Shown in pieces: positions 1-64,000 of a stretch of DNA of 64,000 nucleotides (position 1 is the first letter of the stretch; each line of letters begins with the position of its first letter). Origin of the DNA: Bacteroidota bacterium (GTDB taxonomy: Bacteria; Bacteroidota; Bacteroidia; Chitinophagales; Saprospiraceae); contig JAAEZH010000018.1 in NCBI GenBank assembly GCA_018222965.1, positions 1-64,000 on the forward strand. The letters are read 5' to 3'. The position numbers and the translations under genes were made by a program. The notes under the pieces are model-generated. The model searched no databases. It saw nothing but the letters and a program-made list of their open reading frames with translations, and was not told the origin of the DNA.

Positions 1-17
1 TCGCGGTTCCTTCGCTT

Positions 18-36
18 CAAGGTCCCCCGGACCTTG
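18..36. repeat. short palindrome (hairpin)
   Basis: CAAGGTCC-ccc-GGACCTTG is an 8-bp inverted repeat with a 3-base loop. It lies beyond the 3' end of the minus-strand TonB receptor gene. No T-tract follows on either strand, so it is not a convincing terminator. Confidence 0.4.
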
Positions 37-102
37 ATTTTGACCTGTCGGCCAAAAGTCGCTCAGTCCTACTCTGATCTGGAAATGGCTTCAAAAAAAG
101 TA

Positions 103-127
103 TTCGGGATGACAGGATTCGAACCTG
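103..127 (-). other. 3' fragment of a tRNA gene (T-arm and 3' acceptor half)
   Basis: On the minus strand these bases read as a T-stem, a TTCGAAT T-loop, the closing T-stem and an ATCCCGA acceptor 3' half, closest to the 3' end of bacterial tRNA-Pro. The upstream sequence on that strand has no matching CGGGAT 5' acceptor half and no D-arm or seven-base anticodon loop, so this is not a complete tRNA. A T-run follows the fragment, as after many tRNA genes. Such 3' tRNA pieces are typically left by site-specific integration at a tRNA, or by rearrangement. The tRNA-Pro assignment is from memory of the family consensus. Confidence 0.55.
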
Positions 128-160
128 AAAGAGAAGTAGTTTCCCAACCTCAACCAAAAG

Positions 161-190
161 CCTGCCGAAGCTTGATAGAGCGCAGGCAGG
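161..190. repeat. REP-like hairpin, copy 1
   Basis: CCTGCC ... GGCAGG stem enclosing AAGCTTGATAGAGCGCA. It resembles the hairpin at 62563-62593 in stem, loop (AAGCT ... AGAGCGCA) and flanks (CTCAACC on both sides), so the two look like copies of one dispersed element. It lies between the 3' end of the TonB receptor gene and the tRNA fragment. Confidence 0.5.
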
Positions 191-223
191 CAATCTCAAC
201 CATTACAAACAAAACAAGCCGCC

Positions 224-2314
224 TCAAAACAAACCCAAATCCACTCTGGCACTCAAAAAGAAACTCCGCCCCAAACCAACGAGTGCTACTCCGCCGTTGC
301 CGCTGTGCGCAGAACCATCACCGGCGCTTACATTGGTTTGCTGGATGTCAAGGAGATTCCTTACGCCGCCAACAAGACTGATACGATCCTTAAATAATGT
401 TTGCTTTATAGACGCATCGATTAATGTATAACCATCCTGGATACGCTGTGCAGATATGGTCTCACCGTCCTCGTTTATTTCCGGGAAGTAAGTGATTAGC
501 TTGTCGTTGTTGCGGATAAACAGGGAGATCTCCGGTCCTTTATCCATCACCTGATAAGCAATCTCGGTATTGAGTTCGAGCGCATAGGTGAATGGATCAA
601 TGTCGGCGAAATCCTGATGATCTTCATTGTAGTAACCAATCATGGATAACCCGGTATTGAAACGGAAATCCGAGAAGTTTCTGCCAAACTGCAGACGAAG
701 TCCCTGCGTTTTGTAAACCGACTGATTGAAATAGGTATACAACAGGGTAGTGGTATCTGTGGCAGGGATCAATTCGCCATCCACGATTTCGTATTCATAC
801 AGGCCAATCCGATCGCGGATGTCGTTGTAGAAGCCTTTCAGCGAAAAGCGGACCTCCTGACTGCCGCTTGATTTTTGGTAAGAGATTCCGGCCTGAATGT
901 TGTCTGATTTCTCCGCCTTTAGGTCCAGATTCCCAACTATGAAGTGGTTGATGTCGATGAAATTGAAATACAATTCCTTGATCGAAGGAGCCCGGAATCC
1001 CTGCGCATAAGAAGCCCGTATGGTCCAGTACTTATTAATGGACTGGCGTAAGTTGATGGATGGAATCAGTGGGGCTTTGTACCTGTTGTTGTAGGCATAT
1101 CGCATCCCCAACTGGATCTGGGTTTTTCGAAAGGGCTCGTATTGCAGGGATCCAAACAAGGCATAATCTGAAATCGAACTGAAACCGCCATTCGCGTCAA
1201 GCGTATCCTGAATCCGGGCTCCAATAGCATCATCCCGCCGCAGATCAATTCCCAGCTGGAAATTCAGCTTGGATTCTGCATACTGACTCGCAAATGTGGA
1301 CCGCAACTGAATGGCGTTAAAGAAACTGGTGTCTTGTTGCCCGTCGAGCAACTCCTCACTGGCATCCTCAAAATTGAAACGAAAGGAGTTCTTGATCCGC
1401 TTAAATTGATTGTAAGCAGCGATAGTCTGCAAATAGTATTTCTCCCCGATTGCCCCGTCGAAGGTCAGGTTGTGGTCCTGTCTTTGCGTCAGATAATAAT
1501 CATCAAAGGCATAAGGCTCGTACTGCGGCCGGCGAATTTCCCCCAGATTGGTTACATCTTCCTGGAAATGCCGAAACGCATAGCGCAAATGAGCATCCTC
1601 TGCCAGATTATACCGCAGACTGGCGGAGCCATAGGTTTGTGCTTTGGGGTTCCAGGTTACTGACCGGAGCGTATCGCCGGAGTAGCCGTCAAAGCGGTCG
1701 TATCCGGCATTGACCTGAAAAAGAAGATTTGGAGTCAGCTGAAAACCGATGTTTGCCTGGTAACTGTTTTCTCCTCTGGATTCTACCTGACTTTGCAAGC
1801 CAATCTGTAGTTTATCCAGTTGAGATTTTTTGGTGATTAGATTGATAACCCCTCCAAGTGCATCCGTTCCATAGCTGACTCCAAGCGGACCTTCTACTAT
1901 TTCGACACGTTCAATATTAGCCAGATTGATTTGTGAGAGATCGATATTTCCATTTTGTCTTCCTATGACTGGTACCCCGTCAATCATGATCTTTACCCCC
2001 TGTCCGTCAACACCCAGTAAATTGAGGCTGCTCCCCAGTACCGGATCTTGATTGATTCGAATGGAAGGATCCCGCTGTAACAACTGCTCCAAATTATTGG
2101 CCGCCCGTCGTTGAATCACATCTGGTTTAATAGTTCGAATATCATGCAGGGCAGACCGGCTGTCGGTCGGTGCATACTGAGCCGTAATGACGATCTCCGA
2201 AAGATCGAAATACATACTCAGCGAATCCGGATCCTGCTCCAAAGGCTGGGCCAGACCGTCCAGCGGATGCAGGCAAGCAATCAGGGCAAATGACAGAATT
2301 AGGCGGCGATTCAT
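224..2314 (-). CDS. TonB-dependent outer membrane receptor, probably haem (HmuR-like)
   Basis: This 696-residue protein has an N-terminal signal peptide (about 1-23), a TonB-box-like stretch SEIVITAQ (39-46), a plug domain (about 60-165, with the DGVPVIGRQNG and VEGPLGVSYGTDALGGVINL-type motifs) and a long beta-barrel ending in aromatic-alternating strands and a terminal Phe. Receptors of this family import iron chelates, haem or vitamin B12 using TonB energy. The ATG at 2314 is chosen because it begins the signal peptide; the open frame extends further upstream without a signal. The gene lies directly downstream of a HmuY-like gene on the same strand, which is why haem is the preferred substrate. 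No carboxypeptidase-like N-terminal extension of the SusC type is present. Substrate is inferred from context only. Confidence 0.88.
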   Translation of the reverse strand: MNRRLILSFALIACLHPLDGLAQPLEQDPDSLSMYFDLSEIVITAQYAPTDSRSALHDIRTIKPDVIQRRAANNLEQLLQRDPSIRINQDPVLGSSLNLLGVDGQGVKIMIDGVPVIGRQNGNIDLSQINLANIERVEIVEGPLGVSYGTDALGGVINLITKKSQLDKLQIGLQSQVESRGENSYQANIGFQLTPNLLFQVNAGYDRFDGYSGDTLRSVTWNPKAQTYGSASLRYNLAEDAHLRYAFRHFQEDVTNLGEIRRPQYEPYAFDDYYLTQRQDHNLTFDGAIGEKYYLQTIAAYNQFKRIKNSFRFNFEDASEELLDGQQDTSFFNAIQLRSTFASQYAESKLNFQLGIDLRRDDAIGARIQDTLDANGGFSSISDYALFGSLQYEPFRKTQIQLGMRYAYNNRYKAPLIPSINLRQSINKYWTIRASYAQGFRAPSIKELYFNFIDINHFIVGNLDLKAEKSDNIQAGISYQKSSGSQEVRFSLKGFYNDIRDRIGLYEYEIVDGELIPATDTTTLLYTYFNQSVYKTQGLRLQFGRNFSDFRFNTGLSMIGYYNEDHQDFADIDPFTYALELNTEIAYQVMDKGPEISLFIRNNDKLITYFPEINEDGETISAQRIQDGYTLIDASIKQTLFKDRISLVGGVRNLLDIQQTNVSAGDGSAHSGNGGVALVGLGRSFFLSARVDLGLF

Positions 2315-2352
2315 AGGATTAATATTTTTTGGAAACTGTCTTTCATGGATAC

Positions 2353-2540
2353 CGGGGAGTTGCTCATATCTGCCTGCGGCAGTTCCTTGCGGGGAGTGGT
2401 ATTTTCTAATATGGAACCAGAAAACTATTTCTGCTCGTCCCCGGACGAGCAAAGGAGCAGTGGTTTTCATTAAACAAGAAAGCCACTCCCCGCGATATCT
2501 GCCGAAGCCAAAGGCGAAGGCGGATGAGCATCTCCCCAGG
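2353..2540. repeat. long imperfect inverted repeat with central hairpin
   Basis: Arms of about 50 bp starting GGGGAG(T/A)TGCTCAT and ending CGGGGAGTGG face each other at 2353-2399 and 2483-2540. Between them, at 2432-2452, sits the hairpin TGCTCGTCC-cc-GGACGAGCA. The whole lies in the 324-bp gap between the HmuY-like and receptor genes and would be part of their transcript. Further GGGGAG-anchored segments continue to about 2603. It could be a decayed MITE or a structured leader. Confidence 0.45.
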
Positions 2541-2564
2541 CTCACCGAAGGGGAGCCACTCCTC

Positions 2565-2588
2565 AAAAAAATTCGCCGAAAGGCGAAT
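2565..2588 (-). terminator. rho-independent-type terminator between hmuY-like and receptor genes
   Basis: On the minus strand: ATTCGCC, loop TTTC, GGCGAAT, then a run of T. The perfect 7-bp stem with a T-tract lies about 50 bp after the HmuY-like stop codon and 250 bp before the receptor start, so it could attenuate transcription into the receptor gene. Confidence 0.6.
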
Positions 2589-2638
2589 AAATCTACTCCC
2601 CAAACCCAAGGACATTCTGTACCCCGGTACAAGTAATC

Positions 2639-3901
2639 TTACTGCACGTTCAACAGCTGTTGCTGAACTTCTCCGGCTGTGCGAACCAACACGATATAGC
2701 TCCCGGCTGCGAGATTGGAAGTGTTGAACTCAATCGCATTCAATCCGCTGTTGGCCCGGCTTTGGAATTGTTGAATTTGTTGTCCCTGGATGGAATACAA
2801 CTCAATGCTTACCTCCGCAGCTTGTTTGATTTCGTAAACCAAAGAAGCGTAATCGGTTGCGGGATTAGGAAACACATTGATGCTGTTGAAAGCAGAAGAA
2901 GGATCTTCGACGGAAGTCACTTCAGCTACCAGTTCCTCCTGAAAAACAGTAGTCCCTGTTGCTGATCCTTCAAAGTCGATAAAGACGATTTTGTAAATAT
3001 TGCCGTCCGCATCTTTGACGAAATAGGCGCGATCTTCAAAAACAGTCCATTGCACGGTATTCAGGTCAAATTCCTTCCAGTCATAGCCAATGATATCGAG
3101 CTCGGGCTGAAAGTCGTTTTCGTAGTCCTGGTAGTCTACGCTAATCGGATCTACACCTACAGCTTCTGCAACCAATACACCCGGAGCGGATAATACTCCG
3201 GTTGTGGTGTAATCCAGAAAATTACCCGAACCATCATCAATTGGGGTACTGTAGCGGGTGAAGATCAGGTCTGTTGCAGCCTGGATTTCCGAAACAGCCA
3301 CACCGGTCTCCAGGGAGAGGAGAATAAGCCCGCTTGTACTGGCTGCCGATTTGCTAACGGTAATGCTTTGCTCATCACTGCCGTCGAAGTTTGCATGGCG
3401 GATGGTATATGCTCCGTCAGAAAGAGATTCAATAAAAAGCTTGCGGTAGCTGTCATCACGGAGCCTGATCACGTATACGGTCGTTCCTTCTATCACGTGG
3501 GAATCGGGATTGTAAACGCCCCAACCATAATCGAATGGATCGCCCAGATCGCGCACATTATTGAAGGCACCATAGTCCCAACTCAATTCGTCATTGAGCA
3601 AGGGCTCTTCCGGGGTGAAATCCGTGATAGGGTCCTCAAAATTATCCGTGGGAGCCACATACAAGGCTAAACTATTGGCACTAATGCCGGCAGCTTCATT
3701 GATGTGGATTCCGGCATCGGCAGGACCAATTGCGGTAAGTGCTATATCCCAGTCGGTGTTGGCCAAAATGGACTGGTTATTGCCAAGGGCATAAAAGGTT
3801 TGATCGGCGTAGCCGGCACTGTTATTTACTTCTACAAAATCTTGTGCAGAAGCGAAAATGGTGAAACTTAAAAACAGGCAAAGGGTGGTAATTCTTTTCA
3901 T
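2639..3901 (-). CDS. HmuY-like haem-binding protein with T9SS C-terminal sorting domain
   Basis: This 420-residue secreted protein has a signal peptide ending FASA-Q (residue 19). Its body shows the HmuY-type pattern ILANTDWDIALT, GWGVYN and a paired VYVIRLRDDSYRKLFIESL strand region, partly repeated around WTVFEDRAYFVKDADGNIYK. The end is a T9SS type A domain beginning NVFPNPATDYASLVYEI and finishing GSYIVLVRTAGEVQQQLLNVQ. HmuY is a haemophore that passes haem to the receptor HmuR; classical HmuY is a lipoprotein, whereas this one is predicted to use signal peptidase I and T9SS. The ATG at 3901 is preferred over the in-frame GTG at 3904. The receptor gene follows downstream. Haem binding itself is inferred from family and neighbour. 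Confidence 0.75.
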   Translation of the reverse strand: MKRITTLCLFLSFTIFASAQDFVEVNNSAGYADQTFYALGNNQSILANTDWDIALTAIGPADAGIHINEAAGISANSLALYVAPTDNFEDPITDFTPEEPLLNDELSWDYGAFNNVRDLGDPFDYGWGVYNPDSHVIEGTTVYVIRLRDDSYRKLFIESLSDGAYTIRHANFDGSDEQSITVSKSAASTSGLILLSLETGVAVSEIQAATDLIFTRYSTPIDDGSGNFLDYTTTGVLSAPGVLVAEAVGVDPISVDYQDYENDFQPELDIIGYDWKEFDLNTVQWTVFEDRAYFVKDADGNIYKIVFIDFEGSATGTTVFQEELVAEVTSVEDPSSAFNSINVFPNPATDYASLVYEIKQAAEVSIELYSIQGQQIQQFQSRANSGLNAIEFNTSNLAAGSYIVLVRTAGEVQQQLLNVQ

Positions 3902-3931
3902 CACTAGTTAGACTAATTATTAACAATGGGG

Positions 3932-3939
3932 CAAAATTA
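3932..3939 (-). promoter_or_regulatory. candidate -7 element (TAATTTTG) of the hmuY-like gene
   Basis: On the minus strand TAATTTTG matches the Bacteroidota TAnnTTTG -7 consensus, about 31 bp upstream of the start codon. No clear -33 TTG is present at the usual distance. Confidence 0.45.
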
Positions 3940-4070
3940 TACATTGTGTATAGCCCTCGTAGTGATAAATATCAATAGAGACCCTTTGGGTGTCAATGGC
4001 GTGTCAAATGTTGGTCAGAGAAAAATGACAATCGCCATTTTGCTCAAATTTGCGTTCAAATCCGAGTTTT

Positions 4071-4877
4071 TTATTTCTCCATTTTAAGGCTGAAAACATG
4101 TGGGATTCGCCGGATTTTTCCGGGGGCATTATAGATGAATTTACCGGGCTCCCGTTCCTCCATATTTGGGAAGCAATTATAGGGGGAGTAGTCGTATTCA
4201 TTAAAATCGATCAGCTGGAGTCCGATGTCCATGAGCGGCCTCATGGTCTGGCTCAGGCTGTGAATCCAAAAGAAATATTCGTTTTCTTCCTTTGCTTCCG
4301 GTTGCGCATAATTGCCGGCTTCTTTGATCTTGTGGGCATTGCCTTCTCCAAAGTATTCGAAATCCATGGAGTGGGTTTCGAAGTCATAGGCGTATAAAAA
4401 GGGATGAAATTCGGCGATAAAAAAGGTGCCGCCCGGACGTAAAAAGCGGTTTATGATTGCGGCCCATTCCTGCAAGTCGTTGAGCCAGCCCAAAACGCCG
4501 TAAGACGTATAGACGATATCAAAAGTTTCATCCAGGTGCCCGGGCAGGTCATACAAATTGGTCTCAATAAAACGCGTTTGTTCCTGCAATCCCATTTCTT
4601 CTGCCAGGGTAGTGGCTGTTTTTATGGCTTTCGCCGAAAGGTCGATTCCGGTTATCCGGGCACCCATACGGGCAAGGGATAGACTGTCCTGTCCGAAGTG
4701 ACACATTAAATGCAGTATTTTCCTGCCTTCAATTTGTCCCTGCAAAGCGTTGAGGGTGATGCCATCAAGTGAATTGCGACCGGCTTTCCAGCTGTCCACA
4801 TCATACATCTGGCTATTGTAGTTGAGGTCGGTCCATTTGTCCCACAGCTGTTTATTAGCGTCAAAGTAACTTTCCAT
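4071..4877 (-). CDS. class I SAM-dependent methyltransferase
   Basis: This 268-residue cytosolic protein has a SAM-binding motif I variant, ILHLMCHFGQDSLSLA (54-69), the acidic motif II ITGIDLSAKAI, a post-I FDIVYTSYGVLGWL strand and LRPGGTFFIAEFHPF, all typical of the Rossmann-fold methyltransferase superfamily (Methyltransf_25/UbiE-like). In this subfamily motif I often carries MCHFG instead of GCGTG. Substrate cannot be told from sequence. The gene is divergent from the DUF3467 gene. The 13-bp repeat (4626-4638) lies inside it and encodes LSAKA. Confidence 0.85.
   Translation of the reverse strand: MESYFDANKQLWDKWTDLNYNSQMYDVDSWKAGRNSLDGITLNALQGQIEGRKILHLMCHFGQDSLSLARMGARITGIDLSAKAIKTATTLAEEMGLQEQTRFIETNLYDLPGHLDETFDIVYTSYGVLGWLNDLQEWAAIINRFLRPGGTFFIAEFHPFLYAYDFETHSMDFEYFGEGNAHKIKEAGNYAQPEAKEENEYFFWIHSLSQTMRPLMDIGLQLIDFNEYDYSPYNCFPNMEEREPGKFIYNAPGKIRRIPHVFSLKMEK
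4626..4638 (+). repeat. iterated 13-mer GGCTTTCGCCGAA (copy 1)
   Basis: Exact copy, inside the methyltransferase gene (encodes SAKA region). Confidence 0.8.
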
Positions 4878-4926
4878 TATTATATTGTGTTAATAGGGTA
4901 GGCCGAATTGTAGAAGCCGTATTTCT

Positions 4927-4945
4927 CTAAACCGTTTTGGTTTAG
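4927..4945. promoter_or_regulatory. inverted repeat in divergent intergenic region
   Basis: CTAAACC-gtttt-GGTTTAG, a perfect 7-bp inverted repeat with a 5-base spacer. It lies between the divergent methyltransferase and DUF3467 starts, a position suited to a dimeric repressor site. No regulator is identified. Confidence 0.35.
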
Positions 4946-4980
4946 GTATATTCACGACCCAAAATAAATAAATAAATTAC

Positions 4981-5295
4981 ATGTCTGACGATAAGCAAAA
5001 AGGAAAAAAGCTAAACATAGAGTTAAGCGAAGAAATAGCTGAAGGTATCTACTCAAACCTGGCGGTTATCTCTCATTCAGGATCTGAATTTGTAGTAGAT
5101 TTTATCCGCATGATGCCCAATAACCCAAAGGCAAAGGTCAAGTCCAGAATCATCCTCACTCCGCAACACGCTAAAAGGCTCATGAAGGCGATGGCCGAAA
5201 ACATCAGCCGATTCGAAAAACAGTTTGGTCCGATTAGCGATGCCAATGAGCCCGCGCTTCCTCCAATGAGTTTTAATACGAAGGGGCAAGCGTAG
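4981..5295 (+). CDS. DUF3467 domain protein
   Basis: This 104-residue soluble protein is recognised as DUF3467 by LNIELSEEIAEGIYSNLAVI, the SEFVVDFIRMMPN centre and LTPQHAKRLMKAMAENI near residues 60-75. The family is small, conserved in Bacteroidota and other bacteria, and of unknown function. The ATG follows an A-rich stretch without an obvious Shine-Dalgarno. It is convergent with ruvB; the gap holds a phased inverted repeat. Confidence 0.85.
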   Translation: MSDDKQKGKKLNIELSEEIAEGIYSNLAVISHSGSEFVVDFIRMMPNNPKAKVKSRIILTPQHAKRLMKAMAENISRFEKQFGPISDANEPALPPMSFNTKGQA

Positions 5296-5298
5296 GAT

Positions 5299-5370
5299 CG
5301 TTTTATTCGTTTGATACGTTTCACACGTTTTACTCGTATAAAACTTGTGAAACGAATAAAACGTATCAAA
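5299..5370. repeat. 9-bp-phased inverted repeat array (8 units)
   Basis: Eight consecutive 9-bp units occupy 72 bp between the convergent DUF3467 and ruvB genes. Seven begin CG and one (5344-5352) begins CT. The first four carry CGTTT-type units and the last four their complements, so CGTTTTATTCG (5299-5309) pairs with CGAATAAAACG (5353-5363), and CGTTTCACA (5317-5325) with TGTGAAACG (5347-5355). It can fold as a hairpin in several registers and may act as a bidirectional terminator. Confidence 0.65.
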
Positions 5371-5372
5371 CC

Positions 5373-6401
5373 CTAACCAAACAAATCCCGCTGCTCAGCC
5401 GGAGGCGCTACGTCCAAATGATCGTAGGCTTTTTGGGTGGCAGTTCTGCCCCGAGGTGTACGTTGAATAAAGCCTTCCATGATCAGGAATGGTTCGTGCA
5501 CTTCTTCGATGGTGCCGGCTTCTTCTCCAACAGCAGTAGCAATGGTGGTGAGTCCTACGGGACCACCTTTAAATTTGTGGATGATGGTAGACAGGATTCG
5601 GTTATCCATGTCATCCAGGCCGTATTCATCAACCGCTAATGCAGTCAGCCCAATATTGGCGATTTTAGCATCTACCGTTCCATTTCCTTTTACCTGCGCA
5701 AAATCCCGTACTCGTCTCAACAGGGCATTGGCAATACGTGGGGTTCCCCGACTTCGACTGGCGATCTGATAAGCCCCTTCTTCCGTAATAGGTACTTCGA
5801 GGATACCTGCCGAGCGCTTTACAATGTTTACCAGCGTCGGCACATCGTAATAGTCCAGGTGACACCGTATACCAAAGCGGGCTCGCATGGGGGCTGTGAG
5901 CAATCCGATGCGGGTCGTGGCACCTACGAGTGTAAACGGACTGAGACCAATTTGAATACTCCGGGCATTCGGACCGCTGTCGATCATAATATCGATCCGG
6001 TAATCTTCCATCGCAGAGTACAGATATTCCTCCACCACATTATTCAGTCGATGGATCTCGTCGATAAACAAAACATCCCCTTCTTCCAGATTGGTAAGCA
6101 AACCGGCCAGATCACCCGGTTTTTCCAGCACCGGCCCCGAACTCATCTTCAGCCCGGCATTCAATTCATTTGAGATAATATGCGAAAGAGTCGTTTTACC
6201 CAGTCCAGGAGGACCGTGTAACAAAACGTGATCGAGGGCTTCCCCCCGCTGCACCGCAGCAGCAATGAAAACCTCCAGATTGGCAACAATCTTAGGTTGC
6301 CCCGCAAAGTCGTCCAGCATCTTGGGACGCAGGGCTTTTTCCAGTTGATTTTCATCGGGAGAAAACTGGTCTCCGCTCGGATCTAGTAGTGGATTTGACA
6401 T
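5373..6401 (-). CDS. ruvB: Holliday junction branch migration helicase RuvB
   Basis: This 342-residue AAA+ motor drives RuvA-bound Holliday junction migration during recombinational repair. Walker A is HGPPGLGKT (62-70), Walker B is LFIDEIHRL (111-119), sensor 1 is [18 protein letters not shown], and the C-terminal winged helix contains [17 protein letters not shown]. Length matches the family. The ATG at 6401 gives a normal N-terminus ([10 protein letters not shown]). No ruvA or ruvC is adjacent. Confidence 0.97.
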
Positions 6402-6447
6402 AGATTTCTTTGGCAGCCCGCTATCCTTTCAAAATCTTGAAAGGCAA

Positions 6448-6479
6448 TTCGCAAAACGCTCAATTATTTTTTACATTTG
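6448..6479 (+). promoter_or_regulatory. candidate promoter of icd
   Basis: TACATTTG (6472-6479) matches TAnnTTTG exactly; TTCG (6448-6451) 20 bp upstream is a one-mismatch -33 TTTG. The start codon of icd is 47 bp downstream. Confidence 0.5.
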
Positions 6480-6525
6480 TGCGGCCAAAATCAGGCCTTG
6501 GCTTCCTAAAAAATAGTAAGTAACC

Positions 6526-7791
6526 ATGAGTGGAACAAAAGTAACGATTGCGAACGGAAAATTACAGGTACCTAATGATCCGATCCTTCCTTTCATCGAA
6601 GGAGACGGAATAGGTCCTGATATTTGGGCTGCTGCCGTACGTGTATTTGATGCAGCCGTAGAAAAAGCATACGGTAGTGAACGAAAAATTCACTGGAAAG
6701 AAGTTTATGCTGGTCAGAAAGCATTTGATAAAACCGGAGAGTGGTTGCCACAGGCTACCCTCGATGCCATTGATGAGTACCTGGTTGCGATCAAGGGACC
6801 ATTGACTACACCGGTAGGTGGTGGTATTCGCTCCCTGAATGTAGCGCTTCGCCAAAAACTTGACCTCTACGCTTGTGTGCGTCCGGTCCGTTACTTCGAA
6901 GGGGTTCCCAGCCCGGTTAAACGCCCGGAACTGGTAGACATGGTTATCTTCCGGGAAAACACCGAAGACATCTACGCCGGTATCGAATACCTCAATGGTA
7001 CGGAAGAAGTAGAAAAGCTCAAGAAATTCCTCATGGAGGAGATGGGCGTTACGCAAATCCGCTTCCCCGACACCGTAAGTCTTGGTATCAAGCCGGTTTC
7101 CGTTGAAGGTACGGAGCGTTTGGTACGTGCTTCCATCGAGTACGCACTCGACAACAACCTTCCATCTGTGACGCTCGTTCACAAAGGAAACATCATGAAG
7201 TTTACCGAGGGTAAATTCAAAGAGTGGGGTTACGAATTGGCCGAGCGCGAGTTTGGCGATAAAGTATTTACCTGGGCACAGTACGACCGCATCGCTGCCG
7301 ACAAAGGAAAAGCAGCGGCCAACGAAGCTCAGGATGCAGCTCTGAAAGCAGGTAAACTTCTGATCAAGGATGCTATCGCGGATGCATTCCTACAGCAGAT
7401 CCTGACACGTCCGGCTGAGTATTCTGTTATTGCAACACTCAACCTCAATGGCGACTATGTATCTGATGCGCTTGCCGCGAATGTGGGTGGTATCGGTATT
7501 GCACCGGGTGCAAACATCAACTACCAAACCGGAAAAGCCATCTTCGAAGCAACCCACGGTACAGCACCTAAGTATGCCGGTATGGATAAAGTGAACCCAA
7601 GTTCGGTTATCCTTTCCGGAGAAATGATGTTCCGCTTTATGGGTTGGAAAGAAGCTGCTGACCTCGTGATTAAAGGCGTGGAAGGAGCCATTACCAACAA
7701 ACGCGTTACTTATGATTTCGAGCGTCTGATGGACGGAGCAACACTGCTGAAGTGCTCTGAATTCGGCGACGAGATCATCTCCAATATGTAA
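6526..7791 (+). CDS. icd: NADP-dependent isocitrate dehydrogenase
   Basis: This 421-residue enzyme converts isocitrate to 2-oxoglutarate in the TCA cycle, reducing NADP. It is the homodimeric E. coli-like type: [12 protein letters not shown] near the N-terminus, the substrate/phosphorylation-site motif [13 protein letters not shown] (Ser103), [25 protein letters not shown], the lysine/aspartate catalytic region around [14 protein letters not shown], and [11 protein letters not shown] near the cofactor pocket. It is monocistronic: promoter upstream and a strong terminator downstream. Confidence 0.96.
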
Positions 7792-7816
7792 TCGAAAATA
7801 AATTTGATTACTTCAC

Positions 7817-7855
7817 AATTCCGTTGATTCCGCAAGGAGTCAACGGAATTTTTTT
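7817..7855 (+). terminator. rho-independent terminator after icd
   Basis: AATTCCGTTGA (7817-7827) pairs perfectly with TCAACGGAATT (7840-7850) across a 12-base loop, followed by a T-tract to 7855. Confidence 0.9.
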
Positions 7856-7870
7856 GCCTGTATTTAAGCA

Positions 7871-7883
7871 TTCGGCGAAAGCC
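7871..7883 (-). repeat. iterated 13-mer GGCTTTCGCCGAA (copy 2)
   Basis: Exact copy on the minus strand, intergenic, downstream of the icd terminator. Confidence 0.8.
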
Positions 7884-8051
7884 GGATAACAAATGGACAT
7901 TGTTCGTCGCGATTAATAAGATATATCAGACTTTCGTCGAATGGCCATACACAGGTCATTCGGTGGGTGGTTTGGTAGTTGTTTTTTGTCACACTTGTAA
8001 ATTTCAAGACGCTATAAGTGCAAGACAAGCCTTATTTTTCGAAAAAAAGCT

Positions 8052-8873
8052 ATGAATTTTAAAAAACTTGTACTTCTGTTGCTGCTCGGCAGCCCGGTAT
8101 TTCTGGGCGCCCAGGGATTTACCGATGGCTTTATGAAGGCCAAAGGGGAGGGCACCATTGCCCTGACCTACTCCCACGAATATGCGGAAAATTACTTTTT
8201 TGGGGATCAGATTCAGTTTATTGATCTGACTACCCGGAGTTTATCCGGATATCTTTCCTGGGGGATTTCCAATCAGTTTAACCTGGTCATGTCTGTGCCC
8301 TATATCCGCACCGATAGCCTCAATAGTGCTTTACAGGATGCCATTGTGGCTTTGAAATATCAAAATGGTAAAAAGGAGTTTTCCCATGGCCGGCTTCGCA
8401 CGATCACCATGGTCGGGCTGCAGTTTCCGGCTTCCAAATATCCGACCACCACGGCTCAACCTATCGGACTTCGATCCACCAGTTTCCTGTTTCGAATTTT
8501 AAGTCAGTACGACAGCAATCAGGGCTTCTTCCTCAACTTACAATCGGGCTTTGACTTTCGGGTATTGCCCCAGCAACAATTTGGTATCCCTGTAATTGGA
8601 AGGGTGGGGTATGGAAGTTCCAAATGGTATGCAGATGTATGGTTGGATTATTTCCGAAGCCTGGATGAGGATGCCGACCAAAGCATTTTTGGCGGCTCCG
8701 GCGCGCGTTGGCTAAAAACGGGCGGGACTTTTTACGTGCCCCTGTTTAAGAAGTTTGGAGTCTTTGCCGGAGGGGCCTACATTCTTACAGGCCGCAACAT
8801 CGCCAAAAGCTGGCGGGTGAATGTGGGGGTTGTATACAATTGGGATCCCAAAACAGCGGCAACGAGTCCCTGA
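8052..8873 (+). CDS. predicted outer-membrane beta-barrel protein
   Basis: This 273-residue protein has a signal peptide ending VFLGA-Q (about residue 20). Alternating-residue amphipathic strands follow (GTIALTYSHEYAENYFFG, NLVMSVPYIRT, TITMVGLQFPAS, KWYADVWLDYF) and the last strand is VNVGVVYNWDP. It resembles the barrels annotated as transporter or phenol-meta-pathway-like proteins, but no substrate can be assigned. Its stop abuts the stop of the convergent 2TM gene with no bases between. Confidence 0.65.
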   Translation: MNFKKLVLLLLLGSPVFLGAQGFTDGFMKAKGEGTIALTYSHEYAENYFFGDQIQFIDLTTRSLSGYLSWGISNQFNLVMSVPYIRTDSLNSALQDAIVALKYQNGKKEFSHGRLRTITMVGLQFPASKYPTTTAQPIGLRSTSFLFRILSQYDSNQGFFLNLQSGFDFRVLPQQQFGIPVIGRVGYGSSKWYADVWLDYFRSLDEDADQSIFGGSGARWLKTGGTFYVPLFKKFGVFAGGAYILTGRNIAKSWRVNVGVVYNWDPKTAATSP

Positions 8874-9239
8874 TCAGACCAAATCTTCGCGGCGATAAGC
8901 TTGATCTTCGTCTTTTTCGAGCGGAGGGAGATCAAGCTGATCGTCCTTCTTGCCGGAACTCAGGCGTCGACGATCCATGCGGCGCATTTCCCGTTCTATT
9001 TCTTCTTCCTCCCAATCGCTGCTCATACCGGGGTAACCAAAGACTTCAAATCCTTTGATGGCTATACCGATGCCCCAGCCCACAAACGGGAATAAGGCCC
9101 AGAGAAATCCCGGAGAGGTCATAATGTTAATGACAAACAGGAAAATGCTGGTAAAAATCCAGGAAAAGAGGGCTCTAAAAAATTGCTTTTTTTCCTTCAC
9201 TCTTTTTCTCGCTTCTTCGTATGGATCTCTTTCTGCCAT
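8874..9239 (-). CDS. 2TM domain protein (paralogue A)
   Basis: This 121-residue protein is built of a charged N-terminus DPYEEARKRVKEKKQF, two membrane helices (about 22-42 and 47-66), then an acidic/basic tail SSDWEEEEIEREMRRMD. This is the 2TM family common in Bacteroidota, sometimes fused to LytTR or kinase proteins; its role is unknown. It is in tandem, 2 bp after, with a close paralogue at 9242-9604. Confidence 0.8.
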   Translation of the reverse strand: MAERDPYEEARKRVKEKKQFFRALFSWIFTSIFLFVINIMTSPGFLWALFPFVGWGIGIAIKGFEVFGYPGMSSDWEEEEIEREMRRMDRRRLSSGKKDDQLDLPPLEKDEDQAYRREDLV

Positions 9240-9241
9240 GC

Positions 9242-9604
9242 TTATACTAAGTCTGATTTTTTATAACCGCCTTCATTACTGCGTTTTTTGAGACGATGGT
9301 CAATGTCTTTCCGGCTAATATCGCCATCTTTACTACTATAACCCATTTTGTTGAGTTCGCGTTCAATTTCGCGTTCTTCCCAGTCTTCGTCAAAACGGGA
9401 GTTGAGCGGACCGAATACATTAATATAATGAAAAACAATTCCAATTCCCCAGAAGAAAGTCATCGACCAGCTTGAAAACCCATTCCCCGAAAGGAGAGAA
9501 GACAGATTAAAGAACAGATTTATCAGAACGAAGACTGTCAGGTGTTTGTAAAATCCCTTTTTCTCATCCACGCGTTTGCGAGCGCGTTCATAGGGATCAT
9601 TCAT
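9242..9604 (-). CDS. 2TM domain protein (paralogue B)
   Basis: This 120-residue paralogue of the downstream gene has the same NDPYERARKRVDEKKGF start, two membrane helices and an EDWEEREIERELNKMG tail. The ATG at 9604 is chosen because it aligns with the paralogue's start; an in-frame ATG ten codons upstream (9634) is possible. The pair looks like a tandem duplication in one transcript. Confidence 0.8.
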   Translation of the reverse strand: MNDPYERARKRVDEKKGFYKHLTVFVLINLFFNLSSLLSGNGFSSWSMTFFWGIGIVFHYINVFGPLNSRFDEDWEEREIERELNKMGYSSKDGDISRKDIDHRLKKRSNEGGYKKSDLV

Positions 9605-9720
9605 GTCGTATTTTTTACTTCTCTTTCCGCACATTTGTTATTCTTTTGCTACGAATATGCACGAAATAGTCCTCCGGATGCAAGGATTCTAGACGAACGA
9701 ACCGGAATTTCCGAGGAATG

Positions 9721-10089
9721 TTATTTCGCGGCTTTCGCCGAAGGTCGAAACAGCTGGCGGAAATAAAATCCACTCAAACTCCCCAATGCTGCGAGCAATC
9801 CACCCAATAAAGCCGTAATTCCCAGCAGGGCACCTATGCCCCCAAATCCCATCAAAGTACTGATCCTTTCTGCCAACACGCCGTCATTGGGCATGTTTTG
9901 ATACCAGGCCATGCCTCCCCAAAGAATGGCACCAGCCAAAAGACCTCCCAAAAAGGGCAGAAATGGTTTGTTATACCCGAGCAACATGACAACCACGAAG
10001 GCTGCCAAAACCAGCGCCCAGAATGGAAAGAATAGCTGAGCTAAAAATCCCAGTCCTATAATCAAAAGAAGCTGTAATAAAAACTTCAT
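9721..10089 (-). CDS. small integral membrane protein, unknown function
   Basis: This 122-residue protein is mostly hydrophobic, with four predicted membrane segments (about 4-20, 22-40, 47-62, 79-103) rich in Gly/Leu/Ala, and ends RPSAKAAK. The ATG at 10089 begins MKFLLQLLLIIG; the longer frame to 10152 begins inside a 13-mer repeat and lacks support. The C-terminal SAKA is encoded by another copy of that 13-mer. No family recognised. Confidence 0.65.
   Translation of the reverse strand: MKFLLQLLLIIGLGFLAQLFFPFWALVLAAFVVVMLLGYNKPFLPFLGGLLAGAILWGGMAWYQNMPNDGVLAERISTLMGFGGIGALLGITALLGGLLAALGSLSGFYFRQLFRPSAKAAK
9730..9742 (+). repeat. iterated 13-mer GGCTTTCGCCGAA (copy 3)
   Basis: Exact copy at the 3' end of the small membrane protein gene, encoding its C-terminal SAKA. 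Confidence 0.8.
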
Positions 10090-10137
10090 ATCAATAACTG
10101 CTTTAAAAAGTTGTGATGTATTGTCCCAAACACACAT

Positions 10138-10150
10138 TTCGGCGAAAGCC
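10138..10150 (-). repeat. iterated 13-mer GGCTTTCGCCGAA (copy 4)
   Basis: Exact copy on the minus strand between the acylase stop and the membrane protein start. Confidence 0.8.
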
Positions 10151-10158
10151 AAAAAAAC

Positions 10159-12600
10159 TTAATGCTGATGCCCTTTACCCGGATGGAAATTCTGAATCAA
10201 TACAGGGGTCTCCAGTTCTTCCGGGCTTTTCAATAAATGCAATTCGTAATAAGCGCCGGCTGCCCAGTCTTCGATCATTTGATCGTAGTACGGACTGGCC
10301 GGATTGGCAGACTGGCCACCGGGATAAATGCCGTAGCCTTTTACTTCAGGACCCAGTTCGACCACCATGCGCCAGGACGGACCGGATGGATTGTTGCTGG
10401 CATTCAAAGCCGAAGGATTCCCCGGAACCGCTATGCCCTTTCGCGAAAGCGCGTCAATGCGGCTTAAGTGCATAATGTCGATCGGTTTGTGCTGTGCCCA
10501 GGTGTAATTGCTTTTTTCGAGTTGGGGCTTCAGGTTTTCATACATGTCCAGAAAAGCAAGGGTAATTATGTCGCCAGGCCCTTCTCTCTCTTCGGTTCTT
10601 TTGTCGTCCCAAAATACGTTGAGCGGATCGGTGGCGAGCAAATCGATGGTGCGCCAGTCTTCGGGATAACGCATCGACATTTCGCTGTCAAGCGTATAAA
10701 ACTCATCCCAGCTTCTTCGGTAAAAAGCATCCCACCATTCTTCAAATAAAATGGCCGCCCGGGAATCACCTGAATAGCGATAATCCCAGTCTTTCAGCAG
10801 CTTTAACAAACCACTTTGTACCGTATTTAACTCCGTTGTATCGAGGTTCTGCAACAATAAAGGCAGCCCTTCTTCGGCCCGAATGCTGTAATTGCTGTTT
10901 TGGAGCGCCCGCATATCATCCACCGTAATGCTGTCCATTTGCCCAAGCGCCCGATGCAGGATACGGCCCCGGAAATCGTCAAAATGCCCGTTGTAGTAAT
11001 AGGGGTATTTCGGACTGGTGGAGTGTTGGTTGGCAGAACCCACAAAACCGCTGGCCGGATTGTACACATGGGGCAGTTCATTCTGGGGAATGAAGGTGTT
11101 CCAAAGATCATCCGAGCTGTTGGCAATTTGGATGCTGGTTCCTTCCTGTGGTTCTTTGATAGGCAGCCGGCCATTTACCCAGATCGCAATGTCACCGTCT
11201 TTGCAGGCAAAAACAAAGTTTTGGGTCGGGCTGATGTAGTTTTCCAGGGCCGCCAGATACTCCTGATAGTTAGAGGCTTTGTTTAAGTCCATGAAGGTGG
11301 CAGGCTCAAAGCGGTCGGGCTTATCGAGCGCGATCCAGTGCATGGCCAGTTCTTCTTGTCCGGTTTCTTCAGAAGCATCGTATACAATAGGACCAAAGTG
11401 GGTATAGCGCACACTGTCAATAACAGTCTTCCTTCCTTTGACTTTAATCTCCTCCACCCGGTATTCCACTTCGCGAATCTCGCCATCAAAGCGATATTTG
11501 GTATGAGTATCATCCACCCAGTCGAGTTCATACCAGTCGAGCACATCCTGCGAACCATTCGTTTCTCCCCAGGCAATGTTTTCATTAAAGCCGATCATGA
11601 TTCCGGGAAAACTTGGAATGGAGACACCGTAGGCATTGTATTCAGGCGTATGGATTTGCAGTTCAAACCAGATCGCAGGCAAGGTAAGCGCCAGATGCGG
11701 ATCATTGCAAAGAATGGGGTAGCCATTGGCCGTTTTACTGCCGGCAACGGCCCAGTTGTTGGAACCCAAAAATTCGGGACCCTGTGGTTCCGGACGCCGA
11801 AAAGCCGGGCTGTGCAATTGTCCGACAGCGGGGGAGAGGCTCGTATCAGAAAGGAAGTCCAGTTCCTCATCCGGCACGATCGGTGTTTGTTTAGGGTTGT
11901 ACTCCGGAAAAAGAAGCGCATAAACCTCAGGCCCTAATTCCCGCAGGGTGTTGGTGGTTTCCAGGTCCGATTCGCGGGAGCAGAGCGTCTGCGCCATGCG
12001 TTTAGTGATCAGCGCGGTATGCAGGGCCGTCCACTTTTCCGGTTTATAGCCCAGGAGTTTGAATTCCATCGGCAAGTCTTTCTCCTCCAACTGATCGATA
12101 TAAGCATTGACTCCATCAATGTATTTCATGAATGGATCCAGGCGATCCCCGGCAGATTCTACCCAGCCGGTTACTGCTTTCTCAGCGCCGTGGGCCAGGC
12201 CTTTTCGCCTCTGTAATTTGTCGACCTCCAGCGTCCGTTCACCAAATACTTCGGATAGTCTTCCGGCCGAAGCTCTGGCCATGAGATCCATTTGCCACAA
12301 ACGATGCCGGGCCTCGACATAGCCCTGTACAAATAGGGCATCTGCTTCTGTTTCGGCAAAGATGTGGGGCACCAGGCGTTCATCATAGACCACCTTTGCA
12401 GGGGCTGACAATCCGTCGAGGTGGAATGATTTATCGCCAAACTGCTCCTGGCTGCGGGCATTGTTCCAGAAGCCTCCAAAGGGGTCCAGCCACTTGCCAA
12501 AGGCAGGGAGTTGGGCCAGTCCGAAAGCGGAATACGTGTTGAGTAGCAGGATAAATCCGAAGGTGATTCCGGCAGCAATGATGAACTTTAAAAAACGCAT
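10159..12600 (-). CDS. penicillin acylase family (Ntn) hydrolase
   Basis: This 813-residue protein has an N-terminal membrane anchor or uncleaved signal (about 6-22). The small-subunit region carries VPHIFAETEADALFVQGYVEA and RLWQMDLMARASAGRLSE. The autoprocessing site is GSNNWAVAG, whose Ser280 should become the N-terminal nucleophile after spacer removal, followed by DPHLALTLPAIWFELQI, FPGIMIGFNENIAWGETN and SANQHSTSPKYPYYYNGHF. The family includes penicillin acylases and N-acyl-homoserine lactone acylases; periplasmic location is expected. The ATG at 12600 opens the hydrophobic segment. Substrate unknown; quorum-signal degradation and amide/peptide turnover are both possible. Confidence 0.9.
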   Translation of the reverse strand: MRFLKFIIAAGITFGFILLLNTYSAFGLAQLPAFGKWLDPFGGFWNNARSQEQFGDKSFHLDGLSAPAKVVYDERLVPHIFAETEADALFVQGYVEARHRLWQMDLMARASAGRLSEVFGERTLEVDKLQRRKGLAHGAEKAVTGWVESAGDRLDPFMKYIDGVNAYIDQLEEKDLPMEFKLLGYKPEKWTALHTALITKRMAQTLCSRESDLETTNTLRELGPEVYALLFPEYNPKQTPIVPDEELDFLSDTSLSPAVGQLHSPAFRRPEPQGPEFLGSNNWAVAGSKTANGYPILCNDPHLALTLPAIWFELQIHTPEYNAYGVSIPSFPGIMIGFNENIAWGETNGSQDVLDWYELDWVDDTHTKYRFDGEIREVEYRVEEIKVKGRKTVIDSVRYTHFGPIVYDASEETGQEELAMHWIALDKPDRFEPATFMDLNKASNYQEYLAALENYISPTQNFVFACKDGDIAIWVNGRLPIKEPQEGTSIQIANSSDDLWNTFIPQNELPHVYNPASGFVGSANQHSTSPKYPYYYNGHFDDFRGRILHRALGQMDSITVDDMRALQNSNYSIRAEEGLPLLLQNLDTTELNTVQSGLLKLLKDWDYRYSGDSRAAILFEEWWDAFYRRSWDEFYTLDSEMSMRYPEDWRTIDLLATDPLNVFWDDKRTEEREGPGDIITLAFLDMYENLKPQLEKSNYTWAQHKPIDIMHLSRIDALSRKGIAVPGNPSALNASNNPSGPSWRMVVELGPEVKGYGIYPGGQSANPASPYYDQMIEDWAAGAYYELHLLKSPEELETPVLIQNFHPGKGHQH

Positions 12601-12682
12601 ATAGTTAGGTTGAATGAGAATCCGATACCAGTTCACAATATACTCTAAACGCACAATTTCAAACGTAATAGGCTAGTTCGTG

Positions 12683-13228
12683 ATGTTTAATAAACTTTTG
12701 CTCTTAATTTTTGCTCCGATATTGCTGTTTTTCATGGCCTGCTCTGAAGCACCCCCGGAGACAGATACCGACTCTTCCTTTTATGTAGCGCCCCCTGATC
12801 TGTTGTACTTTCGCAATATCCGACAGACGGCTTATTCCAATCCGGAATCGCCCAAAGAAGGTTTGGATCTCTACATCCAAAATCGTTGGGTAGAAGATGA
12901 AGCCTATCTCGGTATAAAACCAACCCTGGTTATAAATTGGATGGAAGATCAGGCTTACATCATGTTGCAATGGCAGGGCGTGGAAAGCAATCCGGATAGT
13001 ATTTGGTGGAAAACAGACACGGCTACCGGGAGTTTCGCCTGGGAGGACGGGAATCTGGAGAAACAATGGGCATATGCCCGGCAGATCCGGGATTTACTTC
13101 AGCAAAATGCGCAGATCCGGCTTTCGCCGAATGCAGATACTGATCGCATCGCATTTGAAGATTCCGGTTTGCGAGAGGCATTTCTCATTACGATGCGGGA
13201 TTACCTGAAGTTAGTTGGAGGAAATTAA
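12683..13228 (+). CDS. predicted lipoprotein, unknown function
   Basis: This 181-residue protein has a lipoprotein signal peptide: hydrophobic core LLLLIFAPILLFF then MAC-S lipobox (Cys about residue 20). The mature part is acidic and Trp/Tyr-rich (IRQTAYSNPES, LVINWMEDQAYIMLQWQG, WWKTDTATGSFAWEDG) with no recognised domain. The ATG at 12683 is preferred over the overlapping GTG at 12680. It is divergent from the acylase gene. One iterated 13-mer (13119-13131) lies inside and encodes LSPN. Confidence 0.7.
   Translation: MFNKLLLLIFAPILLFFMACSEAPPETDTDSSFYVAPPDLLYFRNIRQTAYSNPESPKEGLDLYIQNRWVEDEAYLGIKPTLVINWMEDQAYIMLQWQGVESNPDSIWWKTDTATGSFAWEDGNLEKQWAYARQIRDLLQQNAQIRLSPNADTDRIAFEDSGLREAFLITMRDYLKLVGGN
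13119..13131 (+). repeat. iterated 13-mer GGCTTTCGCCGAA (copy 5)
   Basis: Exact copy inside the lipoprotein gene (LSPN). Confidence 0.8.
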
Positions 13229-13794
13229 AGTGGAATGTTGATTTCATAAGGTTGAATTTTTCCTGTCGACCATGCTGGCACAGCAGACGGGAGTATTTAA
13301 TGGATACGCTCCACCGCTGAAGGGGGAGCGGTCCGCTTGCGGACTGAGGAGTATAGCAACCAATCTTAGGGTCAAAACAGAAACTACGAATTGGTGTCGC
13401 TCCGCTGGAGCTTACCAGGCAAAATCGCAAAAATTCTACAAAGGTTTGGCTCCTCTGGAGCCATTAACCGCATTTACAGTAAGCCTCCAGAGGAGGCACA
13501 CCTTTGTAACAAAAAATATCGGATTCACTTTAAGCGCCGTAGGTGCGGCACCTGGTTTTATCCATAAGTTTATGTGACACTACACATAGGTATTCATTTT
13601 TAATTAAACCAACCAGCTAACCACCCACCCAACAATCTAACCTTTAAATACAGTTAATATTCCGGCTGAGACCCACCATATTCCAATTTAGACAGATCTA
13701 ATTCCGTTTCAGCCTTGTTAAGTTGTATGGATTTCACAAGTAGCTTATTTTTAAAAAGTTGTTGTATTCGCAGCAACTACATATGTAAGATTGA
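13229..13794. other. 566-bp gene-free stretch rich in hairpins
   Basis: The first half (about 13308-13550) is a dense series of hairpins: CGCTCC/GGAGCG, GTCCGC-tt-GCGGAC, GCTCC-gct-GGAGC and the large inverted repeat at 13438-13507. The second half (13551-13794) is AT-rich with no hairpin stack and probably carries the promoter of the YceI gene. No coding frame is convincing. Confidence 0.6.
13438..13507. repeat. inverted repeat element with 25-bp arms
   Basis: Arms at 13438-13462 and 13483-13507 begin ACAAAGGT and carry CTCCTCTGGAG; they match at 22 of 25 positions when one is reverse-complemented. Each arm contains its own inner hairpin (GGCTCC-tct-GGAGCC; GCCTCC-aga-GGAGGC), with compensating changes that keep the stems. 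This is typical of dispersed intergenic repeats in Bacteroidota. Confidence 0.6.
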
Positions 13795-14346
13795 ATGAAT
13801 CATCTAATAGTAATTTTGATAGCACAGTTGTTTGCCATTTCTTCCTTTGGTCAGGAGGGAGTATGGAAAGTAACAGAAGGAGATGTCCGTTTTGTTTCGG
13901 ATGCTCCTTTGGAACGGATCGAAGCTTCCACGAAGGAGGTAAACGGTGTTATGGTGATCTCAAGCAAGAAATTTGCTTTCAGTATTAGCAATCTGACGTT
14001 CAAGGGCTTTAACAGTCCGTTGCAGCAACAGCATTTTTACGAGAATTATATGGAGACCCATAAATTCAGCACCAGTACGTTTGTAGGAAGGATAGTTGAA
14101 GAGGTGGATCTGAGTGAAGCCGGAACCTACGAAATACGTGCCAAGGGGAAATTAAATATACATGGGGTAAGTAGGGAGCGGATTATCAAAGTAACCATCA
14201 CTTCAGATGGGGAGAGCTTTCGGGCCGAGAGTTATTTTACCGTTTTACTTGAAGAGCACGATATTGAAATCCCCAAAATCGTTCATCAAAAGATCTCCGA
14301 AGAAATTGAAATCCGGGTTGATGTTGTATTTAATCCGGGAGAATGA
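13795..14346 (+). CDS. YceI family protein (first copy)
   Basis: This 183-residue secreted protein has a signal peptide ending SSFG-Q (about 19). YceI lipocalin-like barrel features follow: EGDVRFVSDAPLERIEAS, HFYENYMETHKFSTSTFVG, GTYEIRAKGKLNIHGVSRE and a C-terminal EEHDIEIPKIVHQKISEEI. YceI proteins bind isoprenoid or other amphipathic ligands in the periplasm. The stop overlaps the start of the next gene (ATGA), indicating translational coupling to the sensor kinase. A paralogue closes the same gene run at 28218-28781. Confidence 0.9.
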   Translation: MNHLIVILIAQLFAISSFGQEGVWKVTEGDVRFVSDAPLERIEASTKEVNGVMVISSKKFAFSISNLTFKGFNSPLQQQHFYENYMETHKFSTSTFVGRIVEEVDLSEAGTYEIRAKGKLNIHGVSRERIIKVTITSDGESFRAESYFTVLLEEHDIEIPKIVHQKISEEIEIRVDVVFNPGE

Positions 14347-17222
14347 GAACAAACCTTTACCTGTTATTCCTGCTACTCTTTTCTACCGTCAGTCAATTGA
14401 CCGGGCAATCTCCCTTTTTCAGATCGTATGAATTGAAAGACCCGGTTTGGGGTGCTGCTTTTACCATTGTGTACCAGGATGCCGACCGCCAGCTGTACTT
14501 CGGATCAGAAACTGGTTTGTACAGCTTTAACGGGCTTGAATTTTTGCCTGTACCTCTGGAAGATTCTATGGATGTTGAGGTTACGGCAATATTTCAGGAT
14601 AGCAAGCGAAGATTTTGGGTGGGATTGAAAGATGGTCGTATTTATCAGGGCCGCCTGGGGAATTTGAAACCCTATGTTTTTTCCGCTTCCGCGAATGACA
14701 ACATGGCGATTACAGGCTTTGTAGAAGACAAGCAAGGCCAAATTTGGATTGCGACTTATGGCGCCGGTTTGTGGATGGATGACGGTCAGAGTCAATATGC
14801 TTTTGGGGAAGATGACGGCTTGTACGGACCAGACCTGTATGACATTTGCCTGGATCCGGAAAATCGGGTTTGGCTGGCAACAGACGGCGGAATAAATATC
14901 TGCCAATGGGAAAAGGAGTCCTTAAAAGTGGAATTACTAAACGGCAACAGCAATCTGCCGGATGATATCGTGCGTACCTTTTGCCCCGACTCCAAAGGCA
15001 ATATTTGGATCGGCACCTACGAGGGGGGCGTGTGTTTGTACGATCATCAACTGAAAAAGATTCGCAACCCGATCAATGACTGGGACCATGGTATTGTGCA
15101 TTCCCTAAGCATAGTTGAAGGCAGGGAATTGTGGATCGGAACCGAATCTTCCGGTCTCTGGCGGTATATTCTGGAAGAGGATCGGGTATTGCCCATTGAA
15201 GGTCCGGAAGGCCTGGAAAGGGCAAAGATTCACGATTTATTTATGGATAAGGAGGGCAATATTTGGGTCCTCAGTAATAATAATGGCTTGTTATCTGCCA
15301 ACAGGCAGTTTGAACAACTGGATATCCCTTTCGAAAATACGCAGGCACTGTTATTTGACAGCAAAGAACACCTCTGGGTGGGAAATCAGCAAGGCTTGTT
15401 TAGGCTCAATGATCAGCACCTGGATTTTATTCCGGTCTTCGACCGCGAAATTAATGTAATCAGTATTTATGAAGATCACTATGGAGTGATTTGGGTAGGC
15501 ACTTTTGGAGAAGGCCTGATTTTGTACGATCCGGTTTCAAACCTAAAAAAACAATTTTCCGAGTCTGATGGGCTGGCCAATGGAAGCATCTTGTCTATTG
15601 GAGGAAAAGAAGACCGGGTATGGCTGGCTACTCTCGGCGGCGTATCGGAAATCGACAATCGCAGGAACCTGCTCGAAAAAGACCAACTGGATATATTTAA
15701 TTTTGATCATGAATCCGGACTGGGCACCAATTTCATTTACCAGACTTTTATAGATAGTCAGGGCCGGGTATGGTTTGCAACGGATGGTCAGGGATTGTGT
15801 CTGTTGGAAAATGGAGGAATTACCTGTTATGGTCAGGCAATTGTAGATGGTGACACCCTCCCTATTCGAAATGTATATTCCATTACAGAAGATCAGCACG
15901 GAGGTATTTGGTTTAGCACGCCAAAGCAGGGTATTTTCTGTTTGGGGGAGAATGGGTTCGTGCACCTCAACCGGAAAGCAGGTATTAGAGATTTAGCCAT
16001 AACCGGGCTCGTTACCGATAAAAGCGGCAATATATTAATCATACACGATTCGGGTATCGATCTGCTGGATCCGGTGGATAAACACCTGATCTATTTTGAC
16101 GATGAAGTAGGAATCACCGACTTTAACCCAAATTTGAATGCCTTTTCAAAAACCAATGCAGGTGATATATGGATTGCAGATGAGAACAGCCTATTGCGGT
16201 ACACCTCTATGGAGGAGAACCTGGCCATTCACCCGATGACAAAAATTACCAGTGTGCTGGCTTCCTTTGAAGAAGTACCCTTTGACAGCATCCGTAATTT
16301 TGATCATACTCAAAATCATATTGTCATTAATTATGCCGGGCTTTGGTATACAGATCCTAAGGTGGTTCGCTATCGATACCAACTGGAAGGTTTTGATGAT
16401 GGATGGATTTATACCAAAGACCAGTCAGTAACTTATTCGAGTTTGCCACCGGGAGACTATATGTTTAAGGTCATGTCGACTGAAAATGAAGCCTTTGAAA
16501 ACGAACCGATCAAAAGCTATGCTTTCACCATTCAGAAACCCTTTTGGAGCACCTGGTGGTTTAATGTCCTTATGTTAATACTGATCTTTGGTGGATTATA
16601 TACCGTGATACAGATTCGCGATAAGCGCAAACAAAGAATTACCCAACTGCAAAGGGATCGAATTCAAAGTCAGCTGGATGCCCTGAAAAGCCAGATCAAT
16701 CCGCATTTTTTATTCAACAGTTTCAACACCTTAATTGCCATCATCGAAGATGATTCTGAGAAAGCGGTACAATATGTGGAGATCATGTCAGACTTTTACC
16801 GCTCCATATTACAATATCGGGAGCAGGAAGTTATCTCTCTGGAGGAAGAGATTAAGCTTGTCAAAGATTATTTGTTCTTGTTGAAAATGCGCTATGGAGA
16901 CAACCTCCAAATGGAGTTGAATACCAACGGAAGTAAAGCATTTCTTGCGCCCCTGACCTTGCAGATTTTGGTGGAAAATGCGGTTAAGCACAATGTCATA
17001 TCAAAGAGTAGACCTCTTCAGATTAGGATTAATAAAGAGGAACAATTTATAGTAGTGGAAAACAACAGCCAGCCAAAGCTCCGTGCTGAAAAATCAACGG
17101 GTTTTGGACTTAACTCCCTTAAAGCACAGTATTACAAGCTGGCTGGCAAATCTATCATCATCGAAAACGACAACAAGCACTTTGTAGTGAAGGTGCCCAT
17201 ACTGTCGGAAGAAGGAACCTGA
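14343..17222 (+). CDS. LytS-type sensor histidine kinase with two-component propeller sensor
   Basis: This 959-residue membrane protein has a signal peptide (1-21). About 600 residues of two-component regulator propeller repeats follow (recurring G-x-IWIGTYxxGL patterns such as GQIWIATYGAGLWM and GVIWVGTFGEGLILYD), then a Y_Y_Y domain (about 670-735). After one membrane helix (about 738-758, WWFNVLMLILIFGGLYTVI) comes a His_kinase (LytS/YehU) domain with SQINPHFLFNSFNTL, phospho-acceptor His788, and an ATPase part with LVENAVKHN and GFGLNSLK. It starts by a 4-base overlap with the YceI gene and is followed by its cognate LytTR regulator 11 bp later. It probably senses an envelope or extracellular signal for the downstream copper/cytochrome genes; the ligand is unknown. 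Confidence 0.92.
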   Translation: MRTNLYLLFLLLFSTVSQLTGQSPFFRSYELKDPVWGAAFTIVYQDADRQLYFGSETGLYSFNGLEFLPVPLEDSMDVEVTAIFQDSKRRFWVGLKDGRIYQGRLGNLKPYVFSASANDNMAITGFVEDKQGQIWIATYGAGLWMDDGQSQYAFGEDDGLYGPDLYDICLDPENRVWLATDGGINICQWEKESLKVELLNGNSNLPDDIVRTFCPDSKGNIWIGTYEGGVCLYDHQLKKIRNPINDWDHGIVHSLSIVEGRELWIGTESSGLWRYILEEDRVLPIEGPEGLERAKIHDLFMDKEGNIWVLSNNNGLLSANRQFEQLDIPFENTQALLFDSKEHLWVGNQQGLFRLNDQHLDFIPVFDREINVISIYEDHYGVIWVGTFGEGLILYDPVSNLKKQFSESDGLANGSILSIGGKEDRVWLATLGGVSEIDNRRNLLEKDQLDIFNFDHESGLGTNFIYQTFIDSQGRVWFATDGQGLCLLENGGITCYGQAIVDGDTLPIRNVYSITEDQHGGIWFSTPKQGIFCLGENGFVHLNRKAGIRDLAITGLVTDKSGNILIIHDSGIDLLDPVDKHLIYFDDEVGITDFNPNLNAFSKTNAGDIWIADENSLLRYTSMEENLAIHPMTKITSVLASFEEVPFDSIRNFDHTQNHIVINYAGLWYTDPKVVRYRYQLEGFDDGWIYTKDQSVTYSSLPPGDYMFKVMSTENEAFENEPIKSYAFTIQKPFWSTWWFNVLMLILIFGGLYTVIQIRDKRKQRITQLQRDRIQSQLDALKSQINPHFLFNSFNTLIAIIEDDSEKAVQYVEIMSDFYRSILQYREQEVISLEEEIKLVKDYLFLLKMRYGDNLQMELNTNGSKAFLAPLTLQILVENAVKHNVISKSRPLQIRINKEEQFIVVENNSQPKLRAEKSTGFGLNSLKAQYYKLAGKSIIIENDNKHFVVKVPILSEEGT

Positions 17223-17233
17223 CCTAAATAATT

Positions 17234-17983
17234 ATGGATATTCTAATTGTTGAAGACGAGCAAATCGCGGCGAAAAGGCTCGCTAAACTCATACAAGAGG
17301 TAGAGCCAAATGCCCGGATTCTGGACACTTTAGACAGTATTGAATCAACCGTTAACTGGTTTAATAAAGCGGAGGAATCGCCGGATCTTATTTTTCTGGA
17401 TATTCACCTGGCAGACGGCTCCAGTTTTGAAATATTTCAACTGGTGGATGTTGAGTGCCCGGTTATATTTAGTACAGCTTATGATGATTACGCCATTAAA
17501 GCCTTCAAAGTAAATGCCATAGATTACCTCCTGAAACCGGTTAAGAAACCCGAACTGCAGGAAGCTTTCCACCGGATGCACAATATTCGAGGGGCAAAAT
17601 CTTTAAACTACGCAGAACTGGCGCGGGAAATGAACCTGGTTTCGAGGCGCTTCCTGATTCGATTTGGGCAACAGCTAAAAGTGGTTCCCATTGAGGATGT
17701 GGCCTATTTCTTTACCAGCGATAAGATTACTTTTTTGGTCACTTTTGAAGGAAAGCGCTATCCTCTGGATCACTCGCTCGATACCCTGGAGGGCATGGTC
17801 AATCCAAAAGACTTCTTCCGAATAAACAGACAATATATTATCAATTTTAAGGCCATTCAGGATATGTATGCATATTCAAAATCCAGGGTGAAGATCGAGC
17901 TGGATCCATCTCATAATGAGGACCTCATCGTGAGCACCGAAAGATCGCCTCATTTTAAAAAATGGCTAACCGGGGAGCATTAA
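17234..17983 (+). CDS. LytTR-family response regulator
   Basis: This 249-residue protein has a receiver domain (1-115) with acidic pair ED7-8, phospho-acceptor Asp56 in DLIFLDIHLADG, and conserved Thr/Lys in FSTAYDDYAIKAF and YLLKPVKKPEL. A LytTR DNA-binding domain (about 145-248) follows, with VAYFFTSDKITFLVTFEGKR and FFRINRQYIINFKAIQ. It is the partner of the preceding kinase. LytTR proteins bind direct repeats upstream of target promoters; no such site was confidently seen in the 108-bp gap before the next gene. Confidence 0.94.
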   Translation: MDILIVEDEQIAAKRLAKLIQEVEPNARILDTLDSIESTVNWFNKAEESPDLIFLDIHLADGSSFEIFQLVDVECPVIFSTAYDDYAIKAFKVNAIDYLLKPVKKPELQEAFHRMHNIRGAKSLNYAELAREMNLVSRRFLIRFGQQLKVVPIEDVAYFFTSDKITFLVTFEGKRYPLDHSLDTLEGMVNPKDFFRINRQYIINFKAIQDMYAYSKSRVKIELDPSHNEDLIVSTERSPHFKKWLTGEH

Positions 17984-18091
17984 TCCGGCTCAGTACGGAA
18001 TATTTCCGGTTCGGGAATAAAAATACAGCAGGGTCTTCCATTTTGGGCACATTTACCTTTCAGAAAATCTTGATAACCCAATTTGGAAAAG

Positions 18092-21000
18092 ATGTACGCC
18101 AATCCACTGCGCACCTTTCTGGTGCTTCCCTTATTATGGTTGTTTGCTAATACTGCATATACACAAGGCTGTGAAGCAAATTTCACCTTCGAAAGTACGG
18201 GTATTACCATTCAATTTATTGATCTCTCTACCTCTGATGCCGGCGATCCGATCGTAAGCTGGGACTGGGATTTTGACGATGGCAGCGGATCCAGCCAGCA
18301 AAATCCAATTCATACTTTCCCGGAACCGGATAAGTATGACGTGGTCCTCACCATCACCACAGCCAGCGGGTGTACAGCAACTTTTGAGATCCGAATCGAA
18401 ACATGTGCATTTAATGTTACTTACTCAATAGGCAATTGTAATGCCAATGATGAGGTGCCGGTAACCTTCAATATTTCGGATATTTATGATAATGCAGATG
18501 ATATAAATATATCCCTGGATGGGGTTTTGATTCCCGGCAGTCCTTTCCAAATAGATGCAGCCAATCCGGTAAATATTACCGTGGATGTACCAGGTGACGG
18601 ATTAATGCATACACTGACTATCGTCTCTGAAGATATTACGACTTGTTCAGCAACAATAGACTTTACCGTACCGGATTGTGGTTCCAATTGTTTTCTGGGC
18701 AGTATGGCTGTTGCAATAGCCGGGGGCTCCACCCAAACCGTGCAGGTTGGAGACAACTTTTTTAGCCCGGTTAATACGACTATAGTAATTGGGGATGTCG
18801 TAGAGTTTCAATGGATAGGAGATGGACACTCTACTACCTCCGATGCCACTTCCGGACCCGATAGCTGGAACTCCGGAGAAATTGGAACCGGTTCTATTTA
18901 TCCGGTAACCATAACGAATCCGGGAGTGCATCCATATTATTGTATTCCACATGGTGGTCCTGGCGGATCCGGAATGGCCGGAACGATTGTGGCTAATTGT
19001 CCGGCTTCCGGGCAATTCATGCTTAACATTACCTTCAATACCACGATCGCTGATCCGGCAGGATACAATGTGTTGATCGATGGCGTTGTCCAACCAGGAA
19101 GTCCGCACAATTATAACGGTACCGGGCCCCAATCCGTAACGGCAAGTATCAGTGGCGATGGCCAATCACATGTCATTGAAATTCAGGATGTAGCAGTACC
19201 CAGCTGCATTGCAGACAGAACCTTCCTGGCTCCCGATTGCGGGGCCGCACCCGCCTGTAGTCTTTCAGTTACCGCGGTAGAAAATGGTCCCTGTAGTGCT
19301 CAGGATGAAGTGCCTGTTGACCTTACGGTGAATGCCATTAATCCCGGGCCAAATGGCTTTACGGTTTCAGTAGATGGTGTGCCACAGGGATCATATCCTT
19401 ATGATGCCTCCGGTTCTACTATGGTTACTATTCAGGTTCCGGGAGATGGACAGTCCCATACGATAACGGTTACCGATCAGGATGACAGCCAATGTACGGG
19501 CAGTACAACCATTACTACAACCAACTGTACCATACCGTGTAGCATAAGCAATGTTTCGGCGACAGCCGGAGCAGCTGCAACTCATGTCGTCCTGGTAGAA
19601 GATTTTCAATTTACCCCGGCCAACATCACCATCACTGCCGGTGATGTGGTAGAGTGGCAATGGGTAGGGGCAATTGATCACACAGCGACCTCGGATGCTG
19701 CAAGCGGGCCTGACAGCTGGGATAGTGGATTGCTGGGCCAGGGAGCAGTATATACTTCTCCGATATTGAGCACCGGTGTGCATCCGTATTACTGCATCCC
19801 ACACGGCGCACCGGGTGGTGTCGGCATGGCGGGAACGATCACAGTAGAACCGGATTGTACGAACGGGCTAGTCAGTGTATCAGTTAGCTTCAATGCAAGC
19901 GGTGGCGGCTTCAACGGCTACGAAATATTGGTAGACGGCACAAGCGCAGGGACCTTCGCGTACAGCGGAACAGGCACGGAAAATGCCGTAGTATCGGTTC
20001 CGGGCGATGGACAAAGTCACACGATTCTGATACAGGATGTAGACAACCCGGGATGTAGTGCAACCACGACCATCACAACTCCAGACTGTAACGCATCGAC
20101 CTGTCAGTTGACAGTTAGTGCTACAGAAACAGGCGGTTGCGATGCCCAGGATAATGTAAATGTAGAAGTAACAATAAACGATGTAGGGGGCGGAGCCGGC
20201 GGCTTTGAGGTATTTGTAGACGGAGCAAGTCAGGGCACCTTCTCCTACAGCGGCACAGGCACAACAATCATCAACCTGGATGTAACAGGCGACGGACAAA
20301 GCCACACAATCCTGATCCAGGATATAGACGATGCGCAATGTAATGCGACGACTACGGTAACCACCAGCAATTGTGTATTGCCTTGTTCTATAAACGGATT
20401 GAATTTGACCATTTTAGGTGGTGGAAATCCAGTGACTCATGTTGTTGAAGTTGTTGACTTTGATTTTATCCCACAAAATTTGATAGTAAGTACAGGGGAT
20501 ATAGTTCGCTGGGAGTGGACCGGCCAAATTGATCATACGGCAACTTCTGATGCTACCAGTGGACCAGATAGTTGGGACAGTGGATTGCTGGGACAAGGAG
20601 CCATTTATGAGGAAGTGATAGACCAGGATGGCCAACATCCATACTATTGCATTCCGCATGGTACACCCGGTGGCGTTGGCATGGCAGGCAATATTACAGC
20701 AATGCCTCCTTCGCCTTGTGTAGATGGTATGGTTAGCATTCAGTTGAGTTTCTCCCAAACCAATACGGGCAATTCGGGATACAATCTGTATGTAGATGGT
20801 TCCCTCGATAGTGGAAGTCCCTACACCTATGGAGGTTCCGGATCTTCAACTGTTACCATTACTTTGCCGGGTGATGGTCAGCAACATACAATCGAAATAG
20901 GAGATGTAGAGAATGGTAGCTGTTCAGCTACACAAACCATTACATTGCCTGATTGCCAGACTGGAGGTCCTTGTTCCCTTGAAGTAAATGCACTCAATAT

Positions 21001-24000
21001 CGGAGCTTGTGATACAAACAATGAAGTAGCCGTAGATCTGGAAGTCAATGCTTCTAATACAAGTACTGCCTTTAATTTGTATCTGGATGGAAACCTGTAC
21101 CCGGGCAGCCCATTTGATTATGATGCATCCGGAACGACCCTCCTAAGTATCGCAGTATCAGGGACCGGCACCATTAGAGAAGTGGTGGTTGCTGATATAG
21201 ACAGTACGACTTGTACAGACCTGATCACTTTCAGCGTCCCTTCCTGTGGACCACCCTGTGTGGTGGAGAACCTCCAGATAAGTACAGATCAGGCAGCTAC
21301 ACACATTGTTGAAGTCAGAGATTATGATTTCTTCCCGGCAGATATTGACGTGCTGGTAGGAGATACGGTTCGATTTGTATGGACGGGTGTGGTAGATCAT
21401 ACAACCACCTCCGATGCACTCAACGGTCCGGACAGTTGGGATAGCGGACTGTTGGGGCAGGGTGCCGTATACGATGTTGTGATTCAGGAAGCAGGGATGC
21501 ATCCTTATTACTGCATACCTCATGGGGGCCCTGGTGGAATCGGAATGGCTGGAACCATTGAAGCTTTTGATGGCTGTGATCAGGGGAATGCCCTCGTGGT
21601 TGCAGGTTTTGATGTGACCAATGGGTCTCCGCTTGGATACAATGTTTTCCTGGATGGAGAACTCCTGGCCGGACCATTCACTTACGATAATCCGAATGGA
21701 TACAATTCTGTGTTGCTCACTATACCTGGAGATGGACTAAATCACACCCTCACTATCCAGGATCTGGAGGTAACATTCTGTGCGCTTACGACAATTTTTA
21801 CAGCGCCTGAATGCGAAGTCACTTGTGAAGTGCAGGGAATGGAGGCACTGGTTGGAGCCGACATTGTGCACATCGTGGAGGTATTGGATTATGAATTTGC
21901 ACCGATTGATTTGGATGTACGGACCGGAGAAACCATCCGATTTGTCTGGAACGGAATCATTCCGCATACAACTACCTCTGATGCAACCAGTGGTCCGGAT
22001 AGCTGGGATAGCGGATTGCTGGGGCAAGGGGCAGCCTATGAATTAATCCTGGAGAACGCCGGAGATCATCCTTACTATTGCATTCCGCACGGAGGCCCTG
22101 GCGGGATAGGCATGGCTGGAAATATCCATGCAACCGAAGATTGCGCAGATGGTATGGTAGCCGTTCAGATCAATTTCTCCATCACCAGCGGAAGTGCCAC
22201 AGGATACAATGTGTTTGTTGATGGTGTTCAGGTACCCGGCGGCCCTTTTGCCTATGATGATCCTGCCGGCATGAATAGCCAGGTGGTATTTGTCGAAGGT
22301 GACGGAGATTTACATCTAATAACGGTACAGGATACCGAAACGACATTTTGTGCCTCTACCGTTCAGGTTTCAGTGCCAGATTGTTCGGCTAGTTGTGCGA
22401 TCTCCAATGTCGATATACAATTCCCGGAAACGGGCCCTCAGGTGCATGAAGTAGAAGTAGGCGATTTCTTCTTCGAACCCACAATGATCAATATCGCGTT
22501 GGGCGATACCGTTCGCTTTATTTGGACCGGTGCGGTGGATCACACAACTACTTCCGACGCAACGAGCGGTCCGGATGTTTGGGACAGCGGGCTTATTGGC
22601 AATGGAAGCATCTTCGATGTGATCCCGCAAACTACCGGTACACATCCTTATTACTGCACCCCGCACGGTGGCCCCGGAGGCATTGGCATGGCCGGAGTAA
22701 TCGAAGTAAATGAAGGCAGCGATTGTGTAGATGGACAGATCATGGCAACGATTGCCTTTGATATTTCAGAACAGGGAAGCACCGGATTTAATGTATTTAT
22801 TGATGGCCTTGCGGCGAATGGCAATCCGTATCCATATTCAGGCTCCGGAATGGAAAGCCTGGAACTGCCGCTCGACGGCGACGGTCAGCTTCACGAATTA
22901 ATTGTGGCTGATGCCGATGATCCGTTTTGTGCTGATACCATTTCCTATCAAGCCCCCTTGTGTGAAAGCACGAATTGTACACTGGTCGCGGAGGCAGCTG
23001 CTGTCAGCGGTTGCGAGGACAACAACCTCATTGAATACGAATTGACCATTACTTCCTCCAATACCGGAGCCGGTGGTTTTGATGTGACCGTCGATGGCGA
23101 TTTGTTGCCAGGCAGTCCGTTTTCCTACGATATCGATGAAATCACCACCGTTACGGTCTTCCTGACCGGAGATGGCGGAACCCGACTCATTGAGGTGCAG
23201 GATGTAGATAGTTTAAACTGTTCTGTCAGTCTGGAGGTTGAAACCGAAGATTGTGCGCAGCCCTGCAGTATGAACCTCAGTGCCACTCAGATTTCCGGTT
23301 GCGATGCAGATGGATTCCTGACTTATGATATAACCGTCAGTGCCGGCAATTTTGGCGCACAGGGCTTCAGCTTAAATCTGGATGGAACAGCTGTGCCCGG
23401 GTCGCCCTTTGACTATACAGGCGGTATAACTACCATCCCGGTTCAAATACCGGGAGACGGGGGTATGCACGAATTGATCGCTGCAGACATAGACTCTGTA
23501 AGCTGTGTGGCTAATTTGATGATTGAAGTAATCGACTGTTCCGGAGATTGTAGCCTTGATGTACACGATATCAGCATCAATGTCCCTGGGGTTCAGCAAG
23601 TAGATGTGCTGGATTTTGTCTTCGAACCGGAAGTAGTAACAGTTGCCACCGGTGATACCGTTCGCTTTGTTTGGCTGGGTGAGATTCCGCATACCACTAC
23701 CTCAGATGCAAGCTCCGGAGCTGATGTTTGGAACTCGGGACTCCTTGGTCAGGGCTCGATATACGATCTGGTGCTGGAAACAGCAGGCAGCCATCCTTAT
23801 TATTGCGTGCCGCACGGTGCACCGGGAGGTATCGGAATGGCTGGTACAATTATAGCTGAATCTCCCTGCGATGATGGCATGCTGAATGTATTGTTGGAAT
23901 TTACCACTGAAAATGCCGGACCAGATGGCTTTAATGTTTTTCTCGATGGAACCGCTCAAGCTGGTAATCCTTACCCTTATGATGTCAATGGCAATCACAG

Positions 24001-25138
24001 CCTGGTGTTTGAATTGCCGGGCGACGGGCAGGAACATGAGATACTTATTGCCGATGCGCTGGATGCGGATTGTATGCTGGATACCCTTTTGCTAATGCCG
24101 GATTGTGATGATCTGTGTTTTGGGTATGAAGCAGACTTTAGCTACGAAATCGACCACTCCAATTTAAGTATTGACTTGACTGATCTGTCATCCTCCGGCA
24201 CGGATACCTGGGAGTGGACATTTGGGGATGGAGAAACATCCAACCTGCAAAACCCCGTACATACATTCGCGGAAGCGGGAACCTATGAAATATGCCTGAT
24301 TGCTACAGATACTAATTTGGACTGTAGCGATACCCTTTGTATTGACATAGAAGTGGGCGGCTTTTTCTGTGAAGCTTCCTTCACCTTCGAAAGCGATGGC
24401 TTAAGCCTGTTCCTGGGAGACATTTCCAACAGCTCTGAGACGATCACCAATTGGGTTTGGACAGTAGATGGAAGCCTGATTGCCGAAGGAGATCCATCCA
24501 CGAGTTACACCTTCCCGGAGTTGGGCGTCTATGAGGTTTGTCTGACAATCTTTGCCGGAGCCTGTGAGGACGATACCTGTATGACTATCGACCTCAGCGA
24601 TCCATGCCTGCTTTTCGAACCAGCCTTTGAGTATACCGTTGATCATCAGCAACTGGAAGTTGAATTCGAGGATCTGACCAGCGGCAACCCGCATCTGTGG
24701 TTATGGGGCTTTGGCGACGGATTTACCTCCAATGACCAGCATCCCGTGCATCAATACGATGAGCCTGGTGTGTACAATGTGTGCCTGCTGGTGCAGGATA
24801 CCATCAATAACTGCAACAAATCAGCCTGTGCGTTGGTAGAAGTGGGCATGGTAGGAACAACCTCCCAACAGCTTACAAATTTCGACCTGATTCTGCATCC
24901 AAATCCGGGTCCTGTTGGTCTGGAAGGCTGGTTTTTAGAAGGGCTTTCGCCGAATGACTTTGGCGAGCAGCTTGAATACGAGATCTTCGGAGTTGATGGC
25001 AGAACCTATAGCGAAGGCACTATGCCGGGAGAAGATAAAATTTTCCTCCAGGCCTCAGAAAAACTGAGCAGTGGTGTTTATTTCATCCAGATTCGCTCCG
25101 ATGAGCGACTGTATCAGGGTAAAGCAATAATTCAATAA
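18092..25138 (+). CDS. giant T9SS-secreted protein with seven blue-copper (cupredoxin) domains
   Basis: This 2348-residue protein starts with a signal peptide (ending AYT-Q, about 25) and one PKD domain (about 27-110). It then has 13 Ig-like repeats of about 80-90 residues (signature GDGQSHTIxIxD...C...PDC) interleaved with seven plastocyanin/azurin-like domains, then three PKD domains (about 2010-2255) and a T9SS type A sorting domain beginning LILHPNPGPVG. Each cupredoxin copy has a type-1 copper ligand set: His in DHTTTSD-type motifs, then YYC-x2-H-x7-M. The ligand Cys are residues 284, 568, 853, 1141, 1330, 1522 and 1905. Expected role: surface-attached copper protein for electron transfer or copper binding. 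The ATG at 18092 begins the signal peptide; an in-frame TTG lies three codons upstream. The CusB-like gene starts 3 bases after the stop. Confidence 0.9.
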   Translation: MYANPLRTFLVLPLLWLFANTAYTQGCEANFTFESTGITIQFIDLSTSDAGDPIVSWDWDFDDGSGSSQQNPIHTFPEPDKYDVVLTITTASGCTATFEIRIETCAFNVTYSIGNCNANDEVPVTFNISDIYDNADDINISLDGVLIPGSPFQIDAANPVNITVDVPGDGLMHTLTIVSEDITTCSATIDFTVPDCGSNCFLGSMAVAIAGGSTQTVQVGDNFFSPVNTTIVIGDVVEFQWIGDGHSTTSDATSGPDSWNSGEIGTGSIYPVTITNPGVHPYYCIPHGGPGGSGMAGTIVANCPASGQFMLNITFNTTIADPAGYNVLIDGVVQPGSPHNYNGTGPQSVTASISGDGQSHVIEIQDVAVPSCIADRTFLAPDCGAAPACSLSVTAVENGPCSAQDEVPVDLTVNAINPGPNGFTVSVDGVPQGSYPYDASGSTMVTIQVPGDGQSHTITVTDQDDSQCTGSTTITTTNCTIPCSISNVSATAGAAATHVVLVEDFQFTPANITITAGDVVEWQWVGAIDHTATSDAASGPDSWDSGLLGQGAVYTSPILSTGVHPYYCIPHGAPGGVGMAGTITVEPDCTNGLVSVSVSFNASGGGFNGYEILVDGTSAGTFAYSGTGTENAVVSVPGDGQSHTILIQDVDNPGCSATTTITTPDCNASTCQLTVSATETGGCDAQDNVNVEVTINDVGGGAGGFEVFVDGASQGTFSYSGTGTTIINLDVTGDGQSHTILIQDIDDAQCNATTTVTTSNCVLPCSINGLNLTILGGGNPVTHVVEVVDFDFIPQNLIVSTGDIVRWEWTGQIDHTATSDATSGPDSWDSGLLGQGAIYEEVIDQDGQHPYYCIPHGTPGGVGMAGNITAMPPSPCVDGMVSIQLSFSQTNTGNSGYNLYVDGSLDSGSPYTYGGSGSSTVTITLPGDGQQHTIEIGDVENGSCSATQTITLPDCQTGGPCSLEVNALNIGACDTNNEVAVDLEVNASNTSTAFNLYLDGNLYPGSPFDYDASGTTLLSIAVSGTGTIREVVVADIDSTTCTDLITFSVPSCGPPCVVENLQISTDQAATHIVEVRDYDFFPADIDVLVGDTVRFVWTGVVDHTTTSDALNGPDSWDSGLLGQGAVYDVVIQEAGMHPYYCIPHGGPGGIGMAGTIEAFDGCDQGNALVVAGFDVTNGSPLGYNVFLDGELLAGPFTYDNPNGYNSVLLTIPGDGLNHTLTIQDLEVTFCALTTIFTAPECEVTCEVQGMEALVGADIVHIVEVLDYEFAPIDLDVRTGETIRFVWNGIIPHTTTSDATSGPDSWDSGLLGQGAAYELILENAGDHPYYCIPHGGPGGIGMAGNIHATEDCADGMVAVQINFSITSGSATGYNVFVDGVQVPGGPFAYDDPAGMNSQVVFVEGDGDLHLITVQDTETTFCASTVQVSVPDCSASCAISNVDIQFPETGPQVHEVEVGDFFFEPTMINIALGDTVRFIWTGAVDHTTTSDATSGPDVWDSGLIGNGSIFDVIPQTTGTHPYYCTPHGGPGGIGMAGVIEVNEGSDCVDGQIMATIAFDISEQGSTGFNVFIDGLAANGNPYPYSGSGMESLELPLDGDGQLHELIVADADDPFCADTISYQAPLCESTNCTLVAEAAAVSGCEDNNLIEYELTITSSNTGAGGFDVTVDGDLLPGSPFSYDIDEITTVTVFLTGDGGTRLIEVQDVDSLNCSVSLEVETEDCAQPCSMNLSATQISGCDADGFLTYDITVSAGNFGAQGFSLNLDGTAVPGSPFDYTGGITTIPVQIPGDGGMHELIAADIDSVSCVANLMIEVIDCSGDCSLDVHDISINVPGVQQVDVLDFVFEPEVVTVATGDTVRFVWLGEIPHTTTSDASSGADVWNSGLLGQGSIYDLVLETAGSHPYYCVPHGAPGGIGMAGTIIAESPCDDGMLNVLLEFTTENAGPDGFNVFLDGTAQAGNPYPYDVNGNHSLVFELPGDGQEHEILIADALDADCMLDTLLLMPDCDDLCFGYEADFSYEIDHSNLSIDLTDLSSSGTDTWEWTFGDGETSNLQNPVHTFAEAGTYEICLIATDTNLDCSDTLCIDIEVGGFFCEASFTFESDGLSLFLGDISNSSETITNWVWTVDGSLIAEGDPSTSYTFPELGVYEVCLTIFAGACEDDTCMTIDLSDPCLLFEPAFEYTVDHQQLEVEFEDLTSGNPHLWLWGFGDGFTSNDQHPVHQYDEPGVYNVCLLVQDTINNCNKSACALVEVGMVGTTSQQLTNFDLILHPNPGPVGLEGWFLEGLSPNDFGEQLEYEIFGVDGRTYSEGTMPGEDKIFLQASEKLSSGVYFIQIRSDERLYQGKAIIQ
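24942..24954 (+). repeat. iterated 13-mer GGCTTTCGCCGAA (copy 6)
   Basis: Exact copy in the T9SS-domain coding part of the giant gene (LSPN). Confidence 0.8.
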
Positions 25139-25140
25139 TT

Positions 25141-26424
25141 ATGCAAACAAAGTATATAGCCATATTAGTGACGGGAGTTGTGCTTGGGTTGTTGGGTCAA
25201 AAAATCATGGAAAGAAGTTTTGATGCAAAAGATCCAAATTCCGGGCCGGCTACCTGTCTGAACGGAGAAACAGAATCGGTATATGCCTGCAGCATGCACC
25301 CGCAAACATCCCACAGCCAACCGGGTAATTGTCTGGTTTGTGGCATGAAGCTCGTGGACAAACAAGTGAGTTCATTTTTTAATCCGGACCTGCTTCCCTT
25401 GCAAGCGGGAGAGGTGGAGCAAATGAATGTGCGAACCATGCTGGTAGGAGAGAAGCCGGAAAAAGGAGGCAACAGCCTCCGCCTTCGCGGTAAGCTGGAA
25501 CCGGATCAAAGCCGCCTGTATCAGCAGGTGTGTCATTTGCCCGGACGTATTGAAAAACTTTATGTAACCGAAGAAGGAAGCCGGGTGCGGAAAGGACAGG
25601 CAATCGCATCAATTTACAGCAAAGAACTGGTTGCCGCTCTGGAAACTTACCATTTCAATAAGCGGGCGGAGAGTCTTGCTCGATCTGCACTCAATAATCT
25701 AAAGGCCTGGAAAGTGCCTGCTTCTTTTTACACAAAAGTAGATATGACCGGAGATTACCACATACCGGCCGATGTATATTCCGACTTTGACGGAATTGTC
25801 TGGAAAAAGCGAGTTGTGGAAGGTTCTTATGCCATGAATACACATATGGGCCATCCCACCGTTTTATACGATGTGGCAGATCTCTCTGTTGTTTGGGCGG
25901 TTTTGGAAGTCTTTGAGTCGGAGCTTCGTTATGTAAAAGAAGGAATGACCATTGATCTGGAAGTGCCTGCCTATCCGGGCGAAACCTTTAGCGGGAAAAT
26001 CATTCATATTGGAGATGAGGTAGATCCGGTTACCCGTACCATTCCGGTAAGGGTCAGCGTGGCAAATAAGGAGTGGCGATTAAAGCCCGGGATGTTGGTT
26101 GAGGCCGAACCCACCACTTCTGTTGCTGCTCCAAAAAGCATCGTGATTCCAAAATCTGCTATTCTGTGGACCGGCGAGCGGTCGGTAGTTTATGTTCGAA
26201 AACCAGCGTACGATCGTCCGGTATTTGCCTTCACGGAAGTGAAAACTGGAATGGACATGGGAGAAAACATTGTTATCGTATCCGGTATTAAAGCCGGCGA
26301 TGAGGTCGTTGTACAAGGGGCTTTTATGCTTGATGCCAGTGCGCAATTGCAAGGCAGAAAGAGTATGATTCAGACCCTGGATAGCAAAAAATCGGAGGAA
26401 GACCACATGGTCGCGAATCAATAA
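25141..26424 (+). CDS. CusB/HlyD-type periplasmic adaptor with heavy-metal-binding module
   Basis: This 427-residue protein has an N-terminal membrane anchor (7-20). A heavy-metal-binding domain follows (about 48-72, Y-x-C50-S-M52-H53-P ... C64-x2-C67-x-M69), then the membrane-fusion-protein fold: barrel-sandwich hybrid halves (HLPGRIEKLYVTEEGSRVRK; YSDFDGIVWKKRVVEGSY), a short alpha hairpin, a beta-barrel (GMTIDLEVPAYPGETFSG) and a membrane-proximal domain. Such proteins link an inner-membrane RND pump (CusA) to an outer-membrane channel (CusC) for Cu(I)/Ag(I) export. No pump or channel gene is in the window. It begins 2 bp after the giant cupredoxin gene, suggesting co-transcription and a copper role. 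Confidence 0.9.
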   Translation: MQTKYIAILVTGVVLGLLGQKIMERSFDAKDPNSGPATCLNGETESVYACSMHPQTSHSQPGNCLVCGMKLVDKQVSSFFNPDLLPLQAGEVEQMNVRTMLVGEKPEKGGNSLRLRGKLEPDQSRLYQQVCHLPGRIEKLYVTEEGSRVRKGQAIASIYSKELVAALETYHFNKRAESLARSALNNLKAWKVPASFYTKVDMTGDYHIPADVYSDFDGIVWKKRVVEGSYAMNTHMGHPTVLYDVADLSVVWAVLEVFESELRYVKEGMTIDLEVPAYPGETFSGKIIHIGDEVDPVTRTIPVRVSVANKEWRLKPGMLVEAEPTTSVAAPKSIVIPKSAILWTGERSVVYVRKPAYDRPVFAFTEVKTGMDMGENIVIVSGIKAGDEVVVQGAFMLDASAQLQGRKSMIQTLDSKKSEEDHMVANQ

Positions 26425-26524
26425 TCCGGGTTCAGATGGGCTTTATTCCGGTTCGTCAAACATTACTTTTATACGACCTGGAATGCCCGTACATTTATAT
26501 TGAAATAAAAATGAATAAGCCTCA

Positions 26525-27265
26525 ATGAAAGGAAGCACCCTTCTTTTTGCCAGCTTTTTAGCCTTCTTGATTGGATCCCAGATGTCTTGTAAACACGATC
26601 CTTTTCTTACAGATATTGACCCGGATCCAACGGACACCATCGATAATCCGGTGGATACCACCATGCAGGGAGAACCCTGCGATCCGGATCTCGTATACTT
26701 CGAATTGGATGTACTTCCAATTCTTATATCCAATTGTGCTTTTAGCGGATGTCACAATGCCGCTACGGCAACAGAAGGGGTCGTATTAGAAGATTTTCAG
26801 TCTGTGATTCAAACCGCTGATGTGGAAGCATTCGACCTGGATGGAAGTGATCTGTATGAGGTGATCACCGAAGATGATCCGGACAAACGCATGCCGCCGC
26901 CACCTGAAAATCCGCTGACCCAAGAGCAAATTAATACCATCAGCAAATGGATCTTGCAGGGTGCGCAAAACCTGGAATGTGATCCGGGAGTTGATTGTGA
27001 TACAGAGAATGTGAGTTATGCGGCTATTATTCGTCCCTTGTTGGATAATTCCTGTGTGGGTTGTCACGGAGGCAGTGTGCCTTCCGGCGGAATATCGCTC
27101 GAGACTTACGCAGGAGTAAAGGGAGTTGCTGATTCCGGACAATTGTACGGCGCGGTTGCCTGGGAGCCTGGTTTTTCACAAATGCCACAAGGCGGTAATC
27201 AATTGCCTCAATGTAATATTGACCAGATTCAATCCTGGATCGATGCCGGCGCGCCTGAAAATTAG
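26525..27265 (+). CDS. di-haem c-type cytochrome lipoprotein (planctomycete-cytochrome-like)
   Basis: This 246-residue protein has a lipoprotein-type signal with Cys22 (SQMS-C). It contains two haem-binding modules of the planctomycete cytochrome C (PSCyt1) kind. The first has C71-AFSG-C76-H77, a CX4CH spacing, with Met123 (RMPPPP) as possible axial ligand; the second has canonical C177-VG-C180-H181 with Met220 (SQMPQGG). Both modules share the pattern VLPIL...C...CH...G-x-L-x-x-Y/F, then a helix ending SKWILQGA or QSWIDAGA. It is probably membrane-anchored and carries electrons. It lies 100 bp after the CusB-like gene and 10 bp before a one-haem relative. Confidence 0.85.
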   Translation: MKGSTLLFASFLAFLIGSQMSCKHDPFLTDIDPDPTDTIDNPVDTTMQGEPCDPDLVYFELDVLPILISNCAFSGCHNAATATEGVVLEDFQSVIQTADVEAFDLDGSDLYEVITEDDPDKRMPPPPENPLTQEQINTISKWILQGAQNLECDPGVDCDTENVSYAAIIRPLLDNSCVGCHGGSVPSGGISLETYAGVKGVADSGQLYGAVAWEPGFSQMPQGGNQLPQCNIDQIQSWIDAGAPEN

Positions 27266-27275
27266 ACCCAAATAT

Positions 27276-27653
27276 ATGATAATGCAAAAATCCATCAAGC
27301 TTCTTAGCATCCTGGTTCTGGCTGTATTATTGATTCCCGCTTGCTATTACGACGTGGAAGAAGAACTATATCCCACAAATAACTGCGATCTGGAATCTGT
27401 GACCTATACCGATGTAATCCTTCCGATTTTGGAAGAAAACTGTTTTGTCTGTCACAATGCGGCAGCTCCGCAGGGTGGTGTCCAACTGGAAGGATATTCC
27501 TCACTAAAGATTTACGTTGATTCCGGGCAGCTTCTGGGCGCCATTAAACACGAAAGTGGGTTCTCTCCCATGCCTCAGGGACAGCCTCAACTTGATGAGT
27601 GCACCATATCCAAGTTTCAAACCTGGATAGATGAAGGTGCGATGAATAACTAA
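27276..27653 (+). CDS. mono-haem c-type cytochrome lipoprotein
   Basis: This 125-residue protein has a lipoprotein signal (LLIPA-C23) and one haem module: ILEEN-C56-FV-C59-H60, GGVQLEGYSSLK, candidate axial Met99 in FSPMPQG, and the closing helix FQTWIDEGA. It is closely similar to the second module of the preceding gene, so it is probably a duplicate. The ATG at 27276 is chosen (an ATG at 27282 is also possible); the longer frame would overlap the previous gene by 140 bp. Confidence 0.85.
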   Translation: MIMQKSIKLLSILVLAVLLIPACYYDVEEELYPTNNCDLESVTYTDVILPILEENCFVCHNAAAPQGGVQLEGYSSLKIYVDSGQLLGAIKHESGFSPMPQGQPQLDECTISKFQTWIDEGAMNN

Positions 27654-27710
27654 TAGGGTATAAAAGGCAATCTATAAACCTGATCCAATACCCAAAAATT
27701 GACAACGATT

Positions 27711-28133
27711 ATGTCTGGTAAGAAAAAAATCTTAGTCCTGGCTTTAGTAGGACTGGTAGTTGCTGCTGTGGCAGGATATGCCATCTACAACAAGCCCCAT
27801 CAAAATATGACCAAAGCCAAAGCGGATCATTCGCTTAGTTCCACCGAGTTGTTTGCGGCATTTGAAGCCGACGAACAGGCTGCCAATGAAAAATTCCTGG
27901 GGAAGATCGTTGAAGTAAACGGTACCATCCAGGAGGTAAAACTGGAGGAGGGCGTTCAAAAACTCATCCTCGAAGGCGATGGAATGATGTTTGGCGTGAT
28001 CTGCAATTTGGATGAGCTGACCGATTCACACCGGGACGATTTCCAGGTTGGGGAAGCGGTAAGCCTGAAATGCGAATGTACCGGGCTGTTGATGGATGTC
28101 GTAATGAAAAGATGTGTAGAAACACACTCTTAA
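27711..28133 (+). CDS. membrane-anchored OB-fold (tRNA_anti-like) protein
   Basis: This 140-residue protein has an N-terminal membrane helix (about 6-24) and a periplasmic OB-like domain: ELFAAFEADEQAANEKFLGK, IVEVNGTIQEVK, GVICNLDELTD and VSLKCECTGLLMDVVMKRC. This matches the tRNA_anti-like family that occurs in envelope proteins and is not known to bind tRNA there. Three Cys cluster in the last third. The ATG at 27711 is preferred to an in-frame TTG at 27699. The link to the cytochrome genes is by position. Confidence 0.75.
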   Translation: MSGKKKILVLALVGLVVAAVAGYAIYNKPHQNMTKAKADHSLSSTELFAAFEADEQAANEKFLGKIVEVNGTIQEVKLEEGVQKLILEGDGMMFGVICNLDELTDSHRDDFQVGEAVSLKCECTGLLMDVVMKRCVETHS

Positions 28134-28188
28134 AGAAATATCACCTGTAACACTGGCAGTAAATCTGCCTGATTTTAATCTGTATTAA

Positions 28189-28201
28189 TTCGGCGAAAGC
28201 C
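28189..28201 (-). repeat. iterated 13-mer GGCTTTCGCCGAA (copy 7)
   Basis: Exact copy on the minus strand, ending 16 bp upstream of the second YceI start codon. Confidence 0.8.
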
Positions 28202-28217
28202 GGTTCAAAAACCAAAA

Positions 28218-28781
28218 ATGAATTTCATGAAAATCCAAATGCTTGCACTGGGTGTGCTGATGTTGAGTGCTTTTTCCGTTGATGCTCAGCGCTATTTTAC
28301 CCGGGAAGGGGAAGTTGATTTTTATTCTGAAGCCCCGCTTGAAAAAATTGAAGCACATAATAATTCCGCCACTTCCGTACTGGATATCAGCTCCGGAAAG
28401 CTAGAATTTGCTGTGCTTATTAAGGCTTTCCAATTTGAAAAAGCGCTCATGCAAGAGCACTTTAATGAAAATTACATGGAGAGCGACGAGTTCCCAAAAT
28501 CTGTTTTCAAAGGGAATATTGACAACCCGGAAGCAGTAAAATGGGATACTGATGGTACGTATCCGGTCAATGTGAGTGGCAAACTTACCATTCACGGAGT
28601 GACCAATGATGTCAGCACTACCGGAGAAATCACCATCGAGAACGGACAAATTTCTGCCCATTCTGTATTCGTGGTGGCAGTAGCCGATTACGATATTGAA
28701 ATCCCGGCTGTTGTTCGGGAAAACATCGCCAAGGAAGTTGAAATCCGGGTAGATGTAGATTACCAGGAGCTTAAAAAATAA
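28218..28781 (+). CDS. YceI family protein (second copy)
   Basis: This 187-residue secreted protein has a signal peptide ending FSVDA-Q (about 23). YceI barrel features: REGEVDFYSEAPLEKIEAH, LMQEHFNENYMESDEFPKS, VNVSGKLTIHGVTNDV and VADYDIEIPAVVRENIAKEV. It is clearly a paralogue of the 13795-14346 product and lies 9 bp before the DUF5777-like barrel gene, a pairing that suggests a shared envelope role. Confidence 0.9.
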   Translation: MNFMKIQMLALGVLMLSAFSVDAQRYFTREGEVDFYSEAPLEKIEAHNNSATSVLDISSGKLEFAVLIKAFQFEKALMQEHFNENYMESDEFPKSVFKGNIDNPEAVKWDTDGTYPVNVSGKLTIHGVTNDVSTTGEITIENGQISAHSVFVVAVADYDIEIPAVVRENIAKEVEIRVDVDYQELKK

Positions 28782-28790
28782 CGACTCAGT

Positions 28791-29708
28791 ATGTTTTTTC
28801 ATCCATCCATGACCCGCTTTTTCAGGCCTTTATGCCTAATGTGTTTCATCTTGCTTGTCGGCACTGGTTTGCAGGCACAGGAAGACGATGATCTGCTGTC
28901 TCTTTTGGAAGAGGAGCCCACTATCGACTACACAACGGCAGCCTTTAAAACCAATCGTGTAATCAATTTACACTCCATCGAAAATACGTCTAAAGGCGTG
29001 CTGGATTTTAAAATATCCCACCGCTTTGGTTTTTTGAATGGAGGATTTTATGAGCTGTTCGGACTGGATAACGCGAGTATCCGTCTGGGCCTCGATTATG
29101 GCATTACCGATCAGTTACAGATTGGTTGGGGGAGAAGTAGTTATGAAAAAACATACGATGGCTACCTGAAGTGGAAATTCCTCCGGCAAAGTTCGGGAGC
29201 GCGTAAAATGCCCTTTTCAGCTGCCTTTTTTGCCTCTACAGCGATTCAGACCCTGAAGTGGCCCAATCCGGATCGGGAGAATTTATTTACCTCCCGCATG
29301 TATTACACCATGCAGCTTATTCTGGGGAGCAAGATCAATGACAATTTTAGTCTCCAGATATCGCCCACCGTGGTACACCGGAATTTAGTGGCAACTGCCG
29401 CAGAAGCCAATGACGTTTATGCGCTGGCTTTCGCCGGAAGGGTGAAGATCACTAATCGACTGGCAATCAATGCAGAGTATATATATGCCCTGCCCAATCA
29501 ACTGGCTCCGGATTTTAGAAATTCAATTTCAATCGGGGTAGACCTCGAAACCGGTGGTCACGTGTTCCAATTGCATTTTACCAATTCCACTTCCATGATA
29601 GAAAAAGGCTTCATCGCAGAAACAGTAGGAAACTGGGCCGATGGTGGGGTGCATTTCGGCTTTAATGTTTCCCGCGTGTTTACTGTGGTGAAGCCTAAAT
29701 TTGATTAG
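28791..29708 (+). CDS. DUF5777-like outer-membrane beta-barrel protein
   Basis: This 305-residue protein has a signal peptide ending GLQA-Q (about 29), then EDDDLLSLLEEEP, a conserved AAFKTNRVINLHSIENTSKG segment, and a barrel-like series of amphipathic strands (LDFKISHRFGFLNGG, IRLGLDYGITDQLQIGWG, FQLHFTNSTSMIEKGFI, VHFGFNVSRVF). This matches the Bacteroidota DUF5777 barrel family, function unknown. It is the last gene of the copper/haem run and is followed by a terminator. Confidence 0.8.
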   Translation: MFFHPSMTRFFRPLCLMCFILLVGTGLQAQEDDDLLSLLEEEPTIDYTTAAFKTNRVINLHSIENTSKGVLDFKISHRFGFLNGGFYELFGLDNASIRLGLDYGITDQLQIGWGRSSYEKTYDGYLKWKFLRQSSGARKMPFSAAFFASTAIQTLKWPNPDRENLFTSRMYYTMQLILGSKINDNFSLQISPTVVHRNLVATAAEANDVYALAFAGRVKITNRLAINAEYIYALPNQLAPDFRNSISIGVDLETGGHVFQLHFTNSTSMIEKGFIAETVGNWADGGVHFGFNVSRVFTVVKPKFD

Positions 29709-29758
29709 AATTACGATAGTCCTTTACCAGGGACTAAAGTTTGGGTCCTATTTTGTTT

Positions 29759-29798
29759 GAACGGTTTTGCACTATTGCAGGACCGTTCCTCTTTTTTT
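29759..29798 (+). terminator. terminator after the DUF5777-like gene
   Basis: GAACGGT (29759-29765) pairs with ACCGTTC (29782-29788), with an inner TGCA-ctat-TGCA stem, followed by a T-rich tract to 29798. It marks the end of the run that begins near 13795. Confidence 0.8.
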
Positions 29799-29839
29799 GG
29801 AGTAGAAATAATAATTGTACACCAATACACTTCCTTACA

Positions 29840-29902
29840 GAACCAACGGAACCAACGGAACCAACGGAACCAACGGAACAAACGGAACCAACGGAACCAA
29901 CG
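29840..29902. repeat. tandem repeat, seven 9-bp units (GAACCAACG)
   Basis: Six exact GAACCAACG units and one GAACAAACG (29876-29884) run without gaps and end 6 bp before the stop codon of the convergent T9SS protein gene. The unit reappears at 62630-62638, with flanking bases, upstream of the last gene. No hairpin is formed by a single unit. Confidence 0.85.
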
Positions 29903-29908
29903 GAACCC

Positions 29909-31738
29909 CTACTGCACCATCCATTTCTCAGACGCTTCATTTCCCTTTTCATCGCTTACGCGAATGATGTACAAGCCCTTTGAAAACCTTTTATCCGGAG
30001 AATACGTCTGGTGCATTTGCGCGGAATTTGTCCGGGTTTCAAAAACGAGTTGCCCCTGGCTGGTGAAGATCTGAATTTGGGTGGATCCGGTAAATCCGGA
30101 AAGGGAGAGGTTGAGTTCACCAGATCCCGGATTGGGGTAGGCAGTAAGCGATAAAGCCACTATGTCATCTTCCGTTTCCCGAAGCTTTAGGTTATCGGAA
30201 TTATTCGGTTCGTACATGTTGCAGTCGTCAATGGTGTTTTCGAAGCCGAGGGGTACCCGGTACGTACAATATCCGTTGTTGCGATCAACTTCCAAAAACA
30301 GCATGTCGAGTTGACTGGAATTGGAATTGAGGTAGAGGGTATTGTCGACCTGATCGTATGACCCGGCGCTGTAATTGTATTTGCTATCGGTATAACAACC
30401 AATGATGTCATACATCACCGGATTGGAGCCGAGATCCAGAGCGTCTTCGATTAAATCTCCGGTGCAATGGTTTCCGGAAATTTGGCCCAAATAATGTCCA
30501 TAATTAAGGATGCCGGCGGCATCAAAACTTCCATAAGGCGAAGCGATAAGGCCATCGTTTTCAAAGCTTCCATTGTTTAAGTCGGAACCGGTATTGTAGC
30601 TTACCCAAATGCCCTGATTGTAAACATCCGAATAACTACTGCCATGAAAGGTGTCATGGTGTTCGAGGTATCCGCAGACGCCGTTTTCAATAATTCCGTT
30701 ATTGTGAATCTGATAGCTTGATGCGTTGGCAAGTACGCGGAGACTGCCTTCATTAACCAGAATAGCTTCGTTGTAGATTGCATGGTAACCAGTGGATCCA
30801 AATACGGTCATGGTACCTCCATTTGTAAACGTCCCTTCAACAATATCCACAGCTGTATAGCCCGTGTTTTGAACTTTCAATTCTCCGGTGCTGGTGTTGA
30901 CGAATGTGCCGTTCAAAAAGATGCCTCCGCCGCCGGCTGTGGAGGGAGCAATATTTATTTCTCCTGTATTCCTAACATCGCTTATCAAGATCTTTAAAGC
31001 AACTTGGGACCCGGAGTTGACCAGAATATAGTTGTTGTTGTGAAACTCGGATTCTAACAACAATATACCCTGTAAGGTCGAATTGCCGTAGATGTAAGTC
31101 AAACCATTATTTTCCGAAATGGATGTTCCATTTTGTGTGAACCCCATGCCTGCGTCTGTCACATCATAGATGTAAATTCGACCGGAAGACTCATTGGTTA
31201 ATATGCCACCATTTAAAGTTGTGATGCCATATCGGCCAATGTTGTTTCCATAAGTGTAAACATTTCCATGATTGGTAAAGACGCCTGCGTTGATGATTCC
31301 GTTTGTATCAAAATCATGCAAATACAACTTTCCACTGCTTGTTTGGGATAGAATTCCGTTGTCGTAAATATGTATGTCTGTGTGGTTTGTCCCGGAAGAC
31401 GACTCGCAATATATTTTGCCCTTATTGGTGAGTTGCCCCATGATGAAGATCTGATTTGTTAAACTGGTTCCATCCAGGAACAATTCTGCGGTGGAACGTA
31501 CGATTAAATGGGCATCTGCAAACACATCTAATGAACCGGCATAGGCATCGAAATGATGCGGAATCCGTATGATGCCGGAATACAGGTTGACATCATCACC
31601 AGCCTGAGGCACTTGTTGCGGACTCCAGTTAGCCGGATTATTCCAGTAGGTACTGGCACTGCCGGTCCAGATGATACTAATAGCGGAAACATTTACACTT
31701 GTGGAAAGCATAAGAAAAAGGAAAATCGTGCGGATCAT
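29909..31738 (-). CDS. T9SS-sorted surface protein A
   Basis: This 609-residue protein has a signal peptide ending VNVSA. An N-terminal IIWTGSASTYWNNPANWSP motif begins the mature part, followed by about 380 residues of beta-solenoid-like, Asn/Gly-rich repeats (FTNHGNVYTYGNN, LTNESSGRIYIYD, FTNGGTMTVFGS). A Cys-containing spacer follows and a C-terminal T9SS type A domain starts LTAYPNPGSGELNLS and ends EASEKWMVQ. It is likely an adhesin or matrix protein exported across the outer membrane. It is a paralogue of the upstream gene at 31897-33756. The ATG at 31738 opens the signal peptide. Confidence 0.8.
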   Translation of the reverse strand: MIRTIFLFLMLSTSVNVSAISIIWTGSASTYWNNPANWSPQQVPQAGDDVNLYSGIIRIPHHFDAYAGSLDVFADAHLIVRSTAELFLDGTSLTNQIFIMGQLTNKGKIYCESSSGTNHTDIHIYDNGILSQTSSGKLYLHDFDTNGIINAGVFTNHGNVYTYGNNIGRYGITTLNGGILTNESSGRIYIYDVTDAGMGFTQNGTSISENNGLTYIYGNSTLQGILLLESEFHNNNYILVNSGSQVALKILISDVRNTGEINIAPSTAGGGGIFLNGTFVNTSTGELKVQNTGYTAVDIVEGTFTNGGTMTVFGSTGYHAIYNEAILVNEGSLRVLANASSYQIHNNGIIENGVCGYLEHHDTFHGSSYSDVYNQGIWVSYNTGSDLNNGSFENDGLIASPYGSFDAAGILNYGHYLGQISGNHCTGDLIEDALDLGSNPVMYDIIGCYTDSKYNYSAGSYDQVDNTLYLNSNSSQLDMLFLEVDRNNGYCTYRVPLGFENTIDDCNMYEPNNSDNLKLRETEDDIVALSLTAYPNPGSGELNLSLSGFTGSTQIQIFTSQGQLVFETRTNSAQMHQTYSPDKRFSKGLYIIRVSDEKGNEASEKWMVQ

Positions 31739-31800
31739 AGATCTGATTTTTGGGATGATTAATAAACACCCCAAAATTCCCTTTAAATCCAACTTTATGG

Positions 31801-31818
31801 TTCACCCAAACGGGTGAA
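31801..31818. promoter_or_regulatory. palindrome upstream of surface protein A
   Basis: TTCACCC-aaac-GGGTGAA, a perfect 7-bp inverted repeat 63 bp upstream of the start codon. A degenerate copy lies at a similar distance (55 bp) before the paralogue (33811-33827). Shared position and sequence suggest a common regulator site. Confidence 0.5.
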
Positions 31819-31820
31819 AT

Positions 31821-31850
31821 AAAAAACAGCTGCCCCTTACGGAGCAACTG
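31821..31850 (-). terminator. terminator after surface protein B
   Basis: On the minus strand CAGTTGCTCC-gtaa-GGGGCAGCTG (three G-T pairs) is followed by six T. It lies about 47 bp downstream of the surface protein B stop codon and separates the two paralogous genes transcriptionally. Confidence 0.75.
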
Positions 31851-31896
31851 TCGAAAAAGCAATTCTAATTTCTATTTCTGTGTACAGGGTATCTAT

Positions 31897-33756
31897 TTAT
31901 TCAATCACCATCCATCGCTGGGGCGGATAAATTTCGTTCTCGGTTTCTACCTGGATGAAGTACCCCCCGGGACTGAAAGGGACATTCGGCGAAAGCCCGG
32001 ACATTGCCCGAACCAATTGTCCCTGTAAATTGTACACGCGGATATTTCGTATTTCACCGGCATCTTTTGGTAGCGTAATTTGCAGATCCCCGCTACTCGG
32101 ATTGGGATGCAATATTGGGTTTATGCTTATTTTTTGCTTGAGCTCCTGTGTTGGAATGTCATATTCGAAGGCATTGCAGGCCGCTTCATCAATATGGCCG
32201 TCACAATCATTGTCTATGCCGTCATTACAAATTTCTACACCTCCCTGGATCGTCGGATCAAAACCAATGGGAATCCGGTCCGTACATCCATTCGGACCTA
32301 CAAATTCGGCATACAAAATGGACAAACCATTTGCATCCGGAAACAGATCGACATAGTTGTCCGTTGGGTGGTACTCGCCCGCGACAATATTGTATTTGTC
32401 ATTGGTATAGATCAATCCCGCATCACAAGATGGATTGCTGCCAACGAAGTAAGCGTCCTTGTAATAATCGTTAATACAAACAGCGCCATTTATCTGCGGA
32501 ATAAAATACCCGTAATTTTGAATCTGGCTGATATCCAGGCTGTTGTAGACACTTGAGAAAGCGCCTGCATTCAAAATCGTTCCATTCTGAGAGTCTACAC
32601 CATCGTGGGTAGTGACCCAGAATCCTTCATTTATGATACTGCCAGTTGAGGTGTTTTCCAGCTTTTGTGTCTGCGAAAAATATCCGCAGGGCAGATTTTC
32701 AATATCGCCGGTGTTTAAAATCTGATCGCTTCCAGCGGGCAGATTGACCATAACTCTAAACAGGCCCTCATTGGATACGTAATTGTTGTTGTGAAGCCCG
32801 ATACCATCTCCATTTCCGAAAATGGTAAATTCTCCCTGATTATCCAGGGTGCCGAGGGTATGTACCCAACAACTTTTGTCTTTTTGCTTTTGCATCCACA
32901 AACGGCCATTGGAATGGTTGGTAACCGAACCAAAGACCCCTAAACCGGAGCCTGTTTGATTGCTCTTGGCTATCAGGTTGATAAAACCCTGATTCTCCAG
33001 ACTGCAGTTTACTCCTACATTAATGCCAAAGCTTTCCCCGCCCTGTATGAGGAGATAATCTTGGTTGTAAAAGTCCGCATTGGTAAGGCCGATGCCTATT
33101 GACAATTCGGATGAATTGATCCGGATGTAATTGTGGTTGTAGAAACTTCCATCCACAATCGCAATCCCGATTCCGGTAATATCATTGATTAGAATCCATC
33201 CGCTGGATCGATTGACAAAATTTCCTCCGGATACATCGGTGATGCCATTTTCACCGGAAAATCCGCCATCGATGTCGATAGTGCCGCTATTATCCAGTGT
33301 GCCTGTTGTATAAATGGCAATGGCACTAAAGTCCTGGCAATTCAGGGTGCCGGAGGACTCAATGACCAGTGATCCATAATCTCCAATGCCGATAAGATTG
33401 GTTACTGTTTGGGAATCAGGGGTGCAGTTGATAACTCCCTTAATGGTTACCTGCGCATTAATACTGAATCCATAGGCTGTATTATACTTTACGGTAAGCC
33501 CGGCCTGAGGTTGAACCGTCAGATGCCCGGAACCATATACATTGAAGCTGCCAACAGATGCATAATAGCTGTTTGGAACAGATACGTGACCATTACTGAC
33601 AGAGGCATGATCCTGATCCGAAGGGACACCGTAAGGATTCCAGTTGGCGGGGATATTCCAGTCTCCGGTACCGCCTATCCAGGTATAATTAGTAGCAAAT
33701 AATGAAAAAGAAAAACACAGCAAAGCTGCTGCGAGAAGAAGTCTGATCTGAAACAT
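31897..33756 (-). CDS. T9SS-sorted surface protein B with MopE-like metal motif
   Basis: This 619-residue protein has a signal peptide ending SLFA-T. It has the same architecture as surface protein A: an N-terminal YTWIGGTGDWNIPANWNP motif, a long beta-solenoid region of Asn-rich repeats (FYNHNYIRINS, FYNQDYLLIQG), a Cys-containing spacer, then ICNDGIDNDCDGHIDE, a Ca-binding-like motif seen in MopE-type and many Bacteroidota surface proteins. A T9SS domain begins INPILHPNPSSGDLQI and ends PPQRWMVIE. Surface location is expected; binding partner unknown. Confidence 0.82.
   Translation of the reverse strand: MFQIRLLLAAALLCFSFSLFATNYTWIGGTGDWNIPANWNPYGVPSDQDHASVSNGHVSVPNSYYASVGSFNVYGSGHLTVQPQAGLTVKYNTAYGFSINAQVTIKGVINCTPDSQTVTNLIGIGDYGSLVIESSGTLNCQDFSAIAIYTTGTLDNSGTIDIDGGFSGENGITDVSGGNFVNRSSGWILINDITGIGIAIVDGSFYNHNYIRINSSELSIGIGLTNADFYNQDYLLIQGGESFGINVGVNCSLENQGFINLIAKSNQTGSGLGVFGSVTNHSNGRLWMQKQKDKSCWVHTLGTLDNQGEFTIFGNGDGIGLHNNNYVSNEGLFRVMVNLPAGSDQILNTGDIENLPCGYFSQTQKLENTSTGSIINEGFWVTTHDGVDSQNGTILNAGAFSSVYNSLDISQIQNYGYFIPQINGAVCINDYYKDAYFVGSNPSCDAGLIYTNDKYNIVAGEYHPTDNYVDLFPDANGLSILYAEFVGPNGCTDRIPIGFDPTIQGGVEICNDGIDNDCDGHIDEAACNAFEYDIPTQELKQKISINPILHPNPSSGDLQITLPKDAGEIRNIRVYNLQGQLVRAMSGLSPNVPFSPGGYFIQVETENEIYPPQRWMVIE
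31985..31997 (-). repeat. iterated 13-mer GGCTTTCGCCGAA (copy 8)
   Basis: Exact copy inside the T9SS domain of surface protein B (GLSPN); the same peptide is encoded by the copy in the T9SS domain of the giant protein. Confidence 0.8.
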
Positions 33757-33810
33757 GACTTTCGAGGTTTTTGATTACCCCAAAAGTCCTGGAAATAGAC
33801 CTCCGGCACA

Positions 33811-33827
33811 TCACCCAATTCAGTGAA
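33811..33827. promoter_or_regulatory. palindrome-like element upstream of surface protein B
   Basis: TCACCC-aattc-AGTGAA resembles the perfect palindrome at 31801-31818 and is 55 bp upstream of the start codon. Both are followed nearer the gene by TTTTGGGGT on the coding strand. Confidence 0.4.
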
Positions 33828-33831
33828 ATAA

Positions 33832-34365
33832 TTAAAATAACAAGCCTGCTTCCCTGCGAACAGCCAGTCGCGCGGTATCCACAGCTGATTTTTCTTGTTG
33901 TTGCATATAAGCTATTATAGTGCCTGCGAGTTCTTTAGCCGGTGCCTTGGGGTCCACTTTGTCTGATATGCCATTGATGAGGTTAATAGTTTCAGACTTG
34001 GTAACCTGAAGGATCTTCCACAACTGATCAGATACGTAGATTTGCTGGCTTACATTGTGCTCAAATTCTTGTTGAATGGCCATAACCAGGGAAATTTGCA
34101 AACCTTTAGCTGTGCCCTCTTCAGTACGCAGCCGGTTGAGCAAATTGGGAATGTCAATGCGTTCACAAAGCATGGCCAGTCGTTCGTAGGCCTGAAGGCG
34201 TAGGGGAGTGGCAAGTTTTTGAAGCCCTTCCTGCCGATCCAGCAACCGCAATTGGTATTGCTTCTCAAGGTATTGCTTCAATAGTGTTTGTACGGTAAAG
34301 AAAACGATCAGTGCCGGTACGGTGATCTTTACAATTTCCAGTAATACAGTTACCCAGGTAGCCAT
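33832..34365 (-). CDS. membrane-anchored protein, unknown function
   Basis: This 177-residue protein has one N-terminal membrane helix (about 5-24, VLLEIVKITVPALIVFFTV) followed by a mostly helical cytoplasmic domain: LRLLDRQEGLQKLATPLRLQ, AYERLAMLCERIDIPNLLNR, AIQQEFEHNVSQQIYVSDQLW and a C-terminal DTARLAVRREAGLLF. The pattern is familiar from conserved Bacteroidota proteins without assigned function. The ATG at 34365 is preferred to an in-frame TTG upstream. Confidence 0.7.
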   Translation of the reverse strand: MATWVTVLLEIVKITVPALIVFFTVQTLLKQYLEKQYQLRLLDRQEGLQKLATPLRLQAYERLAMLCERIDIPNLLNRLRTEEGTAKGLQISLVMAIQQEFEHNVSQQIYVSDQLWKILQVTKSETINLINGISDKVDPKAPAKELAGTIIAYMQQQEKSAVDTARLAVRREAGLLF

Positions 34366-34427
34366 GCTAATAAATTTGAGCCCCAAAGGTAATAATCAAA
34401 AATGGATTCGGAGAAGGAGAAAATTTA

Positions 34428-34588
34428 GAGTTTGTTCGGAATTTGCTTTTGGAGCGAACGTCTCAAAATTTTGTAGGGAACGAGGCATGATGACGGAGCC
34501 TTCCCGAGAGCTAAGCGACTGAAGAATAACAAAGTGCCCTGCAAAATTTGGCAAGTGCAGCCCAATAGTGTAAAATCCGAACAAACTC
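34428..34588. mobile_element. 161-bp MITE-like element with terminal inverted repeats and TTA duplication
   Basis: The ends GAGTTTGTTCGGA and its complement TCCGAACAAACTC form terminal inverted repeats of at least 13 bp. They are directly flanked on both sides by TTA (34425-34427, 34589-34591), a likely 3-bp target duplication. A second, inner inverted repeat (CAAAATTTTGTAGGG / CCCTGCAAAATTTGG) makes the element foldable along its length. It encodes nothing. It sits upstream of the iscA-like promoter. Confidence 0.7.
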
Positions 34589-34619
34589 TTAGGTATTTCC
34601 ATCAACTTTTTTGTGTAGC

Positions 34620-34651
34620 TTGTCGTTTAAGTAAAAAACTCCTTAATTTTG
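34620..34651 (+). promoter_or_regulatory. candidate promoter of the iscA-like gene
   Basis: TTG (34620-34622) and TAATTTTG (34644-34651) are 21 bp apart, fitting the Bacteroidota -33/-7 pattern. The start codon is 20 bp downstream. Confidence 0.55.
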
Positions 34652-34671
34652 TGCAAATCGACAAATGGAAT

Positions 34672-35028
34672 ATGAGTGAAGTGAAAGAAAAGACTACCAT
34701 GGCTCCGATCAATCTTACCGAAGGAGCCGTAAGCCAATTGCTCCGGATTCGGGATCAACAGAACATTCCGGAAGATCACGGATTACGCATTGGTGTGAAA
34801 GGAGGAGGCTGTGCTGGTTTTTCCTATATTCTTGGCTTTGATCTGCCAAAAGAAAATGATCAGGTACATGAAATAAATGGCATTAAGGTATTGATGCAAA
34901 AGTCGCATGGTATATATTTGATCGGTATGGAAATTGATTGGGTGGATGGCCTCAACAACCGGGGTTTTTCATTCAACAACCCAAATGCAGATGATACCTG
35001 TGGCTGCGGAACCTCCTTTTCTGCCTAA
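34672..35028 (+). CDS. IscA/HesB-type iron-sulfur carrier
   Basis: This 118-residue cytosolic A-type carrier delivers Fe-S clusters to apoproteins. Conserved Cys are at 47 (GGGCAGF), 110 and 112 (TCGCG), the full ligand set of the family. FSFNNPNADDTCGCG near the C-terminus is diagnostic. The ATG at 34672 gives the normal length; longer upstream frames run into the MITE-like element. The gene stands alone, with no other isc/suf genes beside it. Confidence 0.93.
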   Translation: MSEVKEKTTMAPINLTEGAVSQLLRIRDQQNIPEDHGLRIGVKGGGCAGFSYILGFDLPKENDQVHEINGIKVLMQKSHGIYLIGMEIDWVDGLNNRGFSFNNPNADDTCGCGTSFSA

Positions 35029-35359
35029 TTGATATTCCCCCCTTAAATCCTGGCCTTTCGGGCAGGAGTATTGTATAACCCATTGAAATTAAGGGCATTG
35101 GGTTTGCAAGCTGAAATTTAATCCGTCAACGACCTCTTTAGGCTTTCGCCGAAAGGCCCTATGACAAGGGCCTGTAATTGTATTTCAAAAGCTCCGTGGA
35201 TTCAAGTGGTTTATTTCTGCATTCGGAAATAGGCATAGCTTGTACATCCCCGGATTTTTTGTTTTTGGGATTGCACACCCTTAATTGGTGAGATTCCAAA
35301 ACAAGGAATGCCAGTAGACTGATTAACCCAAATAGGAAACGAAAACTACACATCGGACC
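35029..35359. other. 331-bp intergenic stretch
   Basis: Holds one iterated 13-mer (35141-35153) directly followed by the hairpin AGGCCCT-atgaca-AGGGCCT (35154-35173). A 64-codon minus-strand frame (35159-35353) is judged non-coding. No strong promoter or terminator is evident. Confidence 0.5.
35141..35153 (+). repeat. iterated 13-mer GGCTTTCGCCGAA (copy 9)
   Basis: Exact copy, intergenic; flanks extend the near-palindrome (AGGCTTTCG-c-CGAAAGGCC). Confidence 0.8.
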
Positions 35360-36046
35360 ATGAAATCCAAAGCCCTGACAACCCTGGCTCTAATGGCCAT
35401 TTTTTGCCTGCAAAACGTACAATTATTTGCACAGTATGATCTTGCTGATGGCTTGTTTCAAAAGTTTCAACAAGCTGTTCCGCTAGACTCTTCAGATTCC
35501 AGAATACTGTTCTTATGTCGATCGGGGCAGAATCTTGTCCTGAAAAAACAGAAAAGGTTATACTTTAATGAAGTCTGGGCTGATGGGATGGTTTTGGATC
35601 ATTCCAACCAGTTTTTTGATGTTGATATAAAGTACCGACTTTACGACGGTGAAATGATCATCAAAGTAAAAGACGATCCTTGTGTGCTGCAGCGTCCTAC
35701 GATCCAGGCCTTGCAGTTTGGCGGTATGGTTTTTGTGTCCCTGCCTTTTGAAAATGAGCGCGAAGAAGAAGATCATGGCTACTTTGAACTCATCACAGAC
35801 GGCAAAATTCGCCTTCTCCGGAAATTTGAATTAAAGGGTGAACGGCTTAAGCACTGCTATTTTATACAATTTGATAATGGAAGCGCCAAGCCTTTTAAGC
35901 CATCCCAAAAGGCGTTTCTGGCCTTGATGTCGGACCACCATATGGGCATGAAATATTACCTGGATGAGCATGATGTTAGCTGGAAAGATGTCAATGATTT
36001 ACGGTCTTTTATTGACTATTACCATCGTTTACTTGCCACAGATTAA
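35360..36046 (+). CDS. secreted protein, unknown function
   Basis: This 228-residue protein has a signal peptide ending QLFA-Q (about 25). The rest is a soluble alpha/beta protein with LYFNEVWADGMVLDHSNQFF, VDIKYRLYDGEMIIKVKDD, FELKGERLKHCYFIQFDNG and a helical C-terminus SFIDYYHRLLATD. No known domain was recognised. It stands alone, 106 bp before the glycosyltransferase gene on the same strand. Confidence 0.7.
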   Translation: MKSKALTTLALMAIFCLQNVQLFAQYDLADGLFQKFQQAVPLDSSDSRILFLCRSGQNLVLKKQKRLYFNEVWADGMVLDHSNQFFDVDIKYRLYDGEMIIKVKDDPCVLQRPTIQALQFGGMVFVSLPFENEREEEDHGYFELITDGKIRLLRKFELKGERLKHCYFIQFDNGSAKPFKPSQKAFLALMSDHHMGMKYYLDEHDVSWKDVNDLRSFIDYYHRLLATD

Positions 36047-36151
36047 ATAATTAGGATAATTGATATTATTTTTGGCTGTTTATGAGTTTTATTTCTGGTG
36101 AAACTTGCACCAGGATAGGAAACCGATTGTTCTAACGCCCAATTTATCATC

Positions 36152-36886
36152 TTGCCGCAAAGTCTTGTAATTATCCCCACCTACAACGAGCGCGAAAATA
36201 TTGAGCGCATGATCGAAACTGTTTTAGGTTTGCCCGAACAGTTTGATCTGTTGATCGTGGATGACGGGTCTCCTGATGGAACAGCAGACCAGGTCAGAGA
36301 TAAGCAGAAAGCTTATCCGGATCGTCTATTTATGGTAGAGCGAGCCGGGAAACTGGGTCTGGGAACGGCCTACATTCGGGGCTTTGAATGGGGACTTCAG
36401 CGAGACTATGACTTCATTTTTGAGATGGACTGCGATTTTAGCCACGATCCGAAGGATTTACCGCGATTACTGGAAGCTGCAAAAAAGCCCGGTGTAGGGA
36501 TGTCGGTAGGTTCGAGGTACATTCCCGGAGGAAACCTGGAGAACTGGCCAAGAAATCGCATCCTGCTTTCCAGAGGCGCCTCCCTTTACGTACGCCTGTT
36601 GACCTGGATGCCGGTTATGGATCCTACTGCCGGATTCGTTTGCTACCGGAGAGAAGTGCTCGAGAAGATGGATTTGAAAAAAATCCGGTTTATCGGGTAT
36701 GCCTTCCAAATCGAAATGAAATTTGCCACCTATCAACTAGGATATAAGATCGAAGAGGTACCTATTACATTTACAGATCGCCGGGAAGGCATCTCTAAAA
36801 TGTCGAAGGGTATTGTCAAAGAAGCCATCTGGGGGGTTATTCAAATGCGGTGGAGGTCCTTTTTTGACAGCTATAAGATAGCCTGA
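36152..36886 (+). CDS. polyprenol-phosphate mannosyltransferase-like GT2 (Dpm1-type)
   Basis: This 244-residue family 2 glycosyltransferase has SLVIIPTYNERENIE at the N-terminus, DDGS (37-40), the metal/nucleotide motif MDCDFSHDP (DxD 93-95), a GSRYIPGG loop and the ITFTDRREGISKMS segment typical of dolichol- or polyprenol-phosphate mannose synthases. It would transfer a sugar from GDP- or UDP-sugar to a polyprenyl phosphate for periplasmic glycosylation. The start is a TTG at 36152: it gives the expected 3-residue lead before SLVIIPTYNE and no ATG is available nearby. There is no C-terminal membrane domain. Confidence 0.9.
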   Translation: MPQSLVIIPTYNERENIERMIETVLGLPEQFDLLIVDDGSPDGTADQVRDKQKAYPDRLFMVERAGKLGLGTAYIRGFEWGLQRDYDFIFEMDCDFSHDPKDLPRLLEAAKKPGVGMSVGSRYIPGGNLENWPRNRILLSRGASLYVRLLTWMPVMDPTAGFVCYRREVLEKMDLKKIRFIGYAFQIEMKFATYQLGYKIEEVPITFTDRREGISKMSKGIVKEAIWGVIQMRWRSFFDSYKIA

Positions 36887-36918
36887 CATCTTGTTAATTC
36901 ATTCAATTTTGAGTTTGA

Positions 36919-39900
36919 ATGTTGCACCGAATAAAAATAGGTGTTCTTCTGCATTCCCTTGTATTTTTCTTTTTGGGAGAGATAGATGCTCAGTCGTATT
37001 TTCTCCACCACTTCTCCACCGCAGATGGGCTTCCCAGTAGTTCTGTTTTTGATATAGCTCAAGATAGTAGTGGCCTGATCTGGTTTGGAACAGAGAGTGG
37101 CTTGGCTTCCTATGATGGTAAAGAGTTTAATTCCTATACGGTTCGTGATGGGATTCCAAATAATGTAGTCATAGGTATTTGTGTTGATAATTCCAATAAG
37201 CTTTGGTTGTCGACTATGGGGCATCCCGTTTCAATTTTCGAGGATGGCAGAGCCAGAATTCCATCCTGGGTAAATGATGTGTTATCAGGAGGTCCGGCCA
37301 ATATTGAGTATTTTGATAGTAATAAAAGCTTATACTTTCTGACAAATGAAAATCTAGGGTTCTTGAAAGATCAATCACCGATTGTATATAAAATGGGGCT
37401 AAACGATGATTTTCCCATTCCTTCAGGTGTTCGATCCGGATTAAGAGGCAGGCCGTTTGAAATAGACGAAAATATTGTTTTTCCCTATGGACAAGAAAGG
37501 ATTTATTGGATCACTAAAGAGGGAAAGGTTGATAGTTTGGAATTTAAAATTGAGGACAATGAATTTCTAATTCGATCAGTAGATTACGAAATATCTAACA
37601 ACCCAAAAGCGCCGGCAACTTTATCAGATGTTGCAAAGATAGAAAGTAGGGAGGTTTTGCTTTATGCACAACCTGTTAACGGTAAAGTTTTTTCTTTTTC
37701 TGTTAAAGGTAGAGGAGGGTGGAATGTTTTAAATTGTTGGCTAATTGATATAGAGAAAAAGAAGGCTAAACCTGTTTTAGAATCTTACTTTCCAAGCCTT
37801 CAACAAGCGAAGGTAAAGAGTGTCTTTTCAGATAAACACAATAACCTTTGGATCGCTACTGGAGATGGTGTATACCTGGTTCGAAACCTGGGATTGCCTG
37901 ATCAAAAGGTAGAAAAAATACTATCTGGCAATAGTATCTCAAATATCTTTTTCGATAATGAAGGGAATACCTGGATTGCCACGGAAGGTTCTGGCGTTTA
38001 TTTAATGATCTCGTCCGAGATCAAGTCCTACCAGTCTGATTTGGTTCGCAGGGGAAATGGAATTCAAAGTTTAAAAACGGATACTACAACTGGCTACACT
38101 TGGATTGGTTATTCCAATGGATTTTTGGAGGTTTTAAATCAGTTTGATTCTTTACTTCACCAGCGTAAAATTTCCTTGTTTAAGATTACAGATATAGAAT
38201 TTTCTGGTGATGAAGTTTATTTGTCAACAAATTCAGAATTTTTTGTTTGTTCGAAATCAAAATTTGAATTGCTTAAGTCCTTCAAGTTGGTAATAGCCAT
38301 TAAATCGTTGCTTCCCTGGGATGGAATTGTTTATGTGCTAGGATCACAACTTCTTAGGTTTGACAGGAATGGAGAATTTCGAGTTTTACAAGGACTTAAA
38401 TCCTCCCGGATCTATAGTTCAATTGGAATTGATGAGAATGAAATTTGGCTGGGAACTACCAACGGATTAATAGGTTTTGATACAAAAAGAGACACATTTA
38501 CAGGCTTGGTTTTACCCGAGCTCGACATGGATATTCGGGCCATAAAAAAAGACTCTTCCGGACATTATTGGTTGGCAACGCAAGGCTGGGGGGTTATTGA
38601 GTTTGATGGTGAAAAAGTTCTCCAGTACATTACCTCAGATGATGGATTAAGCAGTAATATTTGTTATGATATTGAAATAGCGAATGGAATTATGTGGGTT
38701 TCTACCAATGTAGGTGTAAACAGGATCAGTCTCCATTCAAATGACATATCAACCCTGGATATTTCCAATGGCCTTTCTTCTCAGGAAACCTTTGATTTGG
38801 AAGTTTTAAACAATCAATTACTTATTGGCGGAGGCAAAGGAATGGATATGGTTCCGTTGGATTTTAAACAGGATTTCAGACCTCCTGTATTAGATGTAAA
38901 ATCCTTTAAAATAAATGGGCTTGAAGCAGATTATAGGTCCAAGCTGCCAATAGCTATTTCTCAAAGTATCGTTGAAGTTGAATTACAGGCATTATCGTAC
39001 CGTTCTCTGGGTAAAATAGAATATGCATATTTGCTGAGTTCAGCAGGAAGCCCTGTAGAGGATTACAGTGTTTCTAAATCAAATAAAATTGACTTCTTGG
39101 GATTGTCCCCTAATAATTATTCTCTTTTGGTGAAAGCCCGTGGGCACAATACCGATTGGAGCAAAGAAATACAATTAAATTTTGAAATCATACCGCCCTG
39201 GTACAAACGAGGGTCTTTTTATTTTCTCTGTGCTCTATTGTTGCTATTGGCAGCTTTCCTGATTGTCAGAAGGATATTGCGTCGCCAAAAAATGCAGGCC
39301 GACCTAGACAATCAACTCAAAGAACTGGAACTGACCGCTCTTCGTGCCCAAATGAATCCTCACTTTCTCTTTAATGCGCTGAATTCTATTCAGTGGTTTG
39401 TAAACCGAAACGATGCAGATTCGGCCAACCTTTATATGGCAAAATTCGCTACGCTAATTCGGAAAATATTGATTAATTCCGGAAAGAAATACATTTCGCT
39501 GGCAGAAGAGATGGAACAATTGGAATTGTATGTCTCCCTCGAAAATTTGCGGATGGACGGCTCCATTGATTTCGAAATTACCTGTGAAGACACAATAGAC
39601 CCGGGTTGGATTTTCGTTCCAACCATGTTAATCCAGCCTTATGTCGAAAATGCCATTTTGCATGGACTGGTTCCCCAGAAAAATGACCGTAGATTGCAAA
39701 TACACTTCTCTAAAGCGTCTGAAAAACTGCTTTCTTGCTCTATCTTCGATTCCGGAATTGGAATAAAAGAATCTTTATTGCGGAAGCAAGACCAGGGAGG
39801 GGGCAAAAGACCCCGCGGAATGCAGATGACCAGCAAGCGATTGGAAATTATCAATAAAGAAGCACACAACCAGGTTTCTGTTCAGGTGAAAGAAGAAATA

Positions 39901-39972
39901 GATAAAAAGCTCGACACCGTGCTGGGTACAAGCGTTTTACTCCATATACCCATTAGCCATGACTCAAACTAA
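36919..39972 (+). CDS. LytS-type sensor histidine kinase with propeller sensor (second)
   Basis: This 1017-residue membrane protein has a signal peptide ending EIDA-Q (about 25). Propeller repeats follow (DSSGLIWFGTESGLASYDG, NEGNTWIATEGSGVYLM, WLGTTNGLIGFD), then a Y_Y_Y-like domain, one membrane helix (about 766-786) and a His_kinase domain with AQMNPHFLFNALNSIQWF (phospho-acceptor His815), PYVENAILHGL and an ATP lid with GIGIKE. It overlaps its LytTR regulator by 14 bp. The sensor part (37.0-39.1 kb) is visibly more AT-rich than the kinase part and neighbouring genes. Signal and targets unknown. Confidence 0.92.
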   Translation: MLHRIKIGVLLHSLVFFFLGEIDAQSYFLHHFSTADGLPSSSVFDIAQDSSGLIWFGTESGLASYDGKEFNSYTVRDGIPNNVVIGICVDNSNKLWLSTMGHPVSIFEDGRARIPSWVNDVLSGGPANIEYFDSNKSLYFLTNENLGFLKDQSPIVYKMGLNDDFPIPSGVRSGLRGRPFEIDENIVFPYGQERIYWITKEGKVDSLEFKIEDNEFLIRSVDYEISNNPKAPATLSDVAKIESREVLLYAQPVNGKVFSFSVKGRGGWNVLNCWLIDIEKKKAKPVLESYFPSLQQAKVKSVFSDKHNNLWIATGDGVYLVRNLGLPDQKVEKILSGNSISNIFFDNEGNTWIATEGSGVYLMISSEIKSYQSDLVRRGNGIQSLKTDTTTGYTWIGYSNGFLEVLNQFDSLLHQRKISLFKITDIEFSGDEVYLSTNSEFFVCSKSKFELLKSFKLVIAIKSLLPWDGIVYVLGSQLLRFDRNGEFRVLQGLKSSRIYSSIGIDENEIWLGTTNGLIGFDTKRDTFTGLVLPELDMDIRAIKKDSSGHYWLATQGWGVIEFDGEKVLQYITSDDGLSSNICYDIEIANGIMWVSTNVGVNRISLHSNDISTLDISNGLSSQETFDLEVLNNQLLIGGGKGMDMVPLDFKQDFRPPVLDVKSFKINGLEADYRSKLPIAISQSIVEVELQALSYRSLGKIEYAYLLSSAGSPVEDYSVSKSNKIDFLGLSPNNYSLLVKARGHNTDWSKEIQLNFEIIPPWYKRGSFYFLCALLLLLAAFLIVRRILRRQKMQADLDNQLKELELTALRAQMNPHFLFNALNSIQWFVNRNDADSANLYMAKFATLIRKILINSGKKYISLAEEMEQLELYVSLENLRMDGSIDFEITCEDTIDPGWIFVPTMLIQPYVENAILHGLVPQKNDRRLQIHFSKASEKLLSCSIFDSGIGIKESLLRKQDQGGGKRPRGMQMTSKRLEIINKEAHNQVSVQVKEEIDKKLDTVLGTSVLLHIPISHDSN

Positions 39973-40726
39973 GTCTGAAAAAATCACAGCAGTTGTAGTA
40001 GATGATGAGAAAAAGGGTAGAGAGAACCTCATCATGCTACTTGAAAAGCATTGCCCAAACGTAACGGTTCTCGGAGAAGCCGGAAACATTGTTGAGGCAC
40101 GAGATGCAATCGAAAGTAAAAAGCCGCAACTTGTGTTTTTAGATATAGAAATGCCTGGCGGAACGGGTTTTGACTTATTGGATAATCTAAACAAGGATGA
40201 TATGCCACAGGTGGTTTTTACCACGGCCTATGAAGAATATGCCGTACAGGCCATTCGGGTATCAGCCTTAGATTATTTGTTGAAACCCATCAATTATAAA
40301 GAACTCCAAGAAGCAGTAAGCAGAGTACAGGAGGAGGGAAGTCAAAAAGATTCCGAACAGTATCAGGTCCTAAAGGAAAACCTCGATAGCAAGATTGATC
40401 GTATCTGCCTGCCGGGCAATGGAGGAATTCTCTTTCTGAGATTAAATGAAATTGTACTACTTGAAGCAGACCGCAACTACACCAACCTGCATTTGAAAAG
40501 TGGTGAGCAACATCTGGTGTCAAAAACACTGAAAGAATTTGAAGGTTTGTTGAAAGATTCCCGGTTTTTTCGACCCCACCGCTCTTTCGTGGTTAACCTG
40601 GAACATGTAGAAGCCTTTAGGAGAGAAGATGGAGGCTATTTGGTCCTGACTGAAGGACAACATGTAAGTCTGGCACAAAACAGAAAAGATGCCTTTTTTC
40701 AGCGGTACAATAACTTTTTGAAATAA
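39959..40726 (+). CDS. LytTR-family response regulator (second)
   Basis: This 255-residue protein has a receiver domain with acidic DD15-16, phospho-acceptor Asp62 (LVFLDIEMPGGTGFDLL), VVFTTAYEEYAVQAI and YLLKPINYKEL. A LytTR domain (about 145-253) follows, with IVLLEADRNYTNLHLKSGEQ, RFFRPHRSFVVNLEHVEAF and HVSLAQNRKDAFFQRY. It is translationally coupled to the preceding kinase. Confidence 0.94.
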   Translation: MTQTKSEKITAVVVDDEKKGRENLIMLLEKHCPNVTVLGEAGNIVEARDAIESKKPQLVFLDIEMPGGTGFDLLDNLNKDDMPQVVFTTAYEEYAVQAIRVSALDYLLKPINYKELQEAVSRVQEEGSQKDSEQYQVLKENLDSKIDRICLPGNGGILFLRLNEIVLLEADRNYTNLHLKSGEQHLVSKTLKEFEGLLKDSRFFRPHRSFVVNLEHVEAFRREDGGYLVLTEGQHVSLAQNRKDAFFQRYNNFLK

Positions 40727-41080
40727 TGCTTTTGGCAGATAGATTACAGAATACAAACGCTTTTCAACCCTATAATTGGTACCTCTGAATCGAGCCTGCC
40801 TTAGTTTACCTGATTTACCCCTTGTAGTTTGATCAATAAAAACCGGATTTCATCCTTGTTTCGTACGGATTCGCTAAGTAGGGCGATTTTTTTCATTAAA
40901 TGCTTCTTTATTTGAGGAGCCAAATGAAAATAATTTGGGAATTATTGACACCCGATTCCAATTCCCACCAGTTAGAATCCGGAAATCAATCAGTAAGAAG
41001 ACACCTAATGAAATCACGGTTTTGGTTATACCCCAAGTCTTTAGCCGCTGATTGGTTCTCCGGTTTTCTTTTCTTACAAG
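40727..41080. other. 354-bp gene-free stretch
   Basis: Lies between the LytTR gene and the convergent cysteine dioxygenase gene. Apart from a loose GGGAATT/AATTCCC inverted pair near 40937-40966, no gene, terminator or repeat was seen. A short plus-strand frame (40900-41088) has no coding features. Confidence 0.4.
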
Positions 41081-41608
41081 TCAAATAATCTCTTCCTCTA
41101 TCACCTGATCGTATTCCATTTCCTTTACCACAAACTTTTTCTTGTCTTTATCGAAAACCCTACAGCGGTCTATGGGGTTCATATATAAGTGAAGACTCAT
41201 GGAACGTCCTGAATGGATGTTTTCTAAGGTGTGAAAACCCATCATGTCATTCATATAGGACAATTGCCCCGGACGCATAATTTCTGACTTTCCCGATGGC
41301 AGGGGAGATCCCCCTTCTACCTCTTCAGAAAAATGCCGCTCCCGGATGAGCCCGTCTACCATATATACCCAACACTCTTCACCACCATGTCCGTGAACAG
41401 GTGTTTTTTGGCAGGGTTCCCAACATAGAAGGATGAGTTCGTATTCATCCGTTCTTGAAAGGCAGTTTCTGGTATATGATTCCTTATCCCAGGACTGGCA
41501 TTCATCAAAGTCACTCACTGGAATTTGCATGTTTTTCGCGATCCGAACATAGTCCGAACCCGAACATTTAGGCAATTCTTCAATTAGTTCTTGCAGACTG
41601 GTAATCAT
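41081..41608 (-). CDS. cysteine dioxygenase
   Basis: This 175-residue cupin oxidises cysteine to cysteine sulfinate using Fe(II) and O2. Iron ligands are His72 and His74 (TPVHGHGGEECW) and His126 (MGFHTLEN); the substrate Arg is R47 in SYTRN. Cys79 and Tyr142 (SLHLY) correspond to the Cys93-Tyr157 pair that forms the thioether cofactor in mammalian enzymes; many bacterial homologues have Gly there. The ATG at 41608 is chosen because it starts MITSLQELIEELP; a longer frame begins in the intergenic region. It is divergent (68 bp) from a PLP decarboxylase. Confidence 0.93.
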   Translation of the reverse strand: MITSLQELIEELPKCSGSDYVRIAKNMQIPVSDFDECQSWDKESYTRNCLSRTDEYELILLCWEPCQKTPVHGHGGEECWVYMVDGLIRERHFSEEVEGGSPLPSGKSEIMRPGQLSYMNDMMGFHTLENIHSGRSMSLHLYMNPIDRCRVFDKDKKKFVVKEMEYDQVIEEEII

Positions 41609-41676
41609 ATGAATTGTTCTGTTAAAATAATTTTTTGTATTCTTTCCCTCATCAATAAAAAACGGCAAATCATAAT

Positions 41677-43038
41677 ATGAAAGAAGATCTCACCGTCTTT
41701 AACAAGCTTGTAGACCAACTGTTAAAAGCTGAAAAAGAAGACCCCGTAGCACCCTATATAGAGGCCGATAAGCTCTTTGAAACGCTTGATCTAAACCTCG
41801 AGGAGGAACCTATGTCGGAAGAGGCATTCGGCGAAAGCCTCCGGCAATTGGTTTTAAATACTCCCCGTACGGCAACCAAAATGTTTTTTAATCAGCTGTT
41901 TGGCGGTCGACAACCCAAAGCAGTATTGGGTGACCTGCTGGCGGTCATGCTAAATAATAGCATGTACACGTATAAAGTCGCCGGCCCCCAGGTTGGCGTG
42001 GAAAAAGCGATCCTGAATCAAATATGTGATATGATCGGCTATGGGAGAAAGGGCGATGGCACCTTCGCTCCCGGAGGATCTATGTCCAACCTCATGGCCA
42101 TGCTAATGGCCCGGGATGCCCGCGGCGAAAAGATACGAAAAAAAGGGATCAATGAAAGTATGACCATGTATACATCTAAAATATCCCATTACTCCATTCC
42201 TAAAAACGCAGCATTTATAGGGATTGGTCGAGATCAGGTGCGCTACATTGAAACGGATGACCAGGGAGTGATGTTACCAGAAGCTCTTGAAAATCAAATC
42301 AGGAAGGATATTGATGACGGCTTTGTTCCGTTTATGGTAAATGCAACGGCCGGAACCACTGTTCTTGGTTCGTTTGACCCTATCGAACAACTGAGTGTCG
42401 TCTGCAAAAAATACGATATATGGTTGCATGTAGATGGCGCATATTGCGGGGCTGTTATCTTCAGCGACAAGTACAAACACCTGGTAAAAGGCCTGGAAAA
42501 ATCAGATTCCTTTTCCGTAAATGCCCATAAAATGCTGGGCACTCCGCTTTCCTGTTCCATTATTGTAACACGCCACCGACAGGCGCTATACGACTCTTTT
42601 TCAAACGATGCGAGCTATTTGTACCAAACTGATGGGGACGATTTCAATCTGGGGAAAATTTCCCTGCAATGTGGACGCAGGAATGATGCCTTGAAGTTTT
42701 GGACCCTTTGGAAATCTGAGGGTACAATTGGCTTACGCCGAATGGTAGATCAGGAATTCCATTTGGCAGACGTTGCCCGGGAATATGTAAGAAGTCACCC
42801 GGATTATACCTTGTATAGTTTCGATGATTCCATCTCGGTGTGCTTTAACTATAAAGACCTGCCTCCGAAGGAACTTTGTACCATGTTGTATGAAAACTCA
42901 GAAATCATGGTCGGGTTCGGATCTTTCCGCGGTCAGGAGTTTGTACGCCTGGTAACCATCAATGCAGGCAATAAAAAAGAGGATGTAATAAACTTCTTCA
43001 AAGCCATCGAGTCGTTCGTAGAAGTAGAAATTGAATAA
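41677..43038 (+). CDS. PLP-dependent decarboxylase, candidate cysteine sulfinate decarboxylase
   Basis: This 453-residue group II amino-acid decarboxylase has the PLP lysine K285 in FSVNAHKMLGTPL. Other motifs: FAPGGSMSNLMAMLMAR (phosphate-binding region), VNATAGTTVLGSFDPIEQ, WLHVDGAYCGAVIF (Asp to the pyridine N) and LQCGRRNDALKFW. The family contains glutamate, aspartate and cysteine sulfinate decarboxylases and cannot be split by these motifs alone. Because it is paired with cysteine dioxygenase, decarboxylation of cysteine sulfinate to hypotaurine is the best guess. A strong terminator follows. One iterated 13-mer (41827-41839) lies inside and encodes FGES. Confidence 0.88.
   Translation: MKEDLTVFNKLVDQLLKAEKEDPVAPYIEADKLFETLDLNLEEEPMSEEAFGESLRQLVLNTPRTATKMFFNQLFGGRQPKAVLGDLLAVMLNNSMYTYKVAGPQVGVEKAILNQICDMIGYGRKGDGTFAPGGSMSNLMAMLMARDARGEKIRKKGINESMTMYTSKISHYSIPKNAAFIGIGRDQVRYIETDDQGVMLPEALENQIRKDIDDGFVPFMVNATAGTTVLGSFDPIEQLSVVCKKYDIWLHVDGAYCGAVIFSDKYKHLVKGLEKSDSFSVNAHKMLGTPLSCSIIVTRHRQALYDSFSNDASYLYQTDGDDFNLGKISLQCGRRNDALKFWTLWKSEGTIGLRRMVDQEFHLADVAREYVRSHPDYTLYSFDDSISVCFNYKDLPPKELCTMLYENSEIMVGFGSFRGQEFVRLVTINAGNKKEDVINFFKAIESFVEVEIE
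41827..41839 (-). repeat. iterated 13-mer GGCTTTCGCCGAA (copy 10)
   Basis: Exact copy on the minus strand, inside the PLP decarboxylase gene. A one-mismatch copy lies at 42730-42742 in the same gene. Confidence 0.8.
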
Positions 43039-43060
43039 GGGATTTATTGATCTGCCCGAA

Positions 43061-43094
43061 AAGGGGGAGCGGCTAAGCCGCTTCCCCTTTTTTT
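43061..43094 (+). terminator. terminator after the PLP decarboxylase gene
   Basis: AAGGGGGAGCGGC-taa-GCCGCTTCCCCTT with one mismatched pair, followed by a T-tract to 43094. Confidence 0.9.
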
Positions 43095-43105
43095 ATTCCA
43101 TCCTC

Positions 43106-43143
43106 CACACTCACACTCACACTCACACCCAAACTCAAACTAA
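43106..43143. repeat. hexamer microsatellite (CACACT/CAAACT)
   Basis: Three to four CACACT units followed by AAACTCAAACT variants. The AAACTCAAACTAA tail recurs at 51391-51403 between murD and ftsW. Confidence 0.6.
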
Positions 43144-43182
43144 ATCTACCCCCGGTGGGAATTTCTTACTCCATGGTGTGAA

Positions 43183-43324
43183 AAAGTGGTGAAGAATAAT
43201 CGCCCGTACGTACCTTTTTTGCGAATTAACAATCTTTTGTAATCAAAAAAGTTAAATTTTTTTCTTTGAAATGGAGTTGGTTTGAAAAAAAATGACCAAA
43301 AAGTGTAGAAAAGTGGTAAAGTGT
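43183..43324 (+). promoter_or_regulatory. candidate MraZ operator: AAAGTGK boxes upstream of mraZ
   Basis: Three AAAGTG(T/G) boxes start at 43300, 43310 and 43318, just upstream of the -7 element of mraZ; a fourth, isolated box starts at 43183. AAAGTG(T/G) repeats are the MraZ-binding sequence described in Mollicutes, and MraZ represses or controls its own operon. The clustered boxes overlap where the -33 element would be, consistent with autoregulation by occlusion. Confidence 0.65.
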
Positions 43325-43336
43325 GTCAAAAAGTTA

Positions 43337-43344
43337 TACATTTG
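43337..43344 (+). promoter_or_regulatory. -7 element of the mraZ/dcw promoter
   Basis: TACATTTG matches TAnnTTTG and lies 19 bp upstream of the mraZ start codon. A clear -33 TTG is missing; its place is taken by the AAAGTGK boxes. Confidence 0.55.
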
Positions 43345-43363
43345 AATCACTTAATCCTTAATT

Positions 43364-43840
43364 ATGCTCCAACTGTTGGGCGAATATGAGTGTCGAATCG
43401 ACTCCAAGGGACGGATGCGCCTCCCTAGTGGATTGCTCTCACAGTTGAACCTAGATGGAGATGAGGAAAAGAAAAGTTCCTTTGTTTTAAACAGAGGATT
43501 TGAAAATTGCCTGATGCTATACCCCGAAGAGGTTTGGACTGAAATCTCCAAAGAGGTGAATGCATTAAACCAGTACGACCCGAAGAATCGCGAGTTTGTT
43601 CGCTATTTCTACCGGGGCGCTCAGCGGGTGACGCTCGATAGCGCCGACCGCATCCTGGTCAATAAACGCCTGAAGGACTATGCAGGCATTGAAAAGGATG
43701 TGATTTTATCGGCTGTTAACGACCGCATAGAGATCTGGGCTCAGGAGAAATACGATACGCTTCTCGACGAGGAGCCGCAGGATTTCTCCGGATTGGCAAA
43801 TCAGGTGCTTGGTAATCAAAATGGCGATCAGGAGGTATGA
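43364..43840 (+). CDS. mraZ: transcriptional regulator MraZ
   Basis: This 158-residue protein has two AbrB-like (SpoVT) half-domains, each with the DxxxR motif: DSKGRMRLP (13-21) and DSADRILV (about 92-99). It forms ring-shaped oligomers that bind repeats upstream of the dcw operon. It is first gene of the division/cell wall cluster and overlaps rsmH by 4 bp. Length is typical. Confidence 0.95.
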   Translation: MLQLLGEYECRIDSKGRMRLPSGLLSQLNLDGDEEKKSSFVLNRGFENCLMLYPEEVWTEISKEVNALNQYDPKNREFVRYFYRGAQRVTLDSADRILVNKRLKDYAGIEKDVILSAVNDRIEIWAQEKYDTLLDEEPQDFSGLANQVLGNQNGDQEV

Positions 43841-44748
43841 GTTATCATCTTCCGGTTCTGGCCAAAGAGAGTATCGATGCACTGGCCATCAAACGAGATG
43901 GCGTTTATGTTGACGCAACTTTTGGTGGAGGAGGCCACAGCCGCCTGATCCTTGAGCAACTAGGTCCGACTGGTCTGTTGATGGCTTTTGACCAGGACGT
44001 GGATGCCGAGGAGAATGTGCCTGCTGATGATCGAATCCAGTTCCACCGGCAAAATTTCCGGTTAATGCAACCCTTTTTCAGGTTAAACGGAATTGAAAAG
44101 TTTGACGGCCTGTTGGCAGACCTGGGAGTTTCCTCCCATCAGTTTGATACGGCAGAACGTGGTTTTTCTTTTCGCTTCGAAGCCCCGCTGGATATGCGGA
44201 TGAATCAGGAAGGAGCATTAACAGCTGCAAGCATACTTCGGGATTACCCCGCAGCAGAATTGCAGCAAATGTTTAGCCGAAATGGAGAAGTCCGGAATGC
44301 GAGGACGCTGGCATCCCGGATTGTTGAAGAAAGAAATAAAAAGCCCCTGCAAACGGTAGGGGAGTTTTTGGAATTGTTGGATCCACTTGTTCGTGGTAAC
44401 AGAGCCCGGTATTTGGCTCAGGTTTTTCAGGCCTTACGAATCGAAGTCAATGACGAGATCGGCGCCCTGGAAGAATTGCTGACCCTGGCTCTGAATATGT
44501 TGAAACCCGGCGGCAGACTGGTTGTGATTTCTTATCACAGTCTGGAAGATCGCCTGGTAAAGCACTTCCTCAAAACAGGCAATGTTCGGGGAGAAGTGAT
44601 TAAAGACGACTACGGCAAGATCTACCGACCATTCCGGATACTGACAAAAAAAGCAATCATCCCTTCAGAAACAGAAGTGAAGGAAAATCCCAGAGCACGC
44701 AGCGCTAAGTTGCGCGTCGGGGAGCGGCAGGAAGAGGATGAGGCATAA
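43837..44748 (+). CDS. rsmH: 16S rRNA (cytosine-1402-N4) methyltransferase RsmH
   Basis: This 303-residue SAM-dependent enzyme has HLPVLAKESIDAL at the N-terminus, the SAM motif VDATFGGGGHSRLIL, LLADLGVSSHQFDTAERGFSF, YLAQVFQALRIEVNDEIGAL and the C-terminal ISYHSLEDRLVKHF. It methylates C1402 of 16S rRNA at the decoding centre. Its start overlaps the mraZ stop (ATGA). The gap to ftsL holds a small ATCAACC/GGTTGAT hairpin (44749-44772). Confidence 0.96.
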   Translation: MSYHLPVLAKESIDALAIKRDGVYVDATFGGGGHSRLILEQLGPTGLLMAFDQDVDAEENVPADDRIQFHRQNFRLMQPFFRLNGIEKFDGLLADLGVSSHQFDTAERGFSFRFEAPLDMRMNQEGALTAASILRDYPAAELQQMFSRNGEVRNARTLASRIVEERNKKPLQTVGEFLELLDPLVRGNRARYLAQVFQALRIEVNDEIGALEELLTLALNMLKPGGRLVVISYHSLEDRLVKHFLKTGNVRGEVIKDDYGKIYRPFRILTKKAIIPSETEVKENPRARSAKLRVGERQEEDEA

Positions 44749-44805
44749 ATCAACCCGCTTAGGCAGGTTGATAAACAAGAATAGCAAGGTGTATTAAAGC
44801 AATAG

Positions 44806-45135
44806 ATGATGGCGAAAGCAAGTTCCCGCACAAAGTTCTCTCTGAGCAATTCCAGCGCAAAGCTGGTGCTCCAGAACCTGCCCTTTGTATTTTTCCTGGG
44901 ATTCCTTGCCACCCTTTACATCGCTAATGCGCACTACGCCGAAAAGAAAATCCGCGACATTCAGTTGCTTCAGCAAGAGGTGAAAGACCTCAAGCGGGAG
45001 TATAATTCACTGGAAGCGGAAATTATGGTGCATAGCCGCCGTTCGGAGTTGAGCAAACGTGTAAAGCCTTTGGGTTTACGGCAATCTCCCGTCCGGCCTA
45101 AAAAGATAGTGGTACAGGATCCCGAGCTCCCCTGA
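44806..45135 (+). CDS. ftsL: FtsL-like division protein
   Basis: This 109-residue bitopic protein has a short basic N-terminus, one membrane helix (about 24-43, NLPFVFFLGFLATLYIANAH) and a periplasmic coiled-coil (IRDIQLLQQEVKDLKREYNSLEAEI). The role is inferred from size, topology and position between rsmH and ftsI; sequence conservation in FtsL is low. It would form the FtsQLB-type complex activating septal peptidoglycan synthesis. Confidence 0.85.
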   Translation: MMAKASSRTKFSLSNSSAKLVLQNLPFVFFLGFLATLYIANAHYAEKKIRDIQLLQQEVKDLKREYNSLEAEIMVHSRRSELSKRVKPLGLRQSPVRPKKIVVQDPELP

Positions 45136-45178
45136 TTGATTTCTATTGGTGGTTGCCCGGCTCCCGAAAGCCTGGAAT

Positions 45179-47302
45179 ATGACAATTAAGAACGAAGTAC
45201 TGATCCGCATGTACACCGTACTGGTGTTTGTCGTGGTGTTTGCGCTCTTCATCTTCGTTCGTGCCATTCGAATCTCCGTAACGGAAGGTGAGATCTGGCG
45301 CGAACGAGGCAAGGAGAAGTATGTGCAAGTGCGTTCGATCGAAGCCGATCGTGGCAATATTCTGGCTGCAGACGGAAGTCTCCTGGCTACCTCACTACCG
45401 TTCTTTGACATCGCATTTGATCCAAATTCTTCAGGTATGGCACCTGGAGATTTTGACAAACATATCGACTCCCTGGCTTACTGTATTTCCACCTTTGTGG
45501 ATCCAAGTTTGACAGAAGGAGCCTATAAAGATTACCTCGACTCCCTGCGCGAAGCCGGAAAACAATACGTCCGTATCAAAAGCAATGCCTCCTTTGAGGA
45601 AATGCTTAAAATCCAGGAATTTCCCCTCTTCAATCAGGGACAATATCGGGGAGGTTTTATCGCGACACCAAAATACCGCAGGGACCGGCCCTTTGGGCTG
45701 CTTGCACACCGTACTATTGGATATGTGCGGGAGGGAAGTAAGCCGGTTGGGCTGGAAGGTTATTTTGATGAAACGCTTGCCGGTGAAGCTGGTCAACAGC
45801 TGATGATCCGGGTGGATGACGGTCTGTGGAAACCCATTAATGATTTGGCCAAAATAGAGCCGCGCTCCGGGAAGGACATCGTCACCACCATTGATGTAGA
45901 TCTGCAGGATATCACCGAACAGGCTTTGTATTCAGCCGTGCTGGATCACGAAGCAGACCACGGCGTTGCGATTTTGATGGAGGTGGAAACCGGAGCCATT
46001 CGGGCTATTGCCAATATCGGCAAAACCCGCGATGGAGACCTGTGGGAAACCTACAATCATGCAGTGGGTTCTGCAACCGAGCCCGGTTCAACCTTTAAGC
46101 TGGCCAGTATCATGGCACTCCTGGAAGGAGGTTATGTTAATCTCGAAGACAGCCTTGACCTTGAAAAAGGAAAAACGGCGTTCTACGAGGAGACCATGCT
46201 TGATGCTTCGGCACACATGTTGGATTCAACCTCCGTGCGGAGAGCCTTTGAAATCTCTTCCAATGTGGGGATCGCTAAACTGGTCCAACAGCATTTTGGC
46301 GACGGAGAAAAAGCTGAAGAGTACGTAAATCTAATCCGGAGCTTCCACTTGGATCAGCCCACCGGTATCGAGATTCAGGGAGAAGCCATTCCTTATGTGA
46401 AAGAACCATACAGCCAGGATGATTCCTGGAGTGGAACCACACTTCCCTGGATGAGTATTGGTTACGAAGTAATGATTACGCCCCTCCAGTTGCTGGCTTT
46501 TTATAACGCTGTCGCGAATGGCGGCATAATGGTAAAACCCTATCTCGTTTCGGAGGTACAGGAGTATGGCCAGACTCTGGAGCAATTTCCCATTCAGGTT
46601 TTGAGCAAAAAAATTGCTTCTAAAAAGACGATCGCACAGGCCCGGGAATTGCTGGAGGGAGTAGTACTCAACGGTACAGCCCGCGGATACCGAACAGAGA
46701 AGTACAACTTTGCAGGTAAAACAGGTACCGCTCAGTTGAATTATCAACGATTGAAAGATCGGACAAGGGTAGGCGGCTACCAGGCATCTTTTGCCGGGTA
46801 TTTTCCAGCCGAAAATCCAAAATACAGCTGCATCGTCTTGATCAGCAATCCCCGAAAAGGCGGAATCTATGGATCTGATGTTGCCCTGCCGGTATTCCGA
46901 GGTATTGCTGATAATGTGTTTCTGTCGCGACCGGATATGTTCCCGGTCTTGAATGACATGCCGAAAGGAGTGCTGGCCAGCAATAAAATGCCGGATCAGG
47001 ATGTGGGAAGATGGAGTGATTTTGAACAGGCACTAACGGCATTGAATGTGCCTTATGATCCGGGGTCACCCGCAGAATTTGGTGTATTACTCACAGATTC
47101 CGTGTCCCTGAATATTGAAAGAAGAACCATTCCGGAAGACCGGGTTCCCAATGTAGTGGGAATGGGATTGCGGGATGCCTTATACATATTAGAGAACAGA
47201 GGTCTAAAAGTCGAAGTGTCTGGATACGGAAAAGTCCGCCAGCAATCGATCAAACCAGGTACCCGATTAAGGGGCCAGACGATCAGACTTCGATTGGGAT
47301 AG
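45179..47302 (+). CDS. ftsI: septal penicillin-binding protein (FtsI/PBP3-like) with PASTA domain
   Basis: This 707-residue protein has a membrane helix (about 11-32). A PBP dimerisation domain (RGNILAADGSLLATSLPFFD) follows, then the transpeptidase domain with S304-T-F-K307 (EPGSTFKLASIMALLEGGY), SSN (EISSNVGIAKL) and K514-T-G (AGKTGTAQL), and a C-terminal PASTA domain (about 655-707, VPNVVGMGLRDALYILE). It cross-links peptidoglycan at the septum together with FtsW. The ATG at 45179 places the helix at the N-terminus; the frame is open further upstream. A single C-terminal PASTA domain is usual in Bacteroidota. Confidence 0.94.
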   Translation: MTIKNEVLIRMYTVLVFVVVFALFIFVRAIRISVTEGEIWRERGKEKYVQVRSIEADRGNILAADGSLLATSLPFFDIAFDPNSSGMAPGDFDKHIDSLAYCISTFVDPSLTEGAYKDYLDSLREAGKQYVRIKSNASFEEMLKIQEFPLFNQGQYRGGFIATPKYRRDRPFGLLAHRTIGYVREGSKPVGLEGYFDETLAGEAGQQLMIRVDDGLWKPINDLAKIEPRSGKDIVTTIDVDLQDITEQALYSAVLDHEADHGVAILMEVETGAIRAIANIGKTRDGDLWETYNHAVGSATEPGSTFKLASIMALLEGGYVNLEDSLDLEKGKTAFYEETMLDASAHMLDSTSVRRAFEISSNVGIAKLVQQHFGDGEKAEEYVNLIRSFHLDQPTGIEIQGEAIPYVKEPYSQDDSWSGTTLPWMSIGYEVMITPLQLLAFYNAVANGGIMVKPYLVSEVQEYGQTLEQFPIQVLSKKIASKKTIAQARELLEGVVLNGTARGYRTEKYNFAGKTGTAQLNYQRLKDRTRVGGYQASFAGYFPAENPKYSCIVLISNPRKGGIYGSDVALPVFRGIADNVFLSRPDMFPVLNDMPKGVLASNKMPDQDVGRWSDFEQALTALNVPYDPGSPAEFGVLLTDSVSLNIERRTIPEDRVPNVVGMGLRDALYILENRGLKVEVSGYGKVRQQSIKPGTRLRGQTIRLRLG

Positions 47303-47313
47303 CAGATAGAGAT

Positions 47314-48777
47314 TTGAAAAAACTAGTTGACATATTGAACGGGGTAGACGTGCTCGATTGGAGCGGCCCCAAAGCTTTGTCTATTGCAAGTTTGCAGTTT
47401 GACTCCCGAAAAGCAGGTTCAAAGGATTGTTTTATAGCTGTCCGGGGAACCCGTGTTGACGGACATCGCTTCATCGATCAGGCACTGGCCCAGGGGGTTG
47501 TTGCACTAGTGGTCGAAGAGGAAACAAAAGCACCAGAAGGGGTGGCTGTAATCCATGTTACGGATACAGCCCATGCACTGGGGCTTATGGCTGCAAATTG
47601 GCATGGCAACCCTACTGATCACCTGAAGGTAGTTGGCATTACCGGAACCAATGGAAAAACATCCACGGCAACGCTACTGTACCAGCTACTCATGGAAATG
47701 GGCTATAAATCCGGCCTGCTTTCCACCGTGGAGAATCGGATAGGACAAGCGGTGATTCCGGCTACACATACAACACCGGATCCCCTGCAACTGCAAAGCT
47801 TGCTGGCAGAAATGGTGGAAGCCGGATGTGACTTTGCTTTTATGGAGGCCAGTAGCCATGCCATTCACCAAAAGCGAATAGCAGGAATACGCTTTGCAGG
47901 AGCTGTGTTTACGAATTTGTCACACGACCATCTCGATTATCACGGGTCGTTTAAAGCTTACATTTTCGCGAAGAAGCAGCTGTTTGACAATCTGGAAACT
48001 TCTGCTTTTGCGCTGGTAAATGCCGATGATCGCCGGGCAGATGTAATGTTGCAAAATACAAGGGCCAAAAGCTATAAATATGGCCTTCGCCGACAGGCAA
48101 ACTATCGGGCAAAAGTGCTCGAAAATAATTTGAACGGCTTATTGCTGGAAATGGACGGACATGAAATGCACTCCCCTCTGGTAGGGAAGTTTAATGCCTC
48201 CAACCTGCTGGCAGTTTATGCGACAACGCAGTTGCTCGACCTGGATTCTATGGAAAGCCTCACTGCACTGAGCAACCTGAAAGCCCCGGCTGGCCGATTC
48301 GAACGAATTTCCGCCGGACCAGAAGGACCATCCGGAATCGTTGATTATGCGCATACGCCCGATGCTTTGGAGAAAGTCCTGGAAACCATCCGGGATATTC
48401 GTGCAGGAGGCGGAGAAGTGCTTACGGTAGTGGGATGCGGAGGAGATCGAGACAAAGCCAAACGACCGGAAATGGCATCGATTGCCTGTCGGTTGAGTGA
48501 TCGGGTAGTGCTGACTTCAGACAATCCGAGAACAGAAACACCCGGAGAAATTATCCGGGATATGCAAAAAGGAGTCAGACCGGACCAGAAAGCAAAAGTG
48601 CTTACGGTGGAGAACAGAAAAGAAGCGATTCGTACAGCAGTGGCTTTGGCAGGGAAAGAAGATGTGATTCTTGTTGCCGGAAAAGGACATGAAAATTATC
48701 AGGAAATAAATGGGGAGCGATTCCATTTCGATGACCGGGAGGAATTGCAAAATGCCCTTAAAGAAAAACATACTTAG
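47314..48777 (+). CDS. murE: UDP-MurNAc-tripeptide synthetase MurE
   Basis: This 487-residue cytosolic ligase adds the third residue to UDP-MurNAc-L-Ala-D-Glu. It has the P-loop GITGTNGKTSTATLLY (about 107-122), an N-terminal FDSRKAGSKDCFIAVRG, and the DNPR motif (about 402-405, LTSDNPRTETP) characteristic of meso-diaminopimelate-adding enzymes. Start is TTG at 47314 (MKKLVDILNG), 11 bp after ftsI; no better start was found. murF is not next to it. Confidence 0.95.
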   Translation: MKKLVDILNGVDVLDWSGPKALSIASLQFDSRKAGSKDCFIAVRGTRVDGHRFIDQALAQGVVALVVEEETKAPEGVAVIHVTDTAHALGLMAANWHGNPTDHLKVVGITGTNGKTSTATLLYQLLMEMGYKSGLLSTVENRIGQAVIPATHTTPDPLQLQSLLAEMVEAGCDFAFMEASSHAIHQKRIAGIRFAGAVFTNLSHDHLDYHGSFKAYIFAKKQLFDNLETSAFALVNADDRRADVMLQNTRAKSYKYGLRRQANYRAKVLENNLNGLLLEMDGHEMHSPLVGKFNASNLLAVYATTQLLDLDSMESLTALSNLKAPAGRFERISAGPEGPSGIVDYAHTPDALEKVLETIRDIRAGGGEVLTVVGCGGDRDKAKRPEMASIACRLSDRVVLTSDNPRTETPGEIIRDMQKGVRPDQKAKVLTVENRKEAIRTAVALAGKEDVILVAGKGHENYQEINGERFHFDDREELQNALKEKHT

Positions 48778-48791
48778 CAAAACGAAACCAC

Positions 48792-50045
48792 ATGTTGTAT
48801 CACCTATTTGAGTGGTTGGAAGGGGCTTATGATCTCAAAGGAGCCGGACTCTTCCGATATATCACATTCCGCGCAGGCGCAGCGGTGGTGATCTCACTTC
48901 TGATCAGCATGGTTTTTGGCGGACGCATCGTTCGTTTTTTGAAAAGACTCCAGGTTGGTGAATCCATTCGGGATCTCGGACTGGAAGGACAGAAAGAAAA
49001 AGAAGGCACTCCTACAATGGGCGGAGTGATCATAATTATGGCCATCATGGTGCCTTGTTTGCTGATGGCCGATTTGACAAACGTATATGTGCTGTTGATG
49101 CTGCTCGCTACGACCTGGATGGCAATCATCGGATTTATCGATGATTACATCAAAGTGTTCCGCAAAAACAAAAAGGGCTTGAGTGGAAAATTCAAGATCC
49201 TCGGACAGGTCGGACTGGGAATCATCGTTGGACTCACCATGCTCTTTCACGAAGATGTCTATGTACGCATGGATCTCGAAGAGGCAGAGAGTATGGGCTA
49301 TGAAGTGCTGGAGGTGATACCGGTTGAAAATGAGCAGGGCGAAACGATAGAACTGGCCAATGTCAGAACGACACTGACCAATGTACCTTTTATGAAAGGG
49401 AATCGCTTTGACTATTGTCAGTTGCTTTGGTTTCTGGAGAAAAATGCCGCAAACCTGGTGTGGATCATCTTCATTCCTTTTGTCATTCTGATTGTAACGG
49501 CTGTATCCAATGCCGCGAATCTCACAGACGGAATAGACGGATTGGCAACCGGGGTTTCGGGTATCATTGGGGCTGTTTTGGGTATCCTGGCCTATGTGTC
49601 GGGAAATAGTATCGCCGCCAATTATCTGGGAATACTACATTTACCCGGGGCCAGCGAGCTGGTGATATTCTCCGCTTGCTTCCTGGGGGCCTGTATCGGA
49701 TTCCTTTGGTACAATGCCTATCCGGCTCAGGTTTTTATGGGAGACACCGGAAGCCTGACTTTGGGAGGCATCATTGCAGCATTGGCAATTGTATTGAGAA
49801 AAGAGTTGCTCATACCGATCATGTGCGGAATTTTCGTGGTAGAAAATCTCTCGGTCATGATTCAGGTTGGCTACTTCAAATATACCAAGCGGAAGTACGG
49901 GGAGGGCCGAAGGGTCTTTCTGATGTCTCCCTTGCATCATCACTATCAGAAAAAAGGATTGCCGGAACCGAAAATTGTAACGCGTTTCTGGATTATTGGC
50001 ATCCTGCTGGCAGTGATGACTATTCTGACGCTGAAAATTCGCTAG
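48792..50045 (+). CDS. mraY: phospho-MurNAc-pentapeptide transferase MraY
   Basis: This 417-residue, ten-helix inner-membrane enzyme makes lipid I from UDP-MurNAc-pentapeptide and undecaprenyl phosphate. Motifs: GTPTMGG, GFIDDYIKVFRKNKKGL (catalytic Asp pair), NLTDGIDGLATG, FMGDTGSLTLGG and SPLHHHYQKKG. It is about 55 residues longer than the E. coli enzyme because of an insertion after DDY (about 150-205, EDVYVRMDLEEAESMGYEVL), common in Bacteroidota. Confidence 0.97.
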   Translation: MLYHLFEWLEGAYDLKGAGLFRYITFRAGAAVVISLLISMVFGGRIVRFLKRLQVGESIRDLGLEGQKEKEGTPTMGGVIIIMAIMVPCLLMADLTNVYVLLMLLATTWMAIIGFIDDYIKVFRKNKKGLSGKFKILGQVGLGIIVGLTMLFHEDVYVRMDLEEAESMGYEVLEVIPVENEQGETIELANVRTTLTNVPFMKGNRFDYCQLLWFLEKNAANLVWIIFIPFVILIVTAVSNAANLTDGIDGLATGVSGIIGAVLGILAYVSGNSIAANYLGILHLPGASELVIFSACFLGACIGFLWYNAYPAQVFMGDTGSLTLGGIIAALAIVLRKELLIPIMCGIFVVENLSVMIQVGYFKYTKRKYGEGRRVFLMSPLHHHYQKKGLPEPKIVTRFWIIGILLAVMTILTLKIR

Positions 50046-50046
50046 C

Positions 50047-51360
50047 ATGGCAAAGAAGCGGCTGGGAATTCTTGGCGCAGGAGAAAGTGGGACAGGAGCT
50101 GCCCTGCTGGCAAAAGGGCAGGGATATGAGGTTTTTATCTCGGATTCCGGCCCCATAAATACGGCTTTTAAAAAGCAATTTGAAATACATGGTCTTTCAT
50201 ACGAGGAAGACCAACATACATGGGAAACCATACTTGAATCTGCGGAAGTAGTGAAGAGTCCCGGGATTCCGGATGATGCACCTTTGGTACAAAAAATCCG
50301 GGAAGCCGGCATTCCGGTGATATCCGAAATTGAATTTGCTGCCAGGTATAGCCAGGCCAAAATCATCGGAATAACCGGAAGCAACGGGAAGACGACTACC
50401 AGCCTGCTCACACATCACCTGCTTGAGACTACAGGACTGGATGTTGAGCTGGCTGGAAATGTCGGCCCGTCCTTTGCCCGAAAGCTAAACGAATCCGATC
50501 ACGACTATTTCGTGCTGGAACTCAGCAGCTTTCAACTGGATGGAATTCGGGACTTTCACCCCTGGGTGGCACAATTGCTGAATATTACCCCGGATCATCT
50601 CGATCGGTACGAAAACGATATCCGTAAATACGGAGCGGCTAAGTTCAGAATCGAAATGAATCAGGATGCAGGCGATTATTTTCTGTACCAACCCGACGAC
50701 CATTGGACAAAGGTCCTCCTGGAGTCGAGAAAAGGAAACGGAAAAGCCATTGAAATTCAGCCTGATCTACAAGGCGCCCTGGTGGTAGATGGTCATGCTT
50801 TTCGATTGGAATCGGGTTCTCTTTTGGGAACACACAATCGATTGAATGCAGCCTTTGCCATACAAACGGCACTACTAACCGGGCTGGCACCAGCTGAAAT
50901 TCAGACTGGACTGGACAGCTTTAAAAACGCGGCCCACAGACTGGAGCAAGTAGCTGAAATTGATGGAGTTACATACATCAATGACAGCAAAGCCACTAAT
51001 GTAGATGCGGTGTTTTTCGCCCTGGATGCCATGCAAAAACCAGTGATCTGGATAGCAGGAGGGACCGATAAAGGAAACGAATATGATGCTATTCAACCGC
51101 TGGTAAAAGAAAAAGTAAAAGCGTTGATCTGCCTGGGGGCAGACAACCTCAAACTCCGCAGGAACTTTGATTTCCTGCCGGAAATAAAAGAAACAAAAAA
51201 TGCTGAAGAAGCAGTCCGAATGGCTGCCAAATCAGCCAAAGCCGGGGATATTGTCCTGCTTTCTCCGGCCTGCGCAAGCTTCGATTTATTTAAAAATTAC
51301 GAAGACCGCGGCAATCAATTTAAGCAGGCAGTTAATAATTTAAAAAAGGAGCGGGAGTGA
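50047..51360 (+). CDS. murD: UDP-MurNAc-L-Ala:D-Glu ligase MurD
   Basis: This 437-residue ligase adds D-Glu to UDP-MurNAc-L-Ala. It has the N-terminal Rossmann LGILGAGESGTGAALLA, ATP loop GITGSNGKTTTSLLTH, the central LELSSFQLDGI, NITPDHLDRYENDI and INDSKATNVDAV, and C-terminal LLSPACASFDLFKNYEDRG. The gene follows mraY by 1 bp. Confidence 0.97.
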   Translation: MAKKRLGILGAGESGTGAALLAKGQGYEVFISDSGPINTAFKKQFEIHGLSYEEDQHTWETILESAEVVKSPGIPDDAPLVQKIREAGIPVISEIEFAARYSQAKIIGITGSNGKTTTSLLTHHLLETTGLDVELAGNVGPSFARKLNESDHDYFVLELSSFQLDGIRDFHPWVAQLLNITPDHLDRYENDIRKYGAAKFRIEMNQDAGDYFLYQPDDHWTKVLLESRKGNGKAIEIQPDLQGALVVDGHAFRLESGSLLGTHNRLNAAFAIQTALLTGLAPAEIQTGLDSFKNAAHRLEQVAEIDGVTYINDSKATNVDAVFFALDAMQKPVIWIAGGTDKGNEYDAIQPLVKEKVKALICLGADNLKLRRNFDFLPEIKETKNAEEAVRMAAKSAKAGDIVLLSPACASFDLFKNYEDRGNQFKQAVNNLKKERE

Positions 51361-51371
51361 CCTCAAACCCA

Positions 51372-51389
51372 TCCCGATAGCTATCGGGA
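51372..51389. repeat. 18-bp perfect palindrome between murD and ftsW
   Basis: TCCCGATAGCTATCGGGA lies in the only sizeable gap (46 bp) between murD and ftsW. There is no T-tract, so termination is unlikely. I recall the same palindrome as a dispersed intergenic repeat in other Bacteroidota, but cannot check it here. Confidence 0.65.
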
Positions 51390-51406
51390 CAAACTCAAAC
51401 TAACTT

Positions 51407-52558
51407 ATGTCAATCGGTAGTCGCATATATTCTGAACTGAGAGGAGACCGGACGATCTGGATGATCGTAGCCGTACTGGCGATCTTTTCGATCCTGTCGG
51501 TTTACAGCGCTACCGGATCGCTGGCCTATGCCAACCGGGGAGGAAATACCGAGGCCTATCTGATGAAGCATTCGGTAATTCTCGGACTTGGATTGTTGCT
51601 GACTTATTTGACATATACGATGCCCTATACCAGGTATAATCGGGCATCCCCTTACTTACTGATACTAGCCATTCTCCTGCTGATATTCACCCTGGCAGGA
51701 GGGGCAGAAATTAACTCGGCCAGACGCTGGATACAGATTCCCGTAATCGGAATCACCTTCCAGACCTCGGATTTTGCAAAGTTGGCATTGATTCTCTTTG
51801 TTGCCCGGGAAATTGGCCGACACAAAGATTACATAAAGGATTTTAAGCAGGCATTCCTGCCGATCATCCTGCCGATCTTGCTGGTTTGCGGGCTCATTGC
51901 CCCGGCAGATTTGTCGACAGCGATACTGCTGTTTTTTACCTGCCTGGGAATGATGTTTGTCGGACGAGTAGATCTGAGATACATTTTGCTGCTCCTGTTT
52001 TTGGGCGTAATGCTGTTTGGAATGCTGATAGCGCTGGGGGAGTTTTTCCCGGGTATTATTCGCGTAGAAACCTGGACCAATCGGATGAGCAGTTGGATGA
52101 CCGATCCGGATGGAGGTTATCAGGTGCAGCATGCAAAAATTGCCATCGCCAACGGGGGATGGTTTGGAGACGGCCCCGGCAGCAGTGTTATGCGTAACTA
52201 TCTGCCGGCACCTTATTCCGATTTCATCTACGCGATCATCCACGAAGAATATGGATTGATTGGCGGCTTTTTGACGCTGGCGCTTTACATCCTCTTGTTT
52301 TTCCGGATTACTTCCCTCGTGACCAAAAGCCAAAAAGCATTTGGTGCGATGGTAGCAGTTGGGTTGACAATCCTGCTGGTAGGACAGGCACTGGCCAATA
52401 TGGCTGTATCTGTAAACCTGGTTCCGGTTACGGGATTGCCCCTGCCGATGATCAGCATGGGAGGAACCTCCACCTTGTTTACCTGTATCTCCTTCGGGAT
52501 TATACTAAGTGTAAGCAAGTATGTGGAAACATTGGCTGATAAACAAAAGGCGAATTAA
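51407..52558 (+). CDS. ftsW: SEDS-family septal glycosyltransferase FtsW
   Basis: This 383-residue, ten-helix membrane protein polymerises lipid II at the septum with FtsI. Motifs: ILSVYSATGSLAYA, INSARRWIQIPVIGITFQTSDFAKLALI, GDGPGSSVMRNYLPAPYSDF (catalytic-loop region), IHEEYGLIGG and the C-terminal VPVTGLPLPMISMGGTS. It starts 46 bp after murD and is followed 1 bp later by murG. Confidence 0.96.
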   Translation: MSIGSRIYSELRGDRTIWMIVAVLAIFSILSVYSATGSLAYANRGGNTEAYLMKHSVILGLGLLLTYLTYTMPYTRYNRASPYLLILAILLLIFTLAGGAEINSARRWIQIPVIGITFQTSDFAKLALILFVAREIGRHKDYIKDFKQAFLPIILPILLVCGLIAPADLSTAILLFFTCLGMMFVGRVDLRYILLLLFLGVMLFGMLIALGEFFPGIIRVETWTNRMSSWMTDPDGGYQVQHAKIAIANGGWFGDGPGSSVMRNYLPAPYSDFIYAIIHEEYGLIGGFLTLALYILLFFRITSLVTKSQKAFGAMVAVGLTILLVGQALANMAVSVNLVPVTGLPLPMISMGGTSTLFTCISFGIILSVSKYVETLADKQKAN

Positions 52559-52559
52559 G

Positions 52560-53660
52560 ATGCGCATCATTATCAGCGGAGGCGGAACAGGCGGACACGT
52601 ATTCCCGGCAATTGCGATTGCCGATGCGATAAAAAAAATTAATCCGGAGGCAGAAATCCGATTCGTCGGTGCCAAAGGAAAGCTGGAAATGGAGAAAGTC
52701 CCGAAAGCGGGGTATCCGATCGATGGTCTTTGGATCAGCGGCATCCAGCGAAAATTGACATGGCGATTATTTGCCTTCCCATTCAAATTGGTGCACAGCC
52801 TTTTGAAAGCCGGACGCATTGTTCGGAAATTCAAACCGGATGTGGCAGTAGGAGTGGGAGGATATGCAAGCGGACCAACCCTGCAGATGGCCGGGCGCAA
52901 GGGCATTCCCTGTTTGGTACAGGAACAGAATTCTTATGCCGGAGTCACCAATCGCTTACTGGCTGGAAAAGCCAATAAGATTTGTGTGGCTTATGAAGGG
53001 ATGGAGAAATACTTCCCGGCTGAGAAACTTGTCATGACCGGAAATCCGGTACGGGATGCCATTCGCAACAGCAAAGCAACGAGAGAAGAGGCCCTGGAAT
53101 TCTTCAAGCTCGATCCGTCGAAAAAGACCATACTGGTATTCGGCGGAAGCCTGGGAGCCCGCTCCATCAATCAGGCTATGGCTGCGCAGGCAGAACTTTG
53201 GGTGCAAAACCCCGAGATCCAGGTGATCTGGCAGATTGGCAAACTGTATTGGGAACAGTATTCAGAAAGTTCCATGGCACAACTGGAAAATGTGCTGGTG
53301 CTGCCTTTTATCGATCGGATGGATCTGGCTTACGAAGTAGCTGATGTGGTGGTAGGAAGGGCAGGAGCCCTGACGATCTCCGAATTATGTCTGGTGGGAA
53401 AACCGACCGTCCTGATTCCCTCGCCAAATGTGGCAGAGGATCATCAGACCAAAAACGCGAAAGCGCTGGAACAAAAAGAGGCCGCTGTTTTACTGCCTGA
53501 TACAAAGGCAAAAGAGCAAATTTTGAGTTTGCCGCTTGAGATTCTGGCTTCCGCCGAATGGCAGGCCAAATTGAGAAAAAATATCCTGGCATTGGGTATA
53601 CCCGATGCCGATGAACGAATCGCACACGAAGTGTTGCGATTGATAAAAGACAAAGCGTGA
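52560..53660 (+). CDS. murG: lipid II synthase MurG
   Basis: This 366-residue GT28 glycosyltransferase adds GlcNAc to lipid I on the cytosolic membrane face. It has the N-terminal IISGGGTGGHVFPAIAIADA, VGVGGYASGPTLQMA, VQEQNSYAGVTNRLLA, LVFGGSLGARSINQA and the UDP-GlcNAc-binding VVGRAGALTISELCLVGKP. The ATG at 52560 places SGGGTGGH correctly; the frame extends upstream into ftsW. Confidence 0.97.
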   Translation: MRIIISGGGTGGHVFPAIAIADAIKKINPEAEIRFVGAKGKLEMEKVPKAGYPIDGLWISGIQRKLTWRLFAFPFKLVHSLLKAGRIVRKFKPDVAVGVGGYASGPTLQMAGRKGIPCLVQEQNSYAGVTNRLLAGKANKICVAYEGMEKYFPAEKLVMTGNPVRDAIRNSKATREEALEFFKLDPSKKTILVFGGSLGARSINQAMAAQAELWVQNPEIQVIWQIGKLYWEQYSESSMAQLENVLVLPFIDRMDLAYEVADVVVGRAGALTISELCLVGKPTVLIPSPNVAEDHQTKNAKALEQKEAAVLLPDTKAKEQILSLPLEILASAEWQAKLRKNILALGIPDADERIAHEVLRLIKDKA

Positions 53661-55021
53661 GCGAATTACCGGATATATCGGTTGACCAACTGAAGACCTT
53701 GTATTTTCTGGGTATAGGTGGCATCGGAATGTCTGCACTGGCTCGCTACTTTCACAGCCGGGGGATCGATATCCACGGATACGATCGCACGGAAACGGTT
53801 CTGACCAAAAAGTTGGTCGCCGAGGGAATGAAGATTCACTATACAGCGGATCCAAAAGCCATTCCCGAACATGTTGACTTAATAGTGTATACCCCCGCCG
53901 TACCGGCTTCAAATACAGAATGGGAACGCATTCACGAAATGGATGTTCCTGTTCTGAAACGAGCACAGGTGCTCGGGTTAATCAGCCGAAACAGCCGCAC
54001 CATTGCGATTGCCGGTACCCACGGTAAAACTTCTACCTCCACGCTTCTCAGCCATTTGCTGAAAATGGGAGGGATTGATTGCACCGCATTTCTGGGAGGC
54101 ATCTCCCTGAATTTTCAAAGCAATTATGTGGGAGGAGATAGCGACTGGGTGGTAGCAGAGGCCGATGAGTATGATCGCTCTTTTTTGCATCTGCGTCCGG
54201 AACTGGCAGCCATTATGTCTACCGATCCCGATCACCTGGATATCTATGGGAATCACGGGGATATGCTGACAGGCGGTTTTGGGGCTTTCGCCGAATTGGT
54301 GGAGCGCAAGATCTTTCTCAACCACATGGTTTTGACCGATTACTCCGGGCAGACGGAAGCAAGTCGCTTCGGATTGGAGAAGGGAGAATACCGGGCAGAA
54401 AACATACACGTGGAATCCGGAGCTTTCGTCTTCGACTTCGTGTATCCGCAAGGGAGACTGGAAGCATTGCGTACACCGATGCCGGGTCGACATAATATTG
54501 AAAATGCAACCGCCGCGATTTCGCTGGCACTGGAAGCCGGGGTAAAACCCGAAAGCATCCAGCCGGCTCTGTTGAAATTCAGAGGCATTAAGCGGCGTTT
54601 TGAACGGATTTTCGAAAGAGAAAATCTGGTATACATTGATGATTATGCACATCATCCAACCGAGTTGGAAGCAGCCATTTCTGCTTGCCGGGAGTTGTTT
54701 CCGGATCGTGTGATTACCGGGGTTTTTCAACCTCATTTATATTCTCGCACGAAAGACTTTGCAGACGGCTTTGCAGCAGCCCTGGATAAACTGGATGAAG
54801 CCATACTGCTGGATATTTATCCGGCAAGAGAGGAACCCATTGAAGGCGTAAACGCGGAAATGATCCTCGAAAAAATGACATTGAAAAACAAAGAAATACA
54901 GAGCAGGCAAAGCCTTGTAAGTGCATTAAAAAACCGGAAAACGGAGGTCTTGATCACTCTGGGAGCCGGCGATATTGATACCCTGGTAGAACCAATAGCG
55001 CAAATGTTGCGCAAAGAATAA
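53657..55021 (+). CDS. murC: UDP-MurNAc:L-Ala ligase MurC
   Basis: This 454-residue ligase performs the first amino acid addition. It has IGIGGIGMSALARYFHSRG-like N-terminal domain (positions 17-34), P-loop AIAGTHGKTSTSTLLSHLL, EADEYDRSFLHL, YIDDYAHHPTELEA and FQPHLYSRTKDF. The GTG start overlaps the murG stop (GTGA), indicating coupling. It contains one iterated 13-mer (54283-54295) encoding AFAE. Confidence 0.97.
   Translation: MSELPDISVDQLKTLYFLGIGGIGMSALARYFHSRGIDIHGYDRTETVLTKKLVAEGMKIHYTADPKAIPEHVDLIVYTPAVPASNTEWERIHEMDVPVLKRAQVLGLISRNSRTIAIAGTHGKTSTSTLLSHLLKMGGIDCTAFLGGISLNFQSNYVGGDSDWVVAEADEYDRSFLHLRPELAAIMSTDPDHLDIYGNHGDMLTGGFGAFAELVERKIFLNHMVLTDYSGQTEASRFGLEKGEYRAENIHVESGAFVFDFVYPQGRLEALRTPMPGRHNIENATAAISLALEAGVKPESIQPALLKFRGIKRRFERIFERENLVYIDDYAHHPTELEAAISACRELFPDRVITGVFQPHLYSRTKDFADGFAAALDKLDEAILLDIYPAREEPIEGVNAEMILEKMTLKNKEIQSRQSLVSALKNRKTEVLITLGAGDIDTLVEPIAQMLRKE
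54283..54295 (+). repeat. iterated 13-mer GGCTTTCGCCGAA (copy 11)
   Basis: Exact copy inside murC, encoding AFAE. Confidence 0.8.
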
Positions 55022-55027
55022 AAGTAA

Positions 55028-55804
55028 ATGGATCGTACTGAATTAATAAAAAGAGCCAAAAGGATCGGCGGCGTGGCATTAGTCCTGCTGCTGGGCATAC
55101 TACTGGTCTCTGCCTATGAAAAGAAACAGGCAGATGCTCCGGTAGATGTGGACATCCATATCCAGCCGCTGGATAACGGGCACTTTTTAGTAGATACGGC
55201 CGATGTACAGCGGATCATCGTATCCAGTTTTGGATACCGCCTCACGGAGAGACCTATCAAATGGTTGGATGTAAGTCGGGTCGAGCGGGTATTGCAGGAT
55301 GATCCCTTTGTGGACAAAGCAGATGTTTTCGTGGATGCCAATAATCTGGTCCACATCGAAATTCTGCAAAGAGAGCCCCTAATGCGGGTAATTGACAACA
55401 ACGGATTGAATTATTACCTCGATCCCGATGGCAATCAGATGCCTTTGTCGCCACATTTTACAGCTCGTGTGCTGGTGGTAACAGGTTCTGTTCCTCCTTA
55501 TGTGGAGGACTTTAAACAGCGAAAAGGACATTTGATGAACGATATATTTGACCTCGGTCATCGAATTACCAAAGATCCATTGTGGAACTCGCTCTTTGAG
55601 CAGGTTCATGTACAGGACGGACAATTTAAGATGATCCCAAAAGTTGGGAGTCAACATATAGAATTTGGAAACTATACCGACGTGGAAGACAAATTTCATC
55701 GCCTGGAAGTATTCTACCAGGAAGGAATGTCTCGCGAAGGTTGGAATAAGTATAAATCAATCGACTTGCGTTATGAAGGCCAGGTCGTATGCGTCAAGCG
55801 ATAG
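55028..55804 (+). CDS. ftsQ: cell division protein FtsQ
   Basis: This 258-residue bitopic protein has one membrane helix (about 14-31, GGVALVLLLGILLVSA), a POTRA-like segment (about 38-115, HIQPLDNGHFLVDTADVQRII to VHIEILQREPLMRVID) and a beta domain with LNYYLDPDGNQMPLS and the C-terminal YKSIDLRYEGQVVCVKR. It links early and late divisome components. Assignment rests on topology, motif and position between murC and ftsA. Confidence 0.93.
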   Translation: MDRTELIKRAKRIGGVALVLLLGILLVSAYEKKQADAPVDVDIHIQPLDNGHFLVDTADVQRIIVSSFGYRLTERPIKWLDVSRVERVLQDDPFVDKADVFVDANNLVHIEILQREPLMRVIDNNGLNYYLDPDGNQMPLSPHFTARVLVVTGSVPPYVEDFKQRKGHLMNDIFDLGHRITKDPLWNSLFEQVHVQDGQFKMIPKVGSQHIEFGNYTDVEDKFHRLEVFYQEGMSREGWNKYKSIDLRYEGQVVCVKR

Positions 55805-55824
55805 AACTATAAAACTGAATAAAG

Positions 55825-57144
55825 ATGGAAGCGAATGCACCCAAAGAACTCGTCGTAGCAATCGACATCGGAACCACCAAGGTTTGTGCAATTGCCGGTC
55901 ACAAGAACCAGTACGGCAAGCTTGAAATCCTTGGCTTCGGCAAAGTCACCAGTGAAGGGGTTTTGCGCGGCGTGGTATCAAACATTGAGAAAACCATTAA
56001 TGCCATTCGCGATGCGGTGGAAATGGCTCAACGTATGGCCGGCCAGGAATTTGAAATCGTGCATGTCGGGATCGCCGGCCAGCACATCAAAAGTCTGCAA
56101 CACCGCGGGCTCCTCGTGCGAGACAACGACCACCTGGAAATTTCACAGGTAGATATCGATCGGTTGATCGATGATATGCACAAACTGGTATTGCCTCCCG
56201 GCGATAAGATTCTGCACGTGCTTCCGCAAGAGTATACAGTAGATAATGAGCAGGGAATCATGGACCCGATTGGTATGTCCGGCATTCGCCTCGAGGCGAA
56301 TTTCCACATCATTACCGGGCAGATTTCTGCTTCCAAGAATATTGACCGCTGTGTAAACCGTGCCGGTTTGCATGTAGCCAACATGACTTTGGAGCCTATT
56401 GCTTCCGCCGCAGCCGTGCTGAGCGATGAAGAAAAAGAAGCCGGGGTAGCTTTGGTCGACATTGGAGGTGGTACCACTGATATCACCATTTTTCAGGAAG
56501 GCATTATTCGTCACACAGCCGTGATTCCTTTCGGAGGTAATGTCATCACACGGGACATTAAAGACGGATGTACCATCATGACGCACCAGGCTGAAAAGCT
56601 GAAAAAGCGTTTTGGTGCGGCTCTGGCAGATGAGGTTTACGACAACCGCATCATCACCATTCCCGGTTTGAAGGGACATGCGCCGAAGGAGATTTCCGAA
56701 AAAAATCTGGCCCGGATTATCCAGGCCCGGGTAGAAGAGATTCTGGATTACGTCATGTGGGAAATCAGCCGCTCCGGATACGAGCGCAAACTTATTGCCG
56801 GCATTGTTTTGACCGGTGGAGGAGCATTGCTCAACCACATTGAAAAACTGGCCGCCTACCACACGGGTATGAGTACCCGGGTTGGTATTCCGGTAGAACA
56901 TCTGGCTCATGGTTACTCAGAACACCTGAGCAGCCCGGTATTCTCAACCGCCGTGGGATTGTTGCTGAAAGGCATCCACGATGTGGAGACCGGAAAGGTG
57001 AAAGTGGTTCAGAAGGAAACCAAAAAACAGGAAGAAGATATGGTAAAACTGGATCAACAGGATACCAAATCAAACGCCTGGTATGAGCAACTATTTAAGA
57101 AAACCAAAGAGTGGTTCGAGGCAGAACCAGATTCGGAATTTTAA
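55825..57144 (+). CDS. ftsA: cell division protein FtsA
   Basis: This 439-residue actin-like ATPase tethers FtsZ to the membrane. It has VVAIDIGTTKVCAIAGHKN (phosphate 1), ALVDIGGGTTDITIFQEG (phosphate 2), GIVLTGGGALLNHIEKLA (adenosine) and a C-terminal amphipathic helix WYEQLFKKTKEWFE for membrane binding, reached through a 40-residue linker. It is 63 bp before ftsZ. Confidence 0.97.
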   Translation: MEANAPKELVVAIDIGTTKVCAIAGHKNQYGKLEILGFGKVTSEGVLRGVVSNIEKTINAIRDAVEMAQRMAGQEFEIVHVGIAGQHIKSLQHRGLLVRDNDHLEISQVDIDRLIDDMHKLVLPPGDKILHVLPQEYTVDNEQGIMDPIGMSGIRLEANFHIITGQISASKNIDRCVNRAGLHVANMTLEPIASAAAVLSDEEKEAGVALVDIGGGTTDITIFQEGIIRHTAVIPFGGNVITRDIKDGCTIMTHQAEKLKKRFGAALADEVYDNRIITIPGLKGHAPKEISEKNLARIIQARVEEILDYVMWEISRSGYERKLIAGIVLTGGGALLNHIEKLAAYHTGMSTRVGIPVEHLAHGYSEHLSSPVFSTAVGLLLKGIHDVETGKVKVVQKETKKQEEDMVKLDQQDTKSNAWYEQLFKKTKEWFEAEPDSEF

Positions 57145-57207
57145 TCCGAACCTGAAATAACCTGACCCCTTAATCATTTACAAACAGAGAAACTAAAAAT
57201 AGCAGTT

Positions 57208-58656
57208 ATGATCTTTGATCTGGTAAACGAATCAGCAGACGCGCCGATCATCAAGGTTATCGGTGTAGGAGGTGGCGGTAGCAATGCCGTAAATCACATG
57301 TTCCAGCAAGGGATTGTTGGAGTAGATTTTGCCATCTGTAACACAGACAATCAAGCAATGGATCTCAGTGAGATTCCAACTAAAATTCAGCTTGGCCCAA
57401 CACTTACGGAGGGTCTTGGTGCAGGGTCAAAACCCAACATCGGCAAATTGGCCTGCGAAGAAAGTATTGAAGAAATCCAAAAGTACCTGAGCAACAATTG
57501 CAAAATGCTTTTTGTGACGGCAGGAATGGGTGGTGGTACCGGTACCGGTGCGGCTCCTATCATTGCACGCACCGCTCAGGAAATGGATATCCTCACCGTG
57601 GGTATTGTTACCCTGCCTTTCACTTTTGAAGGCATGCGCCGCTCCCGGCAGGGAATGGAAGGCCTGGAAGAGTTGAAAAAGAATGTAGACACCCTCATCA
57701 TAATCTCTAATGACAAACTACGCCAGATCTATGGCAATTTGTCGCTCTCAGAAGCATTCGCGGAAGCGGATAATATTCTGACCACTGCGGCGAAAGGTAT
57801 TGCCGAGATCATTACAGTGCCAGGTTATGTAAACGTCGACTTTGAAGACGTTAATACGGTTATGCGCGATAGCGGTGTAGCCATTATGGGTACCGCTACG
57901 GCTGAAGGAGAAGCCCGTGCCAAAAAAGCAGTTGATGAAGCATTGAATTCACCACTGCTCGAGGATAACAATATCCGCGGAGCACAGCATATCTTGCTCA
58001 ATATCACATCCGGAACCAAAGAGGTGACCATGGATGAGATCTTTGAGATAACCGAGTTCGTTCAGGAAGAAGCCGGACACAGCTCGGAGCTGATCTGGGG
58101 TAATTGCTACGACGAGCGATTGGGTGAAAAACTCAGCGTTACCGTGATTGCTACTGGCTTTGAGCGTCAGTCTCGTCCGGGACAACGCCTCAACAAGCAG
58201 TCTGATAAGATTGTGGTTTCTCTGGATGAAAGCGAAGATCAGCCTGCTCCCAAGCAACGCAATGGCATTAAGGAGGTAGGTTTTGAAGCGGAGAAAGAAG
58301 TACAGAAAAACCACACCGTGGAATTTGACGATGTGCCAAAATCTCCACAGGGCATCTCTTCATATATGGATCCTTACATGACCGATGAGGAGAAGGAGCG
58401 CCGTGAAATAGAACGTCAGCAACACCTGGAGGCAGAAAATCGTCGCCGCGAACGTCTGCGTAATCTTCGCGTGAAGCTTACCAACCCAAATACAGTAAAT
58501 GAACTGGAGAATAAACCGGCTTATATGCGTCGTGGAGTTAACCTCGAAGACGTGCCGGCTTCAGACGAGCCAACATACAGCAAATGGACGATTAGCGACG
58601 ATGAAGAAGCTGATCTGAAAAGGGATAATTCCTATTTGCACGACAATGTGGATTAG
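57208..58656 (+). CDS. ftsZ: cell division protein FtsZ
   Basis: This 482-residue tubulin-like GTPase has the GTP-binding signature GMGGGTGTGAAPIIA (GGGTGTG 108-114), IKVIGVGGGGSNAVNHM, NTDNQAMDLS and the T7 loop NVDFEDVNTVM. After the GTPase core (about 330) comes a charged linker and a tail with KPAYMRRGVNLEDVPA, the likely counterpart of the C-terminal peptide that binds FtsA, followed by about 35 more acidic residues ending LHDNVD. It is the last gene of the cluster and is followed by a strong terminator. Confidence 0.98.
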   Translation: MIFDLVNESADAPIIKVIGVGGGGSNAVNHMFQQGIVGVDFAICNTDNQAMDLSEIPTKIQLGPTLTEGLGAGSKPNIGKLACEESIEEIQKYLSNNCKMLFVTAGMGGGTGTGAAPIIARTAQEMDILTVGIVTLPFTFEGMRRSRQGMEGLEELKKNVDTLIIISNDKLRQIYGNLSLSEAFAEADNILTTAAKGIAEIITVPGYVNVDFEDVNTVMRDSGVAIMGTATAEGEARAKKAVDEALNSPLLEDNNIRGAQHILLNITSGTKEVTMDEIFEITEFVQEEAGHSSELIWGNCYDERLGEKLSVTVIATGFERQSRPGQRLNKQSDKIVVSLDESEDQPAPKQRNGIKEVGFEAEKEVQKNHTVEFDDVPKSPQGISSYMDPYMTDEEKERREIERQQHLEAENRRRERLRNLRVKLTNPNTVNELENKPAYMRRGVNLEDVPASDEPTYSKWTISDDEEADLKRDNSYLHDNVD

Positions 58657-59022
58657 TATTTATCCGACTGTGGGTAGTTCGCTGCCTGATGGTCGGTTCA
58701 ATCCAGCCTAACCTTTCTTCCCGGAAAGGATGATGGTAGAAGAATTTTCAATAGCCATCATAACTTGCTATTCACTTGTGGCCCGGGGTGCTATTGCCCG
58801 GGCCTTTTTTTTTGCAGATAAAAGATCCAAATCCCTGCCTGTCTACGTATATGTTGTTGAAGGATGTTTAAAGGGCTGTCGCCGAATTGTCAATTCCTGA
58901 TCTGCTTAGCCTTTTTAACAAACCTTTAATACCCTCCCGGCAACATTGGATAAAAGCCCGGAGTTTTAATTCCAACACTCAGCTTGTATACCACCACAGT
59001 AGACAGGTACAACAAAACACCC
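58657..59022. other. 366-bp gap after ftsZ
   Basis: Contains a CCTTTC/GGAAAGG hairpin (about 58712-58729), the ftsZ terminator (58780-58813) and a one-mismatch copy of the iterated 13-mer (58874-58886). The remainder, up to the small gene at 59023, shows no clear feature. Confidence 0.5.
58780..58813 (+). terminator. terminator of the dcw cluster
   Basis: GGCCCGGG (58780-58787) pairs with CCCGGGCC (58797-58804), followed by nine T. Confidence 0.9.
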
Positions 59023-59307
59023 ATGAATCTGCGAAAAATCAAATTGGATCTGACTGTAGCCTTGCTAAACAATGCCAGTGGTTCCAATGCACAAAAAATT
59101 GCCAAAGACAGGTTGAAAGGATATACCGAGGTCGGCAAATTCCTGCAAACCCGTGTTGTGAGGAAAAAGCGCTACGATGAAAACTTCATTGAACGATCTT
59201 ATGCCATACAGTTTGAACACTGTACCCTGAATCTGGATATCCTGTCCAACAGAAAAGACCTTTACCAGGTGGTAAATGGTTTTCAGCTTACAAACAAGCT
59301 GGCCTGA
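59023..59307 (+). CDS. small protein, unknown function
   Basis: This 94-residue basic protein starts MNLRKIKLDLTVALL and contains NAQKIAKDRLKGYTEVGKF, LQTRVVRKKRYDENFIERSY and CTLNLDILSNRKDLYQVVN. It has no signal peptide or membrane helix and no recognised family. The ATG at 59023 is preferred; the frame extends 13 codons upstream to a TTG. Coding potential looks real (charged, ordered pattern, terminator downstream) but it is unsupported by homology here. Confidence 0.5.
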   Translation: MNLRKIKLDLTVALLNNASGSNAQKIAKDRLKGYTEVGKFLQTRVVRKKRYDENFIERSYAIQFEHCTLNLDILSNRKDLYQVVNGFQLTNKLA

Positions 59308-59353
59308 ACCGAAAAATTTTCTCTACAATATATATCTGAACAATTTCCATTCG

Positions 59354-59384
59354 AAGAGGCTGCCTTTTGAGCAGCCTCTTTTTA
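59354..59384. terminator. bidirectional terminator between convergent genes
   Basis: AAGAGGCTGC (59354-59363) pairs with GCAGCCTCTT (59371-59380), with a T-tract on the plus side that overlaps the stop codon of the minus-strand gene. Confidence 0.85.
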
Positions 59385-62282
59385 TTCCTTAACCTCCAGC
59401 ATTTGCTCGGATGCCGCATCGCCCAGGGACATTTTTACGGTATATGTTCCAGGCATTAGATAGTACACCCCATTGTCACCGGCTTCAAAATCTTCCGGCA
59501 GCTTTTCTGAATCGCTGTTTTCTGTAAGCTCTTTCCAGTATTCATTTGCCTGCTCCGGATCAACATCCAGGTTATAAACAGGATAATTCAAGCCTTTTTC
59601 AAGCTCGAGATCACGCCCCATTACTTCGGTACCATTTTCAGTAGTTACTGTCAGTCGGGCTGTACCGCCTTTCGGCGAATATACAGGCAACTTTACCTCA
59701 GGGATGTTTGGCTCTCTCCACTGACTCCAGGAGCCGCCCCAACTGCTGCGATGTTTTACCGCTTCCAGTTCTGAAAGGTGCAAACCTGCAAGATCAAATT
59801 CGGCGGAAGCCAAAAGCTCCAGCTCCTCTACATTACCTACATAAATGGACCGGCCGTGGGTGCCTACAACCAGGTCTTTTGCTCCAGGGTGTACCACCAC
59901 ATCGTGTACAGCTACAGCCGGAAGTCCCCCGTCCATAGCCATGAAGTTTTCACCGCGATCAATGGATACATAAAGTCCGTGATCGGTCCCAACATAGAGC
60001 AGATCTTCTGCATGCGGATCTTCCAGAATTACATTGACCGGTTCTTTGGGTAAATCTTTGCCCAATTGCTTCCAGGTGTTGCCGTAATCCTCTGATACAA
60101 AGACATAGGCATTAAAATGATCCCAACGATAGCCGTTTAAAGTCGCATAAACACGGCTCTTTTTAAATGAGGAAGCCTGTACGGTTGTCACCCACATGTC
60201 TTTAGGTAAAGCATCCGAAATCTTCTGCCAGGAATGGCCGCCATCCTTCGAAACATGGATCAATCCGTCGTCTGATCCTGCATACAACAAACCAAACTGC
60301 AAAGGCGATTCATGGATAGTGGTTAGTGTACCAAATGCTACATCTCCTTTTTTTCCTCCTTTGGTCAGATCCTCCGAAATGGCTTCAAAATGATTGCCCT
60401 GATCAAAGGAACGATGTACTTTATTGGAACCCATGTAAAAAATGTCCGGATTGTGTACAGACAGATGGATTGGGGTTTGCCAGTTCCAACGCAATGGACG
60501 TTCACCCAACTCATGCTTGGGTGTGATAGGCGTAGGACGCCCCTTGCCATCCAATTTCAGCCGGAAGTAGTTGCCAAACTGATAGCCCGTATAGGCTGTA
60601 TTATTGTCTCTGGGGTCAATGGCAATTTGCATGCCGTCTCCCCCCATAATACCTTTGTATGGATATTCTCCGGTGTTGTGCCAACGGTCGCTCGCTTCAT
60701 AGGTGCTGGGACCCATCCAAACTCCATTGTCCTGCAATCCGCCAAAGATCCGATAGGGGGTGGAGTTGTCTACGGCAACGGCATAAAATTGTCCGACTGC
60801 CGGACTGTTGCATTTGATCCAGTGATCTCCATCGTCAAAGCTGATATTGATGCCGCCATCATTTCCCAGAATGAGATGCCCAGGCCGGTCCGGATTGACC
60901 CAGAGTGCATGGTGATCTACGTGTACATTATCTCCATTAATAGATTCCCAGGTCTTGCCACTGTCTTTGGAGCGCAATACAGGTACCCCCATTATGTAGA
61001 CCGAAGAAGGATCGTCGGCCTGAACCCGGATCTGACCAAAATAATAGCCGTAGGAATAGTACACATCCTCCAGGTAATCTTCATGAGCGCGTTTCCAGGT
61101 TCTGCCTCCATTGGTGCTTCGGTAAACCTCAGACCCTATAACCGGGGTATCAAACAAAAGCGAATTTGCATCCTCTACATATTCGGTTAATGCGATTGGT
61201 TGAATAGCATCTGCTTCTACTTGTTCTTTGACGGAGGCTGCGGTATGCTTTTCCGGGAATCCATTGCTGCGCAGATATGCTTCCAATTTCTCATCCTCCA
61301 GCTTTAGGAAGCTTTCTGCATCCATTTTCCGGAAGTCATCCTTGGTCAATCTCCCGGAATCATCTTCCTCCTCTTTTGGTCTCCGGAAATAGTTGTCCAG
61401 TACGGCATAGACAATGGTTTCACCATCATCCACTCCGGCAGCCAATCCAATACGACCTACTCCTTCGCCAATGGGAAAGCCGCTGCTGATATCGCTTACT
61501 TTGTTCCAGGTCGTGCCTCCATCTGTGCTCTTATGAATGCCAGAACCTGCACCGGATTCTACAAAATTCCAGGCACGGCGGCTGCGCTCCCAGCTGGCAG
61601 CGTAAATTGTCTCCGGGTCCTGTGGATCGAAGATGACATCAATAACCCCTGCTTGATCATTCACAAAGAGGCTGCGTTTCCAGGTGCCGCCTCCGTCTCC
61701 ACTTATGTAGAGTCCGCGCTCCTGATTGGGAGAGTACAAATGCCCCAGTACGGCGACGTAAATTTTATTCGGATTATCCGGGTGGATCAGGATGCGACCA
61801 ATATGATGGCTTTCCTGCAGGCCGGACCAGGTCCATGTGTTGCCGCCATCAGTACTTTTGTACATGCCCGCCCCAGCATAGGAAGAACGGCTGGAATTTA
61901 CCTCTCCGGTTCCGAGCCAAATGGTATTGTTTTCCCAATCCACAGCTACGGCCCCCAGTGTCATGACAAATTCGTTGTCAAACAAGGGAGAGAAGCTGGT
62001 TCCGTTGTTATGCGTTTCCCATAGTCCGCCGGAAGCGTAGGCTACATAAAAGTGTGTTGGATCCTCCGGATCAACAGCAATATCAACAACCCGTCCGCTG
62101 AATACGGAAGGCCCTACCGAACGGAAGGGAATATTGTCAACCAGAGATTGGTCCTGTAGCTTTATCCGTTTATCGTAATCGTTCATTCGCTCCAACCCCG
62201 GGGTAAACGGTGGACGATCTTGTTGGGCTGAAAGACTTAAGGCAAATAAGAATAGCAGACAAAGTGTTTGGAGTAGACGCAT
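59382..62282 (-). CDS. secreted Asp-box/BNR repeat (sortilin-like) protein
   Basis: This 966-residue protein has a signal peptide ending LSLSA-Q (about 19). Many Asp-box motifs (STDGGNTWTW, SGDGGGTWKRS, STDGGTTWNKV, SKDGGHSWQKI, SEDYGNTWKQL, SIDRGENFMAM) indicate one or two large beta-propellers of the VPS10/sortilin and BNR type. The C-terminal 120 residues (LPVYSPKGGTARLTVT to SEQMLEVKE) look like an Ig-like domain, with no T9SS signature. No catalytic residues are evident. Periplasmic or surface location is likely; function unknown. Confidence 0.85.
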   Translation of the reverse strand: MRLLQTLCLLFLFALSLSAQQDRPPFTPGLERMNDYDKRIKLQDQSLVDNIPFRSVGPSVFSGRVVDIAVDPEDPTHFYVAYASGGLWETHNNGTSFSPLFDNEFVMTLGAVAVDWENNTIWLGTGEVNSSRSSYAGAGMYKSTDGGNTWTWSGLQESHHIGRILIHPDNPNKIYVAVLGHLYSPNQERGLYISGDGGGTWKRSLFVNDQAGVIDVIFDPQDPETIYAASWERSRRAWNFVESGAGSGIHKSTDGGTTWNKVSDISSGFPIGEGVGRIGLAAGVDDGETIVYAVLDNYFRRPKEEEDDSGRLTKDDFRKMDAESFLKLEDEKLEAYLRSNGFPEKHTAASVKEQVEADAIQPIALTEYVEDANSLLFDTPVIGSEVYRSTNGGRTWKRAHEDYLEDVYYSYGYYFGQIRVQADDPSSVYIMGVPVLRSKDSGKTWESINGDNVHVDHHALWVNPDRPGHLILGNDGGINISFDDGDHWIKCNSPAVGQFYAVAVDNSTPYRIFGGLQDNGVWMGPSTYEASDRWHNTGEYPYKGIMGGDGMQIAIDPRDNNTAYTGYQFGNYFRLKLDGKGRPTPITPKHELGERPLRWNWQTPIHLSVHNPDIFYMGSNKVHRSFDQGNHFEAISEDLTKGGKKGDVAFGTLTTIHESPLQFGLLYAGSDDGLIHVSKDGGHSWQKISDALPKDMWVTTVQASSFKKSRVYATLNGYRWDHFNAYVFVSEDYGNTWKQLGKDLPKEPVNVILEDPHAEDLLYVGTDHGLYVSIDRGENFMAMDGGLPAVAVHDVVVHPGAKDLVVGTHGRSIYVGNVEELELLASAEFDLAGLHLSELEAVKHRSSWGGSWSQWREPNIPEVKLPVYSPKGGTARLTVTTENGTEVMGRDLELEKGLNYPVYNLDVDPEQANEYWKELTENSDSEKLPEDFEAGDNGVYYLMPGTYTVKMSLGDAASEQMLEVKE

Positions 62283-62438
62283 GATTATTTGATTGGTTGC
62301 CCCTAAATTATAACAATTCGTTTAATTCATAATCTACGCCATTTACCCTTTCACTGGAACACTACAATTGTCTCACACAGAGAAGGGGAGAAGGGGGGAT
62401 TTTTAATTTTCAGGGTTTAATTTTAATTAAACGGAAAT

Positions 62439-62542
62439 CGTTGAGCGTGTATCGGGAAGCGTTTATCGTTTATCGGCAAAACCGTTATTCCCTGGATAGA
62501 AACATCCCGCTAAACGATACTCGATCAACGTTTCCCGAAAGC
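62439..62542. repeat. 7-bp-phased inverted repeat array
   Basis: Six 7-bp units starting CG (CGTTGAG, CGTGTAT, CGGGAAG, CGTTTAT twice, CGGCAAA) at 62439-62480 face five inverse units (CGCTAAA, CGATACT, CGATCAA, CGTTTCC, CGAAAGC) at 62508-62542. Read on the opposite strand the second block gives CGGGAAA-CGTTGAT-CGAGTAT-CGTTTAG, parallel to the first. It has the same design as the 9-bp-phased array at 5299-5370. Confidence 0.6.
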
Positions 62543-62562
62543 AATTCGATAAGGCCTCAACC

Positions 62563-62593
62563 ACCCGCCAAAGCTCGCCAGAGCGCAGGCGGG
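62563..62593. repeat. REP-like hairpin, copy 2
   Basis: ACCCGCC ... GGCGGG stem enclosing AAAGCTCGCCAGAGCGCA. Same loop core and CTCAACC flanks as the copy at 161-190. Confidence 0.55.
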
Positions 62594-62602
62594 TTCTCAA
62601 CC

Positions 62603-62623
62603 CTGCCCGCTTTAGCCGGGCAG
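62603..62623. repeat. GC-rich hairpin
   Basis: CTGCCCG-ctttagc-CGGGCAG directly follows the REP-like hairpin; a related CCCGCTTAGGCAGG occurs in the rsmH-ftsL gap at 44754-44767. Confidence 0.5.
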
Positions 62624-62678
62624 CCCAACGGAACCAACGGATTTCCTATTTTTGTAGAAGAGTAGAAACAGAAGAGCC

Positions 62679-63980
62679 ATGGCAACTTACGAGAGTGTAT
62701 TACTAATAGCGATTCCCTTTTTTGTCCTGTTGATTGGGATTGAAGCTTTTGCCGCCTGGAGAATGGGCCGAAAAGTAAACCGGGCCGCAGACGTAATTTC
62801 CAGCTTGAGCTCCGGAGTAACCAATATTGTTAAAGATGTATTAGGGCTTGGGATTGTAATTGTTAGTTATGCCTGGTTGGTGGATCATCTGGCTATTTAC
62901 GAGATAAAAGCTTCCTGGCTGGTGTACTTCATAGCATTTATTGTGATTGATTTTGCCGGTTATTGGATGCACCGGATCAGCCATGAAATCAATTTATTCT
63001 GGAATCGGCACATCATCCATCACAGCTCCGAAGAATTTAATCTGTCCTGTGCTTTGCGCCAAAGCATTTCAGAAGTCTTTTCCTTCATTGCCATCTTCAT
63101 GGTTCCTGCAGCCTTATTAGGCGTACCGGCCAAAGTCATTACCATCATTGCACCACTGCATCTTTTTGCCCAGTTTTGGTATCATACCCGTCTGATTGGC
63201 AAAATGGGTTTTTTGGAGACCTTTTTGGTAACTCCTTCTCACCACAGAGTTCATCACGCCATGAATCCCGAATACCTGGATAAGAACTACGGACAGATTT
63301 TCATATTATGGGATAAGTGGTTTGGTACTTTTCAGAAGGAATTGCCGGATGTTGCGCCTGTTTACGGAGTCAAGCGTCCGGTAAAAACCTGGAATCCGAT
63401 CCTTATTAACTTTCAGCACTTCTGGATGTTGCTGACCGATGCCTTTCGCGCCCGGTCCTTTTGGGACAAATTGCGTATTTGGTTTATGCCTACCGGTTGG
63501 CGACCCAAGGATGTAGCGGAAAAGTATCCGGTTAAAATCGTTGAGGATTTTGGTCACTTTGAAAAGTTTGATTCTAAACCGGGGAAGGGGATTTTGATTT
63601 GGGCCTGGGTTCAGTTGCTGTTTACCCTCGGCCTGATGTTGTACCTGTTTGCACAGTTTGCCGAGATCGGATTTCCCGGTGTACTGATCTACGGGGCATT
63701 TCTGTTTACGGGTGTTTTTGCCTATACCAGCTTACTGGACCGGGCATCCTACGCCCCTATAGCCGAGCTGGTCAGAGCTGCTTTTGGTCTGGGGATTATC
63801 TATTCACTGGACGGCAGTTGGTATGGGATTGATTTGTTTATTCCCTACAGTACATACATCATTGCTGCCTTTTTGATCTTGTCTGTATTTGCGGCTGTAA
63901 TACTGCCAAAACAAAGTGCGCGCTTTACTGGCAGTGCCCTAAAAATGAATCCTTCTTCCAAAAGAGAACAAGTGAAATAG
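62679..63980 (+). CDS. sterol desaturase/fatty acid hydroxylase family membrane protein
   Basis: This 433-residue di-iron membrane enzyme has the histidine-box set HRISH (98-102), HIIHHS (111-116), WYHT (168-171) and HHRVHH (188-193) in the N-terminal half between membrane helices. After the catalytic region a cytosolic segment (VKRPVKTWNPILINFQHFW) leads to three or four more helices. The architecture resembles alkylglycerol monooxygenase-like (TMEM195) members more than short carotenoid hydroxylases. The substrate is probably a lipid; identity unknown. It ends 20 bp before the window edge and is complete. Confidence 0.88.
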   Translation: MATYESVLLIAIPFFVLLIGIEAFAAWRMGRKVNRAADVISSLSSGVTNIVKDVLGLGIVIVSYAWLVDHLAIYEIKASWLVYFIAFIVIDFAGYWMHRISHEINLFWNRHIIHHSSEEFNLSCALRQSISEVFSFIAIFMVPAALLGVPAKVITIIAPLHLFAQFWYHTRLIGKMGFLETFLVTPSHHRVHHAMNPEYLDKNYGQIFILWDKWFGTFQKELPDVAPVYGVKRPVKTWNPILINFQHFWMLLTDAFRARSFWDKLRIWFMPTGWRPKDVAEKYPVKIVEDFGHFEKFDSKPGKGILIWAWVQLLFTLGLMLYLFAQFAEIGFPGVLIYGAFLFTGVFAYTSLLDRASYAPIAELVRAAFGLGIIYSLDGSWYGIDLFIPYSTYIIAAFLILSVFAAVILPKQSARFTGSALKMNPSSKREQVK

Positions 63981-64000
63981 CGGGCATAAAAAAACCGGAT

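Follow-up and report, generated by a model that had tools for sequence, protein, structure and literature searches.

The ten-gene locus

The window, by which we mean the whole 64,000-nucleotide stretch of DNA analysed, carries ten co-directional genes on its forward strand between positions 13795 and 29708, running from a YceI gene to a DUF5777 gene; all ten open reading frames described in the sequence-only reading of this DNA were recovered. The first, YceI_a (13795-14346), encodes a periplasmic lipocalin-like protein, placed by Pfam and a tree in the YceI clade particular to the module described here, and is paired with a sensor kinase gene (14343-17222), which it overlaps by the 4 bp reported earlier (14343/14346). 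Pfam gives the kinase a Reg_prop propeller, a Y_Y_Y domain and a LytS-type His_kinase domain, with a hydrophobic segment recognized by eye; a response regulator with Response_reg and LytTR domains follows (17234-17983; Pfam). The fourth gene (18083-25138, starting at either TTG 18083 or ATG 18092) encodes a predicted secreted protein with PKD domains and seven plastocyanin-type cupredoxin domains, seen as seven Copper-bind stretches in Pfam, and the type-1 copper ligands H..C..H..M are complete in all seven. The earlier description of a seven-cupredoxin T9SS protein thus stands for the cupredoxins, whereas the T9SS tail is weak and reaches neither curated cut-off (13.8 bits in Pfam, where 27 are required, and 20.3 bits with TIGR04183, where 23 are). 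After a 2-bp gap (25138/25141), also as reported, comes the gene of a CusB-like adaptor with a heavy-metal-binding domain, HMBD (25141-26424; HlyD_D23 179.8 bits, and HMBD, in Pfam).

The downstream half begins with Cyt1 (26525-27265), a predicted PSCyt1-like di-haem lipoprotein with CX4CH and CX2CH motifs, assigned from these motifs, Pfam and alignment, and Cyt2 (27276-27653), a predicted mono-haem lipoprotein with a single CX2CH. Both members of the claimed pair of c-haem lipoproteins have their motifs; Cyt2 scores 16.5 bits against PSCyt1, under the cut-off of 22, yet its CX2CH is present and it can be aligned with its relatives. Cyt2 also has a conserved acidic stretch, C-Y-Y-D-x-E-E-x-L-Y, after its presumed lipidated cysteine. 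Since acidic stretches at this position resemble the surface-export signals of Bacteroidota lipoproteins, Cyt2 may be located on the outside. An N-anchored OB-fold protein with a nearly invariant CxGxxxD (27711-28133; tRNA_anti-like (OB) 82.7 bits, and a structural model) is followed by YceI_b (28218-28781), which Pfam and the tree identify as the core YceI of the module, and by the DUF5777 protein (28791-29708), a predicted 12-strand outer-membrane barrel that covers profile positions 1-247 of PF19089 at 321.2 bits against a cut-off of 23.1. The two window YceI proteins reach 41.6 and 52.7 bits against the PF04264 cut-off of 23.7; profile searches of the host genome gave six YceI and two DUF5777 matches. 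The largest gaps inside the run are 99 bp (17983-18083), 100 bp (26424-26525) and 84 bp (28133-28218), and the run is closed, as had been proposed, by an intrinsic-terminator-like hairpin of 13 pairs with a T-rich tail (29759-29788, forward strand).

Three further features lie near the locus. GC-rich short inverted repeats, recognized by eye, occupy the intergenic region 5' of the first YceI gene (13260-13550); a short tandem repeat lies around and after the terminator (29741-30074), where mechanical open reading frames read (TEP)n or (NQR)n; and another Reg_prop-LytS-type kinase gene is found at 36919-39972.

Conservation across Bacteroidota

DUF5777 is present in 54 of the 60 genomes of a close set that includes the host and in 65 of 158 genomes sampled over the phylum, three of these 65 being weak matches; the closest named DUF5777 loci belong to Saprospiraceae. 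A set of 91 non-redundant DUF5777 loci from relatives and named genomes, with six duplicates dropped, contained the gene cluster of the haem protein in 74 cases, YceI in 72 and the OB protein in 51, counted anywhere in the stretch. Many Saprospiraceae have the order carrier, OB, YceI, DUF5777, as do Flavobacteriaceae including Polaribacter (L118) and Maribacter (L130); variants of it come from Cytophagales (L100, L103) and from one genome of the Bacteroidales (L105). In 60 more loci from distant genomes of the phylum, 40 of them hand-picked, partly for cupredoxin, fused or unusual DUF5777 copies, a hand count found DUF5777 accompanied by a same-strand carrier and YceI in 41; the OB protein occurred in just two.

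Overall, 169 distinct DUF5777 copies were available, of which 23 had too little upstream sequence and were excluded, and the 146 with more than 2 kb were counted. With one rule applied to test and control counts, and profiles built from module members, 124 of 146 copies had a same-strand carrier no more than 2.6 kb away, compared with 3 of 278 control genes taken from these loci (119 and 2, respectively, by profile match alone), and 116 compared with 9 had a YceI nearby; these counts are not independent events, with close relatives among the loci and a purpose-made, crude gene caller. Carrier and YceI were found together in 102 copies and the OB protein in 55, and an independent count restricted to the haem motif found 76 of 94, compared with 17 of 291 controls. 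The sequence-only reading had linked these genes by their order and spacing in one genome; their co-occurrence proves to be conserved over the phylum, and together with the carrier exchange, fusions and shared LytTR-type element described below this extends the functional link beyond the single locus. On these sequence comparisons, the unit of interest appears to be a conserved core of a redox lipoprotein, often an OB-fold protein, a YceI and a DUF5777 barrel.

The core is not uniform. The 22 of 146 DUF5777 copies that have no same-strand carrier within 2.6 kb count against an electron relay, although three of them (L118, L151, L219) have a carrier on the opposite strand. YceI and DUF5777 occur without a nearby haem gene in four Flammeovirga loci and in Arenibacter (L123), and several DUF5777 paralogues (for example L073-L075) have no adjoining YceI. 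Genome G037 has two module-clade YceI genes (loci L270 and L271), one beside a haem protein and the other beside an OB protein, and gave no DUF5777 match, so the barrel is not obligatory.

Some arrangements stand apart from the common order. The second DUF5777 of the host (genome G000, contig C52, L073: 12704-15934) is accompanied by two haem proteins and a divergent PF06491 (Disulph_isomer) gene, with neither YceI nor OB protein near, and L074 and L075 are alike. Two DUF5777 modules are present in each of L117, L118 and L119, arranged divergently with a LytTR gene between them in the last two. In several loci of Flavobacteriia and Cytophagales the first module gene encodes a Lipoprotein_15 or CHRD protein (L120:6970-8574, L102:7624-8412, L107:8252-8689).

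Exchangeable carriers and haem-barrel fusions

The slot before YceI-DUF5777 is filled by three unrelated redox folds, with c-haem proteins in 112 of the 124 carrier loci. Single-domain cupredoxins with complete ligands take this place in eight loci (L187, L188, L189, L190, L198, L200, L202, L226), in L198 together with a haem protein; their lipoboxes were identified by eye, and the three of the eight submitted to Pfam were all above cut-off. Rieske [2Fe-2S] proteins fill the slot without a haem protein in L191, L195, L199, L201 and L220, and are found alongside a haem protein in L221 and on the opposite strand in L219; four were submitted to Pfam and all were above cut-off. A Rieske label on a cupredoxin open reading frame of L198 (18 bits) was spurious and was discarded. 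Plastocyanin and cytochrome c6 substitute for each other in photosynthesis. The property that unrelated one-electron proteins have in common is electron transfer, and we therefore read the swapping of carriers as pointing to an electron-transfer role.

In seven genomes from four families (G088, G339, G340, G342, G345, G346, G347) DUF5777 carries an N-terminal CX4CH domain as a fusion, and these fusions have no adjoining YceI. The window DUF5777 contains no haem motif, the fusion being confined to these seven other genomes.

Predicted structures of the barrel and the OB protein

Modelled alone, the DUF5777 barrel has 12 strands (pLDDT 93.5). Among the folds detected by Foldseek, its nearest solved neighbours are FapF (Z 17.7, rmsd 4.0 over 214 residues) and KdgM (Z 17.7, 2.0 over 167), followed by NanC (Z 17.4, 2.8 over 186), with FadL types lower. 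Taken from the model, these matches indicate a porin-like barrel, not a function; they also weigh against an electron relay, as a barrel of porin-like fold may carry a substrate instead. A PDB sequence search with the DUF5777 alignment returned one row at chance level (E 0.76), and one with YceI_b a weak YceI row (5ixg, E 0.0022). With loop sides assigned by the usual N-in rule, conservation is lower in the extracellular loops (mean 2.16 bits) than in the strands (2.75 bits), except in loops 1, 2 and 6, and for this reason no docking face can be named. Many Arg, Lys, Gln, His and Tyr residues of DUF5777 are conserved, as is the segment preceding strand 1. The OB protein model (pLDDT 92.4) is closest to 3f1z (Z 12.3, 2.8 over 107 residues); its match to CcmE (Z 9.6, rmsd 3.1 over 94 residues) is tied with those to the OB domains of aminoacyl-tRNA synthetases.

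A dedicated YceI clade and the sensor triplet

In a tree of 101 YceI sequences, the 60 module YceI proteins sampled from 137 and all eight YceI_a proteins fall into one clade with support of 0.97-0.98. Only one of 30 non-module sequences joins them, these 30 being the best PF04264 match of most genomes and hence biased to canonical YceI; the exception, from G040, is a member of a separate YceI_a-kinase-LytTR unit. Module YceI proteins entered the tree at 40 bits or more with the module profile, a rule that left out two sequences near DUF5777 (L204, 33 bits; L141, 27 bits and on the opposite strand), and the L219 YceI (44 bits) was placed outside the module clade. At 20 further YceI places the module profile scored either 16-36 or 113-253 bits, with no match at L260 and L261.

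The triplet of YceI_a, kinase and LytTR genes is found in 12 loci, the window included: seven near the module (the window, L038, L043, L049, L052, L093, L096) and five apart from it (L256, L258, L266, L269, L273). A YceI of the module clade thus belongs to the sensor triplet itself, including in the loci apart from the module.

LytTR-type direct repeats and probable transcription units

LytTR regulators act on 9-bp direct repeats, for which there is a general consensus. An unbiased 21-bp repeat count of 6-mers recurring at 19-24 bp in 28 upstream regions gave the pattern CCCGTTCAG-N12-CCCGTTCAG; the 28 regions are from Saprospiraceae, so matches in this family are partly circular and the flavobacterial ones are not. 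In its 21-bp phase and with at most 3 mismatches, the repeat has 18 unique sites in 2.49 Mb of loci and none in one shuffle (at 4 mismatches, 42 against 17), and by hand count 15 of the 18 precede module or sensor genes. In flavobacterial modules with a divergent LytTR gene beside them, weaker repeats (scores 5.7-19.3) stand before the opening gene, which encodes a Lipoprotein_15 or CHRD protein (L111, L112, L120, L121, L122, L130, L107/L109, L114, L115). At a score cut of 14, 5 of 161 non-training targets and 3 of 1091 others were hit; two of these three are themselves the first gene of a module (L121, Lipoprotein_15) and a gene near a module (L131).

The window has three such repeats, all on the forward strand. 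The first (13683-13712), 82 bp before the YceI_a gene, is the weakest, with mismatches to the foreign consensus at 5 of 18 positions and a half-site score of 11.8, and it is absent from the genome-wide list for a widened pattern. The second (17985-18014), 68 bp before the cupredoxin gene, has 4 mismatches to the foreign consensus and is the sole 1-mismatch match to the widened pattern in the 5.48-Mb genome. The third (26427-26456), 68 bp before Cyt1, has 5 mismatches, and 2 to the widened pattern; congener G001 (L078) has a 2-mismatch repeat before its Cyt1. The widened pattern was picked after the window sites had been seen, and its 72 genome matches, against 30 for a backward control, are mostly background. 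Counting both strands, the 64 kb contain eight matches of at least this quality, a density that predicts about 0.05 matches for the three gaps (765 bp, one strand), where three are observed. Ranked by a position weight matrix (PWM) built without them, the gap sites come second, third and sixth of 14 window hits.

Phased 9-bp direct repeats thus precede the target genes, as in a LytTR regulon, although the window sites are weaker than those elsewhere; their 4-5 mismatches, and the position of the top PWM site inside the DUF5777 gene, count against the electron-relay reading. The three LytTR-like sites in gaps suggest that the locus is probably not one operon but three co-regulated units. A scan with the general LytTR half-site did no better than shuffles (the lowest fraction reaching the observed score was 0.15). 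The Bacteroidota-type promoter pattern TTTG...TAnnTTTG was not found before the genes tested, and sigma-70-like sites numbered 19, below the shuffle mean of 30.9.

A model for the module

Our analysis suggests a model in which the locus encodes a regulated outer-membrane electron-transfer module, linking a YceI-bound redox lipid, an exchangeable carrier at DUF5777 and the outer surface; we consider this rather probable. YceI_b would hold a redox lipid, menaquinol or an oxidized lipid, in the periplasm and trade electrons with a carrier, which would dock at or in the DUF5777 barrel; through the barrel, electrons would reach, or arrive from, the outer leaflet and the surface. In this species the seven-cupredoxin protein would lie furthest out in the carrier chain, its copper perhaps loaded with the help of the CusB-like adaptor. 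YceI_a, the kinase and the LytTR regulator would sense the state of the envelope and switch on the three units, the regulator presumably binding the direct repeats. To judge from the sequences, the most constant parts are the dedicated-clade YceI lipocalin and the 12-strand barrel, and the carriers look like lipoproteins. The earlier suggestion of electron transfer across the envelope thus gains support from the phylum-wide carrier-YceI-DUF5777 association, the three exchangeable carrier folds, the fusions and the shared LytTR-type element; its copper part does not. The pairing of a YceI with a cytochrome has a precedent in BcnA-LcoA (PMC9113575) and was counted in favour of the relay.

A bolder form of the model is possible, if somewhat unlikely: the DUF5777 barrel and a dedicated, quinone-carrying YceI would be another, independently evolved kind of outer-membrane electron conduit, a generic socket for plug-in carriers of the haem, copper or iron-sulphur type. 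Present in much of the phylum and governed by a conserved LytTR switch, it would take electrons from a lipid shuttle in the periplasm out to the surface.

Three more specific purposes overlap much with the electron-transfer module as the best explanation, and with one another in probability. The first, unlikely as a full account but the best-placed of the three, is defence against lipid radicals, in which lipid peroxyl radicals or oxidized quinones are reduced at the outer membrane in the manner proposed for BcnA-LcoA, with the carriers supplying electrons to the lipocalin and the barrel opening access to outer-leaflet lipids. PMC9113575 describes YceI lipocalins with isoprenoids or ubiquinone-8 and increased lipid peroxidation in bcnA and lcoA mutants; the dedicated YceI adjoining 116 of 146 DUF5777 copies and the FadL-type and KdgM-type barrels among the structural neighbours point the same way. 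The COX1 match in 65 of 65 DUF5777 genomes would fit oxygen users but is uninformative, as 151 of the 158 sampled genomes have COX1 anyway. Against this purpose, the ten window genes include no cytochrome b561, and defence alone leaves the secreted seven-fold cupredoxins and the haem-barrel fusions that lack YceI unexplained.

The second purpose is extracellular electron transfer, likewise an improbable complete account, in which the module would resemble Cyc2 or MtrCAB on a smaller scale, as a porin-cytochrome system serving an external donor or acceptor, or secreted oxidoreductases. The haem-barrel fusions recall the Cyc2 layout (PMC8406198), and multi-cupredoxin proteins are encoded upstream in the window, L048, L078, L079, L084 (Neolewinella agarilytica DSM 24740) and L131, in all but the window truncated at the end of the locus. 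In L079, L082, L084 and L131 the module is adjoined by genes of a thioredoxin-like and a CXXCH protein, with a direct repeat upstream of the L131 pair; the CXXCH protein has T9SS-tail and Cu2_monoox_C matches, all below cut-off, and the pair is possibly an electron acceptor. On the other side, 1-3 haem motifs per locus and 12 strands compare with the 26 strands and decahaem cytochromes of MtrCAB.

Redox-coupled uptake, in which DUF5777 would import a small molecule such as a quinone or flavin for YceI to receive and the carrier to reduce or oxidize, is more doubtful still. The 12-strand substrate porins KdgM and NanC, ahead of the FadL-type channels, are among the best structural matches, and the conserved polar and aromatic residues and pre-strand segment of DUF5777 are in keeping with it; however, any barrel of such size would match, at a row identity of 5-14%, and no inner-membrane transporter was seen in the core.

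Copper or silver handling, the other role suggested for the locus, is very improbable despite the seven cupredoxins and the CusB-like adaptor with its metal-binding module: none of the 11 RND pump (ACR_tran) matches in the genome lies on the window contig (C16), so that ordinary Cus-type efflux was rejected; among the 91 loci, only congener G001, besides the host itself, has a close CusB-like gene (505 bits) next to the module, other CusB-labelled matches scoring 17-41 bits, and the cupredoxin and CusB-like genes are accessories; and the predominance of haem in the carrier slot led copper to be rejected as the general theme.

Comparison with known systems

A search that was thin in subscription journals found no literature naming DUF5777, for which Pfam gives a name and no function, and searches that paired YceI with the combinations cytochrome c/LytTR, Rieske/cupredoxin or plastocyanin/LytTR turned up no description of the module. 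Its regulatory element resembles known LytTR sites, by their general consensus, in its 9-bp repeats, 12-bp spacer and GTT core, and differs in its first base, C rather than T/A; it is associated with a response regulator in Saprospiraceae and, in Flavobacteriia, with a LytTR protein that has a weak, sub-cut-off Cache match. With CusCBA efflux the locus shares a CusB-like adaptor with a heavy-metal-binding domain, but here the adaptor sits between carriers and the contig has no RND pump.

YceI structures often contain isoprenoids or ubiquinone-8, and BcnA, a YceI protein, and the cytochrome b561 LcoA of Burkholderia guard membranes against lipid peroxyl radicals; the authors of PMC9113575 suggest that the cytochrome re-reduces a quinone in the lipocalin. 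Both systems link a YceI lipocalin, of a family associated with isoprenoid quinones, genetically to a redox partner in an envelope function. The partner in the module is a c-haem, cupredoxin or Rieske protein instead of a b561 (Pfam finds no b561 gene beside the YceI genes among the ten of the window), and the module has three additional parts: the barrel in the outer membrane, the OB protein and the LytTR sensor.

Cyc2 has a single haem domain on a 16-strand barrel and is supported as an outer-membrane iron oxidase (PMC8406198). The seven fusion genomes share its N-terminal mono-haem domain on a barrel, whereas DUF5777 has 12 predicted strands in the window model, the window haem proteins are separate from the barrel, and the unfused form is accompanied by YceI. 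MtrCAB and MtoAB/PioAB likewise combine an outer-membrane barrel with haem partners, on the same source, although with a 26-strand barrel and decahaem cytochromes; the window, with its 12 strands and at most two haem motifs per protein, contains no large barrel with a multihaem insert of this type.

With DUF5777 linked to carriers, a widespread family of outer-membrane proteins and one clade of YceI would become redox machinery open to testing, with a predicted regulon and a defined DNA element, and the question of YceI and quinones becomes approachable where barrel, carrier and sensor come together. In our analysis the module appears to be a variant of the outer-membrane cytochrome-barrel systems, with electron transfer itself as the predicted function, and to join the YceI-lipocalin theme of BcnA-LcoA with the haem-barrel theme of Cyc2.
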